Assembly: GCA_008477525.1 (NCBI GenBank)
Contig: SPDT01000014.1
Coordinates: forward strand, 81,292-145,291
Length of the DNA: 64,000 nucleotides
Source: Hypomyces perniciosus
Lineage: Eukaryota; Ascomycota; Sordariomycetes; Hypocreales; Hypocreaceae
Reading direction: 5' to 3'
This document shows, one piece after another, positions 1 to 64,000 of this stretch (position 1 is its first letter; each line of letters opens with the position of its first letter). A program made the translations under genes and the position numbers. Below the pieces are notes generated by a model that searched no databases, was not told where the DNA came from, and was given only the letters and a program-made list of their open reading frames with translations.

Positions 1-2
1 TA

Positions 3-1048
3 TATAGAGGAAATCAAAATCCGAATGTAAGCTATACTTTAACTACATCTAAAAGAAGAATTGGAGCTTTTGCAATTAAAGGATGAAACTCAGGTAAATC
101 TTACTCTACAATGGCTAGACCTATTGGAGCTAATTTAACTAGTGTTAACCCTTGAGCTGTAACAGGATTTACAGATGCAGAAGGATCATTCTTAATTAAT
201 CTACATAAAGATAAAAAACAGAATACAGGCTGAGGATTACAATTTCGTTATCGTATAGGTTTACATACTAGAGATGTAGCTATATTAAATCAAATTAGTA
301 ATTACTTTGGTGCTGGTACAGTTTATACTAATAGTAGAAGTGTTGAAATATGTTTCCAATCTTTAAAAGATGTACAATTAGTAATAAATCATTTTGATAA
401 ATATCCTTTATTAACCAAGAAATATGGAGATTATCAACTTTTTAAACAAGCATTTAATATAGTTAAAAACAAAGAACATTTAACTATAGAAGGTTTAAAA
501 CGTATAATTGCACTAAAAGCTTCATTAAATTTAGGATTGTCGGATGAATTAAAGTCAGCTTTCCCTGACATAATTCCAGCTATTAAACCTTGTAACCCTA
601 TACCTATATCTAAGATGATTGAAGATAAAGTATTTGTAGGCACGCCACTAATTGACTAGCAGGATTTACTAGTGGTGAAGGATGTTTTTATATTACAATA
701 TTTAAAAGTCCTACTACAAAATCAGGTATGCAAGTACAGTTAGGTTTTCAAATAACTCAAGATATAAGAGATATAGAGTTAATAAACAGTTTAAATTCTT
801 ATTTAGATTGTGGAAGAGTGAAAACAAGTAATAAAAAGAATTCTGTTTGAACAGATTTAGTTGTTACAAAATTTTCAGATATAGATAGCAAGATTATACC
901 ATTTTTTAATCAATATAAATTATTAGGTGTAAAAGCACAAGATTTTAATGATTGATCAATGGCAGCGGAATTATTTAAAAATAAAATTCATTTAACACCT
1001 AAAGGTTTAGAAGAAATAAGAGCAATACAAGCCAAAATGCAAGATTAG
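3..1048 (+). pseudogene. rps3: rps3 C-terminus fused to a LAGLIDADG endonuclease, frameshifted
   Basis: Codons 3-~105 read as the C-terminal end of mitochondrial ribosomal protein S3 (RGN...SKRRIGAFAIKGWNSGK). They run on in the same frame into a two-motif LAGLIDADG homing endonuclease. Motif 1 is TGFTDAEGSF near 162-191 and motif 2 is AGFTSGEGCF near 659-688. A short GC-rich insert (GGCACGCCACTA, 639-650) puts the two halves out of frame: the first frame stops at 657-659 and the second, in another frame, runs to TAG at 1046-1048. HE genes that invade rps3 and replace its C-terminus are known from Ophiostoma and relatives. The rps3 part before the HE still looks intact, but the HE itself is probably inactive. 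The gene start is outside the window. Confidence 0.8.
637..650 (+). repeat. GC cluster, GGCACGCCACTA family, copy 1
   Basis: Short GC-rich sequence inside an otherwise AT-rich endonuclease gene. The same core recurs near 1771, 1975 and 30521, each time with a change of reading frame in an HE gene. Confidence 0.75.
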
Positions 1049-1274
1049 AAGTTAAAGGTAGATTAACTAAACGTTATAGAGCGGATAGATCTATTTATTC
1101 ATTAAAATGAAAAGGTGTCGGGCTCCGCCCACGAAAAATGTAGATTCTTCTTTTAAACGTTTAAGTTCAGTTTTATTTAGAGGAAACTCTAAATCTAATG
1201 TAACTTATTCATTATCTAAATCAAAGCGTCGTATAGGAGCTTTTGCAGTTAAAGGGTGAATCTCAGGGAAATAG
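1042..1274 (+). pseudogene. rps3: displaced rps3 C-terminal remnant
   Basis: A second copy of the rps3 C-terminus begins at the HE stop (RLEVKGRLTKRYRADRS) and ends in SKRRIGAFAVKGWISGK with TAG at 1272-1274. It is broken near 1112-1128 by a GC-rich insert resembling GTCGGGCTCCGCCCAC, which shifts the frame. It matches the segment now supplied upstream of the HE, as expected if the HE brought its own rps3 tail and left the original one behind. It has no start of its own and is not expected to be translated. Confidence 0.8.
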
Positions 1275-1372
1275 ATTTAGCTTTACGACCCCTGCGGATA
1301 CTGCTTTTTATTATTTCTATAAACTTTACAACATCATAAAGTAAATATTTTATGGTGCTTAGTTCTAAAGAA

Positions 1373-1447
1373 TTTTCTATTTATTTTGTGAAATTTACAT
1401 TTCTAATATTAAAAAGTATAACAATTTATGAGATTTTTATTTTTATT
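1373..1447 (+). repeat. copy of the atp9 5' leader
   Basis: About 75 bases nearly identical to 25518-25590, the sequence just upstream of atp9 (shared TCTATTTATTTTGTGAAATT, then TTCTAATATTAAAAAGTA, then ACAATTTA[C/T]GAGATTTTTA). Only about three substitutions separate the two. Here it lies directly upstream of the second HE pseudogene. Confidence 0.85.
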
Positions 1448-1463
1448 AACAATAAACAATAAT

Positions 1464-2292
1464 ATGACTATTCATCCTTGAATTATTACTGGACTTTTAG
1501 ATGGAAGCTTTTGAATTTCTATTGTTAGAAACGATAAAAGTAAAAACGGTTGAGTAATTAAATTACGTGCTCAAATAAGTTTACATAGAAAAGATAAATC
1601 TGTCTTAGAACAAGTAAAAAATTATTTTAATGCGGGTAACATTTATAAATTAAATGAAGATGCATTTCAATTTCAAATTGAATCTATTAAAGAATTACAA
1701 GTAGTGATAGACCACTTTAATAAGTATCCTTTAAGAACTAAAAAATCAGAAGATTTTATGCTGTTTTGAGGCACGCCACTAAAAGGGCGGAAGCTTATAA
1801 CATAGTTAAAGATAAAAATCATTTGTGCTACGCATAAAGAGGGATTAATGAAAATTGTATCATGAAAAGCCTCATTAAACAATGGTTTATCAGATGCTTT
1901 AAAGAATGCTTTCCCTGCGCAAGCTAGTAACTGCCGCAATCAAACCTGTAACTTGAAATCAAGCATCTGTAGTAGGCACGCCACTAATTGATTAGTAGGT
2001 TTTACAAGTGCTGAAGGATGTTTTTATGTTAATACTTATAAGACTAACACTAAAGTAGGAGCAGGAGTACAATTAGTATTTTCAATAACTCAACATACAC
2101 GTGATGAAGTCCTAATGAACAGTTTAATATCTAATTTAGATTGTGGATATATTAAGGCAAAAAGTCACTCTCAATTCAGTTGAGTAGATTTTATTGTTAC
2201 AAAATTCTCCGACCCAGGGTCTGCGTAGCAGGGATGGTTTAGAAGAAATACAAAAGATTAAAGCAGGAATGAATAAAGGAAGAACTCTTTAG
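1464..2292 (+). pseudogene. decayed LAGLIDADG endonuclease
   Basis: Opens with ATG at 1464 and a degenerate motif 1 (ITGLLDGSFW, two residues short), followed by typical LAGLIDADG_1 text (NYFNAGNIYK..., HFNKYPL). Motif 2, VGFTSAEGCF, is near 1998. The reading frame is broken by GC clusters near 1771 (GAGGCACGCCACTA), 1827 (GTGCTACGC), 1915-1935, 1975 (GGCACGCCACTA) and 2214-2235, the last replacing part of the C-terminal domain. The final GMNKGRTL tail stops at 2290-2292. It is a relic with no function expected. Confidence 0.75.
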
Positions 2293-2469
2293 TGTAAAAC
2301 ACTACTTTGTATAAAATTAAATCTTATTTTGAATAAGTGGTAAATAAATATTAAGGATGCTGCGCTTTTTTTTTTTATAAAGCGACTAAAATATGTGTAA
2401 AATAAAAATGAAGACATAGTCTGAACCATTTTGAAAGAAATGGAAATAAAAAATTATGATAACATATAG

Positions 2470-2965
2470 AACAGGCTAATTTGCGCAAGAGTGTACAAAA
2501 TGAGTGCGCGGTTTGGCACCTCGATGTCGGCTTAACTTATCCTCATGGATGCAGGAACTATGTAGGGTGCGACTGTTCGTCGATTAAAAAGTTACATGAG
2601 CTGGGTTAAATACGTCGTGAGACAGTATGGTTTCTATCTTCTAGGGGGAATTAGAATAAAATAAGAACAAACTTTTGTACGAAAGGAACAAGAAGAGTTT
2701 AACTGTAAAAGGTTAAACGATGGTTACTAATCTATGGTTTACCTGTTGTTTATGTGCCCAAATATTCAATATATATAATTTTATATATATCTGTATTTTT
2801 ATACATAGGGATGTTTCTTTCACTAAGATAAATATATAGCATAAGCACGGCAGGAACGCTAAGTTAGTTAAGGATAAGTGCTGAAAGCATATAGGCACGA
2901 AGCTTATCTTAAGATATTTCTTAAATATGCGTAATATACTATTACGAAATAATTATAGGCTTTAT
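2470..2965 (+). rRNA. rnl: large-subunit rRNA, last exon
   Basis: 3' end of the mitochondrial LSU rRNA. Recognisable conserved blocks are ACAGGCTAATTTGCGCAAGA at the peptidyl-transferase region, TTTGGCACCTCGATGTCGGC (P-loop neighbourhood), the sarcin-ricin-like GTACGAAAGGA near 2678, and GCTGAAAGCAT near 2880. The 5' boundary is set by the intron joint. The 3' end is approximate, placed after the block matching the E. coli H100-101 region. Confidence 0.88.
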
Positions 2966-3059
2966 CCGTAAGAATCAAGAGATTTTCAAGAATAAAGTAC
3001 TAATTTAATAAATAACTATTTATAAATATATCGATATTCGCTCGCTTGCGGAGCAAGCA

Positions 3060-3480
3060 TAAAAGGATGATTAAAGTACTAGATTCTGACTTTGGATTAG
3101 TCAATAGGATCTAGGTAGTCTTAAAGTCTGTTGAACTCACAGGACTTATATAATGTGCATAACGCATCAGGGAAATGTCGTCAACCGGGAAAGGAAAGAT
3201 TGAGCCCGTGGATCTCTTAGTGTTGCGAATACACAATGGGGGCGGTGAAAACAACTGTCCGCATTCAAGTATTTTATATTTGAAACCAAACCCCTGAGTT
3301 GCTGGTAAAGCTGGCCCCACCGAAATGTACAATCCGATTATATAAGTAGCGGAGTAACCGTTCGACATTTTAGAGTTAAAGATGTCCCGTCTGCTCCGGA
3401 TAGGTTAAAGCTGAATAATATACACCAATCAGTTTGGGGTATTTATAGCAGAAAGCTATACGTTAGAGTTCATACGTAAA
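3060..3480 (+). other. structured non-coding stretch before endonuclease gene
   Basis: About 420 bases, clearly richer in GC than the surroundings, with several self-complementary stretches (for example GGGGGCGG pairing with CTGTCCGC, and CCCGTCTG with CGGATAGG). There is no tRNA, and no plausible ORF on either strand. It stands where an intron core or structured leader would stand relative to the following HE. I cannot find group I P/Q/R/S strings or a group II domain V. Identity unknown. Confidence 0.4.
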
Positions 3481-3547
3481 TACTCTTATATTATAAAAAA
3501 ATAATGAATAAAAATATTTTCACATCGGCCTTGGCCTTAAAAAATAG

Positions 3548-4882
3548 AATATTAAAGTTATATACTTTAAATTCTGTGCGCAAGCTACTACTTGAAATAG
3601 TAGTAAACTATTTCTTCCACAAGCTCTAGAAAAAAACCCTACTTTGTTTTATCAATGATTAGCGGGATTTATAGACGGTGAAGGAAATTTCCAAATTAAT
3701 CCTTTAAAAGGGAAAAATGGTGAAATAGTTAATTTTTCTTTTATGTTTAATATCAATCTTCATATTGATGACATAGACGTTTTAAAAACTATAGCTAAAA
3801 TATTAGGGATAGGGTTAGTTACTTATTCGGATATTGCAAATTCAAATAAATATGTGTGTTCTTATAGAATAAATAAGCAATCTGAGTTATCTAAATTAAT
3901 TCAAATTTTAAATTCTTCACCCTTAAATGGTGTAAAATATTTGGATTTTTTAGATTTTACTAAAGCTTATGATTTATATTTTAATAGACCTCGTCGTAAT
4001 ATAACACCCGAAATAATTGAAGAGATATTAAAACTCAAAAATGGAATGAATAGACAAAGAACTAATTTCAATAGACCAATTCCGATTAATATTACAGATT
4101 ACTGATTACTAGGTTTAATTGAAGGTGAAGGGTCTTTCCATTTAATTAGATCGAGATTAGTACCTGTGTTTGCTATAAAAATGGTTTTAGATCAAGAACC
4201 TCTTATGATAGCAATTAAAAAATATTTAATAGAAAGATTAGGTTTTGACAAATATTCCCTATTTAAATTAAATAGTTCAGAATTAATAAGCATTAATTAT
4301 GTACCCCCTAAGGGAAATTCTAAACCCCAAATTTTCATAGGGATTGAAAATGTTAGAATTTTATATAATTACTTTTTACCTTATTTAAAAAATTTAACTT
4401 TCCTAACTAAAAAGTTCAAAGATTTTAATGACCTAATGTTAATTTGTTATGTAATTTATCATAAAATATATAGAGATGAGGAGATAAAAGATTTAATAAT
4501 AAAATTAAGTAATAATATGAATAGTTTTAGATTATCTAGTTATAAAGGTGAAAAAGATATTATTACTGCTTCAGATATAGATAGATTATTATCGGCCGAC
4601 CCTTTCTCTGTACCTTTAAATGATGGGAGATTATTAAATTTAATGACCAATAAATTAGATAGTAGTATAAAAGGAGGTTCGGTGTTTGAAATAATTAATC
4701 AAGATTCAAATAAAGTTATTTTAGCTAATAGTTTAGAAGAGTGTGCTAGTATTATAGGAGTCTCAAGGAATCTTGTATCAAGTGCTTTCTCTTCACCAGC
4801 TGATGCATCTTTTATTTCTGAAATATCTATTGATAAATATAATATAAAAAGAATAGGTGTTTTTTTGGAGCATATGCATTAG
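3548..4882 (+). CDS. free-standing LAGLIDADG endonuclease with C-terminal NUMOD1-like motif
   Basis: Open for 445 codons in code 4 after a TAG at 3545. The exact start is unclear because no ATG lies near the N-terminus; an ATT/ATA start around 3551-3563 or a processed start is possible. Motif 1, WLAGFIDGEGNF, is near 3657-3692 and motif 2, WLLGLIEGEGSF, near 4103-4138, so both catalytic acidic residues are present. The C-terminus carries a NUMOD1-like helix-turn-helix (SLEECASIIGVSRNLV, near 4732-4780), a DNA-binding add-on of intron and free-standing HEs. It lies between rnl and trnT and is followed by a duplicated 5' half of trnT, which suggests trnT as its target. A GC cluster (GTGCGCAAGCT, ~3576) sits in frame at the N-terminus. 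Confidence 0.8.
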
Positions 4883-4990
4883 TGTAGATGCTAGGATCGA
4901 TATATGATTAAATAACTTTTTATAGAAGGGTATAATTTTCTAGTCCAGAAAAATTAGTAAACGATTAATACATAAAAGGTGAGAATAAAT

Positions 4991-5071
4991 AGAACTGGTT
5001 GATATAATCAATTTCAACCTTATTCAAGCCTAAAGCCTGGTTAGCATAGATAGTAATGCAATTGTTTTGTA
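4991..5071 (+). pseudogene. partial trnT (5' half plus its upstream flank)
   Basis: GCCTGGTTAGCATAG... at 5035-5071 repeats the 5' half of trnT up to TTTTGTA in the anticodon loop, then stops matching. The repeat also takes in ~45 bases upstream (AACTGGTTGATATAATCAA compared with 5132 on), giving an imperfect tandem copy of 5136-5210. Confidence 0.75.
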
Positions 5072-5181
5072 CTCAAAGAAGCAATAAGTAAACTTTTAGT
5101 GCATGCATGCTACGCAGCAGCACATAAAAGAGTGAACAGGTCTGGTTTATATAACCAACTTCAGTCTTATTTTGAGCTAAA

Positions 5182-5254
5182 GCTCGGTTAGCATAGTTAG
5201 TCAATGCAATTGTTTTGTAACCAATTGACGGGAGTGCGAATCTCCCACTGGGCT
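5182..5254 (+). tRNA. trnT: tRNA-Thr (TGT)
   Basis: Acceptor GCTCGGT/ACTGGGC, D arm GCAT...ATGC, anticodon loop TTTGTAA with TGT, T arm GGGAG-TGCGAAT-CTCCC. 73 nt. First gene of the usual post-rnl tRNA cluster. Confidence 0.88.
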
Positions 5255-5304
5255 ATTTTATTGAGTAGATATTACTATATAAAACTATAAGAGTAAGAGA
5301 TCTT

Positions 5305-5605
5305 ATTCAAGTGGATATTGCTAAACTATTAAGTGAACCTTCAAATTACGAAATTAAGGACTAGCATAGCTTGCGCTACAAGGTATGCGCACAGAATTTT
5401 TATAAAATCTTTAAATAGATTTAAAGGTTCACCTACTTCCAAAATGGTTCAATTATTAGATGCTACTAGTGAAGATATTATGAATACATTTACTTCTATA
5501 GCTGAAAGTGCCAAATTTTTAGGTGGACTTCCTCAGACTACTCGAATTAGAGTACAAAAAAATACTCGTTTTTTATTTAGACCCCCTGCGGGTGAGGTAA
5601 ATTAG
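5305..5605 (+). pseudogene. C-terminal remnant of a LAGLIDADG/NUMOD1 endonuclease
   Basis: Translates in two frames to a tail (AKLLSEPSNYEIKD, then RIFIKSLNRF, then FTSIAESAKFLGG) that parallels the tail of the intact HE at 6689-8104 (MKLLKGPSNYEM, RIFIKSLNKY, FDSMNKCAEFLGV). A GC cluster at 5363-5391 (core TAGCTTGCGCTACAAGGTA) breaks the frame. Only the end of the gene remains, directly downstream of trnT. Confidence 0.75.
5363..5391 (+). repeat. GC cluster shared with the atp9 flanks
   Basis: The reverse complement of this sequence is found at 25412-25439 and again at 25952-25979, on both sides of atp9. Confidence 0.8.
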
Positions 5606-5699
5606 TTTATCTTAAATTTGTAGAATAAAATTAGAATACCGTATTTAGCGGATTAATATTAGCGACACTTGCAGTGCGATACTTGCAGTGAGCTAATTA

Positions 5700-5772
5700 G
5701 GATTAGTAGTCAAGCGGTTACGACATAGCTCTTTCAATGCTACCATCGCAGGTTCGAATCCTGCCTAGTCTA
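5700..5772 (+). tRNA. trnE: tRNA-Glu (TTC)
   Basis: Acceptor GGATTAG/CTAGTCT with two G-T pairs, anticodon arm TAGCT-CTTTCAA-TGCTA, T arm GCAGG-TTCGAAT-CCTGC. 73 nt. Confidence 0.88.
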
Positions 5773-5773
5773 A

Positions 5774-5842
5774 GCGGGTTAGTGTAATAGAAACATATTC
5801 GGTTCATGCCCGAAAGATATAGGTGCAAGTCCTGTATCCGCG
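5774..5842 (+). tRNA. trnM: tRNA-Met (CAT), first of cluster
   Basis: Anticodon arm TTCGG-TTCATGC-CCGAA, acceptor GCGGGTT/TATCCGC. One base after trnE. The ends are accurate to a base or two. Confidence 0.82.
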
Positions 5843-6014
5843 TTTTTAGCTTAATATAAATATATTAAATGAATATTTATATTATTATATGATTTAACAA
5901 TCTCATATTCATAGTTCATTTTTAGATCTTTTAGTGATCTAAAAACATTGCTTTATAAACAGTGTAACTATTATTTATCGCTTGCTAGGCATGCGCAAGC
6001 TAGCCTACACAAAA

Positions 6015-6053
6015 AGGGTTATAGCTTAATCGGTAAAGCATGCTGCTCATAAC
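6015..6053 (+). pseudogene. 5' half of a split trnM
   Basis: AGGGTTATAGCTTAATCGG... forms acceptor 5' strand, D arm, anticodon 5' stem and loop CTCATAA (anticodon CAT), then stops being tRNA at 6053. The matching 3' half (acceptor TAGCCCT) lies at 8262-8294, about 2.2 kb downstream. Confidence 0.75.
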
Positions 6054-6688
6054 CTCTCGGCCCAGGATTAGATCCTTGGGCCTAGGCCGAAGGGCAGTAA
6101 AAATAAATCCTTTTGCAAGAAAGAATAGAATTAGTACCCCCTGCGGGTCGCTTGCGCAGGGAAATTCCATTTTTGTCTTTGGTTAGATATATTATGTCTA
6201 AATTTTATTAATAATAAACCCTATTAATATTACTTTACTCACATGAACAGTTAGACATGATAGTAAAGATAAATCAATTTTCGATAGTTATCGATTTTGG
6301 TGTATCTTTTAACAACCAAAAGACGGAAGGACTGCGTGAACCACCTTGGCTTAAGTTAATCAGAAAGTAAAGGAGGAAGTAAAGCTCTATAGAGCTAAAT
6401 GGAATGTATAGCGCACACATATATCTAGTAAGATTCTTATAAAGAAAAATCTTCAGCTGGAACCTAATCAGCTTTAACCTTGGGAAGGTACTCAATGGTG
6501 AAGAGGGCAGAACTGTGTGACCTTTATTTCGAATTATATAATATATTAATGGAAATAATAAGTATAATAGAAAAAAGGGATGCAGGAATAAGCCCTTACA
6601 AAGTATAGCGGTGTGAGCCCTTGCATGAGTAAGGTTATACGACAAGTAAGTTACATAGCGAGTGAACAACGCAAAATAGAATATATAA
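6054..6688 (+). other. spacer and structured leader of the trnM insert
   Basis: No gene. It holds a GC hairpin (GGCCCAGG... CCTTGGGCC, 6059-6082), a CCCCCTGCGGGT cluster near 6137, and a 400-base stretch with GGAAGGACTGCG at ~6325 and GAGTGAACAACGC at ~6660, just before the HE start. Similar strings precede the HE genes at 8882 and 15780. Confidence 0.45.
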
Positions 6689-8104
6689 ATGAAAATGAAA
6701 ACAAACTTTAAAAATAGTCAATTATTATTAAAACGTTATAGCTTATGAGCTTTTAACCTGTTATGTAGCTCAGGTATAGCATTACATAAAAATAGATTTA
6801 TTCATTCAACTCCTTCTAGTAGAACTATAGATAATTCTAATTCACAATTTATTATTTCTGAAGAACAACAAATTGTTTTATCTGGTGATTTTATAGAATG
6901 ATTTAGAGGTTTCACAGATGCCGAAGGCTGCTTCTTGGTAGTTAAAAATGATAATACTTTCGCTTTTAGATTTATAATAAAATTACACGTTGATGATGTA
7001 AACGCACTAAATTTTATTAAAGACTCTTTAGGAGGTATAGGAAATGTAACCACTGAGGGAACAGTAGCTTACTATAAAGTAACATCTCAAAAGGGAATAA
7101 AATTAATTATAGAAATTTTTGCTAAATATCCTTTAAACTCAAGCAAACATCTAGATTACTTAGCTTTCCGTAGAGCTTATGAGCTTTATACTTCATCTAA
7201 GAATAAAACTCCAGAACTAGCTAAAGAAATAAGTAAGTTTAAAGATAGTATGAACAGAAAGAGAACTAATTTTGATATGGAAAAATCACACAAAATACTT
7301 ATAACAGACAACTGGTTACTTGGTTTCGTGGAAGGAGATGGTAGTTTTTGTGTAGCTAAAAAGGGTTGAATTTTAACTTTTGCTCTTGGACAGAAAGGGA
7401 ACTTAGGTTTAATAGAGGCAATTCAAAATTATTTACTTAATTTGTGTGTGCTACGCACGCGTGTCTCTAATAAAAATTCTTCAACAACTGATCCTACAGA
7501 AATTCAAGATGAAAGCAGAAATTTTATTTACATTACAAAATCTAGCAGAAATACCTCATCCGAGTTAATTTACGTTTTAATTGTTAAAGACAAGGAATAT
7601 ATAGAAAATACACTTATTCCATATTTTGACTCTCTTATTTTTCATTCTAAAAAAGAATTAGATTATTTAGATTGAAAATCTATAGGAGAACTAAAGAAAT
7701 TTGGGTTACATTATCTTCCAGAAGGGGTTGAACTAATAGAACTTATTTTAAGTCAAATGAATGAAAATAGATTATCTGATAGAGGTGTTAATCCTGTAGA
7801 AAGAAACTTTATTCAATCAGAAGTAATGAAATTATTAAAAGGACCCTCTAACTACGAAATGAGAGAAGGTAGAATCTTTATTAAGTCGTTAAATAAATAC
7901 CACTCTGGTAGAACAAAAACTAAAGTAGAACTTAAAGATCAACAAGACTTAGTTTTTAAAACTTTTGATTCTATGAATAAATGTGCTGAATTCTTAGGAG
8001 TTAGTACACACACAGTTTCCAAGAGAATGAAAACTAATTCACCTATTAGTTATAACAATAAAGAATATTTCATTTATGCTAGCTTACTTAACACAAAATC
8101 TTAA
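6689..8104 (+). CDS. free-standing LAGLIDADG endonuclease with NUMOD1-like tail
   Basis: ATG at 6689, TAA at 8102-8104, 471 aa with TGA as Trp; every in-frame break seen with the standard code is a TGA. The N-terminus (MKMKTNFKNSQ...) is basic and serine-rich. Motif 1, WFRGFTDAEGCF, is near residue 71 and motif 2, WLLGFVEGDGSF, near residue 208, with the usual acidic residues. A GC cluster (GTGTGCTACGCACGC, ~7443) is carried in frame. The C-terminus has a NUMOD1-like helix-turn-helix (SMNKCAEFLGVSTHTVSK). It lies between the two halves of a split trnM and is followed 60 bases later by a complete trnM. It is the best-preserved HE of the tRNA cluster and probably cuts the trnM anticodon region (inference). 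Confidence 0.85.
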
Positions 8105-8163
8105 TTTAATATCTTATAATTATAATAATATATGTTATTTGTTTGTATTAAACACAAATAAAA

Positions 8164-8236
8164 GAGGCTGTAACTTAGCTGGTAAAGTGCGCTGCTCATA
8201 ACAGTGCTATCAAGTGTTCGAATCACTTCAGCCTTA
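8164..8236 (+). tRNA. trnM: tRNA-Met (CAT), complete copy inside the insert
   Basis: Acceptor GAGGCTG/CAGCCTT, anticodon arm CGCTG-CTCATAA-CAGTG, T arm AAGTG-TTCGAAT-CACTT. Complete and flanked on both sides by halves of another trnM. Confidence 0.85.
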
Positions 8237-8261
8237 AATAATAACTTTTTATTACAAATGT

Positions 8262-8294
8262 AGGGGAATAAGTGTTCAAGTCACTTTAGCCCTA
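8262..8294 (+). pseudogene. 3' half of the split trnM
   Basis: T arm AAGTG-TTCAAGT-CACTT followed by acceptor strand TAGCCCT and A. The acceptor strand pairs fully with AGGGTTA at 6015-6021 (one G-T), not with the neighbouring complete trnM. Confidence 0.75.
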
Positions 8295-8300
8295 AACTGC

Positions 8301-8330
8301 CTGAGTGCTGGAATAGGTAGACAGTGGTCA
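8301..8330 (+). pseudogene. D-arm fragment of a tRNA-Leu
   Basis: GAGTGCTGGAATAGGTAGAC resembles the D-arm region of the trnL at 10208 (AATGCTGGAATTGGTAGAC). No anticodon or T arm follows before the next trnL starts. Confidence 0.5.
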
Positions 8331-8332
8331 GA

Positions 8333-8415
8333 GTCCGAATGGTGAAATTGGCAAACACAACAAACTTAAGCTTTGTAGACTTTTAGTCTTGAAGGTTCAA
8401 GTCCTTCTTCGGATA
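8333..8415 (+). tRNA. trnL: tRNA-Leu (TAA)
   Basis: Acceptor GTCCGAA/TTCGGAT, anticodon arm ACAAA-CTTAAGC-TTTGT, long variable arm, T arm GAAGG-TTCAAGT-CCTTC. 83 nt. Confidence 0.88.
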
Positions 8416-8489
8416 GCTCAGCTTTATAAAATTATTATATAACTAAAAAATAAATATATATTTTTTGAGGTAATCTCTGCACAAGCTTG

Positions 8490-8548
8490 CTTCTAACGAA
8501 GCACAAGGTGTTCGAGTCACTCCATAATCCCCGCTAGGGGGATACGCG
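8490..8548 (+). pseudogene. tRNA 3'-like fragment and GC hairpin
   Basis: AGGTGTTCGAGTCACTCC looks like a T arm with acceptor strand, as in trnQ. It is followed by the GC cluster AATCCCCGCTAGGGGGATAC, which also follows the pseudo-trnQ at ~16495. Confidence 0.45.
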
Positions 8549-8560
8549 ATAGCGTAAAAA

Positions 8561-8632
8561 GGGGATATAGTTTAATTGGTAAAACTGCGATTTTGCATAT
8601 CGTTAATTCAGGGTCGGATCCTGATATCTCCA
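8561..8632 (+). tRNA. trnA: tRNA-Ala (TGC)
   Basis: Acceptor GGGGATA/TATCTCC, anticodon arm GCGAT-TTTGCAT-ATCGT, T arm CAGGG-TCGGATC-CTGAT. 72 nt. Confidence 0.87.
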
Positions 8633-8637
8633 AATAA

Positions 8638-8675
8638 GCTCGTGAAGCTCAATTGGTCGAGCAGAACGTTGAAGT
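8638..8675 (+). pseudogene. 5' half of a split trnF
   Basis: GCTCGTG acceptor strand, D arm, anticodon 5' stem GAACG and loop TTGAAGT (anticodon GAA). The 3' stem is missing because tRNA sequence ends at the anticodon loop. Confidence 0.75.
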
Positions 8676-8881
8676 TGGATCTTATAGTGAACTAAAATAG
8701 TTCAATTTAAATCCATAATTAATGAAGGTCAGATAACTCTATTATACCAAATTAAGGATTAAATGAAGACCCAAAGGACTGCAATCTATAATTTATAAAG
8801 AGAGCTTCGTATTGGTTTTTAACACCATGGCTCATAAATTCGAAAGAGTGAACAAGGGCATAACTTTTTAAACTTTAAACA
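8676..8881 (+). other. leader of the trnF insert
   Basis: Non-coding. Contains CCAAAGGACTGC (~8771-8782) and AGAGTGAACAAGGGC (~8852), the two strings shared with the leaders at ~6325/6660 and ~15690/15703. The HE starts about 20 bases after the second string. Confidence 0.45.
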
Positions 8882-9733
8882 ATGAAAAACACAATGAATA
8901 ATAACATAGTTCCCATAAAAACATATTCTAATGCAGAAAGGGACAAGTTTATTCTTTATAAGGATAATAATAATAAATCAGGTATATACCGTTGAAATAA
9001 TTTAATTACAAATAAAAGTTATATAGGTTCAGCTAAATCAATTAGAGGTAGATTTAGCATTTATTATTCTACAAATTCTGTTCAGCGTAAACTAGCAGAA
9101 GGATCTAGTGCTATTTACAGTGCCATACTAAAATACGGCTATGGAAATTTTAGTATAGATATTCTAGAATATTGTGATATAAGTACCTTAATAGAAAGAG
9201 AGCAATATTATATTGATTTATTGGAACCTGAGTATAATATATTAAAAATAGCTTATTCTCTACTCCCTAGCTTGCGCATGGGAGACGAAGGGGCTAAACA
9301 TACTGAAATTACCAAATCATGTATAGGGTTAAAGTCTCTGGGACGTAAACATACAGAAGAGGCTAAATTAAAGATGAGGGAAATAGCTGTATTACGTAAA
9401 GGTGAAGAAACTTCTTTTTATGGTAAAAATCATTCTCCTGAAAGCCTGTTAAAAATGTCAATGAATAGATCTATTCAAGTGAAAGTTCTAGACACAGTAT
9501 TAAATGAGGAGACAGTATTTTTAGGTAATAAAGAAGCCGCCGAATTTTTAAATGTAGGATTATCTACATTAGTTAGATATAAAAAATTAAATAAATTAAT
9601 GAAAGAAAGATACCTAGTATCTAACATAAGCTCATGTAACTCAATTGGTAGAGTGAAATATTGAAGCTATTTTTGTTGTAAGTTCAAGTCTTACCGTGGG
9701 CATAAAAAATATTTAAAGAAAAAAGTGGTCTAA
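8882..9733 (+). CDS. free-standing GIY-YIG endonuclease overlapping trnF
   Basis: ATG at 8882 (a second in-frame ATG at 8894), TAA at 9731-9733, 283 aa in code 4. The GIY-YIG domain starts at SGIYRW (near residue 37) with SYIGSA ~12 residues later and conserved EREQYYID downstream. NUMOD3-like repeats (GRKHTEEAK, GKNHSPESLLKMS) and a NUMOD1-like helix-turn-helix (NKEAAEFLNVGLSTLV) follow. A 35-base GC cluster at 9255-9289 is inserted in frame and codes for [11 protein letters not shown]. The ORF runs through the whole of trnF (9630-9702) in the same direction, so its last ~35 codons are tRNA sequence. Whether translation extends that far is unknown. Confidence 0.78.
9255..9289 (+). repeat. 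35-base palindromic GC cluster, in-frame in the GIY-YIG gene
   Basis: Core CTCCCTAGCTTGCGCATGGG can fold (CTCCC with GGGAG). The same 35 bases occur at 18174-18208 inside an unrelated LAGLIDADG gene. Confidence 0.85.
9630..9702 (+). tRNA. trnF: tRNA-Phe (GAA), complete copy inside the insert
   Basis: Acceptor GCTCATG/CGTGGGC, anticodon arm AAATA-TTGAAGC-TATTT, T arm GTAAG-TTCAAGT-CTTAC. 73 nt, nested in the 3' end of the GIY-YIG ORF. Confidence 0.85.
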
Positions 9734-9772
9734 ATAATTATAGTATATAGAATTAAGAGATTTGAACGACTA

Positions 9773-9796
9773 AGTTGTAAGTTCAAGTCTTACCGT
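9773..9796 (+). pseudogene. 3' remnant of the split trnF
   Basis: GTAAG-TTCAAGT-CTTAC-CGT repeats the T arm of trnF. The acceptor strand is then lost in a GC hairpin (ATCCCTGC...GCAGGGAT). Confidence 0.7.
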
Positions 9797-9822
9797 ATCC
9801 CTGCTTTGCAGGGATTAGGGCA

Positions 9823-9895
9823 GGGACTTTAGTATAATGGTGAATGCGTATGACTTTTAATCATTAAAATGTAGGTTCGAATCCTACAAGTCCTA
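9823..9895 (+). tRNA. trnK: tRNA-Lys (TTT)
   Basis: Acceptor GGGACTT/AAGTCCT, anticodon loop CTTTTAA, T arm GTAGG-TTCGAAT-CCTAC. 73 nt. Confidence 0.87.
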
Positions 9896-9993
9896 CTATA
9901 GAAAATAGAAATATTTATTATTGCTATTATTTCAATGTAACTATATAAATATATAATTATATTATATTATATTTAAACTTTCTAGCGATATGA

Positions 9994-10025
9994 AGGGTAA
10001 TGATGGAATTGGCAGACATAAATAG
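9994..10025 (+). pseudogene. 5' half of a split trnL
   Basis: AGGGTAA acceptor strand, class II D arm (ATG-GAATTGGCAGA-CAT) and anticodon 5' stem AATAG. The strands that pair with these (CTATT and TTACCTT) are found 5.4 kb downstream at 15442-15486. Confidence 0.65.
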
Positions 10026-10096
10026 TTTTTACTGGAGCATTTACTGGATCAATTAGTAGTAATGGTAGTATAATTTTTATTATTACTTTACTATTT

Positions 10097-10168
10097 AAGG
10101 GTTTAGTGTAATGGGCATCACATCTTATTCGTGATAAGGAAATACGAGTTCAAGTCTCGTAGCCCTTA
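10097..10168 (+). tRNA. tRNA of uncertain identity (anticodon reads CGT)
   Basis: Good cloverleaf: acceptor AAGGGTT/AGCCCTT, D stem GTG/CAC, anticodon arm TCTTA-TTCGTGA-TAAGG, T arm ACGAG-TTCAAGT-CTCGT. By position in the loop the anticodon is CGT (Thr codon ACG), which I do not know from fungal mitochondria. It has no place in the standard cluster order, so it may be an acquired or mutated gene. Confidence 0.65.
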
Positions 10169-10207
10169 TGATAATAAAATCCTTTGAAATTATTTCATTG
10201 AACCGGA

Positions 10208-10289
10208 ATTCGAATGCTGGAATTGGTAGACAGGGTAAGATAAGAATTTATTGGTTAATACCGTAAAGGTTCAAGTCCTTTTTCGAATA
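10208..10289 (+). tRNA. trnL: tRNA-Leu, anticodon reads AAG
   Basis: Acceptor ATTCGAA/TTCGAAT, class II D arm, long variable arm, T arm AAAGG-TTCAAGT-CCTTT. The anticodon arm GTAAG-ATAAGAA-TTTAT gives AAG, whereas fungal mitochondrial CUN readers normally carry TAG. The location between K and Q is the one expected for trnL(TAG). Confidence 0.75.
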
Positions 10290-10485
10290 TATATAGAGTA
10301 AGTAATTAGTTGACTCTTTTTTTTAATTTATAAATTAAAGTATGAAAAATGTATGATATTATTTATTAATATGTTATTATAAATTAACATATTTTTTAAT
10401 AAAAATTTATTGAAATCCCGACAAGTTTATACTTAATCTTAATTTATTATTATATATAATAACCATGTTATTATATATATTTTGA

Positions 10486-10855
10486 ATGTTAAGTGAATTC
10501 AACATAATATATGTAAGTTCTGAAACTATAGATTATATTGATGAATTAGACTTTTCTACTACAGAGAATACAGAAGTACTTGAAATAAAAGTAAAGTATA
10601 ATAAAAACACTAATAACATCACAATTAAAGTTCTAAATCTATTTAGTAGTAATGATACAACATATAATTTTATAGCCAATAAAAACACTTTTTGTGCGCA
10701 AGCGATAAAATAATAAGTTGTTAGATTATGTTAAATTTAGTGTGCCTCCAGAGGTTAGAGATAAATTTGTAGGTATTTACTTGCAGTATTTGTATTACTA
10801 GCTATTATTATAATAGCGGTAAGTTTCTATCTCTTTAGCTTGCTATTTCTAAGAG
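10486..10855 (+). pseudogene. hypothetical ORF with broken membrane-helix tail
   Basis: ATG at 10486 opens 75 codons rich in Asn, Thr and Ile (VSSETIDYIDELDF...), ended by a GC cluster (TGTGCGCAAGCGATAA, ~10694). After the cluster, coding-like text continues in shifted frames (LLDYVKFSVPPEVRDKF, then a hydrophobic segment VLLAIIIIAVSFYLFSLLFL stopping near 10860). This suggests one small single-pass membrane protein gene broken by the cluster. No family recognised. Confidence 0.4.
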
Positions 10856-10893
10856 ATTAGGGAAAGCGGAAGGCTCTACTGAAGCCCCTTCGC

Positions 10894-11337
10894 TTGTTCC
10901 CTTTTTTTATTTTATTTATTTTAAAAATGTCTTGTTTCTATTTCATGCGCAAGCTAGAGAAAAAACCAAATTATGTAAACATAACTCCGTTAGTCTTACA
11001 AGAAAGAAATATTCTTTCTTTAATAATAAATATAGAAGATCAATATCTAAGTTCTTCAGCTAAATTTGTATATTTTATACAAAAACAATTAGAAGAGGTT
11101 TATCATGTTGTCATAAGTAGAGCAAAATTTGATGATATGCTGACTAGTTCTAATTTATTAGTACTTTGTTGTACTAATGAAACGAAAAATTATGATAATT
11201 ACTGCTTACTTAGATGTCAAGGTCCTCTTTTAACCTTTTATTCTGAACTACAACTATTGAAAAATTATTCTAAATTTGTAGAATCTAAAGAAATGATAGT
11301 TTGAATAAGTTTATGTACAAATAGATATATCAGCTAA
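10894..11337 (+). CDS. hypothetical protein
   Basis: Open from ATG at 10894 to TAA at 11335-11337 with one TGA as Trp, about 147 aa. A GC cluster (CATGCGCAAGCTAG, ~10945) lies in frame near the start, so the original N-terminus is uncertain. Content is mixed hydrophobic and polar (ERNILSLIINIEDQYLSSS). No motif recognised. It lies inside the insert that splits trnL. Confidence 0.4.
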
Positions 11338-11649
11338 ATTATATTTAAATGTTAATTAAAAGCTTAATATTTTTATAGTATTATATTATAATTTATAATA
11401 CTGTAAAGGAGAATAGTATAATAATAATATAATTAATGTATACGTTAATAGATTTGGATGGAAGTTCCAATTTTCCTACCTAGAGTGTATGGCTCTTTTT
11501 AAAATTAAATATAAGCAACAATATGATGATGATGAAAAATAATAAACTGAGGAAATTATAATTTTCAAGTTAATAATTCAGATATACTTTTTTTATTAAC
11601 AATAAATAATAATTCAAAAAATAAAGATTTAACTAACCTTACAGCAAAA
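11338..11649 (+). other. AT-rich spacer
   Basis: No gene recognised. The following ORF is open in frame back to about 11545, so part of this may be its coding 5' end. Confidence 0.35.
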
Positions 11650-12126
11650 ATGGTAGTTTTAAATAATTTAGTAGAGAATGACCTATTAAATATGGCTAAG
11701 TTATTGAATTTTATGAATATAGATACTTTATTTATATTCTCCATTGTAGCGGATGAATCACTAGGAATAAATATTATAGAGCTAGAGCATCCGTCTAAAA
11801 TTAAATATATTGAAGTAGGGTTGAAATTTTTTATAAAAAACTATTTAGAAAATCCTAACAATGCATATTTCTGAGAACATAATAAAAACACGTTATATAT
11901 TATGAGAGATAGTAATTATTCAGATATAAAAGGAATATTTACTACGATCCAAAATACTAAAGTAAATATAGTAAGAGGTAGTAGTCAAAAGTCACATATG
12001 ATTAGTCCTATTGATTTTAGACTTTCTTGTTATTTAATGGTGCTTTTTAATATGGATTTTAAAAGATTTAATTGTGAAAATTCTTTCAATGTTATTAGTA
12101 AAGATAGATATTTACCCTCTTCATAG
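11650..12126 (+). CDS. hypothetical protein
   Basis: ATG at 11650 to TAG at 12124-12126, 158 aa with one TGA as Trp. The frame is open further upstream (NSDILFLLTINNNS...) without an earlier ATG that I can defend. There are no membrane segments or known motif. It is AT-rich in codon use like the neighbours. Confidence 0.4.
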
Positions 12127-12176
12127 TAATTCTATTGTGACTTTTAATCATTAGCCTTGTGATTATTTAATCACAA

Positions 12177-12257
12177 ATAGGTGTGTTGGAATGGGAGACA
12201 AACTCCGCTCAGAACGGAGGGGCTTAGGCCGTGCAAGTTCAAGTCTTGCCACCTATA
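12177..12257 (+). tRNA. trnL: tRNA-Leu (CAG), unusual
   Basis: Acceptor ATAGGTG/CACCTAT, anticodon arm CTCCG-CTCAGAA-CGGAG with perfect pairing, variable arm GGGCTTAGGCC, T arm GCAAG-TTCAAGT-CTTGC. Well folded and GC-richer than the others. Anticodon CAG (codon CUG) is not part of the normal fungal mitochondrial set. It lies inside the insert that splits another trnL. Confidence 0.75.
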
Positions 12258-12323
12258 ATCTTAGAACAATTTTTGGTTCTTTTTTGTTATTGCATAGCAA
12301 GCGATAAAATATAAAAAATAAAT

Positions 12324-13305
12324 ATGAAAAATATAAAATGATATAATTTAGTGCTACGCACAAAATGGTTATATTGTAGAAGATAATATTATAATAAGAC
12401 CTTTATTAAATAAAGCTGCTATATATGTATATAAATTTTCTTTAAATGGTAATGAGAAGCTTTATATAGGTTCTACTGTAAACCTTGTACAGCGTTTTAG
12501 ACAACATAAATACAGAGCTGAGCTTTATTTTAGTGGCAAGAAAGAGATAAAATACAGAAGTATATTATACAACTATGTAGCTAAATATGGTTGAGAAAAT
12601 TTTACATTTGGTGTTATTCAATATATAGATTTCGAATTATATCTTGAGTGACAAGCTAAAAAAGAAATATTGTTAAAAACTGAACAAAGTTATTTAGATG
12701 AGTTGTCTCCTGAATTAAATATAAATAAAACAGCGGGATCTATGCTTGGGTTTAAACATAACAAAGAAGAAATTCTAGAGCTAGGGTTGGCACGTAGAGG
12801 TAAAACATATAAAAGAAGTAAAGTATTTATTTCTTTAAAACCAGCTATAAGTAAAGAAACTATTCTAAAGCTAAAGTTACATAATAAAGATATAACTGTT
12901 AGTATATATGATAAAGAATATAAATTGGTTAAAGAATTTAATAGAATAAGAGCAGCTGCGGAATTTGTCGGTTTATCTCCTAGTAGTATTAGTGGTTACA
13001 TTAAAAATGGTAAATTGTGAAATGATCTTTATTATTTTAAATTAAAAGTAAATACAGTGTTAAATAAAGATTCATTAGATTTTCCTTTAGATAATGATGT
13101 AATTAAAAAATATAATAATAAGAAGAATAAACATGGTAATTCTTATGCATTAGAGGTTTATTGCGAAGATAAGATTGTTTATCAGTTTAGTAGTATAAGA
13201 GAAGGATCTCTATTTTTAAATATAAGTAAATATACGATAACTAAGTATTCTATTGGAGATATGTTATGAAAAAATAAATATAGATTTAAATTAATACTAA
13301 TATAA
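12324..13305 (+). pseudogene. GIY-YIG endonuclease with NUMOD1 repeats, N-terminal frameshift
   Basis: ATG at 12324 (MKNIKWYNL) runs into a GTGCTACGCAC cluster at ~12352 that shifts the frame. The remaining frame is open to TAA at 13303-13305. The GIY-YIG domain has AAIYVYKF as a divergent first motif and LYIGSTVNLVQRF as the second. Two NUMOD1-like helix-turn-helix segments follow (FNRIRAAAEFVGLSPSSIS and FSSIREGSLFLNISKYTI). Except for the cluster the gene is intact, so the loss may be recent. It starts ~70 bases after trnL(CAG). Confidence 0.7.
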
Positions 13306-13713
13306 AAGTCTATAACAACTACTACTGTTTATTTAATTAAGTTTTTATCTCCATAATTTATATTATGAAAGGTGGGATTAAGAAATATTATTTATAAATA
13401 AAATTAGAGATTAAATCCTTATTAGTAGGCACTGCCTACTAAAAAGAATTGTATTAATTATTTTTTAACTATGTTTAATGATCTTATAGTTAAGAAAGAT
13501 GGTGTAAATCCATCCAATTTTAATATAGGTTAGTATATATAATAGAGAGAGAGAGTACCCAAAAAAGACTCTATTACTAATATATTAGTAAAGATCGCTA
13601 AGATATGCCTTGAATCAAGCTTTGATCACTCAGATCTTCGGAAGCTCAGAGTATAACAGAGATGACCTATGTTCCGTCTAGAAACTAGTCTAGTTAACAA
13701 TTTTAATTTAAAT
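13306..13713 (+). other. spacer with possible structured RNA
   Basis: No gene. A T-arm-like hairpin (GATGG-TGTAAAT-CCATC, ~13499), a GA-rich run (~13544), and several short inverted repeats close to 13600-13690 (for example GATCACTCAGATC, GTCTAGAAACTAG). Possibly another leader, identity unknown. Confidence 0.3.
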
Positions 13714-13786
13714 ATGAAAAAAATATACAGAGTTTTTTCAACTTCACTTCCCTATTTTGTAAACAATTTATTTGTGACTATGAATA

Positions 13787-15295
13787 ATGATTTTGTGCGC
13801 AAGCGATAAATATTTTCATCTAAGTAATATTAGATATTATTCTTTAATTTCACTTCCTGTGTTAGAAGACAAAATTGAATTAATTTCTAATATTAATTCT
13901 CAATATTTTGAAAGAGAATTAAAAGATTTATTGTTACCTTGTCTTAACGATGGTTATACTTATAGATTACAATTTTATATGTTAAATGATAAAGGTAATT
14001 GAACTAAAAGACGTACAGATTTTTTTAATAAATGATTAGCACCTGATTTAGATTTATATATTACAGATGTTTCAAGTACATTACATTTAAATGTAATAGA
14101 TTCTGTAGATAGTGAATTTATTAAAATAAAATTTGAGAAATTAGATACTTCTGGTGTTAAATTAAACCATTTTGATTTTATTAATGGTTTAGTTAAATCT
14201 TGTAACAAAGGTTATGATAAAAAGTATTATAAAAAGAAAAGTAAATCTAGATTTTATTTTTATACACTTTATTTACTTAATTCTTTACATAATAATGTTA
14301 GATATTTTTCATCTGTACGTGCGTTAAATAGTAAGAATGAAAGACATATTTATCATGAACCTTCATCTACATATGAAGAAAATGGTATTACATATGGTAG
14401 AAATTTTGGTAAATGAAAATGTTTGAATTGTAAAAAAAGTTGAAGTAGTGCTTATACTTGAATATCTTTAGAATTCTGTTTTAGTAATAAAGAGATATTT
14501 AAAGATAAAAAAGATAAATTATGATTTTCTGGTATTAAACTTGAAGATAAAGATTTTTTAATAGAAAAATGTAAAGACTGTAGTGGTAGTAGTAATAGTA
14601 ATGTTAAAGTAACTAGTTATAATAATTTAATATATAGTGGTATAAATAATGAAATACCTCATCGTAGTGATTTATGTGCTAAATGTTTAAAAGGATCTCC
14701 TTGTCAAGATAAAAAATATTATTCTACATTATCTAATTTTAGTACAAGTAATGGTATAACTTCTAAACGTTTTTATTCTTCTGTAGCCGGAGGCACGCGC
14801 AGCAAGAAGAATATTAATTCAAATTATTCATTAGAATTTATTGATGATAAATTATCTGTATGATTATCTAGTCTTACTAACAAAGATCAGTTTTCCTTGG
14901 ATTTAAATGGTTTATTAGATCAATTTAGTTTAGATAACAACTATTTTTATAGATTAGAGTTTTCTTTATTTCTACATACAGATGATTCAACTAAAGAAGT
15001 AGTTTTTATTCTACACCCAGGAGATGTAAAAGATAATATTTCAATACAAGAAGTAATAGGTATGAAAATGCTATATGATATGTTTAAATATAAAGGCTTC
15101 TATATATTTCACTCTGAATTATTAGATATACAACAAGTTAAAGATTTTAATGCTTATATTAACTTAATTTATAATATATTAGGTGAATGTATTATATCTA
15201 CTAATGAAGATCTAAGTAAAGATGGGTTTATTGAATTTAAATTACCTTGTTTACTTAATGTTACAAGAATTAATAAGTCTAATAGTAGTGGCTAG
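13787..15295 (+). CDS. mitochondrial ORF with a 3CxxC-type zinc-finger signature
   Basis: Open for 502 codons in code 4 (ATG 13787, TAG 15293-15295). An earlier ATG at 13714 gives 27 related codons (MKKIYRVFSTSLPYFV...) but is cut off by a GTGCGCAAGCGATAA cluster, so the original start was probably 13714 and the ATG at 13787 is created partly by the cluster. Centre of interest: KWKCLNCKKSWSSAYTW (C212, C215, W219, W225), KCKDC (C262, C265), LCAKCLKGSPC (C297, C300, C306). The spacing CxxC-x3-W, CxxC, CxxC-x5-C follows the zf-3CxxC family (nuclear RTP/ZAR1-like and fungal proteins), which I do not know from mitochondrial genomes. A second in-frame cluster codes for GGTRSKK (~14791). N- and C-terminal parts are unrecognised. 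Function unknown; zinc binding is inferred. Confidence 0.65.
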
Positions 15296-15441
15296 CTCTA
15301 TACCCCTGCGCAAGCTAGGGTACCCCATATCTTCGATTAGGGGTCAGCATAGCACAAAAAGAATTCTTTTAATACTTAAAAATTAGTCGCTTGCGCACAA
15401 ATATTTTGTAAATACAAAGTGGACTTAGTGGGCTCTGCCCA

Positions 15442-15486
15442 CTATTGGATAGTAATATCTTACCCGTTCAAGTCGGGTTTACCTTA
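15442..15486 (+). pseudogene. 3' half of the split trnL
   Basis: Anticodon 3' stem CTATT, variable arm GATA-GTAA-TATC, T arm ACCCG-TTCAAGT-CGGGT, acceptor strand TTACCTT and A. It pairs with the half at 9994-10025. Just upstream are CTTAG (possible loop with anticodon TAG) and a GTGGGCTCTGCCCAC cluster. Confidence 0.65.
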
Positions 15487-15549
15487 AATATATGGATTAC
15501 GGTATTAGTAATAAGTTTAACTTAATCCATATATTATATAAATCTTAGC

Positions 15550-15720
15550 TATAAGTAAATAGCTTGCACTAGATCAAATATATCTGATACTAATCGGATC
15601 TATATGGACTCCTAATTTGTTTAACTGGGCCCTATGAACAAACGAAGGAAAGGATTAGAATCGCCAAGGCCTGAAGGACTGCGGAGGCTAGGTTACGTGT
15701 GAACAAAAGGCATTTATATA
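15550..15720 (+). other. structured leader before a GIY-YIG remnant
   Basis: Contains TGAAGGACTGCGGAGGC (~15689) and CGTGTGAACAAAAGGC (~15702), matching the leaders at 6054-6688 and 8676-8881. No ORF. Confidence 0.45.
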
Positions 15721-15774
15721 TAAACACAAAAATGACTGCGCTAGCTAGAAATTAACACTTAAAAATACTATAAA

Positions 15775-16260
15775 CATAGTAAACATTGGATTTAAACAAG
15801 GCTTAGGTGCTACTCCTGCTAATAAACACAGATATTATTCGTGCTTCATATGCAGTACAAAATGATAATCACAATCTAAATAATAATATAAATATAATAC
15901 CCGTAGCCCTATATCTTCGATTAGGGGCTAGAAAGTTATCTTAATCCTTATCAAAATAGAAATGTGATTTATCCCTCTGGCTAACGCTTCGCCTAAAAAT
16001 ACAGGACTCGGTTCTGTTTATAGGCACGCACAGAAATTAGAGGCCTGCGCAGCGCGCAGTACCCCCTGTGGGTTGCATGCATGCAGCAGCAGCAGCAGGG
16101 GAAGATAATAATAATAAACCTGGTATTTATCTAATCCCTACTCTCTGTGGGTTGCAGCGCAAGCTAAAGCTAGAGATACGGCAGGCTTAGAATATTACAT
16201 GAATAAAAATATATTATTAAAAAATACGTATTTAATTATTAAGCTGATAAGAATAAAATA
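15775..16260 (+). pseudogene. shredded GIY-YIG endonuclease remnant
   Basis: Short pieces of HE-like text remain (GLGATPANKHRYYS near 15808; NKPGIYL near 16105, a GIY motif), broken by several GC clusters (ATCTTCGATTAGGGG repeat ~15910, CACGCACAG ~16025, CCCCCTGTGGGT ~16062, GCAGCAGCAGCAGCAG ~16085). No continuous frame is left. Confidence 0.4.
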
Positions 16261-16328
16261 TTAATTAATATACATTGAAGTAAACATTTTATTATTTTGA
16301 CTTTTTATAGTTCATTTTGAACATAAGA

Positions 16329-16401
16329 TATGCTGTTGACTAATAGGTAAGTCATAAATTTTTGGTATTTACTATTGAGTGTTCGAATCACTCCAGCATA
16401 A
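16329..16401 (+). tRNA. trnQ: tRNA-Gln (TTG)
   Basis: Acceptor TATGCTG/CAGCATA, anticodon arm TAAAT-TTTTGGT-ATTTA, T arm GAGTG-TTCGAAT-CACTC. 73 nt. Confidence 0.87.
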
Positions 16402-16432
16402 TTATCTATATTTATATAATGTTATATGACAC

Positions 16433-16494
16433 TAAGCGACTGATAGGTAAGTCATAAATTTTTGGTATTTACTATAGAGTGTTCGAATCACTCC
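16433..16494 (+). pseudogene. second, incomplete trnQ
   Basis: Repeats trnQ from the D arm through the T arm with few changes (AGTCATAAATTTTTGGTATT) but lacks a matching acceptor stem, and runs into the cluster TAATCCCCGCTAGGGGGATA. Confidence 0.75.
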
Positions 16495-16530
16495 TAATCC
16501 CCGCTAGGGGGATACGCTTCGCTAATAAAA

Positions 16531-16604
16531 GGAAGATATAGTTCAATAGGTAGAGCGACTGTATGTGGCACAGTAAGTTCCCTGTTCGAGTCAGGGTATC
16601 CTCC
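16531..16604 (+). tRNA. trnH: tRNA-His (GTG)
   Basis: Acceptor GGAAGATA/TATCCTCC including the extra G(-1):C73 typical of tRNA-His, anticodon arm ACTGT-ATGTGGC-ACAGT, T arm CCCTG-TTCGAGT-CAGGG. Confidence 0.87.
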
Positions 16605-16611
16605 CATAAAA

Positions 16612-16683
16612 GCCTAAGTAGTTTAACGGTTAAAACCTTAATTTCATACATTAAAGATGAGAGTTCGATTCCCTCCTCAGGCT
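16612..16683 (+). tRNA. trnM: tRNA-Met (CAT), third of cluster
   Basis: Acceptor GCCTAAG/CTCAGGC, anticodon arm TTAAT-TTCATAC-ATTAA. Last tRNA before nad2, as in other Sordariomycetes. Confidence 0.85.
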
Positions 16684-16728
16684 GTTGAAATATATACCAA
16701 CAATACTTAATATAATATAATTTATCCA

Positions 16729-19700
16729 ATGATAATAATATCTATTTTATCTCTTTTACTTTCTAACGCCGTCAATGTAAGACGTGATATATCAATTCTA
16801 TATAATAGAATTGCGATATTAATATTAATTTATTGTATTTTAAACGATATATCCTCTTTAACTGTAGTAACTAAAGGTATAGGTCTACATGGAGGTTTAT
16901 TGTTAATTACAAATATTACACAAATATTCCATATTTTCTTATTTATAGTGAGTATATTAATATTAACATTAACTAGTTTCTATCCTAGAAAAGTGTGAGT
17001 ATCAGAATATTCATCTTTAAAAGATTTAGTGTTATATAAATTTGTATATTATAATACTAAAATTATAAATAAAATGGGTGAACAATTTAAAATAATAGAA
17101 TACCCTGAACAACAGCTTGGGAGGCTGTAGTATTTATGGGGGAAAACTGCCAAATTCCGGGGAAGCCCTAAAGCTTTTGATACCAAATCTGGTTGAATTT
17201 TACCGTGGTGGATGAATTAATTACTCATGTATGGTAACAAGTCAAAAGATTCTTGAAAAAGGAATGGGTAATCGCGGATCTAAGTCAAATATAGGTAACA
17301 CTTTATTTGTAAAAGAGCAACGAGTAGACGGTAGTTGCATAGGGTGAACAACTCGTCCTATGTTAAGGTATACTCTTAGAGGGTTCGAAAGAATTACCTG
17401 AGCTGGAATCCCTTCTAACCAAATTCTAAATAAACAACTATATTCAACAACTAAAGTTTCAAAAAATCTTATTGAATCTGAATTATATACTAATAACGAA
17501 GATAGTTTTAGTTTAAACCCTTGATTTGTAACTGGGTTTACAGATGGAGATGGTTCATTTTCTGTTTCTATTGCTAAAAAAAAATCAGGTACAGGGTGAA
17601 AGATTCAACCTGTGTTTACTATAGGGTTAGATTCAAAAGATTTAGATATTTTAGTTCAAATTAAAACTTTTTTTAAAGCAGGTAAAATCTATACTAGTAA
17701 AAGAGGTATAATTTATTATACTGTAGGTTCAACAAAAGATATAATAAAATATATCCTACCTCATTTTGACAAGTATCCTTTATTTTCTCTTAAATTAAAA
17801 GATTATTTAGTGTTTAAAGAGATAGTTCTTCTTATGGAAAAGGGGGAACATAATACCCTACCTGGTCTATTAAAAATCTTCTCTTTAAGAGCTATTTTAA
17901 ACAAAGGACTACCGGAGATAGTAAAAACTGAATTTCCGGATATAAATCCTGCTACTGTACCAGAGTTTAAGATATCCCCTATCTTAAATCCTCATTGGTT
18001 ATCAGGATTTATAACTGCAGAAGGGTCTTTCTTTATTTCTCTCTATCCTAATGAGGAAAGAAAAGCCGGATATGCAGTAAGTCTAATATTTAGTTTAAGT
18101 CAACACATTAAAGATCTAGAATTACTAGAATTAATTGTTAAATACTTGGCATGTGGTACAGTTAGAAAACCTAATTCTCTACTCCCTAGCTTGCGCATGG
18201 GAGACGAATCAGCTGAATTAGTTATCACTAAATCAGCGGACATTAACCTAAAATTAATTCCTTTCTTATCTAAATATACTCTTTCTGGGGTAAAGTTATT
18301 AGACTTCGAAAGATTTAAAAAAGCATCTCTTTTAATAGAAAATAAAGTGCACTTAACTTCAGAGGGAATTGTATTAATAAAAGCTATTAAAGATGCAATG
18401 TATAATAGAGAATTGTAAGGTTAATTTTACTAACCCCCATAACTTCGTAAGGGGGTACGATTTAGTTAAATTAAAGGTTATAATTTAAAGTTGTAATCTT
18501 AAGTTAAAAGTTAATTATTTAGAATTTGTATGATAAATCCAGTTACCACGTTAATATTATTATTTATAATTACAGGTGCTATATTCTTAATGTCAACTAA
18601 CGATTTAGTTTCTATTTTCCTTGCTATAGAATTACAAAGTTATGGTTTATACATACTAAGTACTATATATAGAAATTCAGAATTATCAACTACAGGTGGA
18701 TTAATGTACTTCTTATTAGGGGGATTAAGTTCTTGTTTTATTTTATTAGGTACAGGTTTAATATACGCTAACTCAGGAAGTACTAGTCTAGATGGTTTAT
18801 ACATTATAACTAGTATAAGCGATATAAGTTCTGTAGATTTATGATACAAACCTTATTACATAAATCTTTCTTTAGTAATATTTACTATAGGATTCTTATT
18901 TAAAGTAAGTGCAGCGCCTTTCCATTTCTGATCACCTAAAAAAGGACTTGGGAAATCCTTTACCGTTGGGTGTAAACTATCAAATTCCGGAAAACCCCTA
19001 GAACTTCAAGTACCAAGCTATATTCGAAAGGATATAAGTGGATGAACTAATCACTCATGTATGGTAACAAGCTTGAAGGCTTCTGAAAGGAACGTGGGCA
19101 ATCGCGGATCTAAGTCAGTAATATGTGAAAGTATTACTGTAAAAGAGCAACGAGTAAACGGTAGTTGATGTGGTATTAATTTACCACATTTAAGATGTAC
19201 TCTAATGGGTTTCGAAAGAAATTATCAAGTTAAAATCCCTTCTAATCAAATTATTCAAAGACAACTTTATTCTACTGTATCTAACTTGGACAATACTGCT
19301 AGTAAACTTCCTCAAGTAAATGAACCTTGATTTATATCAGGATTTTATGATGCTGAAGGATGCTTTCTTGTTATAGTCCGTAAATCACCAAAAAGCAAAC
19401 TAGGTTGACAAATAGAGGCTAATTTTACAATTAATCTTCATATTAGAGATCTAAATCTTTTAAAACTTATTCAAACTTACTTTGGGGTAGGAAGAATAGG
19501 TAAAGAAAGAAATGGTTGTTGTGATTTTACAGTAGGTTCTCTAGATCAAATAATAACAAAAGTAATACCTCATTTTGATAAATATCCCTTAAAAACTAAG
19601 AAATATTCTGATTATCTATTATTTAAAGAAGTAGTTATGATGATGCAACGTGGGGAACATTTAACAGCTGAAGGTTTACAAAAAATAATAAATATTAGAG

Positions 19701-22700
19701 CTTCTCTTAATAGAGGATTAACTCCTTTACTACTAGAAGCCTTTCCTAGTACTGTTGCTTTAGCAAGACCATTATTACCACTTAATAATACTAAATTAGT
19801 GCTACGCACTCAATGGGTAGCTGGTTTTACAAGTGGTGATGGTTGTTTTAAAGTTAGTATTAGAGAATCTAAATTATATAAAACAGGAAGTCGTGTAGCA
19901 TTGCTTTTTGTAGTAACTCAACATATTAGAGATGAATTACTATTGAAAAGTTTAGTAGATTTCTTTGGATGTGGTCAAACTTATTCTTATAAGGATTATA
20001 TTGAGTTTAGATGTCAATCATTCAAAGATAATTATGAAAAGATTTTACCTTTTTTCTATAAATACCCTATTATTGGTGTGAAATCACAGGATTTCGAAGA
20101 TTGAGCTAAAGTGGCGGAAATGATACAAACAAAAGTTCATTTAACTAACGAAGGTTTTGATCAGATTCGTCAAATAAGAGCGGTAATGAATAAAGGTAGA
20201 TATCTAGAATAAACTACACATAGACTTTTATATTATTTAGTATAAATATATGAGATTATGTATTTATATTGAAGATTTAGATAGTATATATTTATTAAAT
20301 ACTTTTGTATAAAGTTGTTCTTTTCTTTAATTTGGACGATAAATTTAACCGTCGTGGACGTTTATGATGCTATACCTACTATAGTAACTACTTTTGTAGC
20401 TCTTATAGCTAAAATTTCTATATTTATCTTATTATTACAATTAGTATATTACACTAACAATAGCTTCTCTGAAATGAGCTGAACATTTATACTATTACTA
20501 AGTTCTTTATTCTCACTAATAATAGGTACAGTAGTAGGTTTAACTCAATTTAGAATAAAAAGATTATTTGCTTATAGTACTATTGTGCGCCGTTGCGCTT
20601 TATTTATTCATGGAATCAAAGATTCTATGCAGTGTTCATATCTGCATCCGGCATCGGAGTTAGGTGGAGGGGAAAGCCCAACATTGAACTTAGCATCTCC
20701 GCTAAAAAGATTCATTAAGTTAATCCAGACATACTGATTAGGAATCTGAGCCGCGTTTTCTATGATTAAGACTATACTGTCTGAAGTCTATCTGCAAGGA
20801 TCCCCAACTATAGGGAACTGTCAAATCTGGTATAGGGCAGAAGGGTTAAATGGAATTTTGAAATGGTGAATTCCATTATGAACTAACCTCTTCCTGGGTA
20901 TAATCAATACTTTCAAAGCAGAGAGTGGACAATCTAAGGAAAACTTAGGGATAAATTTAAGAACTACGGGATTGCCTAAGGTCAGAAATGACTATGGTAA
21001 CAGAGGAATCATAGTACCTTTGGGAGTCTTAAGACTCACAAGTATCGTACCGAAAGGTGCAGTAGCATTGGGAAGGATTCCAGGTCAATGAAATTATAAC
21101 TACTCTAATACCGCTGGGGATTCCAGTACAGTTAAATCTGACGCTATCAGAAAGTTATTATGATTAGGGGAAAAATGTAAAGAGAACAAAAATTATGAGG
21201 CTAGAGATATATACAACATAATGTATATGTCAAAACTATATGAAATGGCATACAACAATCTAAAGAGTAACCCGGGAAATATGACTCCGGGTATAACTCC
21301 TACAACTCTAGATGGATTTTCAGCGGAGGTTATAAAAGAGATCATCAATAGTTTGAAAGATGGTTCATTCCAATTTAAACCAGGTAGAAGAGTAATGATC
21401 CCTAAAGACTCCGGTGGAGAAAGACCCTTAACAGTCGCACCTCCCAGAGATAAAATAGTTCAAGAGGTCATGAGAATGATTCTTGAGGTTATTTTTGAAC
21501 CGGGATTTTCACCGAACAGTCATGGATTCAGAACAGGTAAGAGCTGTCATACAGCACTTAAACAAATATTCACATCCTTTGGTATGGCCACTTGATACAT
21601 TGAGGGTGATATCTCTAAATGTTTTGACTCTTTCGACCACGAAATTTTAATAAAAATAATTAGAACTAGAGTGAAAGACGAAAGATTCATCAGACTTATC
21701 ATTAAAGCTCTTAAGGCCGGTTATTTTGAATTTAAAGAGTTCAAACACTCCATTATTGGAACTCCACAAGGTTCTATAATTAGTCCTATTCTATGTAATA
21801 TTTACATGAATGAATTCGACAAATTCATGGAGGAATTGGCCAACTCTTTCTCCAAAGGGACAAAAGCCAGAGGGAACCCAATTTGAATTAGCTATAATAA
21901 CAAGAAAAGAAGATCAACTTCAATCGTGGAGAAGATCAAATGACATAAACTTATGTTAAATGTCCCTTCCAAAGACCCTATGGATCCAAACTTCAAGAAA
22001 TTAGTATATGTAAGATATGCAGATGACTGATTGGTAGGAGTCAGAGGCTCTCGGGAGGACTGTACATTGCTACTAGAGAAAATCAAATTATTCCTAAAGG
22101 AAGAATTAAAATTGAACCTTAGCGAGAAGAAAACTCTAATAACCAATGCTAACAAAGGGAAAGCGCTATTCTTGGGAACTAATATATATAGATCCCGTCA
22201 CCAACTATTCAGTAGATCCGCCGGATTCACTAAAAGAGTAGGAAGAGAAATTAGACTAGAAGCTCCCCTAGAAAGAGCAATTAAGAAGTTGAGAAGCGCG
22301 AAATTCCTTGAAGGGGATATTCCTTCTCCTAGATTCCTATGAATGCACAATTCAAAGGACCAGATTATAGCCCTTTATAACTCTGTGTATAGAGGTTATA
22401 TAAACTACTACAGCTTTGCAGGTAATCTAGGAACATTTAGTGGATATATTCACATGGTGCTAAAATCATCATGTGCCAAACTTCTTGCGGCCAAGTTTAA
22501 CCAAAATTCTCAAAGAAAAATATTTGAATTATATGGTAAAGACTTACTGGGTAAAGACAAGATAGCCTTTGTAAACCCTTTATTCAGAAATAACCCATGA
22601 GATTTTAAAACACCCGCCGAGGTGAGATCTAATGATCAAATCACGGATAACGGTATTCTAAAATCCCTATATGCCGAAAGTCTATCTGTAGCATCTCTTG

Positions 22701-23666
22701 AAGGCTTATCCTGTGTAGTTTGTAGCTCAAACCATAGAGTGGAGATGCACCACGTCAGACATCTTAAAGACTTGAATCCAAATTTAAGTAAAATAGATGC
22801 CTTGATGGCGAAGAGACGTAGAAAACAGATTGCATTATGTAGAAGCTGTCATATGGAGCATCATTCTTCAAAAACTCTCAAACAATAATTCCCCTCCTTA
22901 ATTGACTGGAGAGCCGTATGACGGGAAACTGTCACGTACGGTTCGGGAAAGGGGGGTGCATCCTGGTAAAAGGGACCACCTTCTAGTTCATTCTCACGTA
23001 GGATTTATGCTTTTAGCTTTAGGTATATCAAGTATAGAGTCTACTCAAGCACTTATATTCTACTTAACTCAATATATTATAAGTAATTTAAATGCCTTTA
23101 TGATATTAATAGCTATAGGTTTCTCATTATACTATTATACAAGTGAAAACAAAGAACATGAAGAATTAATGGATAAAAATAATTCTCCAATACAACTAGT
23201 AAATCAATTGAAAGGTTATTTCCATATAAATCCTTTATTAGCCTTGAGTTTAGCTATAACTATATTTTCATTTGCAGGTATACCTCCTTTAATAGGATTC
23301 TTCGGAAAACAGATGGTATTAAGTGCTGCTTTAGATAAAGGTCTTGTATTCTTATCTTTAATAGCTATATTAACTAGTGTTATCGGTGGAGTTTACTATC
23401 TAGGTATAATAAAAGAAATGTTCTTTAGTTTACCTGATTATAAAGTTAACACTTTACTAGAAAATTTAATATTAAAAGGTAATGTATTGAATAATAATAA
23501 AACAGTAATCAAAAATATAAACTTTAAATATAATAATATAGTTATATCAAGCCCTATTGCTTTTGTTATATCTAATATAACACTTATAATTTTATTATTT
23601 ATATTTATGAATAAAGAATGGCTAAGCATGGGTACCATATTGGTACAAATCTTATTTAATTGTTAA
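16729..23666 (+). CDS. nad2: NADH dehydrogenase subunit 2, four exons
   Basis: Proton-pumping membrane subunit of complex I. Exons 16729-17106, 18551-18937, 20357-20584 and 22992-23666 join without frame error to 555 codons plus stop, close to the family length. Conserved text: [20 protein letters not shown] at the start, [38 protein letters not shown] across the second joint, and [20 protein letters not shown] near the end. Two joints follow the group I rule (T before, G at the intron end); the third is group II (GTGCG...AT). The stop TAA is directly followed by the nad3 ATG, so the two are probably co-transcribed. A repeat of this gene is on copies 2 and 3 of the window. Confidence 0.93.
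17231..18418 (+). CDS. LAGLIDADG endonuclease of nad2 intron 1
   Basis: ATG 17231 to TAA 18416-18418, 395 aa with TGA as Trp. The N-terminal ~70 codons overlap the intron core. Motif 1, [11 protein letters not shown], is near residue 101 and motif 2, [12 protein letters not shown], near 258. A stop (TAG 17128-17130) separates it from the exon frame, so it needs its own start. The in-frame 35-base GC cluster (18174-18208) adds [11 protein letters not shown] in the second domain, possibly impairing it. Probable role: intron homing, perhaps maturase. Confidence 0.82.
18174..18208 (+). repeat. 35-base palindromic GC cluster, second copy
   Basis: Identical to 9255-9289 and carried in frame. Confidence 0.85.
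18938..20356 (+). mobile_element. nad2 intron 2, group I
   Basis: Starts after CCT of the SP codons and ends in GTG before GACGTTTATGATGC. Core strings CAAATTCCGGAAAACCCC, AATCGCGGATCTAAGTC and GAGCAACGAGTAAACGG are close to those of intron 1. Confidence 0.87.
19061..20212 (+). CDS. LAGLIDADG endonuclease of nad2 intron 2
   Basis: 383 aa from the first intron ATG. The frame is open right from the end of exon 2 (18938), so translation as an exon fusion with later processing is possible. Motif 1, [11 protein letters not shown], is near 19336 and motif 2, [11 protein letters not shown], near 19820, with acidic residues present. A GTGCTACGCAC cluster at ~19800 is in frame just before motif 2 ([10 protein letters not shown]). 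Otherwise intact. Confidence 0.85.
20585..22888 (+). CDS. group II intron reverse transcriptase/maturase with HNH domain
   Basis: The frame is open from the first base of the intron, continuous with nad2 exon 3, for 767 codons (TGA = Trp) to TAA 22886-22888. It is therefore likely made as an exon fusion and then processed, as for yeast cox1 aI1/aI2. An internal ATG at 21221 would give ~555 aa. RT blocks: [15 protein letters not shown] (~21598), [20 protein letters not shown] (~21759), YVRYADDWLVGV (~22006; YADD catalytic site). The maturase domain X follows ([17 protein letters not shown]). The C-terminal HNH has [14 protein letters not shown] and CRSCHMEHH, with zinc-binding pairs and His-Asn-His residues visible. 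All elements for splicing and retrohoming appear present. Confidence 0.9.
22911..22946 (+). other. group II intron domain V
   Basis: GAGCCGTATGACGGGAAACT and CACGTACGGTTCGG form the 34-base hairpin with GAAA loop and AC bulge typical of domain V. Confidence 0.92.
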
Positions 23667-25369
23667 ATGAGTAGTGTAACATTACTTTTTATTTTCGTTT
23701 CTGTTTTAGCTTTAGTTTTTTTACTTCTTAATTTCATATTAGCTCCTCATAATCCTAAACTTTGATCTGGGAAATCATTACATTGGGATAAACTGCCAAA
23801 TTCCGGGGACCCCCTAAAGCTCTTGGTACTAAGCCGTATATGAAAATATATAGGTGGCTGAAGTAATTACTCAGGTATAGTAACAAGCCAAGAGATGATT
23901 GAAAAAGAAATGGGATATCGCGGATCTAAGTCAATAGTAAGTCAAAATACTATTGTAAAAGAGCAACGAGTAGACGGTAGTTACATTGAATATTTTAATA
24001 AGAAAAATTTATCAATGTTAAGGTATACTCTAGTGGGCTTCGAAAGAAGTTATCTGATCAAAATCCCTTCTAACTTTATAAATTTAAAAAGAAATTTTAG
24101 TACCTTAGAATCTAAATTAAATCCTTTTTACGTCACAGGTTTTGTAGACGGTGAAGGTTCTTTTATATTAACTATAATAAGAGATAATAAATATAAATCT
24201 GGTTGACGTGTAGCTTGTAGATTTGTAATAAGTTTACATAAAAAAGATATAATGTTATTAAATAACATTAAAGAATTTTTCGGTACAGGTAGCGTATTCC
24301 ATATGTCTAAGGACTCTGCACAATATCGTGTTGAATCTTTAGCAGGTTTAGATATTATAATCAATCATTTTGATAAATACCCTTTAATTACAAAAAAACA
24401 AGCAGATTATAAGTTATTTAAATTAGCCCATAATTTAATAAAAAATAAAAGCCATCTTACTAAAGATGGATTATTAGAACTTGTAGCTTTAAAGGCTGTA
24501 ATAAATAATGGTATTAATAATGATTTAAGTATTGCTTTCCCAAATATTGCTACTGTCTTAAGACCTGAAGTACAAGAACCTCAAATAATGAATCCTTATT
24601 GATTATCAGGGTTTGTAGAAGCAGAGGGTTGTTTTAGTGTTGTTATTTTTAAGAATAAAACATCTAAATTAGGTGAAGCAGTTAAATTAAGTTTTATATT
24701 AACTCAAAGTATTAGAGATGAGTCTTTAATAAAAAGTTTAATAGAATATTTAGGGTGTGGTAATACAAGTTTAGATTCTAGAGGTACTATTGATTTTAAA
24801 GTAACTAATTTTTCTAGTATAAAAGATATCATTATTCCTTTTTTCATTAAATATCCTTTAATAGGTAATAAAAATTTAGACCTATCAGATTTTAGTGAAA
24901 TAACAAGATTAATGGAAAATAAATCGCATTTAACCTTAGAAGGGTTAAATAAAATAAAAGAAATCCGTAATAAGATGAATACGAATAGAAAATAAGTTTA
25001 AAATCAATGTATTAATTTATAAACATGAGAAATTTGGTTTAAACGTATCAAGAAAAGTACAGTATATTTGAATGTGGTTTCCACAGTTTCCTTGGACAAA
25101 ATAGAAGTCAATTCGGTGTAAAATTCTTTATTTTTGCTTTAGTTTATTTATTATTAGACTTAGAAATATTAGTTATATACCCCTATGGTCTTAGTAGCTA
25201 TGAAAATGGAATTTATGGTTTAATAATCGTACTTATCTTTATAGGTATAATAACTGCAGGATTTGTATTTGAATTAGGTAAAAATGCTTTAAAAATAGAT
25301 AGCAGACAATCTTACAATTATTTCTATAAATCAAAAAAATTTATAAATACATTTATTGAAAATAAATAA
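23667..25369 (+). CDS. nad3: NADH dehydrogenase subunit 3, two exons
   Basis: Complex I membrane subunit. Exons 23667-23756 and 25046-25369, 137 aa. Starts immediately after the nad2 stop with no spacer. Conserved [24 protein letters not shown] spans the intron joint, and [20 protein letters not shown] is diagnostic for ND3. TAA at 25367-25369. Confidence 0.93.
23757..25045 (+). mobile_element. nad3 intron, group I
   Basis: After T of CCT, ending AAACG/TATCAAG. Core strings CAAATTCCGGGGACCCCC, ATCGCGGATCTAAGTC, GAGCAACGAGTAGACGG and AAGGTATACTC make it a sister of the first two nad2 introns. Confidence 0.87.
23895..24995 (+). CDS. LAGLIDADG endonuclease of the nad3 intron
   Basis: 366 aa from ATG 23895 to TAA 24993-24995; the frame is also open back to exon 1. 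Motif 1, [11 protein letters not shown], is near 24133 and motif 2, [11 protein letters not shown], near 24604. Both acidic residues are present and no GC cluster interrupts it. It resembles the HEs of nad2 introns 1 and 2 in layout and leader text ([10 protein letters not shown]). Likely active in homing. Confidence 0.87.
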
Positions 25370-25395
25370 GGCTTTTAGGGTCTTATATTGTGCTT

Positions 25396-25512
25396 GCTTT
25401 TTTTTTTTCCATGCGCATACCTTGTAGCGCAAGCTATGCTATGCTATGCTATGCTATGCTAGGTACAGAAGCAAAGCAAGCAAGCCAGCAAGCAAGCAAG
25501 CTTGCATGCAAA
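25396..25512 (+). repeat. pentamer/tetramer tandem repeats and GC cluster upstream of atp9
   Basis: GC cluster at 25412-25439, then TGCTA repeated about five times (25435-25461), then AAGC/AGCA tetramers to GCTTGCATGC. Typical slippage-prone intergenic sequence. Confidence 0.8.
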
Positions 25513-25517
25513 TAAAA

Positions 25518-25590
25518 TTTTCTATTTATTTTGTGAAATTGACATTTCTAATATTAAAAAGTACAACAATTTACGAGATTTTTATTTTTA
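25518..25590 (+). repeat. atp9 leader segment, copy also at 1373-1447
   Basis: Lies 18 bases upstream of the atp9 ATG. Nearly identical to the sequence before the HE pseudogene at 1464. Confidence 0.82.
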
Positions 25591-25601
25591 ACATTTTATA
25601 A

Positions 25602-25832
<231 letters not shown>

Positions 25833-26041
25833 TTAGATTTCTTAAATTTAAGAAAACTTTTTATTACAAAATATATAATTATTATATAAACATATGTATT
25901 TATATAATGGTCGTGGTGGGTGGGTTATTAGAATAGACTAAAAAAAATTCGTGCGCATACCTTGTAGCGCAAGCTATGCTATAAAAAAATTAAAAAAAAA
26001 CAATTCTATTTATAATCAGAAATTTTATATTATAATTTTTC
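25833..26041 (+). other. atp9-cox2 spacer
   Basis: AT-rich, no gene. Contains GGTCGTGGTGGGTGGGTTA (~25908) and a GC cluster copy at 25952-25979. Confidence 0.6.
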
Positions 26042-29000
26042 ATGAAAAATATATTAAATTCATTTATATATATGGATGCACCTGTTGCTTGAGGTATATA
26101 CTTTCAAGATAGTGCTACTCCACAAATGGAAGGATTAGTAGAATTACATGACAACATCATGTATTACTTAGTAATAATTTTATTTGGCGTAGGATGAGTA
26201 CTTTTCTCTATAATAAGAAATTTTGCAGCAAAAAGATCACCTATTTCACATAAATACTTAAACCATGGTAAAGAAGTGCCTTTTCAAAAGTGTTTTAAGT
26301 TTAATACTTTAAATAATCTAAATTATATACGTTTTTACAGTACAACGCCTTCTTCAGAAGTTAATAGTATAAAGTTTTACGAAGATGCTTATTCTATGAA
26401 AAAATCAATTATAAAAGATAATAAAAATAAATCCGGAATTTACAAATGGACCAATAAACTAACAAATGATATATACATTGGGCAATCAGTAGATTTAGCC
26501 AAAAGATTTATAAAATATTTTAATATTAGTTATTTAAGAAATAGAAATACTCTTGTAATAAGTAGAGCTTTAATTAAATACGGTGCGCAAGCGACTAATT
26601 TTTCATTAGAGATTTTAGAATATTGTGATACAGCTAATTTAACAGAAAGAGAACAATATTATTTTGATAAATTAAATCCTAAGTACAATACATTAAAAAT
26701 AGCTGGTAGTTCTTTAGGTCATAAACTTACTGAAGAAACTAAAACAAAAATTAGTAAATCTTTAAAAGGAATTTATGTTAAAGAAAAATCTGCTTTATAT
26801 GGTCGTACTCATTCTGAAGAAACTAAAGCATTGATGGCTTTAAAAAAATCTGTCCGCAGGCTAGAAAATAATCCTTTATTTGGTAAAACTCATAGTGAAG
26901 AAACTAAAGAGTTAATGAGACAAAAAGCTTTAGGTAGAAAACATTCTGAAGAAACTCTATTAAAAATGAGTGCTAATAGAGGTTATCTTGTTTACATACA
27001 TGAAAAATGTGATTCAGAAGGATTTAAATTAATTGGTAGTTTTGTTTCAATAAGAAGAGCAGCTAAATTTTTAGGAATTAGTAGCAATACTGTAAGACTG
27101 TATATAAATTCAGGTCAAATATTTAAAGACAGATATAAATTTACTGGTGGAACTCCAAAATAAACTTAAAAAAACTATGAAAAAAATTCCACTATATGCT
27201 GGAAACTCCTAAAGCCTTTAAGTACTATAAAGTTAATAAACATATACTTTATCAGTGACAACCTTAAAGGATGTACAATGGATTATCAGCAGGAAACCAC
27301 CCAGGTATTAAATACCTTAGCGGGATCCTCAGAGACTACACGTGGAAACCTTATATGTAAGTATACATATATGGTAAGATATAGTCCAGTTAAGTATGAA
27401 AGTACTTATGTTTTTGACATTAATAGAATTAATCTGAACTATAACACCAGCTGTTATATTAATACTTATAGCATTCCCATCTTTCAAATTATTGTATTTA
27501 ATGGACGAAGTTAACGACCCTTCAATGTCTATTATAGCTGAAGGACATCAGTGATATTGAAGTTACCAATATCCAGATTTCATAGATTCTAACGAAGAAT
27601 TTATAGAATTTGATTCTTATATAGTACCTGATTCAGACTTAGAAGAAGGTGGATTAAGAATGTTAGAAGTTGATAACAGAGTAATAGTTCCTGAATTAAC
27701 ACATATTAGATTCGTTATAACATCTGGAGATGTTATACATTCTTTCGCTTGTCCTTCTTTAGGTATAAAATGTGACGCATATCCTGGTAGACTAAATCAA
27801 GTATCTGTATTTATTAACAGAGAAGGTGTATTCTATGGTCTTATCGAACAATGGCCAAAACTGTAGTGAACCTATGGTTATAAATCATCAAATTGCGGGA
27901 AACCCCTAAAGGAATCTTAACCAAGTAAGTATGGTAACATAACTTATGGCACAGGTAATGACTCGTGGTATGGTAAAATCAAGATTTATTATTCAATGGG
28001 CAATCCGCAGCCAAGTACCAAATATAAAATATTTGGTATGCAGTTCATCGACTAGACGGTGGTTGGTATTATTAGTTTTAATAATGCTTAAGGTATAGTC
28101 AGCCCCCACCTGAAAGGGTGCAGAAAAATATGAAGAATATTCATATTTTTTGTTAAATAGATATATATTAATTCGTTAATTATATTTAGGGATCTCTACA
28201 ATAGTTTGCTAAACTTAATTTAATGTAAAAATAAATGAATACAAACACAGAAAGCACTTGTCTTTCATATGAAAGACTATTGTAGTATTTGCATGATACA
28301 ATTAGTAAAAGTGTTTTTAATAATCACTTCATGTTCGATAAACGTATTGGATTAAGTTCTATAGCTGCTGTATCTTTAACTAGATGTTTTAGTACAAGTA
28401 GATCTATTAATTCAATTAGACCTTTGGTAAATAACCCAGAGTCTTTAGCGTTAGAGCATATCAATAGTGGAAAACCTACTACTTCGACAGTTATCAATAA
28501 AATATTATTAAATCAAAATTTATCAGTTACTGACTCGAAATTACAAGAATTATTAAAAGTTAAAGGTGTTGAAGTGGATCTTCCAATATCAACATCGGAA
28601 AATCATAAACTTTTAGATGAATTAACAGGTAAATCTAAATATAAAGGTTTCTCTGGTGTATATATCTTTATACATAAAAATACAGATCATAAATACGTAG
28701 GTTCATCTAATTTACTAAGACGTAGAATGGATTACTATTTCAAAGGAGATTTTCCATTAGCGGGTAAATTTTTACCTTTACTTCACAAAGAAGGGCTAAA
28801 AGCTTTTAAATTAGTAATTTTTAAATTAGATAGTAATAAATTTAGTAATCAAGACTCTTTAATTTTAGAACAGTATTATTTATTAAATAAAGAATTTAAC
28901 TTGAATACATTAAGAGTTGTTAATGCAGGATCATCTAAAGGGGATACTGTATATGTTTATGATCTAACATGTAGTACTCTTTATTATCATGCTAAATCTA

Positions 29001-29871
29001 GAATTGAATTAAAAAGAGTATTAAAAATACATACTGAAACTAGTAAAAAATATGTAGATTCTAAAATACCATATCTGAATAAATTCTTACTATTAAGCTA
29101 TCCTATTCCTACTGCTTTAACAAGCAATATTCCCATAGAAAATTTAGTAGGTATGATGCAAAAAGAAAGACAAGATATGTATACATTAGGAACTCGTAGA
29201 AGTATTTCAGTAGAATTAGAAATTAAAGAAGGAAATACATTTGTAGATTCTTGAGGTCATACTTTTAATTTTGATTCTTTAACGTCTTGTATTGAGTATT
29301 TAAGAGAATTAGGTTTAACTATTAAAAGAGACACTCTTACTAAATATATAAAAGATGAAAAAGTGTTTCATAATTTCTTATGTAAATACTCAGATAATGC
29401 TTTACCTGATAATTTTGAAGAAGTAGGATTAATTATTGATGAATATAAAAAATTAAAAGTAGATACAGACTTAGATTTATTAAAAGTTAATAAAAAAAAT
29501 AAATCCATATTAGTAAAAGGAGAAAATTTTTGTTGCATGCGCAAGCTAGCACCACAAGAATTTGAAAGTATTACAGATACAATTAAATACTTTGATACTT
29601 TAAATATAAAATTAGATAGAAAATCTTTAAATACTCGTTTAAAAGACGGTAAAATTTATAAAGATTATTATTTTGCTTATAAATAACCAGATAAAAGTTC
29701 AAAATATTTTCTTCTCTTAATATACTAAGAAAAAATCTATCGATTACATTAAATAAATGTAGAGAGAATTCGCAGTGTTCAGAAATATGTGGAATACTTC
29801 ATAGTTCAATGCCTATAGTTATAGAATCTGTAAATATAGACAAATTTGTTCATTGACTTTATAATGCTTAA
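26042..29871 (+). CDS. cox2: cytochrome c oxidase subunit 2, three exons
   Basis: Exons 26042-26269, 27417-27839 and 29773-29871, 249 aa, close to the usual length. Starts [20 protein letters not shown]. The copper-A ligands are visible across the second joint: H in [12 protein letters not shown], then C, C, H and M in [15 protein letters not shown] helices are in exon 1 and the start of exon 2. Electron entry subunit of complex IV. Two group I introns, both with GIY-YIG ORFs. Confidence 0.94.
26270..27163 (+). CDS. GIY-YIG endonuclease of cox2 intron 1
   Basis: 297 codons open in frame with cox2 exon 1 (NHG/KEVPF...), stop at 27161-27163. GIY-YIG domain: SGIYKWTN (~26433) and [13 protein letters not shown] (~26472), with [15 protein letters not shown] downstream. 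Several NUMOD3-type repeats ([27 protein letters not shown]) and a NUMOD1-like helix-turn-helix ([16 protein letters not shown]) make a normal C-terminal DNA-binding region. A TGCGCAAGCGA cluster (26584) is carried in frame. Confidence 0.88.
   Translation, partial: KEVPFQKCFKFNTLNNLNYIRFYSTTPSSEVNSIKFYEDAYSMKKSIIKDNKNKSGIYKWTNKLTNDIYIGQSVDLAKRFIKYFNISYLRNRNTLVISRALIKYGAQATNFSLEILEYCDTANLTEREQYYFDKLNPKYNTLKIAGSSLGHKLTEETKTKISKSLKGIYVKEKSALYGRTHSEETKALMALKKSVRRLENNPLFGKTHSEETKELMRQKALGRKHSEETLLKMSANRGYLVYIHEKCDSEGFKLIGSFVSIRRAAKFLGISSNTVRLYINSGQIFKDRYKFTGGTPK
26270..27416 (+). mobile_element. cox2 intron 1, group I (IB-like)
   Basis: Core strings ATGCTGGAAACTCCTAAAGC, GGATTATCAGCAGGAAACC, CTCAGAGACTACACGTGG and AAGATATAGTCC lie downstream of the ORF. 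Intron ends TTTTTG before ACATTAATAG. Confidence 0.88.
27840..29772 (+). mobile_element. cox2 intron 2, group I
   Basis: Complete core before the ORF: AAATTGCGGGAAACCCC, CAATCCGCAGCCAAG, GTTCATCGACTAGACGG, AAGGTATAGTC. 5' joint after GGT, 3' joint ATTCG/CAGTGTTC. Confidence 0.9.
28289..29686 (+). CDS. GIY-YIG endonuclease of cox2 intron 2
   Basis: 465 codons to TAA, with TGA as Trp. No ATG opens the frame: TTG at 28289 or the internal ATG of HFMFDK (28331) may be used. A long N-terminal extension of ~120 residues precedes GVYIFIHKN (~28657) and [15 protein letters not shown]. Downstream [17 protein letters not shown] matches the family. A CATGCGCAAGCTAG cluster (~29536) lies in frame near the C-terminus. 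The extension is unusually long and its role is unknown. Confidence 0.82.
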
Positions 29872-29923
29872 TTTATAACAAATTATTATTAGTAAGAACA
29901 TATTTATTCATTTAGTGGATAAA

Positions 29924-29996
29924 AGAGGTATTAGTTTAATGGTAAAACTTGATGCTACGGACATCACAATTGTAGTTCGAATCTATAATGCCTCTA
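29924..29996 (+). tRNA. trnR: tRNA-Arg (ACG)
   Basis: Acceptor AGAGGTA/TGCCTCT, anticodon arm TGATG-CTACGGA-CATCA. Typical position between cox2 and nad4L. Confidence 0.88.
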
Positions 29997-30118
29997 GTAT
30001 AGTCATTTATATAGTAACTGTACTAGTATACGTAAAAAAACACATATTTAAAATTAAATTTAAATGTACGTATATAATCATAATTCTGAATAATTCGATG
30101 TATATATTAGATTAAAAT

Positions 30119-31331
30119 ATGAGTTTAACTTTAGTACTTTTTTTAATAGGAATTTTAGGATTCGTATTTAACAGAAAAAATATAATATTAATGCTTATTT
30201 CTATAGAAATAATGCTATTATCTATAACATTCTTAATATTGGTTAGTTCTATTAATTTAGATGATATAATAGGACAAACATATGCTATATACATTATAGT
30301 AGTTGCTGGTGCAGAATCTGCCATAGGTTTAGCTATTTTAGTAGCTTTTTATAGACTTTCGTCTCTTAAATCAAACCGTCTATCCTTTAGTTCTTGTAAA
30401 TTACCTGTAAGATTCGTAAATAGAACTCCTGTAGGGATAAGAAATTATTCTACAGTGTGTTCTTCTAATTGTAAAAATAATTCAATTGATCCTTGATTTA
30501 TTACTATTCAAAATTCTGAGGCACGCCACTAAAAGCGGTATAGCTGCTTCATTGCGTTTTTCTATAGCTCAAGATTCAAGAGATTTATCTTTATTAGAAA
30601 GCTTTGAAAATTTCTTTGGATGTGGATATGTGTAGGCTAGCTTACGCATGCCTACTAAATATAAAAACCGTTCGGTTTGTGAATTTATCGTTACAAAAAT
30701 TGATCATGTAGTTAATAATATAATCCCTTTTTTCTTGGCTAGCTTGCGCATGCCACCAACATAGTATAAGGGGATCAAAATACTCGGACTTCTTAGATTT
30801 TAAACGTGCTGCTTTAATTATTAAGAATAAAGAGCATTTAAAAGAAGATGGCTTGAAACAAATTTTACAATTAAAAAATCAAATTACAGGTTTGAATAAT
30901 AAGACTAAAAATAATCATGGTGATGATTAAGGCTTAAGAGAAATTAGGTCAAAAAAGGTGGAGTGAACCTTCATCTAGTCTTTATATTTTAAAATATAAA
31001 GGCAAAACCTTCAAATTGCGGGAAACTCTTAAAGACAAATCTACCAAGTTAATACAGTAATGTAATTAATGGAACAGGTAATGACTCGTTGTAAGGTAAA
31101 AACGATTTGTATAAAGAAATGCAATAGATAATCCGCAGCCAAGCGCCAATAATTGGTGTGCAGTTCATCGACTAAATGGAGGTTGGTAAATAATTATTAT
31201 ATAAATTATTTGCTTAAGATATAGTCAGGCATAACTTAAAGGTTATGGAATTACCCAGCCATCCTAAGGGAATTTAATTCCTATGGTAAAGGGAAAAACG
31301 AAGAGGAAGTATTGCAATAGAATATAAATAA
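30119..31331 (+). CDS. nad4L: NADH dehydrogenase subunit 4L, two exons
   Basis: Exons 30119-30357 and 31301-31331, joined CT/A AGA GGA, 89 aa. Conserved [18 protein letters not shown] and [27 protein letters not shown]. The TAA stop overlaps the nad5 ATG by one base (TAATG), a classical fungal arrangement for these two complex I genes. Confidence 0.93.
30358..30929 (+). pseudogene. decayed LAGLIDADG endonuclease of the nad4L intron
   Basis: Continues in frame from exon 1 ([12 protein letters not shown]...[11 protein letters not shown]), then a GGCACGCCACTA cluster (30520-30531) breaks it. Pieces of the second domain follow ([40 protein letters not shown]), split by clusters near 30640 and 30740 (GGCTAGCTTGCGCATGCC). 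Neither LAGLIDADG motif is complete. No function expected. Confidence 0.75.
30358..31300 (+). mobile_element. nad4L intron, group I
   Basis: Core AAATTGCGGGAAACTC, AATCCGCAGCCAAG, GTTCATCGACTAAATGG and AAGATATAGTC is at 31010-31230, downstream of the decayed ORF. Confidence 0.85.
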
Positions 31332-31901
31332 TGTATTTAAGTATAATTATATTACCTTTATTAGGGTCTATAGTATCCGGATTTTTTGGTAGAAAAGTCG
31401 GTGTGACAGGTAGTCGTATCTTAGGTTGTTTAAGTATAATAACAACAACAATATTAGCTATAGTTAGCTTTTTTTGAAGTAGGATTTAATAATAATCCTA
31501 TATCAATTAACCTATTTAAATGATTAGATAGTGAATCATTTAATATGGTATGAAACTTCCAATTTGATAGTTTAACAGTCTCTATGTTAATACCTGTATT
31601 AGTGATTAGTTCTTTAGTTCACTTTTACTCTATTGGATATATGAGTCATGATCCTCACAACCAAAGATTTTTTAGTTATTTAAGTTTATTCACTTTTATG
31701 ATGATTATCTTAGTAACTGGTAATAATTATCTATTAATGTTTGTAGGATGAGAAGGTGTTGGAGTTTGTTCATACCTTTTAGTTAGTTTCTGATTTACTA
31801 GAATTGCAGCTAACCAAAGTTCTTTATCAGCATTTTTAACTAATAGAGTAGGGGATGCTTTCTTAACAATAGGAATGTTTGTAATATTATGATCTTTAGG
31901 T
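31331..31901 (+). CDS. nad5: NADH dehydrogenase subunit 5, exon 1 (one-base insertion)
   Basis: Starts [20 protein letters not shown] and contains [20 protein letters not shown] and [19 protein letters not shown], diagnostic for ND5. A run of seven T at ~31469-31475 shifts the frame. The inverted copy (33422-33991) has six T and stays open, so this is a sequencing or assembly error. Exon 1 ends at GGT 31901 (LWSLG). The rest of the gene is not in the window. Confidence 0.9.
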
Positions 31902-32649
31902 AAAGAAAAAAATTCTAAAGTTTTCACAACAATGCATAAAAATCAAAATACTAGCTCTGTACTGAAAGGCTTACATAAAACAAATATTTTACGGAGTACT
32001 TCTCAATTTAATCGTTTATCTCATGCTCAAGTTAGAAATTATTCTTCTTCTTCTTCTTCACTTGCACCATATTTAGCTGGTTTGATAGAAGGTGATGGAT
32101 ATATAGCTGTACATGATAAAAATACACAAAAAAAGAGTACAGACCTAAAATTATTATTGCTTTTAATATACATGATAAACCTTAGCTGATAAATTATCTA
32201 CTGAATTAAATGTAGGTAAAGTAATTAGTAGACCTAACGCAGGACATGTGTATTACAAATTTTAGCTAAGAAGAAGTATTAAAAATAATGAATTTAATTA
32301 ACGGTCATATGCGTACACCTAAAATAGAGCATTACATAGAGCTATTCATGAATAAATGAAAAAGATAATAGTTCTATACCGTTATTAGGTTTAGATTTGT
32401 CTTCTTTAGAAAGTAATAGCTGATTAGCAGGATTTACAGATGCCGATGGATGTTTGGTATAAACTGTTTACGACCGTAAGAAAAACGGAGTATTTTAAGA
32501 ACAAGTGTTCAAACTTCTTTCCGTATAGAAGTAAAACAAAATTATTCTAGAGAGGTTACTTTAGAACAAGGGGGATCTAGTTTTTTAAGATTATGAGTGA
32601 TATTGCTGCCTTTTTTACAGTAAGTTTAGATTCAAGAACTGAAAAACTG
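31902..32649 (+). CDS. LAGLIDADG endonuclease of the nad5 intron, partial and error-rich
   Basis: In frame with exon 1. Motif 1, YLAGLIEGDGYIAV, near 32070 and motif 2, WLAGFTDADGCF, near 32425. Many single-base indels break the frame, and the inverted copy has different ones (32675-33421), so the true gene is probably intact. The sequence is cut by the palindrome centre. Confidence 0.7.
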
Positions 32650-32674
32650 AAGATAAAGAATTTTATGCTTTGTG
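32650..32674. other. centre of palindrome 1
   Basis: Short unpaired spacer between GAAAAACTG and CAGTTTTTC. Sequence quality drops on both sides. Confidence 0.8.
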
Positions 32675-33421
32675 CAGTTTTTCAGTCTAATATAAACTTA
32701 CTGTAAAAAAAGGCAGCAATATCACTCATAATCTTAAAAAAAACTAGATCCCCCTTGTTCTAAAGTAACTCTAGAATAATTTTGTTTTACTTCTATACGG
32801 AAAGAAGGTTGAACACTTGTTCTTAAATACTCCGTTTTTCTTCGGTCGTAAAAACAGTTATACCAAAACATCCATCGGCATCTGTAAATCCTGCTAATCA
32901 GCTATTACTTTCTAAAGAAGACAAATCTAAACCTAATAACGGTATAGAACTTATCTTTTTCATTTATTCAGTGAATAGCTTATGTAATGCTTCTTATTTT
33001 AGGTGTACGCATATGACCTTAATTAAATTCATTATTTTTAATACTTCTTCTTTAGCTAAAATTTGTAATAACACATGTCCTGCGTTAGGTCTACTAAGTA
33101 CTTTAACTACATTTAATTCAGTAGATAATTTATCAGCTAAAGGTTATCATGTATATTAAAAGCAATAATAATTTAGGTCTGTACTCTTTTTTTTTGTGTA
33201 TTTTTATCATGTACAGCTATATATCCATCACCTTCTATCAAACCAGCTAAATATGGTGCAAGTGAAGAAGAAGGAGAAGAAGAATTTCTAACTTGAGCAT
33301 GAGATAAACGATTAAATTGAGAAGTACTCCGTAAAATATTTGTTTTATGGTAAGCCTTTCAGTACAGAGCTAGTATTTTGATTTTATGCATTGTTGTGAA
33401 AACTTTAGAATTTTTTTCTTT
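32675..33421 (-). CDS. copy 2: nad5-intron LAGLIDADG endonuclease, partial
   Basis: Mirror of 31902-32649 with different indels. Useful for reconstructing the true frame. Confidence 0.65.
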
Positions 33422-33991
33422 ACCTAAAGATCATAATATTACAAACATTCCTATTGTTAAGAAAGCATCCCCTACTCTATTAGTTAAAAATGCTGATAAA
33501 GAACTTTGGTTAGCTGCAATTCTAGTAAATCAGAAACTAACTAAAAGGTATGAACAAACTCCAACACCTTCTCATCCTACAAACATTAATAGATAATTAT
33601 TACCAGTTACTAAGATAATCATCATAAAAGTGAATAAACTTAAATAACTAAAAAATCTTTGGTTGTGAGGATCATGACTCATATATCCAATAGAGTAAAA
33701 GTGAACTAAAGAACTAATCACTAATACAGGTATTAACATAGAGACTGTTAAACTATCAAATTGGAAGTTTCATACCATATTAAATGATTCACTATCTAAT
33801 CATTTAAATAGGTTAATTGATATAGGATTATTATTAAATCCTACTTCAAAAAAGCTAACTATAGCTAATATTGTTGTTGTTATTATACTTAAACAACCTA
33901 AGATACGACTACCTGTCACACCGACTTTTCTACCAAAAAATCCGGATACTATAGACCCTAATAAAGGTAATATAATTATACTTAAATACAT
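33422..33991 (-). CDS. nad5: copy 2: nad5 exon 1, frame intact
   Basis: 570 bases, 190 codons without a break, unlike copy 1. Best version of nad5 exon 1 in the window. Confidence 0.88.
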
Positions 33992-35201
33992 TATTTATAT
34001 TCTATTGCAATACTTCCTCTTCGTTTTTCCCTTTACCATAGGAATTAAATTCCCTTAGGATGGCTGGGGTAATTCCATAACCTTTAAGTTATCCTGACTA
34101 TATCTTAAGCAAATAATTTATATAATAATTATTTACCACCTCCATTTAGTCGATGAACTGCACACCAATTATTGGCGCTTGGCTGCGGATTATCTATTGC
34201 ATTTCTTTATACAAATCGTTTTTACCTTACAACGAGTCATTACCTGTTCCATTAATTACATTACTGTATTAAATTGGTAGATTTGTCTTTAAGAGTTTCC
34301 CGCAATTTGAAGGTTTTGCCTTTATATTTAAAATATAAAGACTAGATGAAGGTTCACTCCACCTTTTTTGACCTAATTTCTCTTAAGCCTTAATCATCAC
34401 CATGATTATTTTTAGTCTTATTATTCAAACCTGTAATTTGATTTTTTTAATTGTAAAATTTGTTTCAAAGCCATCTTCTTTTAAATGCTCTTTATTCTTA
34501 ATAATTAAAGCAGCACGTTTAAAATCTAAGAAGTCCGAGTATTTTGATCCCCTTATCTATGTTGGTGGCATGCGCAAGCTAGCCAAGAAAAAGGGATTAT
34601 ATTATTAACTACATGATCAATTTTTGTAACGATAAATTCACAAACCGAACGGTTTTTATATTTAGTAGGCATGCGTAAGCTAGCCTACACATATCCACAT
34701 CCAAAGAAATTTTCAAAGCTTTCTAATAAAGATAAATCTCTTGAATCTTGAGCTATAGAAAAACGCAATGAAGCAGCTATACCGCTTTTAGTGGCGTGCC
34801 TCAGAATTTTGAATAGTAATAAATCAAGGATCAATTGAATTATTTTTACAATTAGAAGAACACACTGTAGAATAATTTCTTATCCCTACAGGAGTTCTAT
34901 TTACGAATCTTACAGGTAATTTACAAGAACTAAAGGATAGACGGTTTGATTTAAGAGACGAAAGTCTATAAAAAGCTACTAAAATAGCTAAACCTATGGC
35001 AGATTCTGCACCAGCAACTACTATAATGTATATAGCATATGTTTGTCCTATTATATCATCTAAATTAATAGAACTAACCAATATTAAGAATGTTATAGAT
35101 AATAGCATTATTTCTATAGAAATAAGCATTAATATTATATTTTTTCTGTTAAATACGAATCCTAAAATTCCTATTAAAAAAAGTACTAAAGTTAAACTCA
35201 T
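33991..35201 (-). CDS. nad4L: copy 2: nad4L, two exons
   Basis: Exons 34963-35201 and 33991-34021, both as in copy 1. The intron with its decayed HE (34022-34962) is also repeated. Confidence 0.85.
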
Positions 35202-35323
35202 ATTTTAATCTAATATATACATCGAATTATTCAGAATTATGATTATATACGTACATTTAAATTTAATTTTAAATATGTGTTTTTTTACGTATACTAGTAC
35301 AGTTACTATATAAATGACTATAC

Positions 35324-35396
35324 TAGAGGCATTATAGATTCGAACTACAATTGTGATGTCCGTAGCATCAAGTTTTACCATTAAACTAATACCTCT
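35324..35396 (-). tRNA. trnR: copy 2: tRNA-Arg (ACG)
   Basis: Mirror of 29924-29996, same sequence. Confidence 0.85.
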
Positions 35397-35448
35397 TTTA
35401 TCCACTAAATGAATAAATATGTTCTTACTAATAATAATTTGTTATAAA

Positions 35449-38400
35449 TTAAGCATTATAAAGTCAATGAACAAATTTGTCTATATTTACAGATTCTATA
35501 ACTATAGGCATTGAACTATGAAGTATTCCACATATTTCTGAACACTGCGAATTCTCTCTACATTTATTTAATGTAATCGATAGATTTTTTCTTAGTATAT
35601 TAAGAGAAGAAAATATTTTGAACTTTTATCTGGTTATTTATAAGCAAAATAATAATCTTTATAAATTTTACCGTCTTTTAAACGAGTATTTAAAGATTTT
35701 CTATCTAATTTTATATTTAAAGTATCAAAGTATTTAATTGTATCTGTAATACTTTCAAATTCTTGTGGTGCTAGCTTGCGCATGCAACAAAAATTTTCTC
35801 CTTTTACTAATATGGATTTATTTTTTTTATTAACTTTTAATAAATCTAAGTCTGTATCTACTTTTAATTTTTTATATTCATCAATAATTAATCCTACTTC
35901 TTCAAAATTATCAGGTAAAGCATTATCTGAGTATTTACATAAGAAATTATGAAACACTTTTTCATCTTTTATATATTTAGTAAGAGTGTCTCTTTTAATA
36001 GTTAAACCTAATTCTCTTAAATACTCAATACAAGACGTTAAAGAATCAAAATTAAAAGTATGACCTCAAGAATCTACAAATGTATTTCCTTCTTTAATTT
36101 CTAATTCTACTGAAATACTTCTACGAGTTCCTAATGTATACATATCTTGTCTTTCTTTTTGCATCATACCTACTAAATTTTCTATGGGAATATTGCTTGT
36201 TAAAGCAGTAGGAATAGGATAGCTTAATAGTAAGAATTTATTCAGATATGGTATTTTAGAATCTACATATTTTTTACTAGTTTCAGTATGTATTTTTAAT
36301 ACTCTTTTTAATTCAATTCTAGATTTAGCATGATAATAAAGAGTACTACATGTTAGATCATAAACATATACAGTATCCCCTTTAGATGATCCTGCATTAA
36401 CAACTCTTAATGTATTCAAGTTAAATTCTTTATTTAATAAATAATACTGTTCTAAAATTAAAGAGTCTTGATTACTAAATTTATTACTATCTAATTTAAA
36501 AATTACTAATTTAAAAGCTTTTAGCCCTTCTTTGTGAAGTAAAGGTAAAAATTTACCCGCTAATGGAAAATCTCCTTTGAAATAGTAATCCATTCTACGT
36601 CTTAGTAAATTAGATGAACCTACGTATTTATGATCTGTATTTTTATGTATAAAGATATATACACCAGAGAAACCTTTATATTTAGATTTACCTGTTAATT
36701 CATCTAAAAGTTTATGATTTTCCGATGTTGATATTGGAAGATCCACTTCAACACCTTTAACTTTTAATAATTCTTGTAATTTCGAGTCAGTAACTGATAA
36801 ATTTTGATTTAATAATATTTTATTGATAACTGTCGAAGTAGTAGGTTTTCCACTATTGATATGCTCTAACGCTAAAGACTCTGGGTTATTTACCAAAGGT
36901 CTAATTGAATTAATAGATCTACTTGTACTAAAACATCTAGTTAAAGATACAGCAGCTATAGAACTTAATCCAATACGTTTATCGAACATGAAGTGATTAT
37001 TAAAAACACTTTTACTAATTGTATCATGCAAATACTACAATAGTCTTTCATATGAAAGACAAGTGCTTTCTGTGTTTGTATTCATTTATTTTTACATTAA
37101 ATTAAGTTTAGCAAACTATTGTAGAGATCCCTAAATATAATTAACGAATTAATATATATCTATTTAACAAAAAATATGAATATTCTTCATATTTTTCTGC
37201 ACCCTTTCAGGTGGGGGCTGACTATACCTTAAGCATTATTAAAACTAATAATACCAACCACCGTCTAGTCGATGAACTGCATACCAAATATTTTATATTT
37301 GGTACTTGGCTGCGGATTGCCCATTGAATAATAAATCTTGATTTTACCATACCACGAGTCATTACCTGTGCCATAAGTTATGTTACCATACTTACTTGGT
37401 TAAGATTCCTTTAGGGGTTTCCCGCAATTTGATGATTTATAACCATAGGTTCACTACAGTTTTGGCCATTGTTCGATAAGACCATAGAATACACCTTCTC
37501 TGTTAATAAATACAGATACTTGATTTAGTCTACCAGGATATGCGTCACATTTTATACCTAAAGAAGGACAAGCGAAAGAATGTATAACATCTCCAGATGT
37601 TATAACGAATCTAATATGTGTTAATTCAGGAACTATTACTCTGTTATCAACTTCTAACATTCTTAATCCACCTTCTTCTAAGTCTGAATCAGGTACTATA
37701 TAAGAATCAAATTCTATAAATTCTTCGTTAGAATCTATGAAATCTGGATATTGGTAACTTCAATATCACTGATGTCCTTCAGCTATAATAGACATTGAAG
37801 GGTCGTTAACTTCGTCCATTAAATACAATAATTTGAAAGATGGGAATGCTATAAGTATTAATATAACAGCTGGTGTTATAGTTCAGATTAATTCTATTAA
37901 TGTCAAAAACATAAGTACTTTCATACTTAACTGGACTATATCTTACCATATATGTATACTTACATATAAGGTTTCCACGTGTAGTCTCTGAGGATCCCGC
38001 TAAGGTATTTAATACCTGGGTGGTTTCCTGCTGATAATCCATTGTACATCCTTTAAGGTTGTCACTGATAAAGTATATGTTTATTAACTTTATAGTACTT
38101 AAAGGCTTTAGGAGTTTCCAGCATATAGTGGAATTTTTTTCATAGTTTTTTTAAGTTTATTTTGGAGTTCCACCAGTAAATTTATATCTGTCTTTAAATA
38201 TTTGACCTGAATTTATATACAGTCTTACAGTATTGCTACTAATTCCTAAAAATTTAGCTGCTCTTCTTATTGAAACAAAACTACCAATTAATTTAAATCC
38301 TTCTGAATCACATTTTTCATGTATGTAAACAAGATAACCTCTATTAGCACTCATTTTTAATAGAGTTTCTTCAGAATGTTTTCTACCTAAAGCTTTTTGT

Positions 38401-39278
38401 CTCATTAACTCTTTAGTTTCTTCACTATGAGTTTTACCAAATAAAGGATTATTTTCTAGCCTGCGGACAGATTTTTTTAAAGCCATCAATGCTTTAGTTT
38501 CTTCAGAATGAGTACGACCATATAAAGCAGATTTTTCTTTAACATAAATTCCTTTTAAAGATTTACTAATTTTTGTTTTAGTTTCTTCAGTAAGTTTATG
38601 ACCTAAAGAACTACCAGCTATTTTTAATGTATTGTACTTAGGATTTAATTTATCAAAATAATATTGTTCTCTTTCTGTTAAATTAGCTGTATCACAATAT
38701 TCTAAAATCTCTAATGAAAAATTAGTCGCTTGCGCACCGTATTTAATTAAAGCTCTACTTATTACAAGAGTATTTCTATTTCTTAAATAACTAATATTAA
38801 AATATTTTATAAATCTTTTGGCTAAATCTACTGATTGCCCAATGTATATATCATTTGTTAGTTTATTGGTCCATTTGTAAATTCCGGATTTATTTTTATT
38901 ATCTTTTATAATTGATTTTTTCATAGAATAAGCATCTTCGTAAAACTTTATACTATTAACTTCTGAAGAAGGCGTTGTACTGTAAAAACGTATATAATTT
39001 AGATTATTTAAAGTATTAAACTTAAAACACTTTTGAAAAGGCACTTCTTTACCATGGTTTAAGTATTTATGTGAAATAGGTGATCTTTTTGCTGCAAAAT
39101 TTCTTATTATAGAGAAAAGTACTCATCCTACGCCAAATAAAATTATTACTAAGTAATACATGATGTTGTCATGTAATTCTACTAATCCTTCCATTTGTGG
39201 AGTAGCACTATCTTGAAAGTATATACCTCAAGCAACAGGTGCATCCATATATATAAATGAATTTAATATATTTTTCAT
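35449..39278 (-). CDS. cox2: copy 2: cox2, three exons
   Basis: Exons 39051-39278, 37481-37903 and 35449-35547, same lengths as copy 1. Confidence 0.86.
35634..37031 (-). CDS. copy 2: GIY-YIG endonuclease of cox2 intron 2
   Basis: Same length and frame as 28289-29686. Confidence 0.8.
38157..39050 (-). CDS. copy 2: GIY-YIG endonuclease of cox2 intron 1
   Basis: Same frame and length as 26270-27163. Confidence 0.8.
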   Translation of the reverse strand, partial: KEVPFQKCFKFNTLNNLNYIRFYSTTPSSEVNSIKFYEDAYSMKKSIIKDNKNKSGIYKWTNKLTNDIYIGQSVDLAKRFIKYFNISYLRNRNTLVISRALIKYGAQATNFSLEILEYCDTANLTEREQYYFDKLNPKYNTLKIAGSSLGHKLTEETKTKISKSLKGIYVKEKSALYGRTHSEETKALMALKKSVRRLENNPLFGKTHSEETKELMRQKALGRKHSEETLLKMSANRGYLVYIHEKCDSEGFKLIGSFVSIRRAAKFLGISSNTVRLYINSGQIFKDRYKFTGGTPK

Positions 39279-39489
39279 GAAAAATTATAATATAAAATTT
39301 CTGATTATAAATAGAATTGTTTTTTTTTTTAATTTTTTTATAGCATAGCTTGCGCTACAAGGTATGCGCACGAATTTTTTTTAGTCTATTCTAATAACCC
39401 ACCCACCACGACCATTATATAAATACATATGTTTATATAATAATTATATATTTTGTAATAAAAAGTTTTCTTAAATTTAAGAAATCTAA

Positions 39490-39720
<231 letters not shown>

Positions 39721-39952
39721 TTATAAAATGTTAAAAATAAAAATCTCGTAAATTGTTGTACTTTTTAATATTAGAAATGTCAATTTCACAAAATAAATAG
39801 AAAATTTTATTTGCATGCAAGCTTGCTTGCTTGCTGGCTTGCTTGCTTTGCTTCTGTACCTAGCATAGCATAGCATAGCATAGCATAGCTTGCGCTACAA
39901 GGTATGCGCATGGAAAAAAAAAAAGCAAGCACAATATAAGACCCTAAAAGCC

Positions 39953-41655
39953 TTATTTATTTTCAATAAATGTATTTATAAATTTTTTTGATTTATAGAA
40001 ATAATTGTAAGATTGTCTGCTATCTATTTTTAAAGCATTTTTACCTAATTCAAATACAAATCCTGCAGTTATTATACCTATAAAGATAAGTACGATTATT
40101 AAACCATAAATTCCATTTTCATAGCTACTAAGACCATAGGGGTATATAACTAATATTTCTAAGTCTAATAATAAATAAACTAAAGCAAAAATAAAGAATT
40201 TTACACCGAATTGACTTCTATTTTGTCCAAGGAAACTGTGGAAACCACATTCAAATATACTGTACTTTTCTTGATACGTTTAAACCAAATTTCTCATGTT
40301 TATAAATTAATACATTGATTTTAAACTTATTTTCTATTCGTATTCATCTTATTACGGATTTCTTTTATTTTATTTAACCCTTCTAAGGTTAAATGCGATT
40401 TATTTTCCATTAATCTTGTTATTTCACTAAAATCTGATAGGTCTAAATTTTTATTACCTATTAAAGGATATTTAATGAAAAAAGGAATAATGATATCTTT
40501 TATACTAGAAAAATTAGTTACTTTAAAATCAATAGTACCTCTAGAATCTAAACTTGTATTACCACACCCTAAATATTCTATTAAACTTTTTATTAAAGAC
40601 TCATCTCTAATACTTTGAGTTAATATAAAACTTAATTTAACTGCTTCACCTAATTTAGATGTTTTATTCTTAAAAATAACAACACTAAAACAACCCTCTG
40701 CTTCTACAAACCCTGATAATCAATAAGGATTCATTATTTGAGGTTCTTGTACTTCAGGTCTTAAGACAGTAGCAATATTTGGGAAAGCAATACTTAAATC
40801 ATTATTAATACCATTATTTATTACAGCCTTTAAAGCTACAAGTTCTAATAATCCATCTTTAGTAAGATGGCTTTTATTTTTTATTAAATTATGGGCTAAT
40901 TTAAATAACTTATAATCTGCTTGTTTTTTTGTAATTAAAGGGTATTTATCAAAATGATTGATTATAATATCTAAACCTGCTAAAGATTCAACACGATATT
41001 GTGCAGAGTCCTTAGACATATGGAATACGCTACCTGTACCGAAAAATTCTTTAATGTTATTTAATAACATTATATCTTTTTTATGTAAACTTATTACAAA
41101 TCTACAAGCTACACGTCAACCAGATTTATATTTATTATCTCTTATTATAGTTAATATAAAAGAACCTTCACCGTCTACAAAACCTGTGACGTAAAAAGGA
41201 TTTAATTTAGATTCTAAGGTACTAAAATTTCTTTTTAAATTTATAAAGTTAGAAGGGATTTTGATCAGATAACTTCTTTCGAAGCCCACTAGAGTATACC
41301 TTAACATTGATAAATTTTTCTTATTAAAATATTCAATGTAACTACCGTCTACTCGTTGCTCTTTTACAATAGTATTTTGACTTACTATTGACTTAGATCC
41401 GCGATATCCCATTTCTTTTTCAATCATCTCTTGGCTTGTTACTATACCTGAGTAATTACTTCAGCCACCTATATATTTTCATATACGGCTTAGTACCAAG
41501 AGCTTTAGGGGGTCCCCGGAATTTGGCAGTTTATCCCAATGTAATGATTTCCCAGATCAAAGTTTAGGATTATGAGGAGCTAATATGAAATTAAGAAGTA
41601 AAAAAACTAAAGCTAAAACAGAAACGAAAATAAAAAGTAATGTTACACTACTCAT
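39953..41655 (-). CDS. nad3: copy 2: nad3, two exons
   Basis: Exons 41566-41655 and 39953-40276, same lengths as copy 1. Confidence 0.86.
40327..41427 (-). CDS. copy 2: LAGLIDADG endonuclease of the nad3 intron
   Basis: Same length and frame as 23895-24995. Confidence 0.82.
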
Positions 41656-44600
41656 TTAACAATTAAATAAGATTTGTACCAATATGGTACCCATGCTTAG
41701 CCATTCTTTATTCATAAATATAAATAATAAAATTATAAGTGTTATATTAGATATAACAAAAGCAATAGGGCTTGATATAACTATATTATTATATTTAAAG
41801 TTTATATTTTTGATTACTGTTTTATTATTATTCAATACATTACCTTTTAATATTAAATTTTCTAGTAAAGTGTTAACTTTATAATCAGGTAAACTAAAGA
41901 ACATTTCTTTTATTATACCTAGATAGTAAACTCCACCGATAACACTAGTTAATATAGCTATTAAAGATAAGAATACAAGACCTTTATCTAAAGCAGCACT
42001 TAATACCATCTGTTTTCCGAAGAATCCTATTAAAGGAGGTATACCTGCAAATGAAAATATAGTTATAGCTAAACTCAAGGCTAATAAAGGATTTATATGG
42101 AAATAACCTTTCAATTGATTTACTAGTTGTATTGGAGAATTATTTTTATCCATTAATTCTTCATGTTCTTTGTTTTCACTTGTATAATAGTATAATGAGA
42201 AACCTATAGCTATTAATATCATAAAGGCATTTAAATTACTTATAATATATTGAGTTAAGTAGAATATAAGTGCTTGAGTAGACTCTATACTTGATATACC
42301 TAAAGCTAAAAGCATAAATCCTACGTGAGAATGAACTAGAAGGTGGTCCCTTTTACCAGGATGCACCCCCCTTTCCCGAACCGTACGTGACAGTTTCCCG
42401 TCATACGGCTCTCCAGTCAATTAAGGAGGGGAATTATTGTTTGAGAGTTTTTGAAGAATGATGCTCCATATGACAGCTTCTACATAATGCAATCTGTTTT
42501 CTACGTCTCTTCGCCATCAAGGCATCTATTTTACTTAAATTTGGATTCAAGTCTTTAAGATGTCTGACGTGGTGCATCTCCACTCTATGGTTTGAGCTAC
42601 AAACTACACAGGATAAGCCTTCAAGAGATGCTACAGATAGACTTTCGGCATATAGGGATTTTAGAATACCGTTATCCGTGATTTGATCATTAGATCTCAC
42701 CTCGGCGGGTGTTTTAAAATCTCATGGGTTATTTCTGAATAAAGGGTTTACAAAGGCTATCTTGTCTTTACCCAGTAAGTCTTTACCATATAATTCAAAT
42801 ATTTTTCTTTGAGAATTTTGGTTAAACTTGGCCGCAAGAAGTTTGGCACATGATGATTTTAGCACCATGTGAATATATCCACTAAATGTTCCTAGATTAC
42901 CTGCAAAGCTGTAGTAGTTTATATAACCTCTATACACAGAGTTATAAAGGGCTATAATCTGGTCCTTTGAATTGTGCATTCATAGGAATCTAGGAGAAGG
43001 AATATCCCCTTCAAGGAATTTCGCGCTTCTCAACTTCTTAATTGCTCTTTCTAGGGGAGCTTCTAGTCTAATTTCTCTTCCTACTCTTTTAGTGAATCCG
43101 GCGGATCTACTGAATAGTTGGTGACGGGATCTATATATATTAGTTCCCAAGAATAGCGCTTTCCCTTTGTTAGCATTGGTTATTAGAGTTTTCTTCTCGC
43201 TAAGGTTCAATTTTAATTCTTCCTTTAGGAATAATTTGATTTTCTCTAGTAGCAATGTACAGTCCTCCCGAGAGCCTCTGACTCCTACCAATCAGTCATC
43301 TGCATATCTTACATATACTAATTTCTTGAAGTTTGGATCCATAGGGTCTTTGGAAGGGACATTTAACATAAGTTTATGTCATTTGATCTTCTCCACGATT
43401 GAAGTTGATCTTCTTTTCTTGTTATTATAGCTAATTCAAATTGGGTTCCCTCTGGCTTTTGTCCCTTTGGAGAAGAGTTGGCCAATTCCTCCATGAATTT
43501 GTCGAATTCATTCATGTAAATATTACATAGAATAGGACTAATTATAGAACCTTGTGGAGTTCCAATAATGGAGTGTTTGAACTCTTTAAATTCAAAATAA
43601 CCGGCCTTAAGAGCTTTAATGATAAGTCTGATGAATCTTTCGTCTTTCACTCTAGTTCTAATTATTTTTATTAAAATTTCGTGGTCGAAAGAGTCAAAAC
43701 ATTTAGAGATATCACCCTCAATGTATCAAGTGGCCATACCAAAGGATGTGAATATTTGTTTAAGTGCTGTATGACAGCTCTTACCTGTTCTGAATCCATG
43801 ACTGTTCGGTGAAAATCCCGGTTCAAAAATAACCTCAAGAATCATTCTCATGACCTCTTGAACTATTTTATCTCTGGGAGGTGCGACTGTTAAGGGTCTT
43901 TCTCCACCGGAGTCTTTAGGGATCATTACTCTTCTACCTGGTTTAAATTGGAATGAACCATCTTTCAAACTATTGATGATCTCTTTTATAACCTCCGCTG
44001 AAAATCCATCTAGAGTTGTAGGAGTTATACCCGGAGTCATATTTCCCGGGTTACTCTTTAGATTGTTGTATGCCATTTCATATAGTTTTGACATATACAT
44101 TATGTTGTATATATCTCTAGCCTCATAATTTTTGTTCTCTTTACATTTTTCCCCTAATCATAATAACTTTCTGATAGCGTCAGATTTAACTGTACTGGAA
44201 TCCCCAGCGGTATTAGAGTAGTTATAATTTCATTGACCTGGAATCCTTCCCAATGCTACTGCACCTTTCGGTACGATACTTGTGAGTCTTAAGACTCCCA
44301 AAGGTACTATGATTCCTCTGTTACCATAGTCATTTCTGACCTTAGGCAATCCCGTAGTTCTTAAATTTATCCCTAAGTTTTTCCTTAGATTGTCCACTCT
44401 CTGCTTTGAAAGTATTGATTATACCCAGGAAGAGGTTAGTTCATAATGGAATTCACCATTTCAAAATTCCATTTAACCCTTCTGCCCTATACCAGATTTG
44501 ACAGTTCCCTATAGTTGGGGATCCTTGCAGATAGACTTCAGACAGTATAGTCTTAATCATAGAAAACGCGGCTCAGATTCCTAATCAGTATGTCTGGATT

Positions 44601-47600
44601 AACTTAATGAATCTTTTTAGCGGAGATGCTAAGTTCAATGTTGGGCTTTCCCCTCCACCTAACTCCGATGCCGGATGCAGATATGAACACTGCATAGAAT
44701 CTTTGATTCCATGAATAAATAAAGCGCAACGGCGCACAATAGTACTATAAGCAAATAATCTTTTTATTCTAAATTGAGTTAAACCTACTACTGTACCTAT
44801 TATTAGTGAGAATAAAGAACTTAGTAATAGTATAAATGTTCAGCTCATTTCAGAGAAGCTATTGTTAGTGTAATATACTAATTGTAATAATAAGATAAAT
44901 ATAGAAATTTTAGCTATAAGAGCTACAAAAGTAGTTACTATAGTAGGTATAGCATCATAAACGTCCACGACGGTTAAATTTATCGTCCAAATTAAAGAAA
45001 AGAACAACTTTATACAAAAGTATTTAATAAATATATACTATCTAAATCTTCAATATAAATACATAATCTCATATATTTATACTAAATAATATAAAAGTCT
45101 ATGTGTAGTTTATTCTAGATATCTACCTTTATTCATTACCGCTCTTATTTGACGAATCTGATCAAAACCTTCGTTAGTTAAATGAACTTTTGTTTGTATC
45201 ATTTCCGCCACTTTAGCTCAATCTTCGAAATCCTGTGATTTCACACCAATAATAGGGTATTTATAGAAAAAAGGTAAAATCTTTTCATAATTATCTTTGA
45301 ATGATTGACATCTAAACTCAATATAATCCTTATAAGAATAAGTTTGACCACATCCAAAGAAATCTACTAAACTTTTCAATAGTAATTCATCTCTAATATG
45401 TTGAGTTACTACAAAAAGCAATGCTACACGACTTCCTGTTTTATATAATTTAGATTCTCTAATACTAACTTTAAAACAACCATCACCACTTGTAAAACCA
45501 GCTACCCATTGAGTGCGTAGCACTAATTTAGTATTATTAAGTGGTAATAATGGTCTTGCTAAAGCAACAGTACTAGGAAAGGCTTCTAGTAGTAAAGGAG
45601 TTAATCCTCTATTAAGAGAAGCTCTAATATTTATTATTTTTTGTAAACCTTCAGCTGTTAAATGTTCCCCACGTTGCATCATCATAACTACTTCTTTAAA
45701 TAATAGATAATCAGAATATTTCTTAGTTTTTAAGGGATATTTATCAAAATGAGGTATTACTTTTGTTATTATTTGATCTAGAGAACCTACTGTAAAATCA
45801 CAACAACCATTTCTTTCTTTACCTATTCTTCCTACCCCAAAGTAAGTTTGAATAAGTTTTAAAAGATTTAGATCTCTAATATGAAGATTAATTGTAAAAT
45901 TAGCCTCTATTTGTCAACCTAGTTTGCTTTTTGGTGATTTACGGACTATAACAAGAAAGCATCCTTCAGCATCATAAAATCCTGATATAAATCAAGGTTC
46001 ATTTACTTGAGGAAGTTTACTAGCAGTATTGTCCAAGTTAGATACAGTAGAATAAAGTTGTCTTTGAATAATTTGATTAGAAGGGATTTTAACTTGATAA
46101 TTTCTTTCGAAACCCATTAGAGTACATCTTAAATGTGGTAAATTAATACCACATCAACTACCGTTTACTCGTTGCTCTTTTACAGTAATACTTTCACATA
46201 TTACTGACTTAGATCCGCGATTGCCCACGTTCCTTTCAGAAGCCTTCAAGCTTGTTACCATACATGAGTGATTAGTTCATCCACTTATATCCTTTCGAAT
46301 ATAGCTTGGTACTTGAAGTTCTAGGGGTTTTCCGGAATTTGATAGTTTACACCCAACGGTAAAGGATTTCCCAAGTCCTTTTTTAGGTGATCAGAAATGG
46401 AAAGGCGCTGCACTTACTTTAAATAAGAATCCTATAGTAAATATTACTAAAGAAAGATTTATGTAATAAGGTTTTGTATCATAAATCTACAGAACTTATA
46501 TCGCTTATACTAGTTATAATGTATAAACCATCTAGACTAGTACTTCCTGAGTTAGCGTATATTAAACCTGTACCTAATAAAATAAAACAAGAACTTAATC
46601 CCCCTAATAAGAAGTACATTAATCCACCTGTAGTTGATAATTCTGAATTTCTATATATAGTACTTAGTATGTATAAACCATAACTTTGTAATTCTATAGC
46701 AAGGAAAATAGAAACTAAATCGTTAGTTGACATTAAGAATATAGCACCTGTAATTATAAATAATAATATTAACGTGGTAACTGGATTTATCATACAAATT
46801 CTAAATAATTAACTTTTAACTTAAGATTACAACTTTAAATTATAACCTTTAATTTAACTAAATCGTACCCCCCTTACGAAGTTATGGGGGTTAGTAAAAT
46901 TAACCTTACAATTCTCTATTATACATTGCATCTTTAATAGCTTTTATTAATACAATTCCCTCTGAAGTTAAGTGCACTTTATTTTCTATTAAAAGAGATG
47001 CTTTTTTTAAATCTTTCGAAGTCTAATAACTTTACCCCAGAAAGAGTATATTTAGATAAGAAAGGAATTAATTTTAGGTTAATGTCCGCTGATTTAGTGA
47101 TAACTAATTCAGCTGATTCGTCTCCCATGCGCAAGCTAGGGAGTAGAGAATTAGGTTTTCTAACTGTACCACATGCCAAGTATTTAACAATTAATTCTAG
47201 TAATTCTAGATCTTTAATGTGTTGACTTAAACTAAATATTAGACTTACTGCATATCCGGCTTTTCTTTCCTCATTAGGATAGAGAGAAAATAAAGAAAGA
47301 CCCTTCTGCAGTTATAAATCCTGATAACCAATGAGGATTTAAGATAGGGGATATCTTAAACTCTGGTACAGTAGCAGGATTTATATCCGGAAATTCAGTT
47401 TTTACTATCTCCGGTAGTCCTTTGTTTAAAATAGCTCTTAAAGAGAAGATTTTTAATAGACCAGGTAGGGTATTATGTTCCCCCTTTTCCATAAGAAGAA
47501 CTATCTCTTTAAACACTAAATAATCTTTTAATTTAAGAGAAAATAAAGGATACTTGTCAAAATGAGGTAGGATATATTTTATTATATCTTTTGTTGAACC

Positions 47601-48595
47601 TACAGTATAATAAATTATACCTCTTTACTAGTATAGATTTTACCTGCTTTAAAAAAAGTTTTAATTTGAACTAAAATATCTAAATCTTTTGAATCTAACC
47701 CTATAGTAAACACAGGTTGAATCTTTCACCCTGTACCTGATTTTTTTTTAGCAATAGAAACAGAAAATGAACCATCTCCATCTGTAAACCCAGTTACAAA
47801 TCAAGGTTTTAAACTAAAACTATCTTCGTTATTAGTATATAATTCAGATTCAATAAGATTTTTTGAAACTTTAGTTGTTGAATATAGTTGTTTATTTAGA
47901 ATTTGGTTAGAAGGGATTCCAGCTCAGGTAATTCTTTCGAACCCTCTAAGAGTATACCTTAACATAGGACGAGTTGTTCACCCTATGCAACTACCGTCTA
48001 CTCGTTGCTCTTTTACAAATAAAGTGTTACCTATATTTGACTTAGATCCGCGATTACCCATTCCTTTTTCAAGAATCTTTTGACTTGTTACCATACATGA
48101 GTAATTAATTCATCCACCACGGTAAAATTCAACCAGATTTGGTATCAAAAAGCTTTAGGGCTTCCCCGGAATTTGGCAGTTTTCCCCCATAAATACTACA
48201 GCCTCCCAAGCTGTTGTTCAGGGTATTCTATTATTTTAAATTGTTCACCCATTTTTTTATAATTTTAGTATTATAATATACAAATTTATATAACACTAAA
48301 TCTTTTAAAGATGAATATTCTGATACTCACACTTTTCTAGGATAGAAACTAGTTAATGTTAATATTAATATACTCACTATAAATAAGAAAATATGGAATA
48401 TTTGTGTATATTTGTAATTAACAATAAACCTCCATGTAGACCTATACCTTTAGTTACTACAGTTAAAGAGGATATATCGTTTAAAATACAATAAATTAAT
48501 ATTAATATCGCAATTCTATTATATAGAATTGATATATCACGTCTTACATTGACGGCGTTAGAAAGTAAAAGAGATAAAATAGATATTATTATCAT
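41656..48595 (-). CDS. nad2: copy 2: nad2, with frameshifts
   Basis: Exons 48220-48595 (two bases short), 46385-46772 (one base long, at an A run), 44738-44965 and 41656-42330. The indels break the reading frame, whereas copy 1 is open. Confidence 0.82.
42434..44737 (-). pseudogene. copy 2: group II intron RT ORF, frameshifted
   Basis: Mirror of 20585-22888, with one T missing near 43474 (AACTCTTCTCC against AACTCTTTCTCC) that breaks the RT frame. Intron 42331-44737. Confidence 0.8.
45110..46261 (-). CDS. copy 2: LAGLIDADG endonuclease of nad2 intron 2
   Basis: Same length as 19061-20212. Confidence 0.8.
46905..48093 (-). pseudogene. copy 2: LAGLIDADG endonuclease of nad2 intron 1, frameshifted
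   Basis: Single-base indels near 47008 (extra A), 47285 (extra T) and 47625 (missing A) relative to 17231-18418, all in homopolymer runs. Confidence 0.75.
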
Positions 48596-48637
48596 TGGAT
48601 AAATTATATTATAAGTATTGTTGGTATATATTTCAAC

Positions 48638-48709
48638 AGCCTGAGGAGGGAATCGAACTCTCATCTTTAATGTATGAAATTAAGGTTTTAACCGTTAAAC
48701 TACTTAGGC
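48638..48709 (-). tRNA. trnM: copy 2: tRNA-Met (CAT)
   Basis: Mirror of 16612-16683. Confidence 0.82.
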
Positions 48710-48716
48710 TTTTATG

Positions 48717-48790
48717 GGAGGATACCCTGACTCGAACAGGGAACTTACTGTGCCACATACAGTCGCTCTACCTATTGAACTATATCTTCC
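48717..48790 (-). tRNA. trnH: copy 2: tRNA-His (GTG)
   Basis: Mirror of 16531-16604. Confidence 0.82.
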
Positions 48791-48828
48791 TTTTATTAGC
48801 GAAGCGTATCCCCCTAGCGGGGATTAGG

Positions 48829-48890
48829 AGTGATTCGAACACTCTATAGTAAATACCAAAAATTTATGACTTACCTATCAGTCGCTTAGT
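48829..48890 (-). pseudogene. copy 2: incomplete trnQ
   Basis: Mirror of 16433-16494. Confidence 0.65.
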
Positions 48891-48916
48891 GTCATATAAC
48901 ATTATATACTAGATAA

Positions 48917-48988
48917 TTATGCTGGAGTGATTCGAACACTCAATAGTAAATACCAAAATTTATGACTTACCTATTAGTCAACAGCATA
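48917..48988 (-). tRNA. trnQ: copy 2: tRNA-Gln, one base short
   Basis: Mirror of 16329-16401 with one T missing in the anticodon loop, so the loop has six bases. Read as an error. Confidence 0.75.
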
Positions 48989-49299
48989 TCTTATGTTCAA
49001 AATGACTATAAAAGTCAAAATAATAAAATGTTTACTTCAATGTATATTAATTAATATTTTATTCTTATCAGCTTAATAATTAAATACGTATTTTTTAATA
49101 TATTTTTTATTCATGTAATATTCTAAGCCTGCCGTATCTCTATGCGCTGTTTATTATTATTATCTTCCCCTGCTGCTGCTGCTGCATGCCTGCATACTGC
49201 GCGCTGCGCAGGCCTCTAATTTCTGTGCGTGCCTATAAAAACAGAACCGAGTCCTGTATTTTTAGGCGAAGCGTTAGCCCGAGGGATAAATCACATTTC

Positions 49300-49800
49300 T
49301 ATTTTGATAAGGATTAAGATGCCCCTAATCGATGGAAATCCTTTAATCAAAATAGAAATATTATCATCTAAAAATTATAGGCACGCACAGAAATTAGAGG
49401 CCTGCGCAGTGGGTTGCATGCATGCAGCATCACAGCAGGAAGATAATAATAAGTCAGCGCAAGCTAAAGCTATTCCCATGAATATATTATTAAAAAAAAC
49501 GTATATATTATTAAATACCATAAATTTTGGTATTTAGCTATAGTCCATAACATACATTTAAGTACAGCTTGGGGCTGATAGTATGATATTCATGGATATA
49601 TCCCTTTAACTGTAGGGTATAGGTCTACATGGAGGTTTATTGTTAATTACAATATATCCAAATGCATTAATTCCGAAAAGTGGGAGTATCAGAATATTCA
49701 TGAATATAAATTTGTATAGTGATAATACTAAAATTATAATACCTAAAATAATAGCTTTGGGAGGCTGATACCAAATCTGTTTTTGAATTTTACCGTGGTG
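49300..49800. other. centre of palindrome 2 and scrambled start of copy 3
   Basis: Around 49335 the orientation flips back: the inverse of ~15935-16030 is followed by forward text from 49376 (AGGCACGCACAGAAATTAG, as at 16022). To ~49790 only shreds of 16022-17200 remain, with large deletions: trnQ, trnH, trnM and most of nad2 exon 1 are gone. Confidence 0.8.
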
Positions 49801-49820
49801 GATGAATTAATTACTCATGT

Positions 49821-51007
49821 ATGGTAACAAGTCAAAAGATTCTTGAAAAAGGAATGGGTAATCGCGGATCTAAGTCAAATATAGGTAACACTTTATTTGT
49901 AAAAGAGCAACGAGTAGACGGTAGTTGCATAGGGTGAACAACTCGTCCTATGTTAAGGTATACTCTTAGAGGGTTCGAAAGAATTACCTGAGCTGGAATC
50001 CCTTCTAACCAAATTCTAAATAAACAACTATATTCAACAACTAAAGTTTCAAAAAATCTTATTGAATCTGAATTATATACTAATAACGAAGATAGTTTTA
50101 GTTTAAACCCTTGATTTGTAACTGGGTTTTACAGATGGAGATGGTTCATTTCTGTTTCTATTGCTAAAAAAAAATCAGGTACAGGGTGAAAGATTCAACC
50201 TGTGTTTACTATAGGGTTAGATTCAAAAGATTTAGATATTTTAGTTCAAATTAAAACTTTTTTTAAAGCAGGTAAAATCTATACTAGTAAAAGAGGTATA
50301 ATTTATTATACTGTAGGTTCAACAAAAGATATAATAAAATATATCCTACCTCATTTTGACAAGTATCCTTTATTTTCTCTTAAATTAAAAGATTATTTAG
50401 TGTTTAAAGAGATAGTTCTTCTTATGGAAAAGGGGGAACATAATACCCTACCTGGTCTATTAAAAATCTTCTCTTTAAGAGCTATTTTAAACAAAGGACT
50501 ACCGAGATAGTAAAAACTGAATTTCCGGATATAAATCCTGCTACTGTACCAGAGTTTAAGATATCCCCTATCTTAAATCCTCATTGGTTATCAGGATTTA
50601 TAACTGCAGAAGGGTCTTTCTTTATTTCTCTCTATCCTAATGAGGAAAGAAAAGCCGGATATGCAGTAAGTCTAATATTTAGTTTAAGTCAACACATTAA
50701 AGATCTAGAATTACTAGAATTAATTGTTAAATACTTGGCATGTGGTACAGTTAGAAAACCTAATTCTCTACTCCCTAGCTTGCGCATGGGAGACGAATCA
50801 GCTGAATTAGTTATCACTAAATCAGCGGACATTAACCTAAAATTAATTCCTTTCTTATCTAAATATACTCTTTCTGGGGTAAAGTTATTAGACTTCGAAA
50901 GATTTAAAAAAGCATCTCTTTTAATAGAAAATAAAGTGCACTTAACTTCAGAGGGAATTGTATTAATAAAAGCTATTAAAGATGCAATGTATAATAGAGA
51001 ATTGTAA
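49821..51007 (+). pseudogene. copy 3: LAGLIDADG endonuclease of nad2 intron 1, frameshifted
   Basis: Repeats 17231-18418 with an extra T near 50129, a missing T near 50151 and a missing G near 50504. Confidence 0.78.
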
Positions 51008-51139
51008 GGTTAATTTTACTAACCCCCATAACTTCGTAAGGGGGTACGATTTAGTTAAATTAAAGGTTATAATTTAAAGTTGTAATCTTAAGTTAAAAGT
51101 TAATTATTTAGAATTTGTATGATAAATCCAGTTACCACG

Positions 51140-54100
51140 TTAATATTATTATTTATAATTACAGGTGCTATATTCTTAATGTCAACTAACGATTTAGTTT
51201 CTATTTTCCTTGCTATAGAATTACAAAGTTATGGTTTATACATACTAAGTACTATATATAGAAATTCAGAATTATCAACTACAGGTGGATTAATGTACTT
51301 CTTATTAGGGGGATTAAGTTCTTGTTTTATTTTATTAGGTACAGGTTTAATATACGCTAACTCAGGAAGTACTAGTCTAGATGGTTTATACATTATAACT
51401 AGTATAAGCGATATAAGTTCTGTAGATTTATGATACAACCTTATTACATAAATCTTTCTTTAGTAATATTTACTATAGGATTCTTATTTAAAGTAAGTGC
51501 AGCGCCTTTCCATTTCTGATCACCTAAAAAAGGACTTGGGAAATCCTTTACCGTTGGGTGTAAACTATCAAATTCCGGAAAACCCCTAGAACTTCAAGTA
51601 CCAAGCTATATTCGAAAGGATATAAGTGGATGAACTAATCACTCATGTATGGTAACAAGCTTGAAGGCTTCTGAAAGGAACGTGGGCAATCGCGGATCTA
51701 AGTCAGTAATATGTGAAAGTATTACTGTAAAAGAGCAACGAGTAAACGGTAGTTGATGTGGTATTAATTTACCACATTTAAGATGTACTCTAATGGGTTT
51801 CGAAAGAAATTATCAAGTTAAAATCCCTTCTAATCAAATTATTCAAAGACAACTTTATTCTACTGTATCTAACTTGGACAATACTGCTAGTAAACTTCCT
51901 CAAGTAAATGAACCTTGATTTATATCAGGATTTTATGATGCTGAAGGATGCTTTCTTGTTATAGTCCGTAAATCACCAAAAAGCAAACTAGGTTGACAAA
52001 TAGAGGCTAATTTTACAATTAATCTTCATATTAGAGATCTAAATCTTTTAAAACTTATTCAAACTTACTTTGGGGTAGGAAGAATAGGTAAAGAAAGAAA
52101 TGGTTGTTGTGATTTTACAGTAGGTTCTCTAGATCAAATAATAACAAAAGTAATACCTCATTTTGATAAATATCCCTTAAAAACTAAGAAATATTCTGAT
52201 TATCTATTATTTAAAGAAGTAGTTATGATGATGCAACGTGGGGAACATTTAACAGCTGAAGGTTTACAAAAAATAATAAATATTAGAGCTTCTCTTAATA
52301 GAGGATTAACTCCTTTACTACTAGAAGCCTTTCCTAGTACTGTTGCTTTAGCAAGACCATTATTACCACTTAATAATACTAAATTAGTGCTACGCACTCA
52401 ATGGGTAGCTGGTTTTACAAGTGGTGATGGTTGTTTTAAAGTTAGTATTAGAGAATCTAAATTATATAAAACAGGAAGTCGTGTAGCATTGCTTTTTGTA
52501 GTAACTCAACATATTAGAGATGAATTACTATTGAAAAGTTTAGTAGATTTCTTTGGATGTGGTCAAACTTATTCTTATAAGGATTATATTGAGTTTAGAT
52601 GTCAATCATTCAAAGATAATTATGAAAAGATTTTACCTTTTTTCTATAAATACCCTATTATTGGTGTGAAATCACAGGATTTCGAAGATTGAGCTAAAGT
52701 GGCGGAAATGATACAAACAAAAGTTCATTTAACTAACGAAGGTTTTGATCAGATTCGTCAAATAAGAGCGGTAATGAATAAAGGTAGATATCTAGAATAA
52801 ACTACACATAGACTTTTATATTATTTAGTATAAATATATGAGATTATGTATTTATATTGAAGATTTAGATAGTATATATTTATTAAATACTTTTGTATAA
52901 AGTTGTTCTTTTCTTTAATTTGGACGATAAATTTAACCGTCGTGGACGTTTATGATGCTATACCTACTATAGTAACTACTTTTGTAGCTCTTATAGCTAA
53001 AATTTCTATATTTATCTTATTATTACAATTAGTATATTACACTAACAATAGCTTCTCTGAAATGAGCTGAACATTTATACTATTACTAAGTTCTTTATTC
53101 TCACTAATAATAGGTACAGTAGTAGGTTTAACTCAATTTAGAATAAAAAGATTATTTGCTTATAGTACTATTGTGCGCCGTTGCGCTTTATTTATTCATG
53201 GAATCAAAGATTCTATGCAGTGTTCATATCTGCATCCGGCATCGGAGTTAGGTGGAGGGGAAAGCCCAACATTGAACTTAGCATCTCCGCTAAAAAGATT
53301 CATTAAGTTAATCCAGACATACTGATTAGGAATCTGAGCCGCGTTTTCTATGATTAAGACTATACTGTCTGAAGTCTATCTGCAAGGATCCCCAACTATA
53401 GGGAACTGTCAAATCTGGTATAGGGCAGAAGGGTTAAATGGAATTTTGAAATGGTGAATTCCATTATGAACTAACCTCTTCCTGGGTATAATCAATACTT
53501 TCAAAGCAGAGAGTGGACAATCTAAGGAAAACTTAGGGATAAATTTAAGAACTACGGGATTGCCTAAGGTCAGAAATGACTATGGTAACAGAGGAATCAT
53601 AGTACCTTTGGGAGTCTTAAGACTCACAAGTATCGTACCGAAAGGTGCAGTAGCATTGGGAAGGATTCCAGGTCAATGAAATTATAACTACTCTAATACC
53701 GCTGGGGATTCCAGTACAGTTAAATCTGACGCTATCAGAAAGTTATTATGATTAGGGGAAAAATGTAAAGAGAACAAAAATTATGAGGCTAGAGATATAT
53801 ACAACATAATGTATATGTCAAAAACTATATGAAATGGCATACAACAATCTAAAGAGTAACCCGGGAAATATGACTCCGGTATAACTCCTACAACTCTAGA
53901 TGGATTTTCAGCGGAGGTTATAAAAGAGATCATCAATAGTTTGAAAGATGGTTCATTCCAATTTAAACCAGGTAGAAGAGTAATGATCCCTAAAGACTCC
54001 GGTGGAGAAAGACCCTTAACAGTCGCACCTCCCAGAGATAAAATAGTTCAAGAGGTCATGAGAATGATTCTTGAGGTTATTTTTGAACCGGGATTTTCAC

Positions 54101-56254
54101 CGAACAGTCATGGATTCAGAACAGGTAAGAGCTGTCATACAGCACTTAAACAAATATTCACATCCTTTGGTATGGCCACTTGATACATTGAGGGTGATAT
54201 CTCTAAATGTTTTGACTCTTTCGACCACGAAATTTTAATAAAAATAATTAGAACTAGAGTGAAAGACGAAAGATTCATCAGACTTATCATTAAAGCTCTT
54301 AAGGCCGGTTATTTTGAATTTAAAGAGTTCAAACACTCCATTATTGGAACTCCACAAGGTTCTATAATTAGTCCTATTCTATGTAATATTTACATGAATG
54401 AATTCGACAAATTCATGGAGGAATTGGCCAACTCTTTCTCCAAAGGGACAAAAGCCAGAGGGAACCCAATTTGAATTAGCTATAATAACAAGAAAAGAAG
54501 ATCAACTTCAATCGTGGAGAAGATCAAATGACATAAACTTATGTTAAATGTCCCTTCCAAAGACCCTATGGATCCAAACTTCAAGAAATTAGTATATGTA
54601 AGATATGCAGATGACTGATTGGTAGGAGTCAGAGGCTCTCGGGAGGACTGTACATTGCTACTAGAGAAAATCAAATTATTCCTAAAGGAAGAATTAAAAT
54701 TGAACCTTAGCGAGAAGAAAACTCTAATAACCAATGCTAACAAAGGGAAAGCGCTATTCTTGGGAACTAATATATATAGATCCCGTCACCAACTATTCAG
54801 TAGATCCGCCGGATTCACTAAAAGAGTAGGAAGAGAAATTAGACTAGAAGCTCCCCTAGAAAGAGCAATTAAGAAGTTGAGAAGCGCGAAATTCCTTGAA
54901 GGGGATATTCCTTCTCCTAGATTCCTATGAATGCACAATTCAAAGGACCAGATTATAGCCCTTTATAACTCTGTGTATAGAGGTTATATAAACTACTACA
55001 GCTTTGCAGGTAATCTAGGAACATTTAGTGGATATATTCACATGGTGCTAAAATCATCATGTGCCAAACTTCTTGCGGCCAAGTTTAACCAAAATTCTCA
55101 AAGAAAAATATTTGAATTATATGGTAAAGACTTACTGGGTAAAGACAAGATAGCCTTTGTAAACCCTTTATTCAGAAATAACCCATGAGATTTTAAAACA
55201 CCCGCCGAGGTGAGATCTAATGATCAAATCACGGATAACGGTATTCTAAAATCCCTATATGCCGAAAGTCTATCTGTAGCATCTCTTGAAGGCTTATCCT
55301 GTGTAGTTTGTAGCTCAAACCATAGAGTGGAGATGCACCACGTCAGACATCTTAAAGACTTGAATCCAAATTTAAGTAAAATAGATGCCTTGATGGCGAA
55401 GAGACGTAGAAAACAGATTGCATTATGTAGAAGCTGTCATATGGAGCATCATTCTTCAAAAACTCTCAAACAATAATTCCCCTCCTTAATTGACTGGAGA
55501 GCCGTATGACGGGAAACTGTCACGTACGGTTCGGGAAAGGGGGGTGCATCCTGGTAAAAGGGACCACCTTCTAGTTCATTCTCACGTAGGATTTATGCTT
55601 TTAGCTTTAGGTATATCAAGTATAGAGTCTACTCAAGCACTTATATTCTACTTAACTCAATATATTATAAGTAATTTAAATGCCTTTATGATATTAATAG
55701 CTATAGGTTTCTCATTATACTATTATACAAGTGAAAACAAAGAACATGAAGAATTAATGGATAAAAATAATTCTCCAATACAACTAGTAAATCAATTGAA
55801 AGGTTATTTCCATATAAATCCTTTATTAGCCTTGAGTTTAGCTATAACTATATTTTCATTTGCAGGTATACCTCCTTTAATAGGATTCTTCGGAAAACAG
55901 ATGGTATTAAGTGCTGCTTTAGATAAAGGTCTTGTATTCTTATCTTTAATAGCTATATTAACTAGTGTTATCGGTGGAGTTTACTATCTAGGTATAATAA
56001 AAGAAATGTTCTTTAGTTTACCTGATTATAAAGTTAACACTTTACTAGAAAATTTAATATTAAAAGGTAATGTATTGAATAATAATAAAACAGTAATCAA
56101 AAATATAAACTTTAAATATAATAATATAGTTATATCAAGCCCTATTGCTTTTGTTATATCTAATATAACACTTATAATTTTATTATTTATATTTATGAAT
56201 AAAGAATGGCTAAGCATGGGTACCATATTGGTACAAATCTTATTTAATTGTTAA
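51140..56254 (+). CDS. nad2: copy 3: nad2 exons 2-4
   Basis: Exons 51140-51525 (one A missing, frameshift), 52945-53172 and 55580-56254. Exon 1 is destroyed. Confidence 0.8.
51649..52800 (+). CDS. copy 3: LAGLIDADG endonuclease of nad2 intron 2
   Basis: Same length as 19061-20212. Confidence 0.8.
53173..55476 (+). pseudogene. copy 3: group II intron RT ORF, frameshifted
   Basis: Repeats 20585-22888. An extra A near 53821 and a missing G near 53878 shift the frame between them. Intron 53173-55579. Confidence 0.78.
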
Positions 56255-57957
56255 ATGAGTAGTGTAACATTACTTTTTATTTTCGTTTCTGTTTTAGCTT
56301 TAGTTTTTTTACTTCTTAATTTCATATTAGCTCCTCATAATCCTAAACTTTGATCTGGGAAATCATTACATTGGGATAAACTGCCAAATTCCGGGGACCC
56401 CCTAAAGCTCTTGGTACTAAGCCGTATATGAAAATATATAGGTGGCTGAAGTAATTACTCAGGTATAGTAACAAGCCAAGAGATGATTGAAAAAGAAATG
56501 GGATATCGCGGATCTAAGTCAATAGTAAGTCAAAATACTATTGTAAAAGAGCAACGAGTAGACGGTAGTTACATTGAATATTTTAATAAGAAAAATTTAT
56601 CAATGTTAAGGTATACTCTAGTGGGCTTCGAAAGAAGTTATCTGATCAAAATCCCTTCTAACTTTATAAATTTAAAAAGAAATTTTAGTACCTTAGAATC
56701 TAAATTAAATCCTTTTTACGTCACAGGTTTTGTAGACGGTGAAGGTTCTTTTATATTAACTATAATAAGAGATAATAAATATAAATCTGGTTGACGTGTA
56801 GCTTGTAGATTTGTAATAAGTTTACATAAAAAAGATATAATGTTATTAAATAACATTAAAGAATTTTTCGGTACAGGTAGCGTATTCCATATGTCTAAGG
56901 ACTCTGCACAATATCGTGTTGAATCTTTAGCAGGTTTAGATATTATAATCAATCATTTTGATAAATACCCTTTAATTACAAAAAAACAAGCAGATTATAA
57001 GTTATTTAAATTAGCCCATAATTTAATAAAAAATAAAAGCCATCTTACTAAAGATGGATTATTAGAACTTGTAGCTTTAAAGGCTGTAATAAATAATGGT
57101 ATTAATAATGATTTAAGTATTGCTTTCCCAAATATTGCTACTGTCTTAAGACCTGAAGTACAAGAACCTCAAATAATGAATCCTTATTGATTATCAGGGT
57201 TTGTAGAAGCAGAGGGTTGTTTTAGTGTTGTTATTTTTAAGAATAAAACATCTAAATTAGGTGAAGCAGTTAAATTAAGTTTTATATTAACTCAAAGTAT
57301 TAGAGATGAGTCTTTAATAAAAAGTTTAATAGAATATTTAGGGTGTGGTAATACAAGTTTAGATTCTAGAGGTACTATTGATTTTAAAGTAACTAATTTT
57401 TCTAGTATAAAAGATATCATTATTCCTTTTTTCATTAAATATCCTTTAATAGGTAATAAAAATTTAGACCTATCAGATTTTAGTGAAATAACAAGATTAA
57501 TGGAAAATAAATCGCATTTAACCTTAGAAGGGTTAAATAAAATAAAAGAAATCCGTAATAAGATGAATACGAATAGAAAATAAGTTTAAAATCAATGTAT
57601 TAATTTATAAACATGAGAAATTTGGTTTAAACGTATCAAGAAAAGTACAGTATATTTGAATGTGGTTTCCACAGTTTCCTTGGACAAAATAGAAGTCAAT
57701 TCGGTGTAAAATTCTTTATTTTTGCTTTAGTTTATTTATTATTAGACTTAGAAATATTAGTTATATACCCCTATGGTCTTAGTAGCTATGAAAATGGAAT
57801 TTATGGTTTAATAATCGTACTTATCTTTATAGGTATAATAACTGCAGGATTTGTATTTGAATTAGGTAAAAATGCTTTAAAAATAGATAGCAGACAATCT
57901 TACAATTATTTCTATAAATCAAAAAAATTTATAAATACATTTATTGAAAATAAATAA
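56255..57957 (+). CDS. nad3: copy 3: nad3, two exons
   Basis: Exons 56255-56344 and 57634-57957, as in copy 1. Confidence 0.86.
56483..57583 (+). CDS. copy 3: LAGLIDADG endonuclease of the nad3 intron
   Basis: Same as 23895-24995. Confidence 0.82.
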
Positions 57958-58189
57958 GGCTTTTAGGGTCTTATATTGTGCTTGCTTTTTTTTTTTTCCA
58001 TGCGCATACCTTGTAGCGCAAGCTATGCTATGCTATGCTATGCTATGCTAGGTACAGAAGCAAAGCAAGCAAGCCAGCAAGCAAGCAAGCTTGCATGCAA
58101 ATAAAATTTTCTATTTATTTTGTGAAATTGACATTTCTAATATTAAAAAGTACAACAATTTACGAGATTTTATTTTTAACATTTTATAA

Positions 58190-58420
<231 letters not shown>

Positions 58421-58629
58421 TTAGATTTCTTAAATTTAAGAAAACTTTTTATTACAAAATATATAATTATTATATAAACATATGTATTTATATAATGGTC
58501 GTGGTGGGTGGGTTATTAGAATAGACTAAAAAAAATTCGTGCGCATACCTTGTAGCGCAAGCTATGCTATAAAAAAATTAAAAAAAAACAATTCTATTTA
58601 TAATCAGAAATTTTATATTATAATTTTTC

Positions 58630-61600
58630 ATGAAAAATATATTAAATTCATTTATATATATGGATGCACCTGTTGCTTGAGGTATATACTTTCAAGATAG
58701 TGCTACTCCACAAATGGAAGGATTAGTAGAATTACATGACAACATCATGTATTACTTAGTAATAATTTTATTTGGCGTAGGATGAGTACTTTTCTCTATA
58801 ATAAGAAATTTTGCAGCAAAAAGATCACCTATTTCACATAAATACTTAAACCATGGTAAAGAAGTGCCTTTTCAAAAGTGTTTTAAGTTTAATACTTTAA
58901 ATAATCTAAATTATATACGTTTTTACAGTACAACGCCTTCTTCAGAAGTTAATAGTATAAAGTTTTACGAAGATGCTTATTCTATGAAAAAATCAATTAT
59001 AAAAGATAATAAAAATAAATCCGGAATTTACAAATGGACCAATAAACTAACAAATGATATATACATTGGGCAATCAGTAGATTTAGCCAAAAGATTTATA
59101 AAATATTTTAATATTAGTTATTTAAGAAATAGAAATACTCTTGTAATAAGTAGAGCTTTAATTAAATACGGTGCGCAAGCGACTAATTTTTCATTAGAGA
59201 TTTTAGAATATTGTGATACAGCTAATTTAACAGAAAGAGAACAATATTATTTTGATAAATTAAATCCTAAGTACAATACATTAAAAATAGCTGGTAGTTC
59301 TTTAGGTCATAAACTTACTGAAGAAACTAAAACAAAAATTAGTAAATCTTTAAAGGAATTTATGTTAAAGAAAAATCTGCTTTATATGGTCGTACTCATT
59401 CTGAAGAAACTAAAGCATTGATGGCTTTAAAAAAATCTGTCCGCAGGCTAGAAAATAATCCTTTATTTGGTAAAAACTCATAGTGAAGAAACTAAAGAGT
59501 TAATGAGACAAAAAGCTTTAGGTAGAAAACATTCTGAAGAAACTCTATTAAAAATGAGTGCTAATAGAGGTTATCTTGTTTACATACATGAAAAATGTGA
59601 TTCAGAAGGATTTAAATTAATTGGTAGTTTTTGTTTCAATAAGAAGAGCAGCTAAATTTTTAGGAATTAGTAGCAATACTGTAAGACTGTATATAAATTC
59701 AGGTCAAATATTTAAAGACAGATATAAATTTACTGGTGGAACTCCAAAATAAACTTAAAAAAACTATGAAAAAAATTCCACTATATGCTGGAAACTCCTA
59801 AAGCCTTTAAGTACTATAAAGTTAATAAACATATACTTTATCAGTGACAACCTTAAAGGATGTACAATGGATTATCAGCAGGAAACCACCCAGGTATTAA
59901 ATACCTTAGCGGGATCCTCAGAGACTACACGTGGAAACCTTATATGTAAGTATACATATATGGTAAGATATAGTCCAGTTAAGTATGAAAGTACTTATGT
60001 TTTTGACATTAATAGAATTAATCTGAACTATAACACCAGCTGTTATATTAATACTTATAGCATTCCCATCTTTCAAATTATTGTATTTAATGGACGAAGT
60101 TAACGACCCTTCAATGTCTATTATAGCTGAAGGACATCAGTGATATTGAAGTTACCAATATCCAGATTTCATAGATTCTAACGAAGAATTTATAGAATTT
60201 GATTCTTATATAGTACCTGATTCAGACTTAGAAGAAGGTGGATTAAGAATGTTAGAAGTTGATAACAGAGTAATAGTTCCTGAATTAACACATATTAGAT
60301 TCGTTATAACATCTGGAGATGTTATACATTCTTTCGCTTGTCCTTCTTTAGGTATAAAATGTGACGCATATCCTGGTAGACTAAATCAAGTATCTGTATT
60401 TATTAACAGAGAAGGTGTATTCTATGGTCTTATCGAACAATGGCCAAAACTGTAGTGAACCTATGGTTATAAATCATCAAATTGCGGGAAACCCCTAAAG
60501 GAATCTTAACCAAGTAAGTATGGTAACATAACTTATGGCACAGGTAATGACTCGTGGTATGGTAAAAATCAAGATTTATTATTCAATGGGCAATCCGCAG
60601 CCAAGTACCAAATATAAAATATTTGGTATGCAGTTCATCGACTAGACGGTGGTTGGTATTATTAGTTTTAATAATGCTTAAGGTATAGTCAGCCCCCACC
60701 TGAAAGGGTGCAGAAAATATGAAGAATATTCATATTTTTTGTTAAATAGATATATATTAATTCGTTAATTATATTTAGGGATCTCTACAATAGTTTGCTA
60801 AACTTAATTTAATGTAAAAATAAATGAATACAAACACAGAAAGCACTTGTCTTTCATATGAAAGACTATTGTAGTATTTGCATGATACAATTAGTAAAAA
60901 GTGTTTTTAATAATCACTTCATGTTCGATAAACGTATTGGATTAAGTTCTATAGCTGCTGTATCTTTAACTAGATGTTTTAGTACAAGTAGATCTATTAA
61001 TTCAATTAGACCTTTGGTAAATAACCCAGAGTCTTTAGCGTTAGAGCATATCAATAGTGGAAAACCTACTACTTCGACAGTTATCAATAAAATATTATTA
61101 AATCAAAATTTATCAGTTACTGACTCGAAATTACAAGAATTATTAAAAGTTAAAGGTGTTGAAGTGGATCTTCCAATATCAACATCGGAAAATCATAAAC
61201 TTTTAGATGAATTAACAGGTAAATCTAAATATAAAGGTTTCTCTGGTGTATATATCTTTATACATAAAAATACAGATCATAAATACGTAGGTTCATCTAA
61301 TTTACTAAGACGTAGAATGGATTACTATTTCAAAGGAGATTTTCCATTAGCGGGTAAATTTTTACCTTTACTTCACAAAGAAGGGCTAAAAGCTTTTAAA
61401 TTAGTAATTTTTAAATTAGATAGTAATAAATTTAGTAATCAAGACTCTTTAATTTTAGAACAGTATTATTTATTAAATAAAGAATTTAACTTGAATACAT
61501 TAAGAGTTGTTAATGCAGGATCATCTAAAGGGGATACTGTATATGTTTATGATCTAACATGTAGTACTCTTTATTATCATGCTAAATCTAGAATTGAATT

Positions 61601-62459
61601 AAAAAGAGTATTAAAAATACATACTGAAACTAGTAAAAAATATGTAGATTCTAAATACCATATCTGAATAAATTCTTACTATTAAGCTATCCTATTCCTA
61701 CTGCTTTAACAAGCAATATTCCCATAGAAAATTTAGTAGGTATGATGCAAAAAGAAAGACAAGATATGTATACATTAGGAACTCGTAGAAGTATTTCAGT
61801 AGAATTAGAAATTAAAGAAGGAAATACATTTGTAGATTCTTGAGGTCATACTTTTAATTTTGATTCTTTAACGTCTTGTATTGAGTATTTAAGAGAATTA
61901 GGTTTAACTATTAAAAGAGACACTCTTACTAAATATATAAAAGATGAAAAAGTGTTTCATAATTTCTTATGTAAATACTCAGATAATGCTTTACCTGATA
62001 ATTTTGAAGAAGTAGGATTAATTATTGATGAATATAAAAAATTAAAAGTAGATACAGACTTAGATTTATTAAAAGTTAATAAAAAAAATAAATCCATATT
62101 AGTAAAAGGAGAAAATTTTTGTTGCATGCGCAAGCTAGCACCACAAGAATTTGAAAGTATTACAGATACAATTAAATACTTTGATACTTTAAATATAAAA
62201 TTAGATAGAAAATCTTTAAATACTCGTTTAAAAGACGGTAAAATTTATAAAGATATATTATTTTGCTTATAAATAACCAGATAAAAGTTCAAAATATTTT
62301 CTTCTCTTAAATATACTAAGAAAAAATCTATCGATACATTAAATAAATGTAGAGAATTCGCAGTGTTCAGAAATATGTGGAATACTTCATAGTTCAATGC
62401 CTATAGTTATAGAATCTGTAAATATAGACAAATTTGTTCATTGACTTTATAATGCTTAA
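58630..62459 (+). CDS. cox2: copy 3: cox2, three exons
   Basis: Exons 58630-58857, 60006-60428 and 62361-62459, all intact. Confidence 0.85.
58858..59752 (+). pseudogene. copy 3: GIY-YIG endonuclease of cox2 intron 1, frameshifted
   Basis: Repeats 26270-27163 with indels near 59355, 59475 and 59631. Confidence 0.75.
60878..62272 (+). pseudogene. copy 3: GIY-YIG endonuclease of cox2 intron 2, frameshifted
   Basis: Repeats 28289-29686 with an extra A near 60899, a missing base near 61655 and an insertion near 62254. Confidence 0.75.
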
Positions 62460-62511
62460 TTATAACAAATTATTATTAGTAAGAACATATTTATTCACTT
62501 TAGTGGATAAA

Positions 62512-62584
62512 AGAGGTATTAGTTTAATGGTAAAACTTGATGCTACGGACATCACAATTGTAGTTCGAATCTATAATGCCTCTA
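62512..62584 (+). tRNA. trnR: copy 3: tRNA-Arg (ACG)
   Basis: Repeats 29924-29996. Confidence 0.82.
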
Positions 62585-62706
62585 GTATAGTCATTTATAT
62601 AGTAACTGTACTAGTATACGTAAAAAAAACACATATTTAAAATTAAATTTAAATGTACGTATATAATCATAATTCTGAATAATTCGATGTATATATTAGA
62701 TAAAAT

Positions 62707-63953
62707 ATGAGTTTAACTTTAGTACTTTTTTTAATAGGAATTTTAGGATTCGTATTTAACAGAAAAAATATAATATTAATTCTTATTTCTATAGAAATAA
62801 TGCTATTATCTAACATTCTTAATATTGGTTAGTTCTATTAATTTTAGATGATGATAATAGGACAAACATATGCTATATATACATTATAGTAGTTGCTGGT
62901 GCAGAATCTGCCATAGGTTTAGTAGCTATTTTAGTAGCTTTTTATAGACTTTCGTCTCTTAAATCAAACCGTCTATCCTTTAGTTCTTGTAACTTACCTG
63001 TAAGATTCGTAAATAGAACTCCTGTAGGGATAAGAAATTATTCTACAGTGTGTTCTTCTAATTGTAAAAATAATTCAATTGATCCTTGATTTATACTATT
63101 CAAAATTCTGAGGCACGCCACTAAAAGCGGTATAGCTGCTTCATTGCGTTTTTCTATAGCTCAAGATTCAAGAGATTTATCTTTATTAGAAAGCTTTGAA
63201 AATTTCTTTGGATGTGGATATGTGTAGGCTAGCTTAACGCATGCCTACTAAATATAAAAACCGTTCGGTTTGTGAATTTATCGTTACAAAAATTGATCAT
63301 CGTAGTTAATAATATAATCCCTTTTTCTTGGCTAGCTGTCTCAGGCCACCAACCATAGTATAGGGGATCAAATACCGGACTTCTTAGATTTTACAACGTG
63401 CTCGCTTTAATTATTAAGAATAAGAGCATTAAAGAAGATGGCTTGAAAACAAATTTTACTAATTAAAAATCAAATTACAGGTTTGAATATAAGACTAAAA
63501 ATAATGCATGGTGATGAGTAGTCTTCAAAAAATATTATGCGTTCACAAAAGTTGGAGTGGAACCTCATCTACGTCTTTTATATTTTAAAAAGTAGAAAGG
63601 CAAATACCTTCACGTTGCGGAAACTCTAAATACATAATCTACCAAGTTAATACTTAATGTTAAAATTAATGGAACCGGTAATGACTCGTTGTAAGGTAAA
63701 AACGATTTGTATAAACGAAATTGCCATAGATAATCCGCAGGCCCCGCGTCCAATATTGTGTGTGCCTTTCATCGACCTAAATGGAGGTTTTGGTACAATA
63801 ATTATTCTAGTAAACATTATTTGCTTAAGAATAGATAGTCACGCATTAACTTAAAGGTTTGTGAATTACCCCGCCAGCCATCCTAATGGAATTTCAAATT
63901 CCTATGTAAAGGGTAAAAACCTAAGAGGAAGTATTGCAATACGAAATATAATA
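62707..63953 (+). pseudogene. nad4L: copy 3: nad4L, error-rich
   Basis: Exon 1 at ~62707-62950 and exon 2 at ~63923-63953, with many indels and substitutions. The intron HE remnant and core between them are corrupted too. Confidence 0.7.
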
Positions 63954-64000
63954 ATGTACTTTATCGTCGTACATAATTATATTCCCGTTTATTATGGTCT
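63954..64000 (+). pseudogene. nad5: copy 3: start of nad5, error-rich
   Basis: ATGTACTTTATCG... corresponds to the nad5 start at 31331. Truncated by the window end. Confidence 0.6.

Follow-up and report, generated by a model that had tools for sequence, protein, structure and literature searches.

Can a homing element break an essential tRNA gene and bring the replacement itself? The question is raised by trnM in the mitochondrial tRNA cluster of Hypomyces perniciosus, which is split in its anticodon arm by an insert that holds an endonuclease gene and a complete trnM. The window, the whole 64,000-nt stretch that was analysed (C17:81292-145291 of a 44-Mb assembly), is fungal mitochondrial DNA read with genetic code 4, and its atp6 is 93-94% identical to the atp6 genes of Drechmeria, Ophiocordyceps sobolifera, and Pleurocordyceps. 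The parts of trnM, trnF, trnL(UAG), trnT, and trnQ described here, with their inserts and ORFs, lie on the + strand, and positions are those of the window unless a contig or locus is named. The complete tRNA genes after rnl follow the order T E M M L A F K L Q H M, which is the order reported for Hypocreales in the available part of an earlier study (PMC4964425). Since the complete genes alone already give this order, the split halves are surplus to it. ARAGORN reports a normal tRNA beside the endonuclease ORF in the window and passes over the halves.

The resident trnM consists of a 5' half (6015-6053, tRNA positions 1-39) and a 3' half (8262-8294, tRNA position 40 to the end), separated by an insert of 2208 nt (6054-8261). 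Here and below, break positions are in canonical tRNA numbering as assigned by us. The 5' half matches the complete trnM within the insert at 28 of 39 positions, and the 3' half (8270-8294) matches it at 21 of 25; the best values in 40 random Markov-1 sequences of 17 kb were 23 and 18, respectively. The 3' half also resembles tRNA-Thr(CGT) (79% over 33, E 0.022, compared with E 0.003 to trnM). Similarity alone is thus not specific, and the assignment to trnM is based on acceptor pairing and on the T-stem, which has the same sequence as in trnM. The acceptor strands of the two halves pair at 7/7 positions, and on the + strand of the 64 kb, 8270 is the only place where a T-arm (5 bp, TT-loop) leads into an acceptor strand that fits 6015-6021. 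At acceptor pairs 2-71 and 7-66, both sides differ from the embedded trnM in a compensatory manner, and chimeric pairings between a half and the embedded trnM break one pair in each case. Both halves therefore come from one gene that is distinct from the embedded copy, contradicting an origin from different tRNA genes, which the preliminary description had named as one refuting case.

When joined, the trnM halves are called tRNA-Met(CAT) by ARAGORN and form a tRNA of 72 nt with 20/21 stem pairs (acceptor 7/7, D 4/4, anticodon 4/5, T 5/5). The idea that the halves had lost their anticodon stem was dropped, since starting the 3' half at 8262 gives back 4/5 of its pairs. ARAGORN calls on joined sequences were discarded as a test of significance because they are too lenient: joining the 5' half to 33-nt segments gave a spanning call in 36 of 16,959 joins, most of them at tRNA 3' halves or remnants but some at two other sites (3543 and 11450), and the 3' half gave 22 in the same number of joins. 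A contiguous degenerate tRNA at 6015-6084 is rejected: read straight through, this stretch scores 20.6 bits (below the cut-off of 29), has 2/5 anticodon-stem pairs and no TTC loop, and receives no ARAGORN call.

Between the halves, the preliminary description had placed a structured leader, an intact LAGLIDADG/NUMOD1 endonuclease gene, and a complete trnM, and these hold up with the exception of NUMOD1, for which the protein has only a sub-threshold match (13.6 bits, cut-off 22.8). The leader (6054-6688) folds better than 20/20 shuffles (z -4.5) and has no Rfam family above its own cut-off. It is followed by an ORF of 471 aa (6689-8104) that is open under code 4 and contains two LAGLIDADG_1 stretches (Pfam, E 2e-31), and then by the complete embedded trnM(CAT) (8164-8236), with 21/21 stem pairs. 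I-PanMI (E 2e-25) and an I-OnuI variant (E 3e-19) rank high among the solved structures that resemble the protein. In an alignment of 25 sequences (the query and 24 picked from the 120 relatives listed), residue E79 is invariant and D217 nearly invariant; we take these two motif residues to be catalytic. With two motifs, conserved acidic residues, and structural homology, the protein is predicted to be an I-OnuI-like LAGLIDADG endonuclease. Among the matches listed, the top relative is 77% identical, and the closest named relatives are from Hypomyces aurantius (73%) and Fusarium (57-59%). The latter include a 536-aa protein of F. oxysporum (P0012, 57% identical), which we infer to be orf536. 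Relatives of this element are known as proteins only.

The region is present in three copies in the assembly: in the window, near 8-18 kb of the same contig (C17), and near 8-18 kb at the start of contig C8. The trnM insert occupies 3/3 of these copies, and its endonuclease frame is full-length in two (the window and C8) and broken in the third (C17:12412-13823). This broken stretch differs from the window by gaps only, as sequencing error would give. An uninterrupted trnM was not found in searches of the same genome with both flanks, in which only the best candidates are scored and which matched only the mitochondrial stretches of C8 and C17. At the start of contig C8 (4.19 Mb), about 50 kb or more are near-identical mtDNA (C8:1-52000), either inserted at a chromosome end or misassembled. 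Within the window, 16171-49142 is a 33-kb palindrome with arms of about 16 kb that are 99.5% alike, and 49766-64000 is a third, direct copy of 17178-31369 (99.0%); together these represent a linear concatemer or else an artefact of assembly.

The adjoining trnF is split likewise, and its halves enclose a GIY-YIG gene together with a complete trnF. Its 5' half (8638-8675, positions 1-38) is followed by an insert of 1091 nt (8676-9766, ends from the best-fitting cloverleaf) that contains a GIY-YIG/NUMOD3 homing endonuclease ORF (8882-9733, identified by profiles and homology to relatives) and a complete embedded trnF(GAA) (9630-9702). The 3' half (9767-9822) is interrupted by 21 nt (9797-9817) holding a perfect GC-rich hairpin. 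Over its first 37 positions, the 5' half has 28 matches (best random 24), and the 3' half contains a 23/23 stretch identical to the embedded trnF. With the 21-nt stretch skipped, the joined halves pair, stem by stem, at 7/7, 4/4, 3/5, and 5/5 and receive no ARAGORN call. For the trnF leader, folding is not stronger than in shuffled sequences (z -1.3). Homology of the ORF to relatives of 236-243 aa stops near 9625, directly 5' of the embedded trnF; at 9626-9733 the ORF, without the stop of its relatives, runs through this tRNA gene. A short in-frame insertion at 9250-9290 (read by eye) is absent from the relatives P0122-P0127.

For a third gene, trnL(UAG), both occupied and empty sites are available. 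Its 5' part (9994-10028) and 3' part (15442-15486) agree with the intact trnL of locus L009 at 35/35 and 45/45 positions, and the insert between them (10029-15441, 5413 nt) occurs once in the assembly. The other two copies of the region have an intact trnL(UAG) and no insert, giving one occupied and two empty sites with 80/80 identical flank bases and 4 nt of the anticodon loop missing from the occupied one. The comparison with an uninterrupted gene that the preliminary description had proposed for trnM is thus available for trnL(UAG), but not for trnM, which is occupied in all three copies. The insert contains tRNA-Thr(CGT) (10096-10169), tRNA-Leu(AAG) (10208-10289), which is the candidate replacement, and tRNA-Leu(CAG) (12177-12257, by ARAGORN only). 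It further contains a GIY-YIG/NUMOD1 reading frame (12409-13305; first listed start codon 12670) and a 507-aa ORF with a match to Zn_ribbon_3CxxC (13772-15295). In the former, NUMOD1 scores above its cut-off, GIY-YIG reaches 22.3 bits against a cut-off of 22.6, and the frame, which lacks a standard start, is 28% identical to a GIY-YIG relative (E 1.7e-11). The joined trnL(UAG) parts are not called by ARAGORN.

The trnL insert could have arisen as a chimera during assembly or through integration of a mitochondrial plasmid, and would then have no relation to the elements in trnM and trnF. Its single occurrence in the assembly, on a contig with large inverted and direct mtDNA repeats, is in keeping with this, as is our impression that its ORFs and tRNAs look foreign. 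However, its flanks are identical to the intact copies, the break lies in the anticodon loop near the breaks of trnM and trnF, and two Leu tRNAs are nested within it. For this one case, we regard a chimera or plasmid as unlikely.

The three genes share a pattern. All of the two-sided splits (3/3) hold a complete isotype-matched tRNA, their 5' parts stop at tRNA positions 39 (M), 38 (F), and 34 (L), and their 3' halves begin at positions 40, 39, and 39, respectively. Joining across the insert gives a tRNA of 72 nt for M, and in L the 4 nt are missing. Endonuclease sequences of two families (LAGLIDADG and GIY-YIG) are found in the inserts, and the matches that the inserts share with one another are short (best 43 nt, E 0.003). 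The embedded trnM and trnF each stand as a complete gene of their own, with no in-phase fusion to the host gene. Judged from these sequences, homing-endonuclease elements have probably hit the anticodon arm of tRNA genes and brought isotype-matched tRNA genes with them. The reading offered in the preliminary description for trnM is thereby strengthened in its observable part, since the resident gene is split, with a matching tRNA and an endonuclease gene inside, and trnF and trnL(UAG) show this arrangement as well; cleavage of trnM by this enzyme and movement of the insert would be the steps that make it homing.

In such a mechanism, the encoded endonuclease would cut the resident tRNA gene in the anticodon arm, and repair from element-bearing mtDNA would put in the element. 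The putative element, as seen in the DNA, comprises a leader, an endonuclease gene, and a complete tRNA of the same isotype, placed at or just before the 38/39/40 junction. The split resident gene would then be dead and the embedded copy would take over decoding, as suggested by its perfect cloverleaf and by the fact that the complete tRNAs alone form the canonical rnl-nad2 cluster of Hypocreales; insertion would thus be tolerated. Repeated rounds would swap the tRNA genes of the cluster singly, leaving 5' parts and dead endonuclease genes behind.

Several observations count against homing. The twelve bases GCTGCTCATAAC are common to the embedded trnM and the resident gene, the presumed target, at the break, so that the embedded copy would need some way to escape cleavage, and the acceptor stems of the trnM halves are still intact, unlike what long decay would leave. 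The break in one copy of the LAGLIDADG frame is a further point. The trnF halves fit one gene less well, with 3/5 anticodon pairs and a 3' stretch equal to the embedded copy. At trnL, the nested Leu tRNAs have the anticodons AAG and CAG while the resident has UAG, and the GIY-YIG frame is without a standard start and scores slightly below the Pfam cut-off. Finally, trnT has a 5' remnant (5034-5076, 86% over 44) upstream of the complete trnT(UGU) (5181-5255), and the C-terminal remnant of a LAGLIDADG endonuclease gene (5296-5578) lies between trnT and trnE. This dead remnant is 3' of the complete tRNA, an order unlike that of M, F, and L.

Partial tRNA copies extend beyond the three split genes. 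Among the 24 distinct complete tRNA genes of C17:1-81291 (28 calls, with four repeats), five (Thr, Met, Phe, Gln, and Ile) have nearby, same-strand, isotype-matched partial copies at E 0.011 or lower, and Leu(UAG) is a sixth via the copy in the window. This count leaves out far or other-strand matches of Arg, Leu, Lys, Ser, Trp, and Gln (E 0.005-0.034). In the cases of Thr and Ile, the partial copy found is a 5' part alone. The trnI 5' part (84% over 32) lies about 400 nt upstream of the complete trnI (L036:6836-7341, equal to C17:74835-75340), and the two are likely a decayed element. An acceptor-less second copy of trnQ (16438-16494, 96% over 57) follows the complete trnQ (16329-16401). A trnL-like 5' fragment at 8303-8324 (91% over 22 to the trnL(AAG) at 10208) lies directly 5' of the complete trnL(UAA), and a T-arm-like tRNA remnant at 8508-8524 (94% over 17 to trnQ) lies between trnL(UAA) and trnA. 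The cluster also contains perfect short GC-rich hairpins (6139-6161, 9797-9815, 13424-13440, and 15426-15444), one of them within the trnF 3' half and one spanning the 3' junction of the trnL insert; these are possibly mobile palindromes.

The tRNA genes could also have been duplicated and truncated by ordinary mtDNA recombination, with the endonuclease genes entering the cluster independently and not causing the splits. This would fit the abundance of tRNA fragments and duplicates in the cluster (T, Q, I, and L), and tRNAs have been proposed as recombination sites for the Fusarium LV regions in the accessible part of a recent paper (PMC11633160). What such recombination does not readily give is a complete copy nested within the halves in 3/3 two-sided cases, halves that are complementary and non-overlapping with neighbouring breakpoints, and a clean presence/absence pair at trnL. 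We consider it distinctly unlikely as the cause of the splits.

Another alternative is that the inserts are introns of tRNA genes, the halves being spliced together and the embedded tRNA being a passenger. The edge of the anticodon loop, where the inserts sit, is the usual place of tRNA introns, and the joined trnM halves have 20/21 pairs and receive a tRNA-Met call. Group I introns have a U before and a G as the last base, and group II introns have the ends GUGYG...AY. Canonical ends of either kind are found in 0/3 inserts (base before, insert ends, and base after: M, C, CTCTC...GT, A; F, T, TGGAT...AA, C, less certain; L, T, TTACT...CA, C). Nor does any of the M, F, and L inserts match a group I or II intron of Rfam at E values as high as 1, whereas introns of both groups in other parts of the window do score, at 64-91 bits. 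Group I/II identity was rejected on this missing core and the ends, both sequence grounds. Splicing would further yield an F with 3/5 anticodon pairs and an L without 4 loop nt, including two anticodon bases. Tremella insertions in tRNA genes have been named introns in the part of the report at hand (PMC7315562), but with neither an intron family match nor canonical ends in the three inserts, introns are very unlikely here.

How far does this design differ from known systems? The papers compared were available in part, and statements on them refer to those parts. Mobile ORF elements with foreign C-termini have been described in atp6 of Allomyces and in atp6, atp9, cox2, and nad3 of Glomus (PMC3630166). 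Like these, the inserts put a LAGLIDADG or GIY-YIG gene into a mitochondrial gene that is essential, accompanied by a putative substitute for what is cut off, and a native remnant stays downstream. In Allomyces and Glomus a fusion completes the host gene, whereas here a whole separate RNA gene is present and both old halves remain. On this analogy, the inserts are best read as the tRNA counterpart of elements that replace gene C-termini. In the basidiomycete Tremella fuciformis, optional insertions in mitochondrial tRNA genes (trnL-i1, trnI-i1, and trnP-i1, one with a GIY-YIG) are known from isolates with and without them (PMC7315562). Unlike the inserts here, they are described as introns, and the available sections do not mention an embedded complete tRNA.

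The closest setting is that of the F. oxysporum LV regions, which lie between rnl and nad2 (PMC5604515, PMC11633160). Strains Fon015 and Fon019, with LV variants 1 and 2, have the same sequence in the conserved part of their mtDNA (PMC5604515). In LV variant 3, trnT and trnE are separated by a LAGLIDADG gene; three strains have a second trnQ, and one has a 3CxxC ORF (PMC5604515). The window has a LAGLIDADG remnant at the same place, an extra trnL(aag), a second trnQ, and a zf-3CxxC ORF, all with counterparts in the LV regions. The GIY-YIGs between trnL(tag) and trnQ of F. oxysporum have a rough counterpart in the one inside the split trnL. No counterpart was found in the window for trnG(acc), for the LAGLIDADG that sits between trnL(taa) and trnF in the LV regions, or for the majority of the remaining LV ORFs. 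Sequence homology was compared for the trnM endonuclease only, and the rest by description. Since several LV features, though not all, have counterparts in the window, we propose that related elements may act in both. Split tRNA halves are not described for the Fusarium LV regions in the accessible text of these papers (PMC5604515, PMC11633160). The tRNA genes of the LV variants were found to have no mutual homology by BLAST, and their origin was left open in 2017 (PMC5604515); a 2024 paper doubts endonuclease integration as the cause of the LV regions (PMC11633160).

The preliminary description knew of no precedent for this design in tRNA genes. That statement has to be narrowed, since insertions in tRNA genes (Tremella, PMC7315562) and endonuclease genes between tRNAs (F. 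oxysporum) are on record. As for the exact design, we found no account of homing elements that interrupt a tRNA gene and supply a full copy of it in the portions of the open-access literature covered, which mostly excludes subscription papers, and nothing closer in the available parts of PMC6221350, PMC6506933, PMC10085805, and PMC7263005. Eight mitochondrial-looking loci of a viral collection (L013, L014, and L042-L047, with L013 and L042 on one contig), chosen from 26 found in two scans of viral contigs (three in one and 23 in the other), were compared with the tRNAs of the fungus; no isotype-matched halves around an endonuclease relative were evident, and matches to tRNA fragments were weak (E 0.002-0.007). 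Of the 26, coverage of L015, L048, and L051 was limited to a tRNA scan. Two further scans of viral contigs gave no relative, and another gave five contigs whose tRNAs lie in phage-like clusters. A scan of genome contigs gave ten loci, bacterial and archaeal according to their titles. In L042:10051-10170 there are four repeats resembling tRNA 5' parts at a spacing of 33 nt. Phages and integrative elements insert in tRNA genes, which serve as integrase attachment sites, and restore the 3' end. The elements proposed here would resemble them in entering a tRNA gene without loss of its function and differ from them in that phages and integrative elements restore the tRNA end only.

Since a tRNA gene is short, essential, and conserved, DNA inserted into its anticodon arm would be expected to be lethal or to need splicing. 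By carrying a whole substitute tRNA, selfish DNA could invade such essential genes without host death, and tRNA genes would become targets of homing. Whether tRNA-replacing homing elements form a general class in Hypocreales mitochondria, with at least two endonuclease families that target anticodon arms, is in our judgment evenly balanced. If they do, the tRNA set of an organelle could be exchanged gene by gene, possibly between species, and the Fusarium LV variants would be explained, in which anticodons and a similar order are kept while detectable homology is lost. The design of these elements would offer an explanation that can be put to the test, both for the turnover of tRNA genes and for why tRNA regions vary in the mitochondria of Fusarium.
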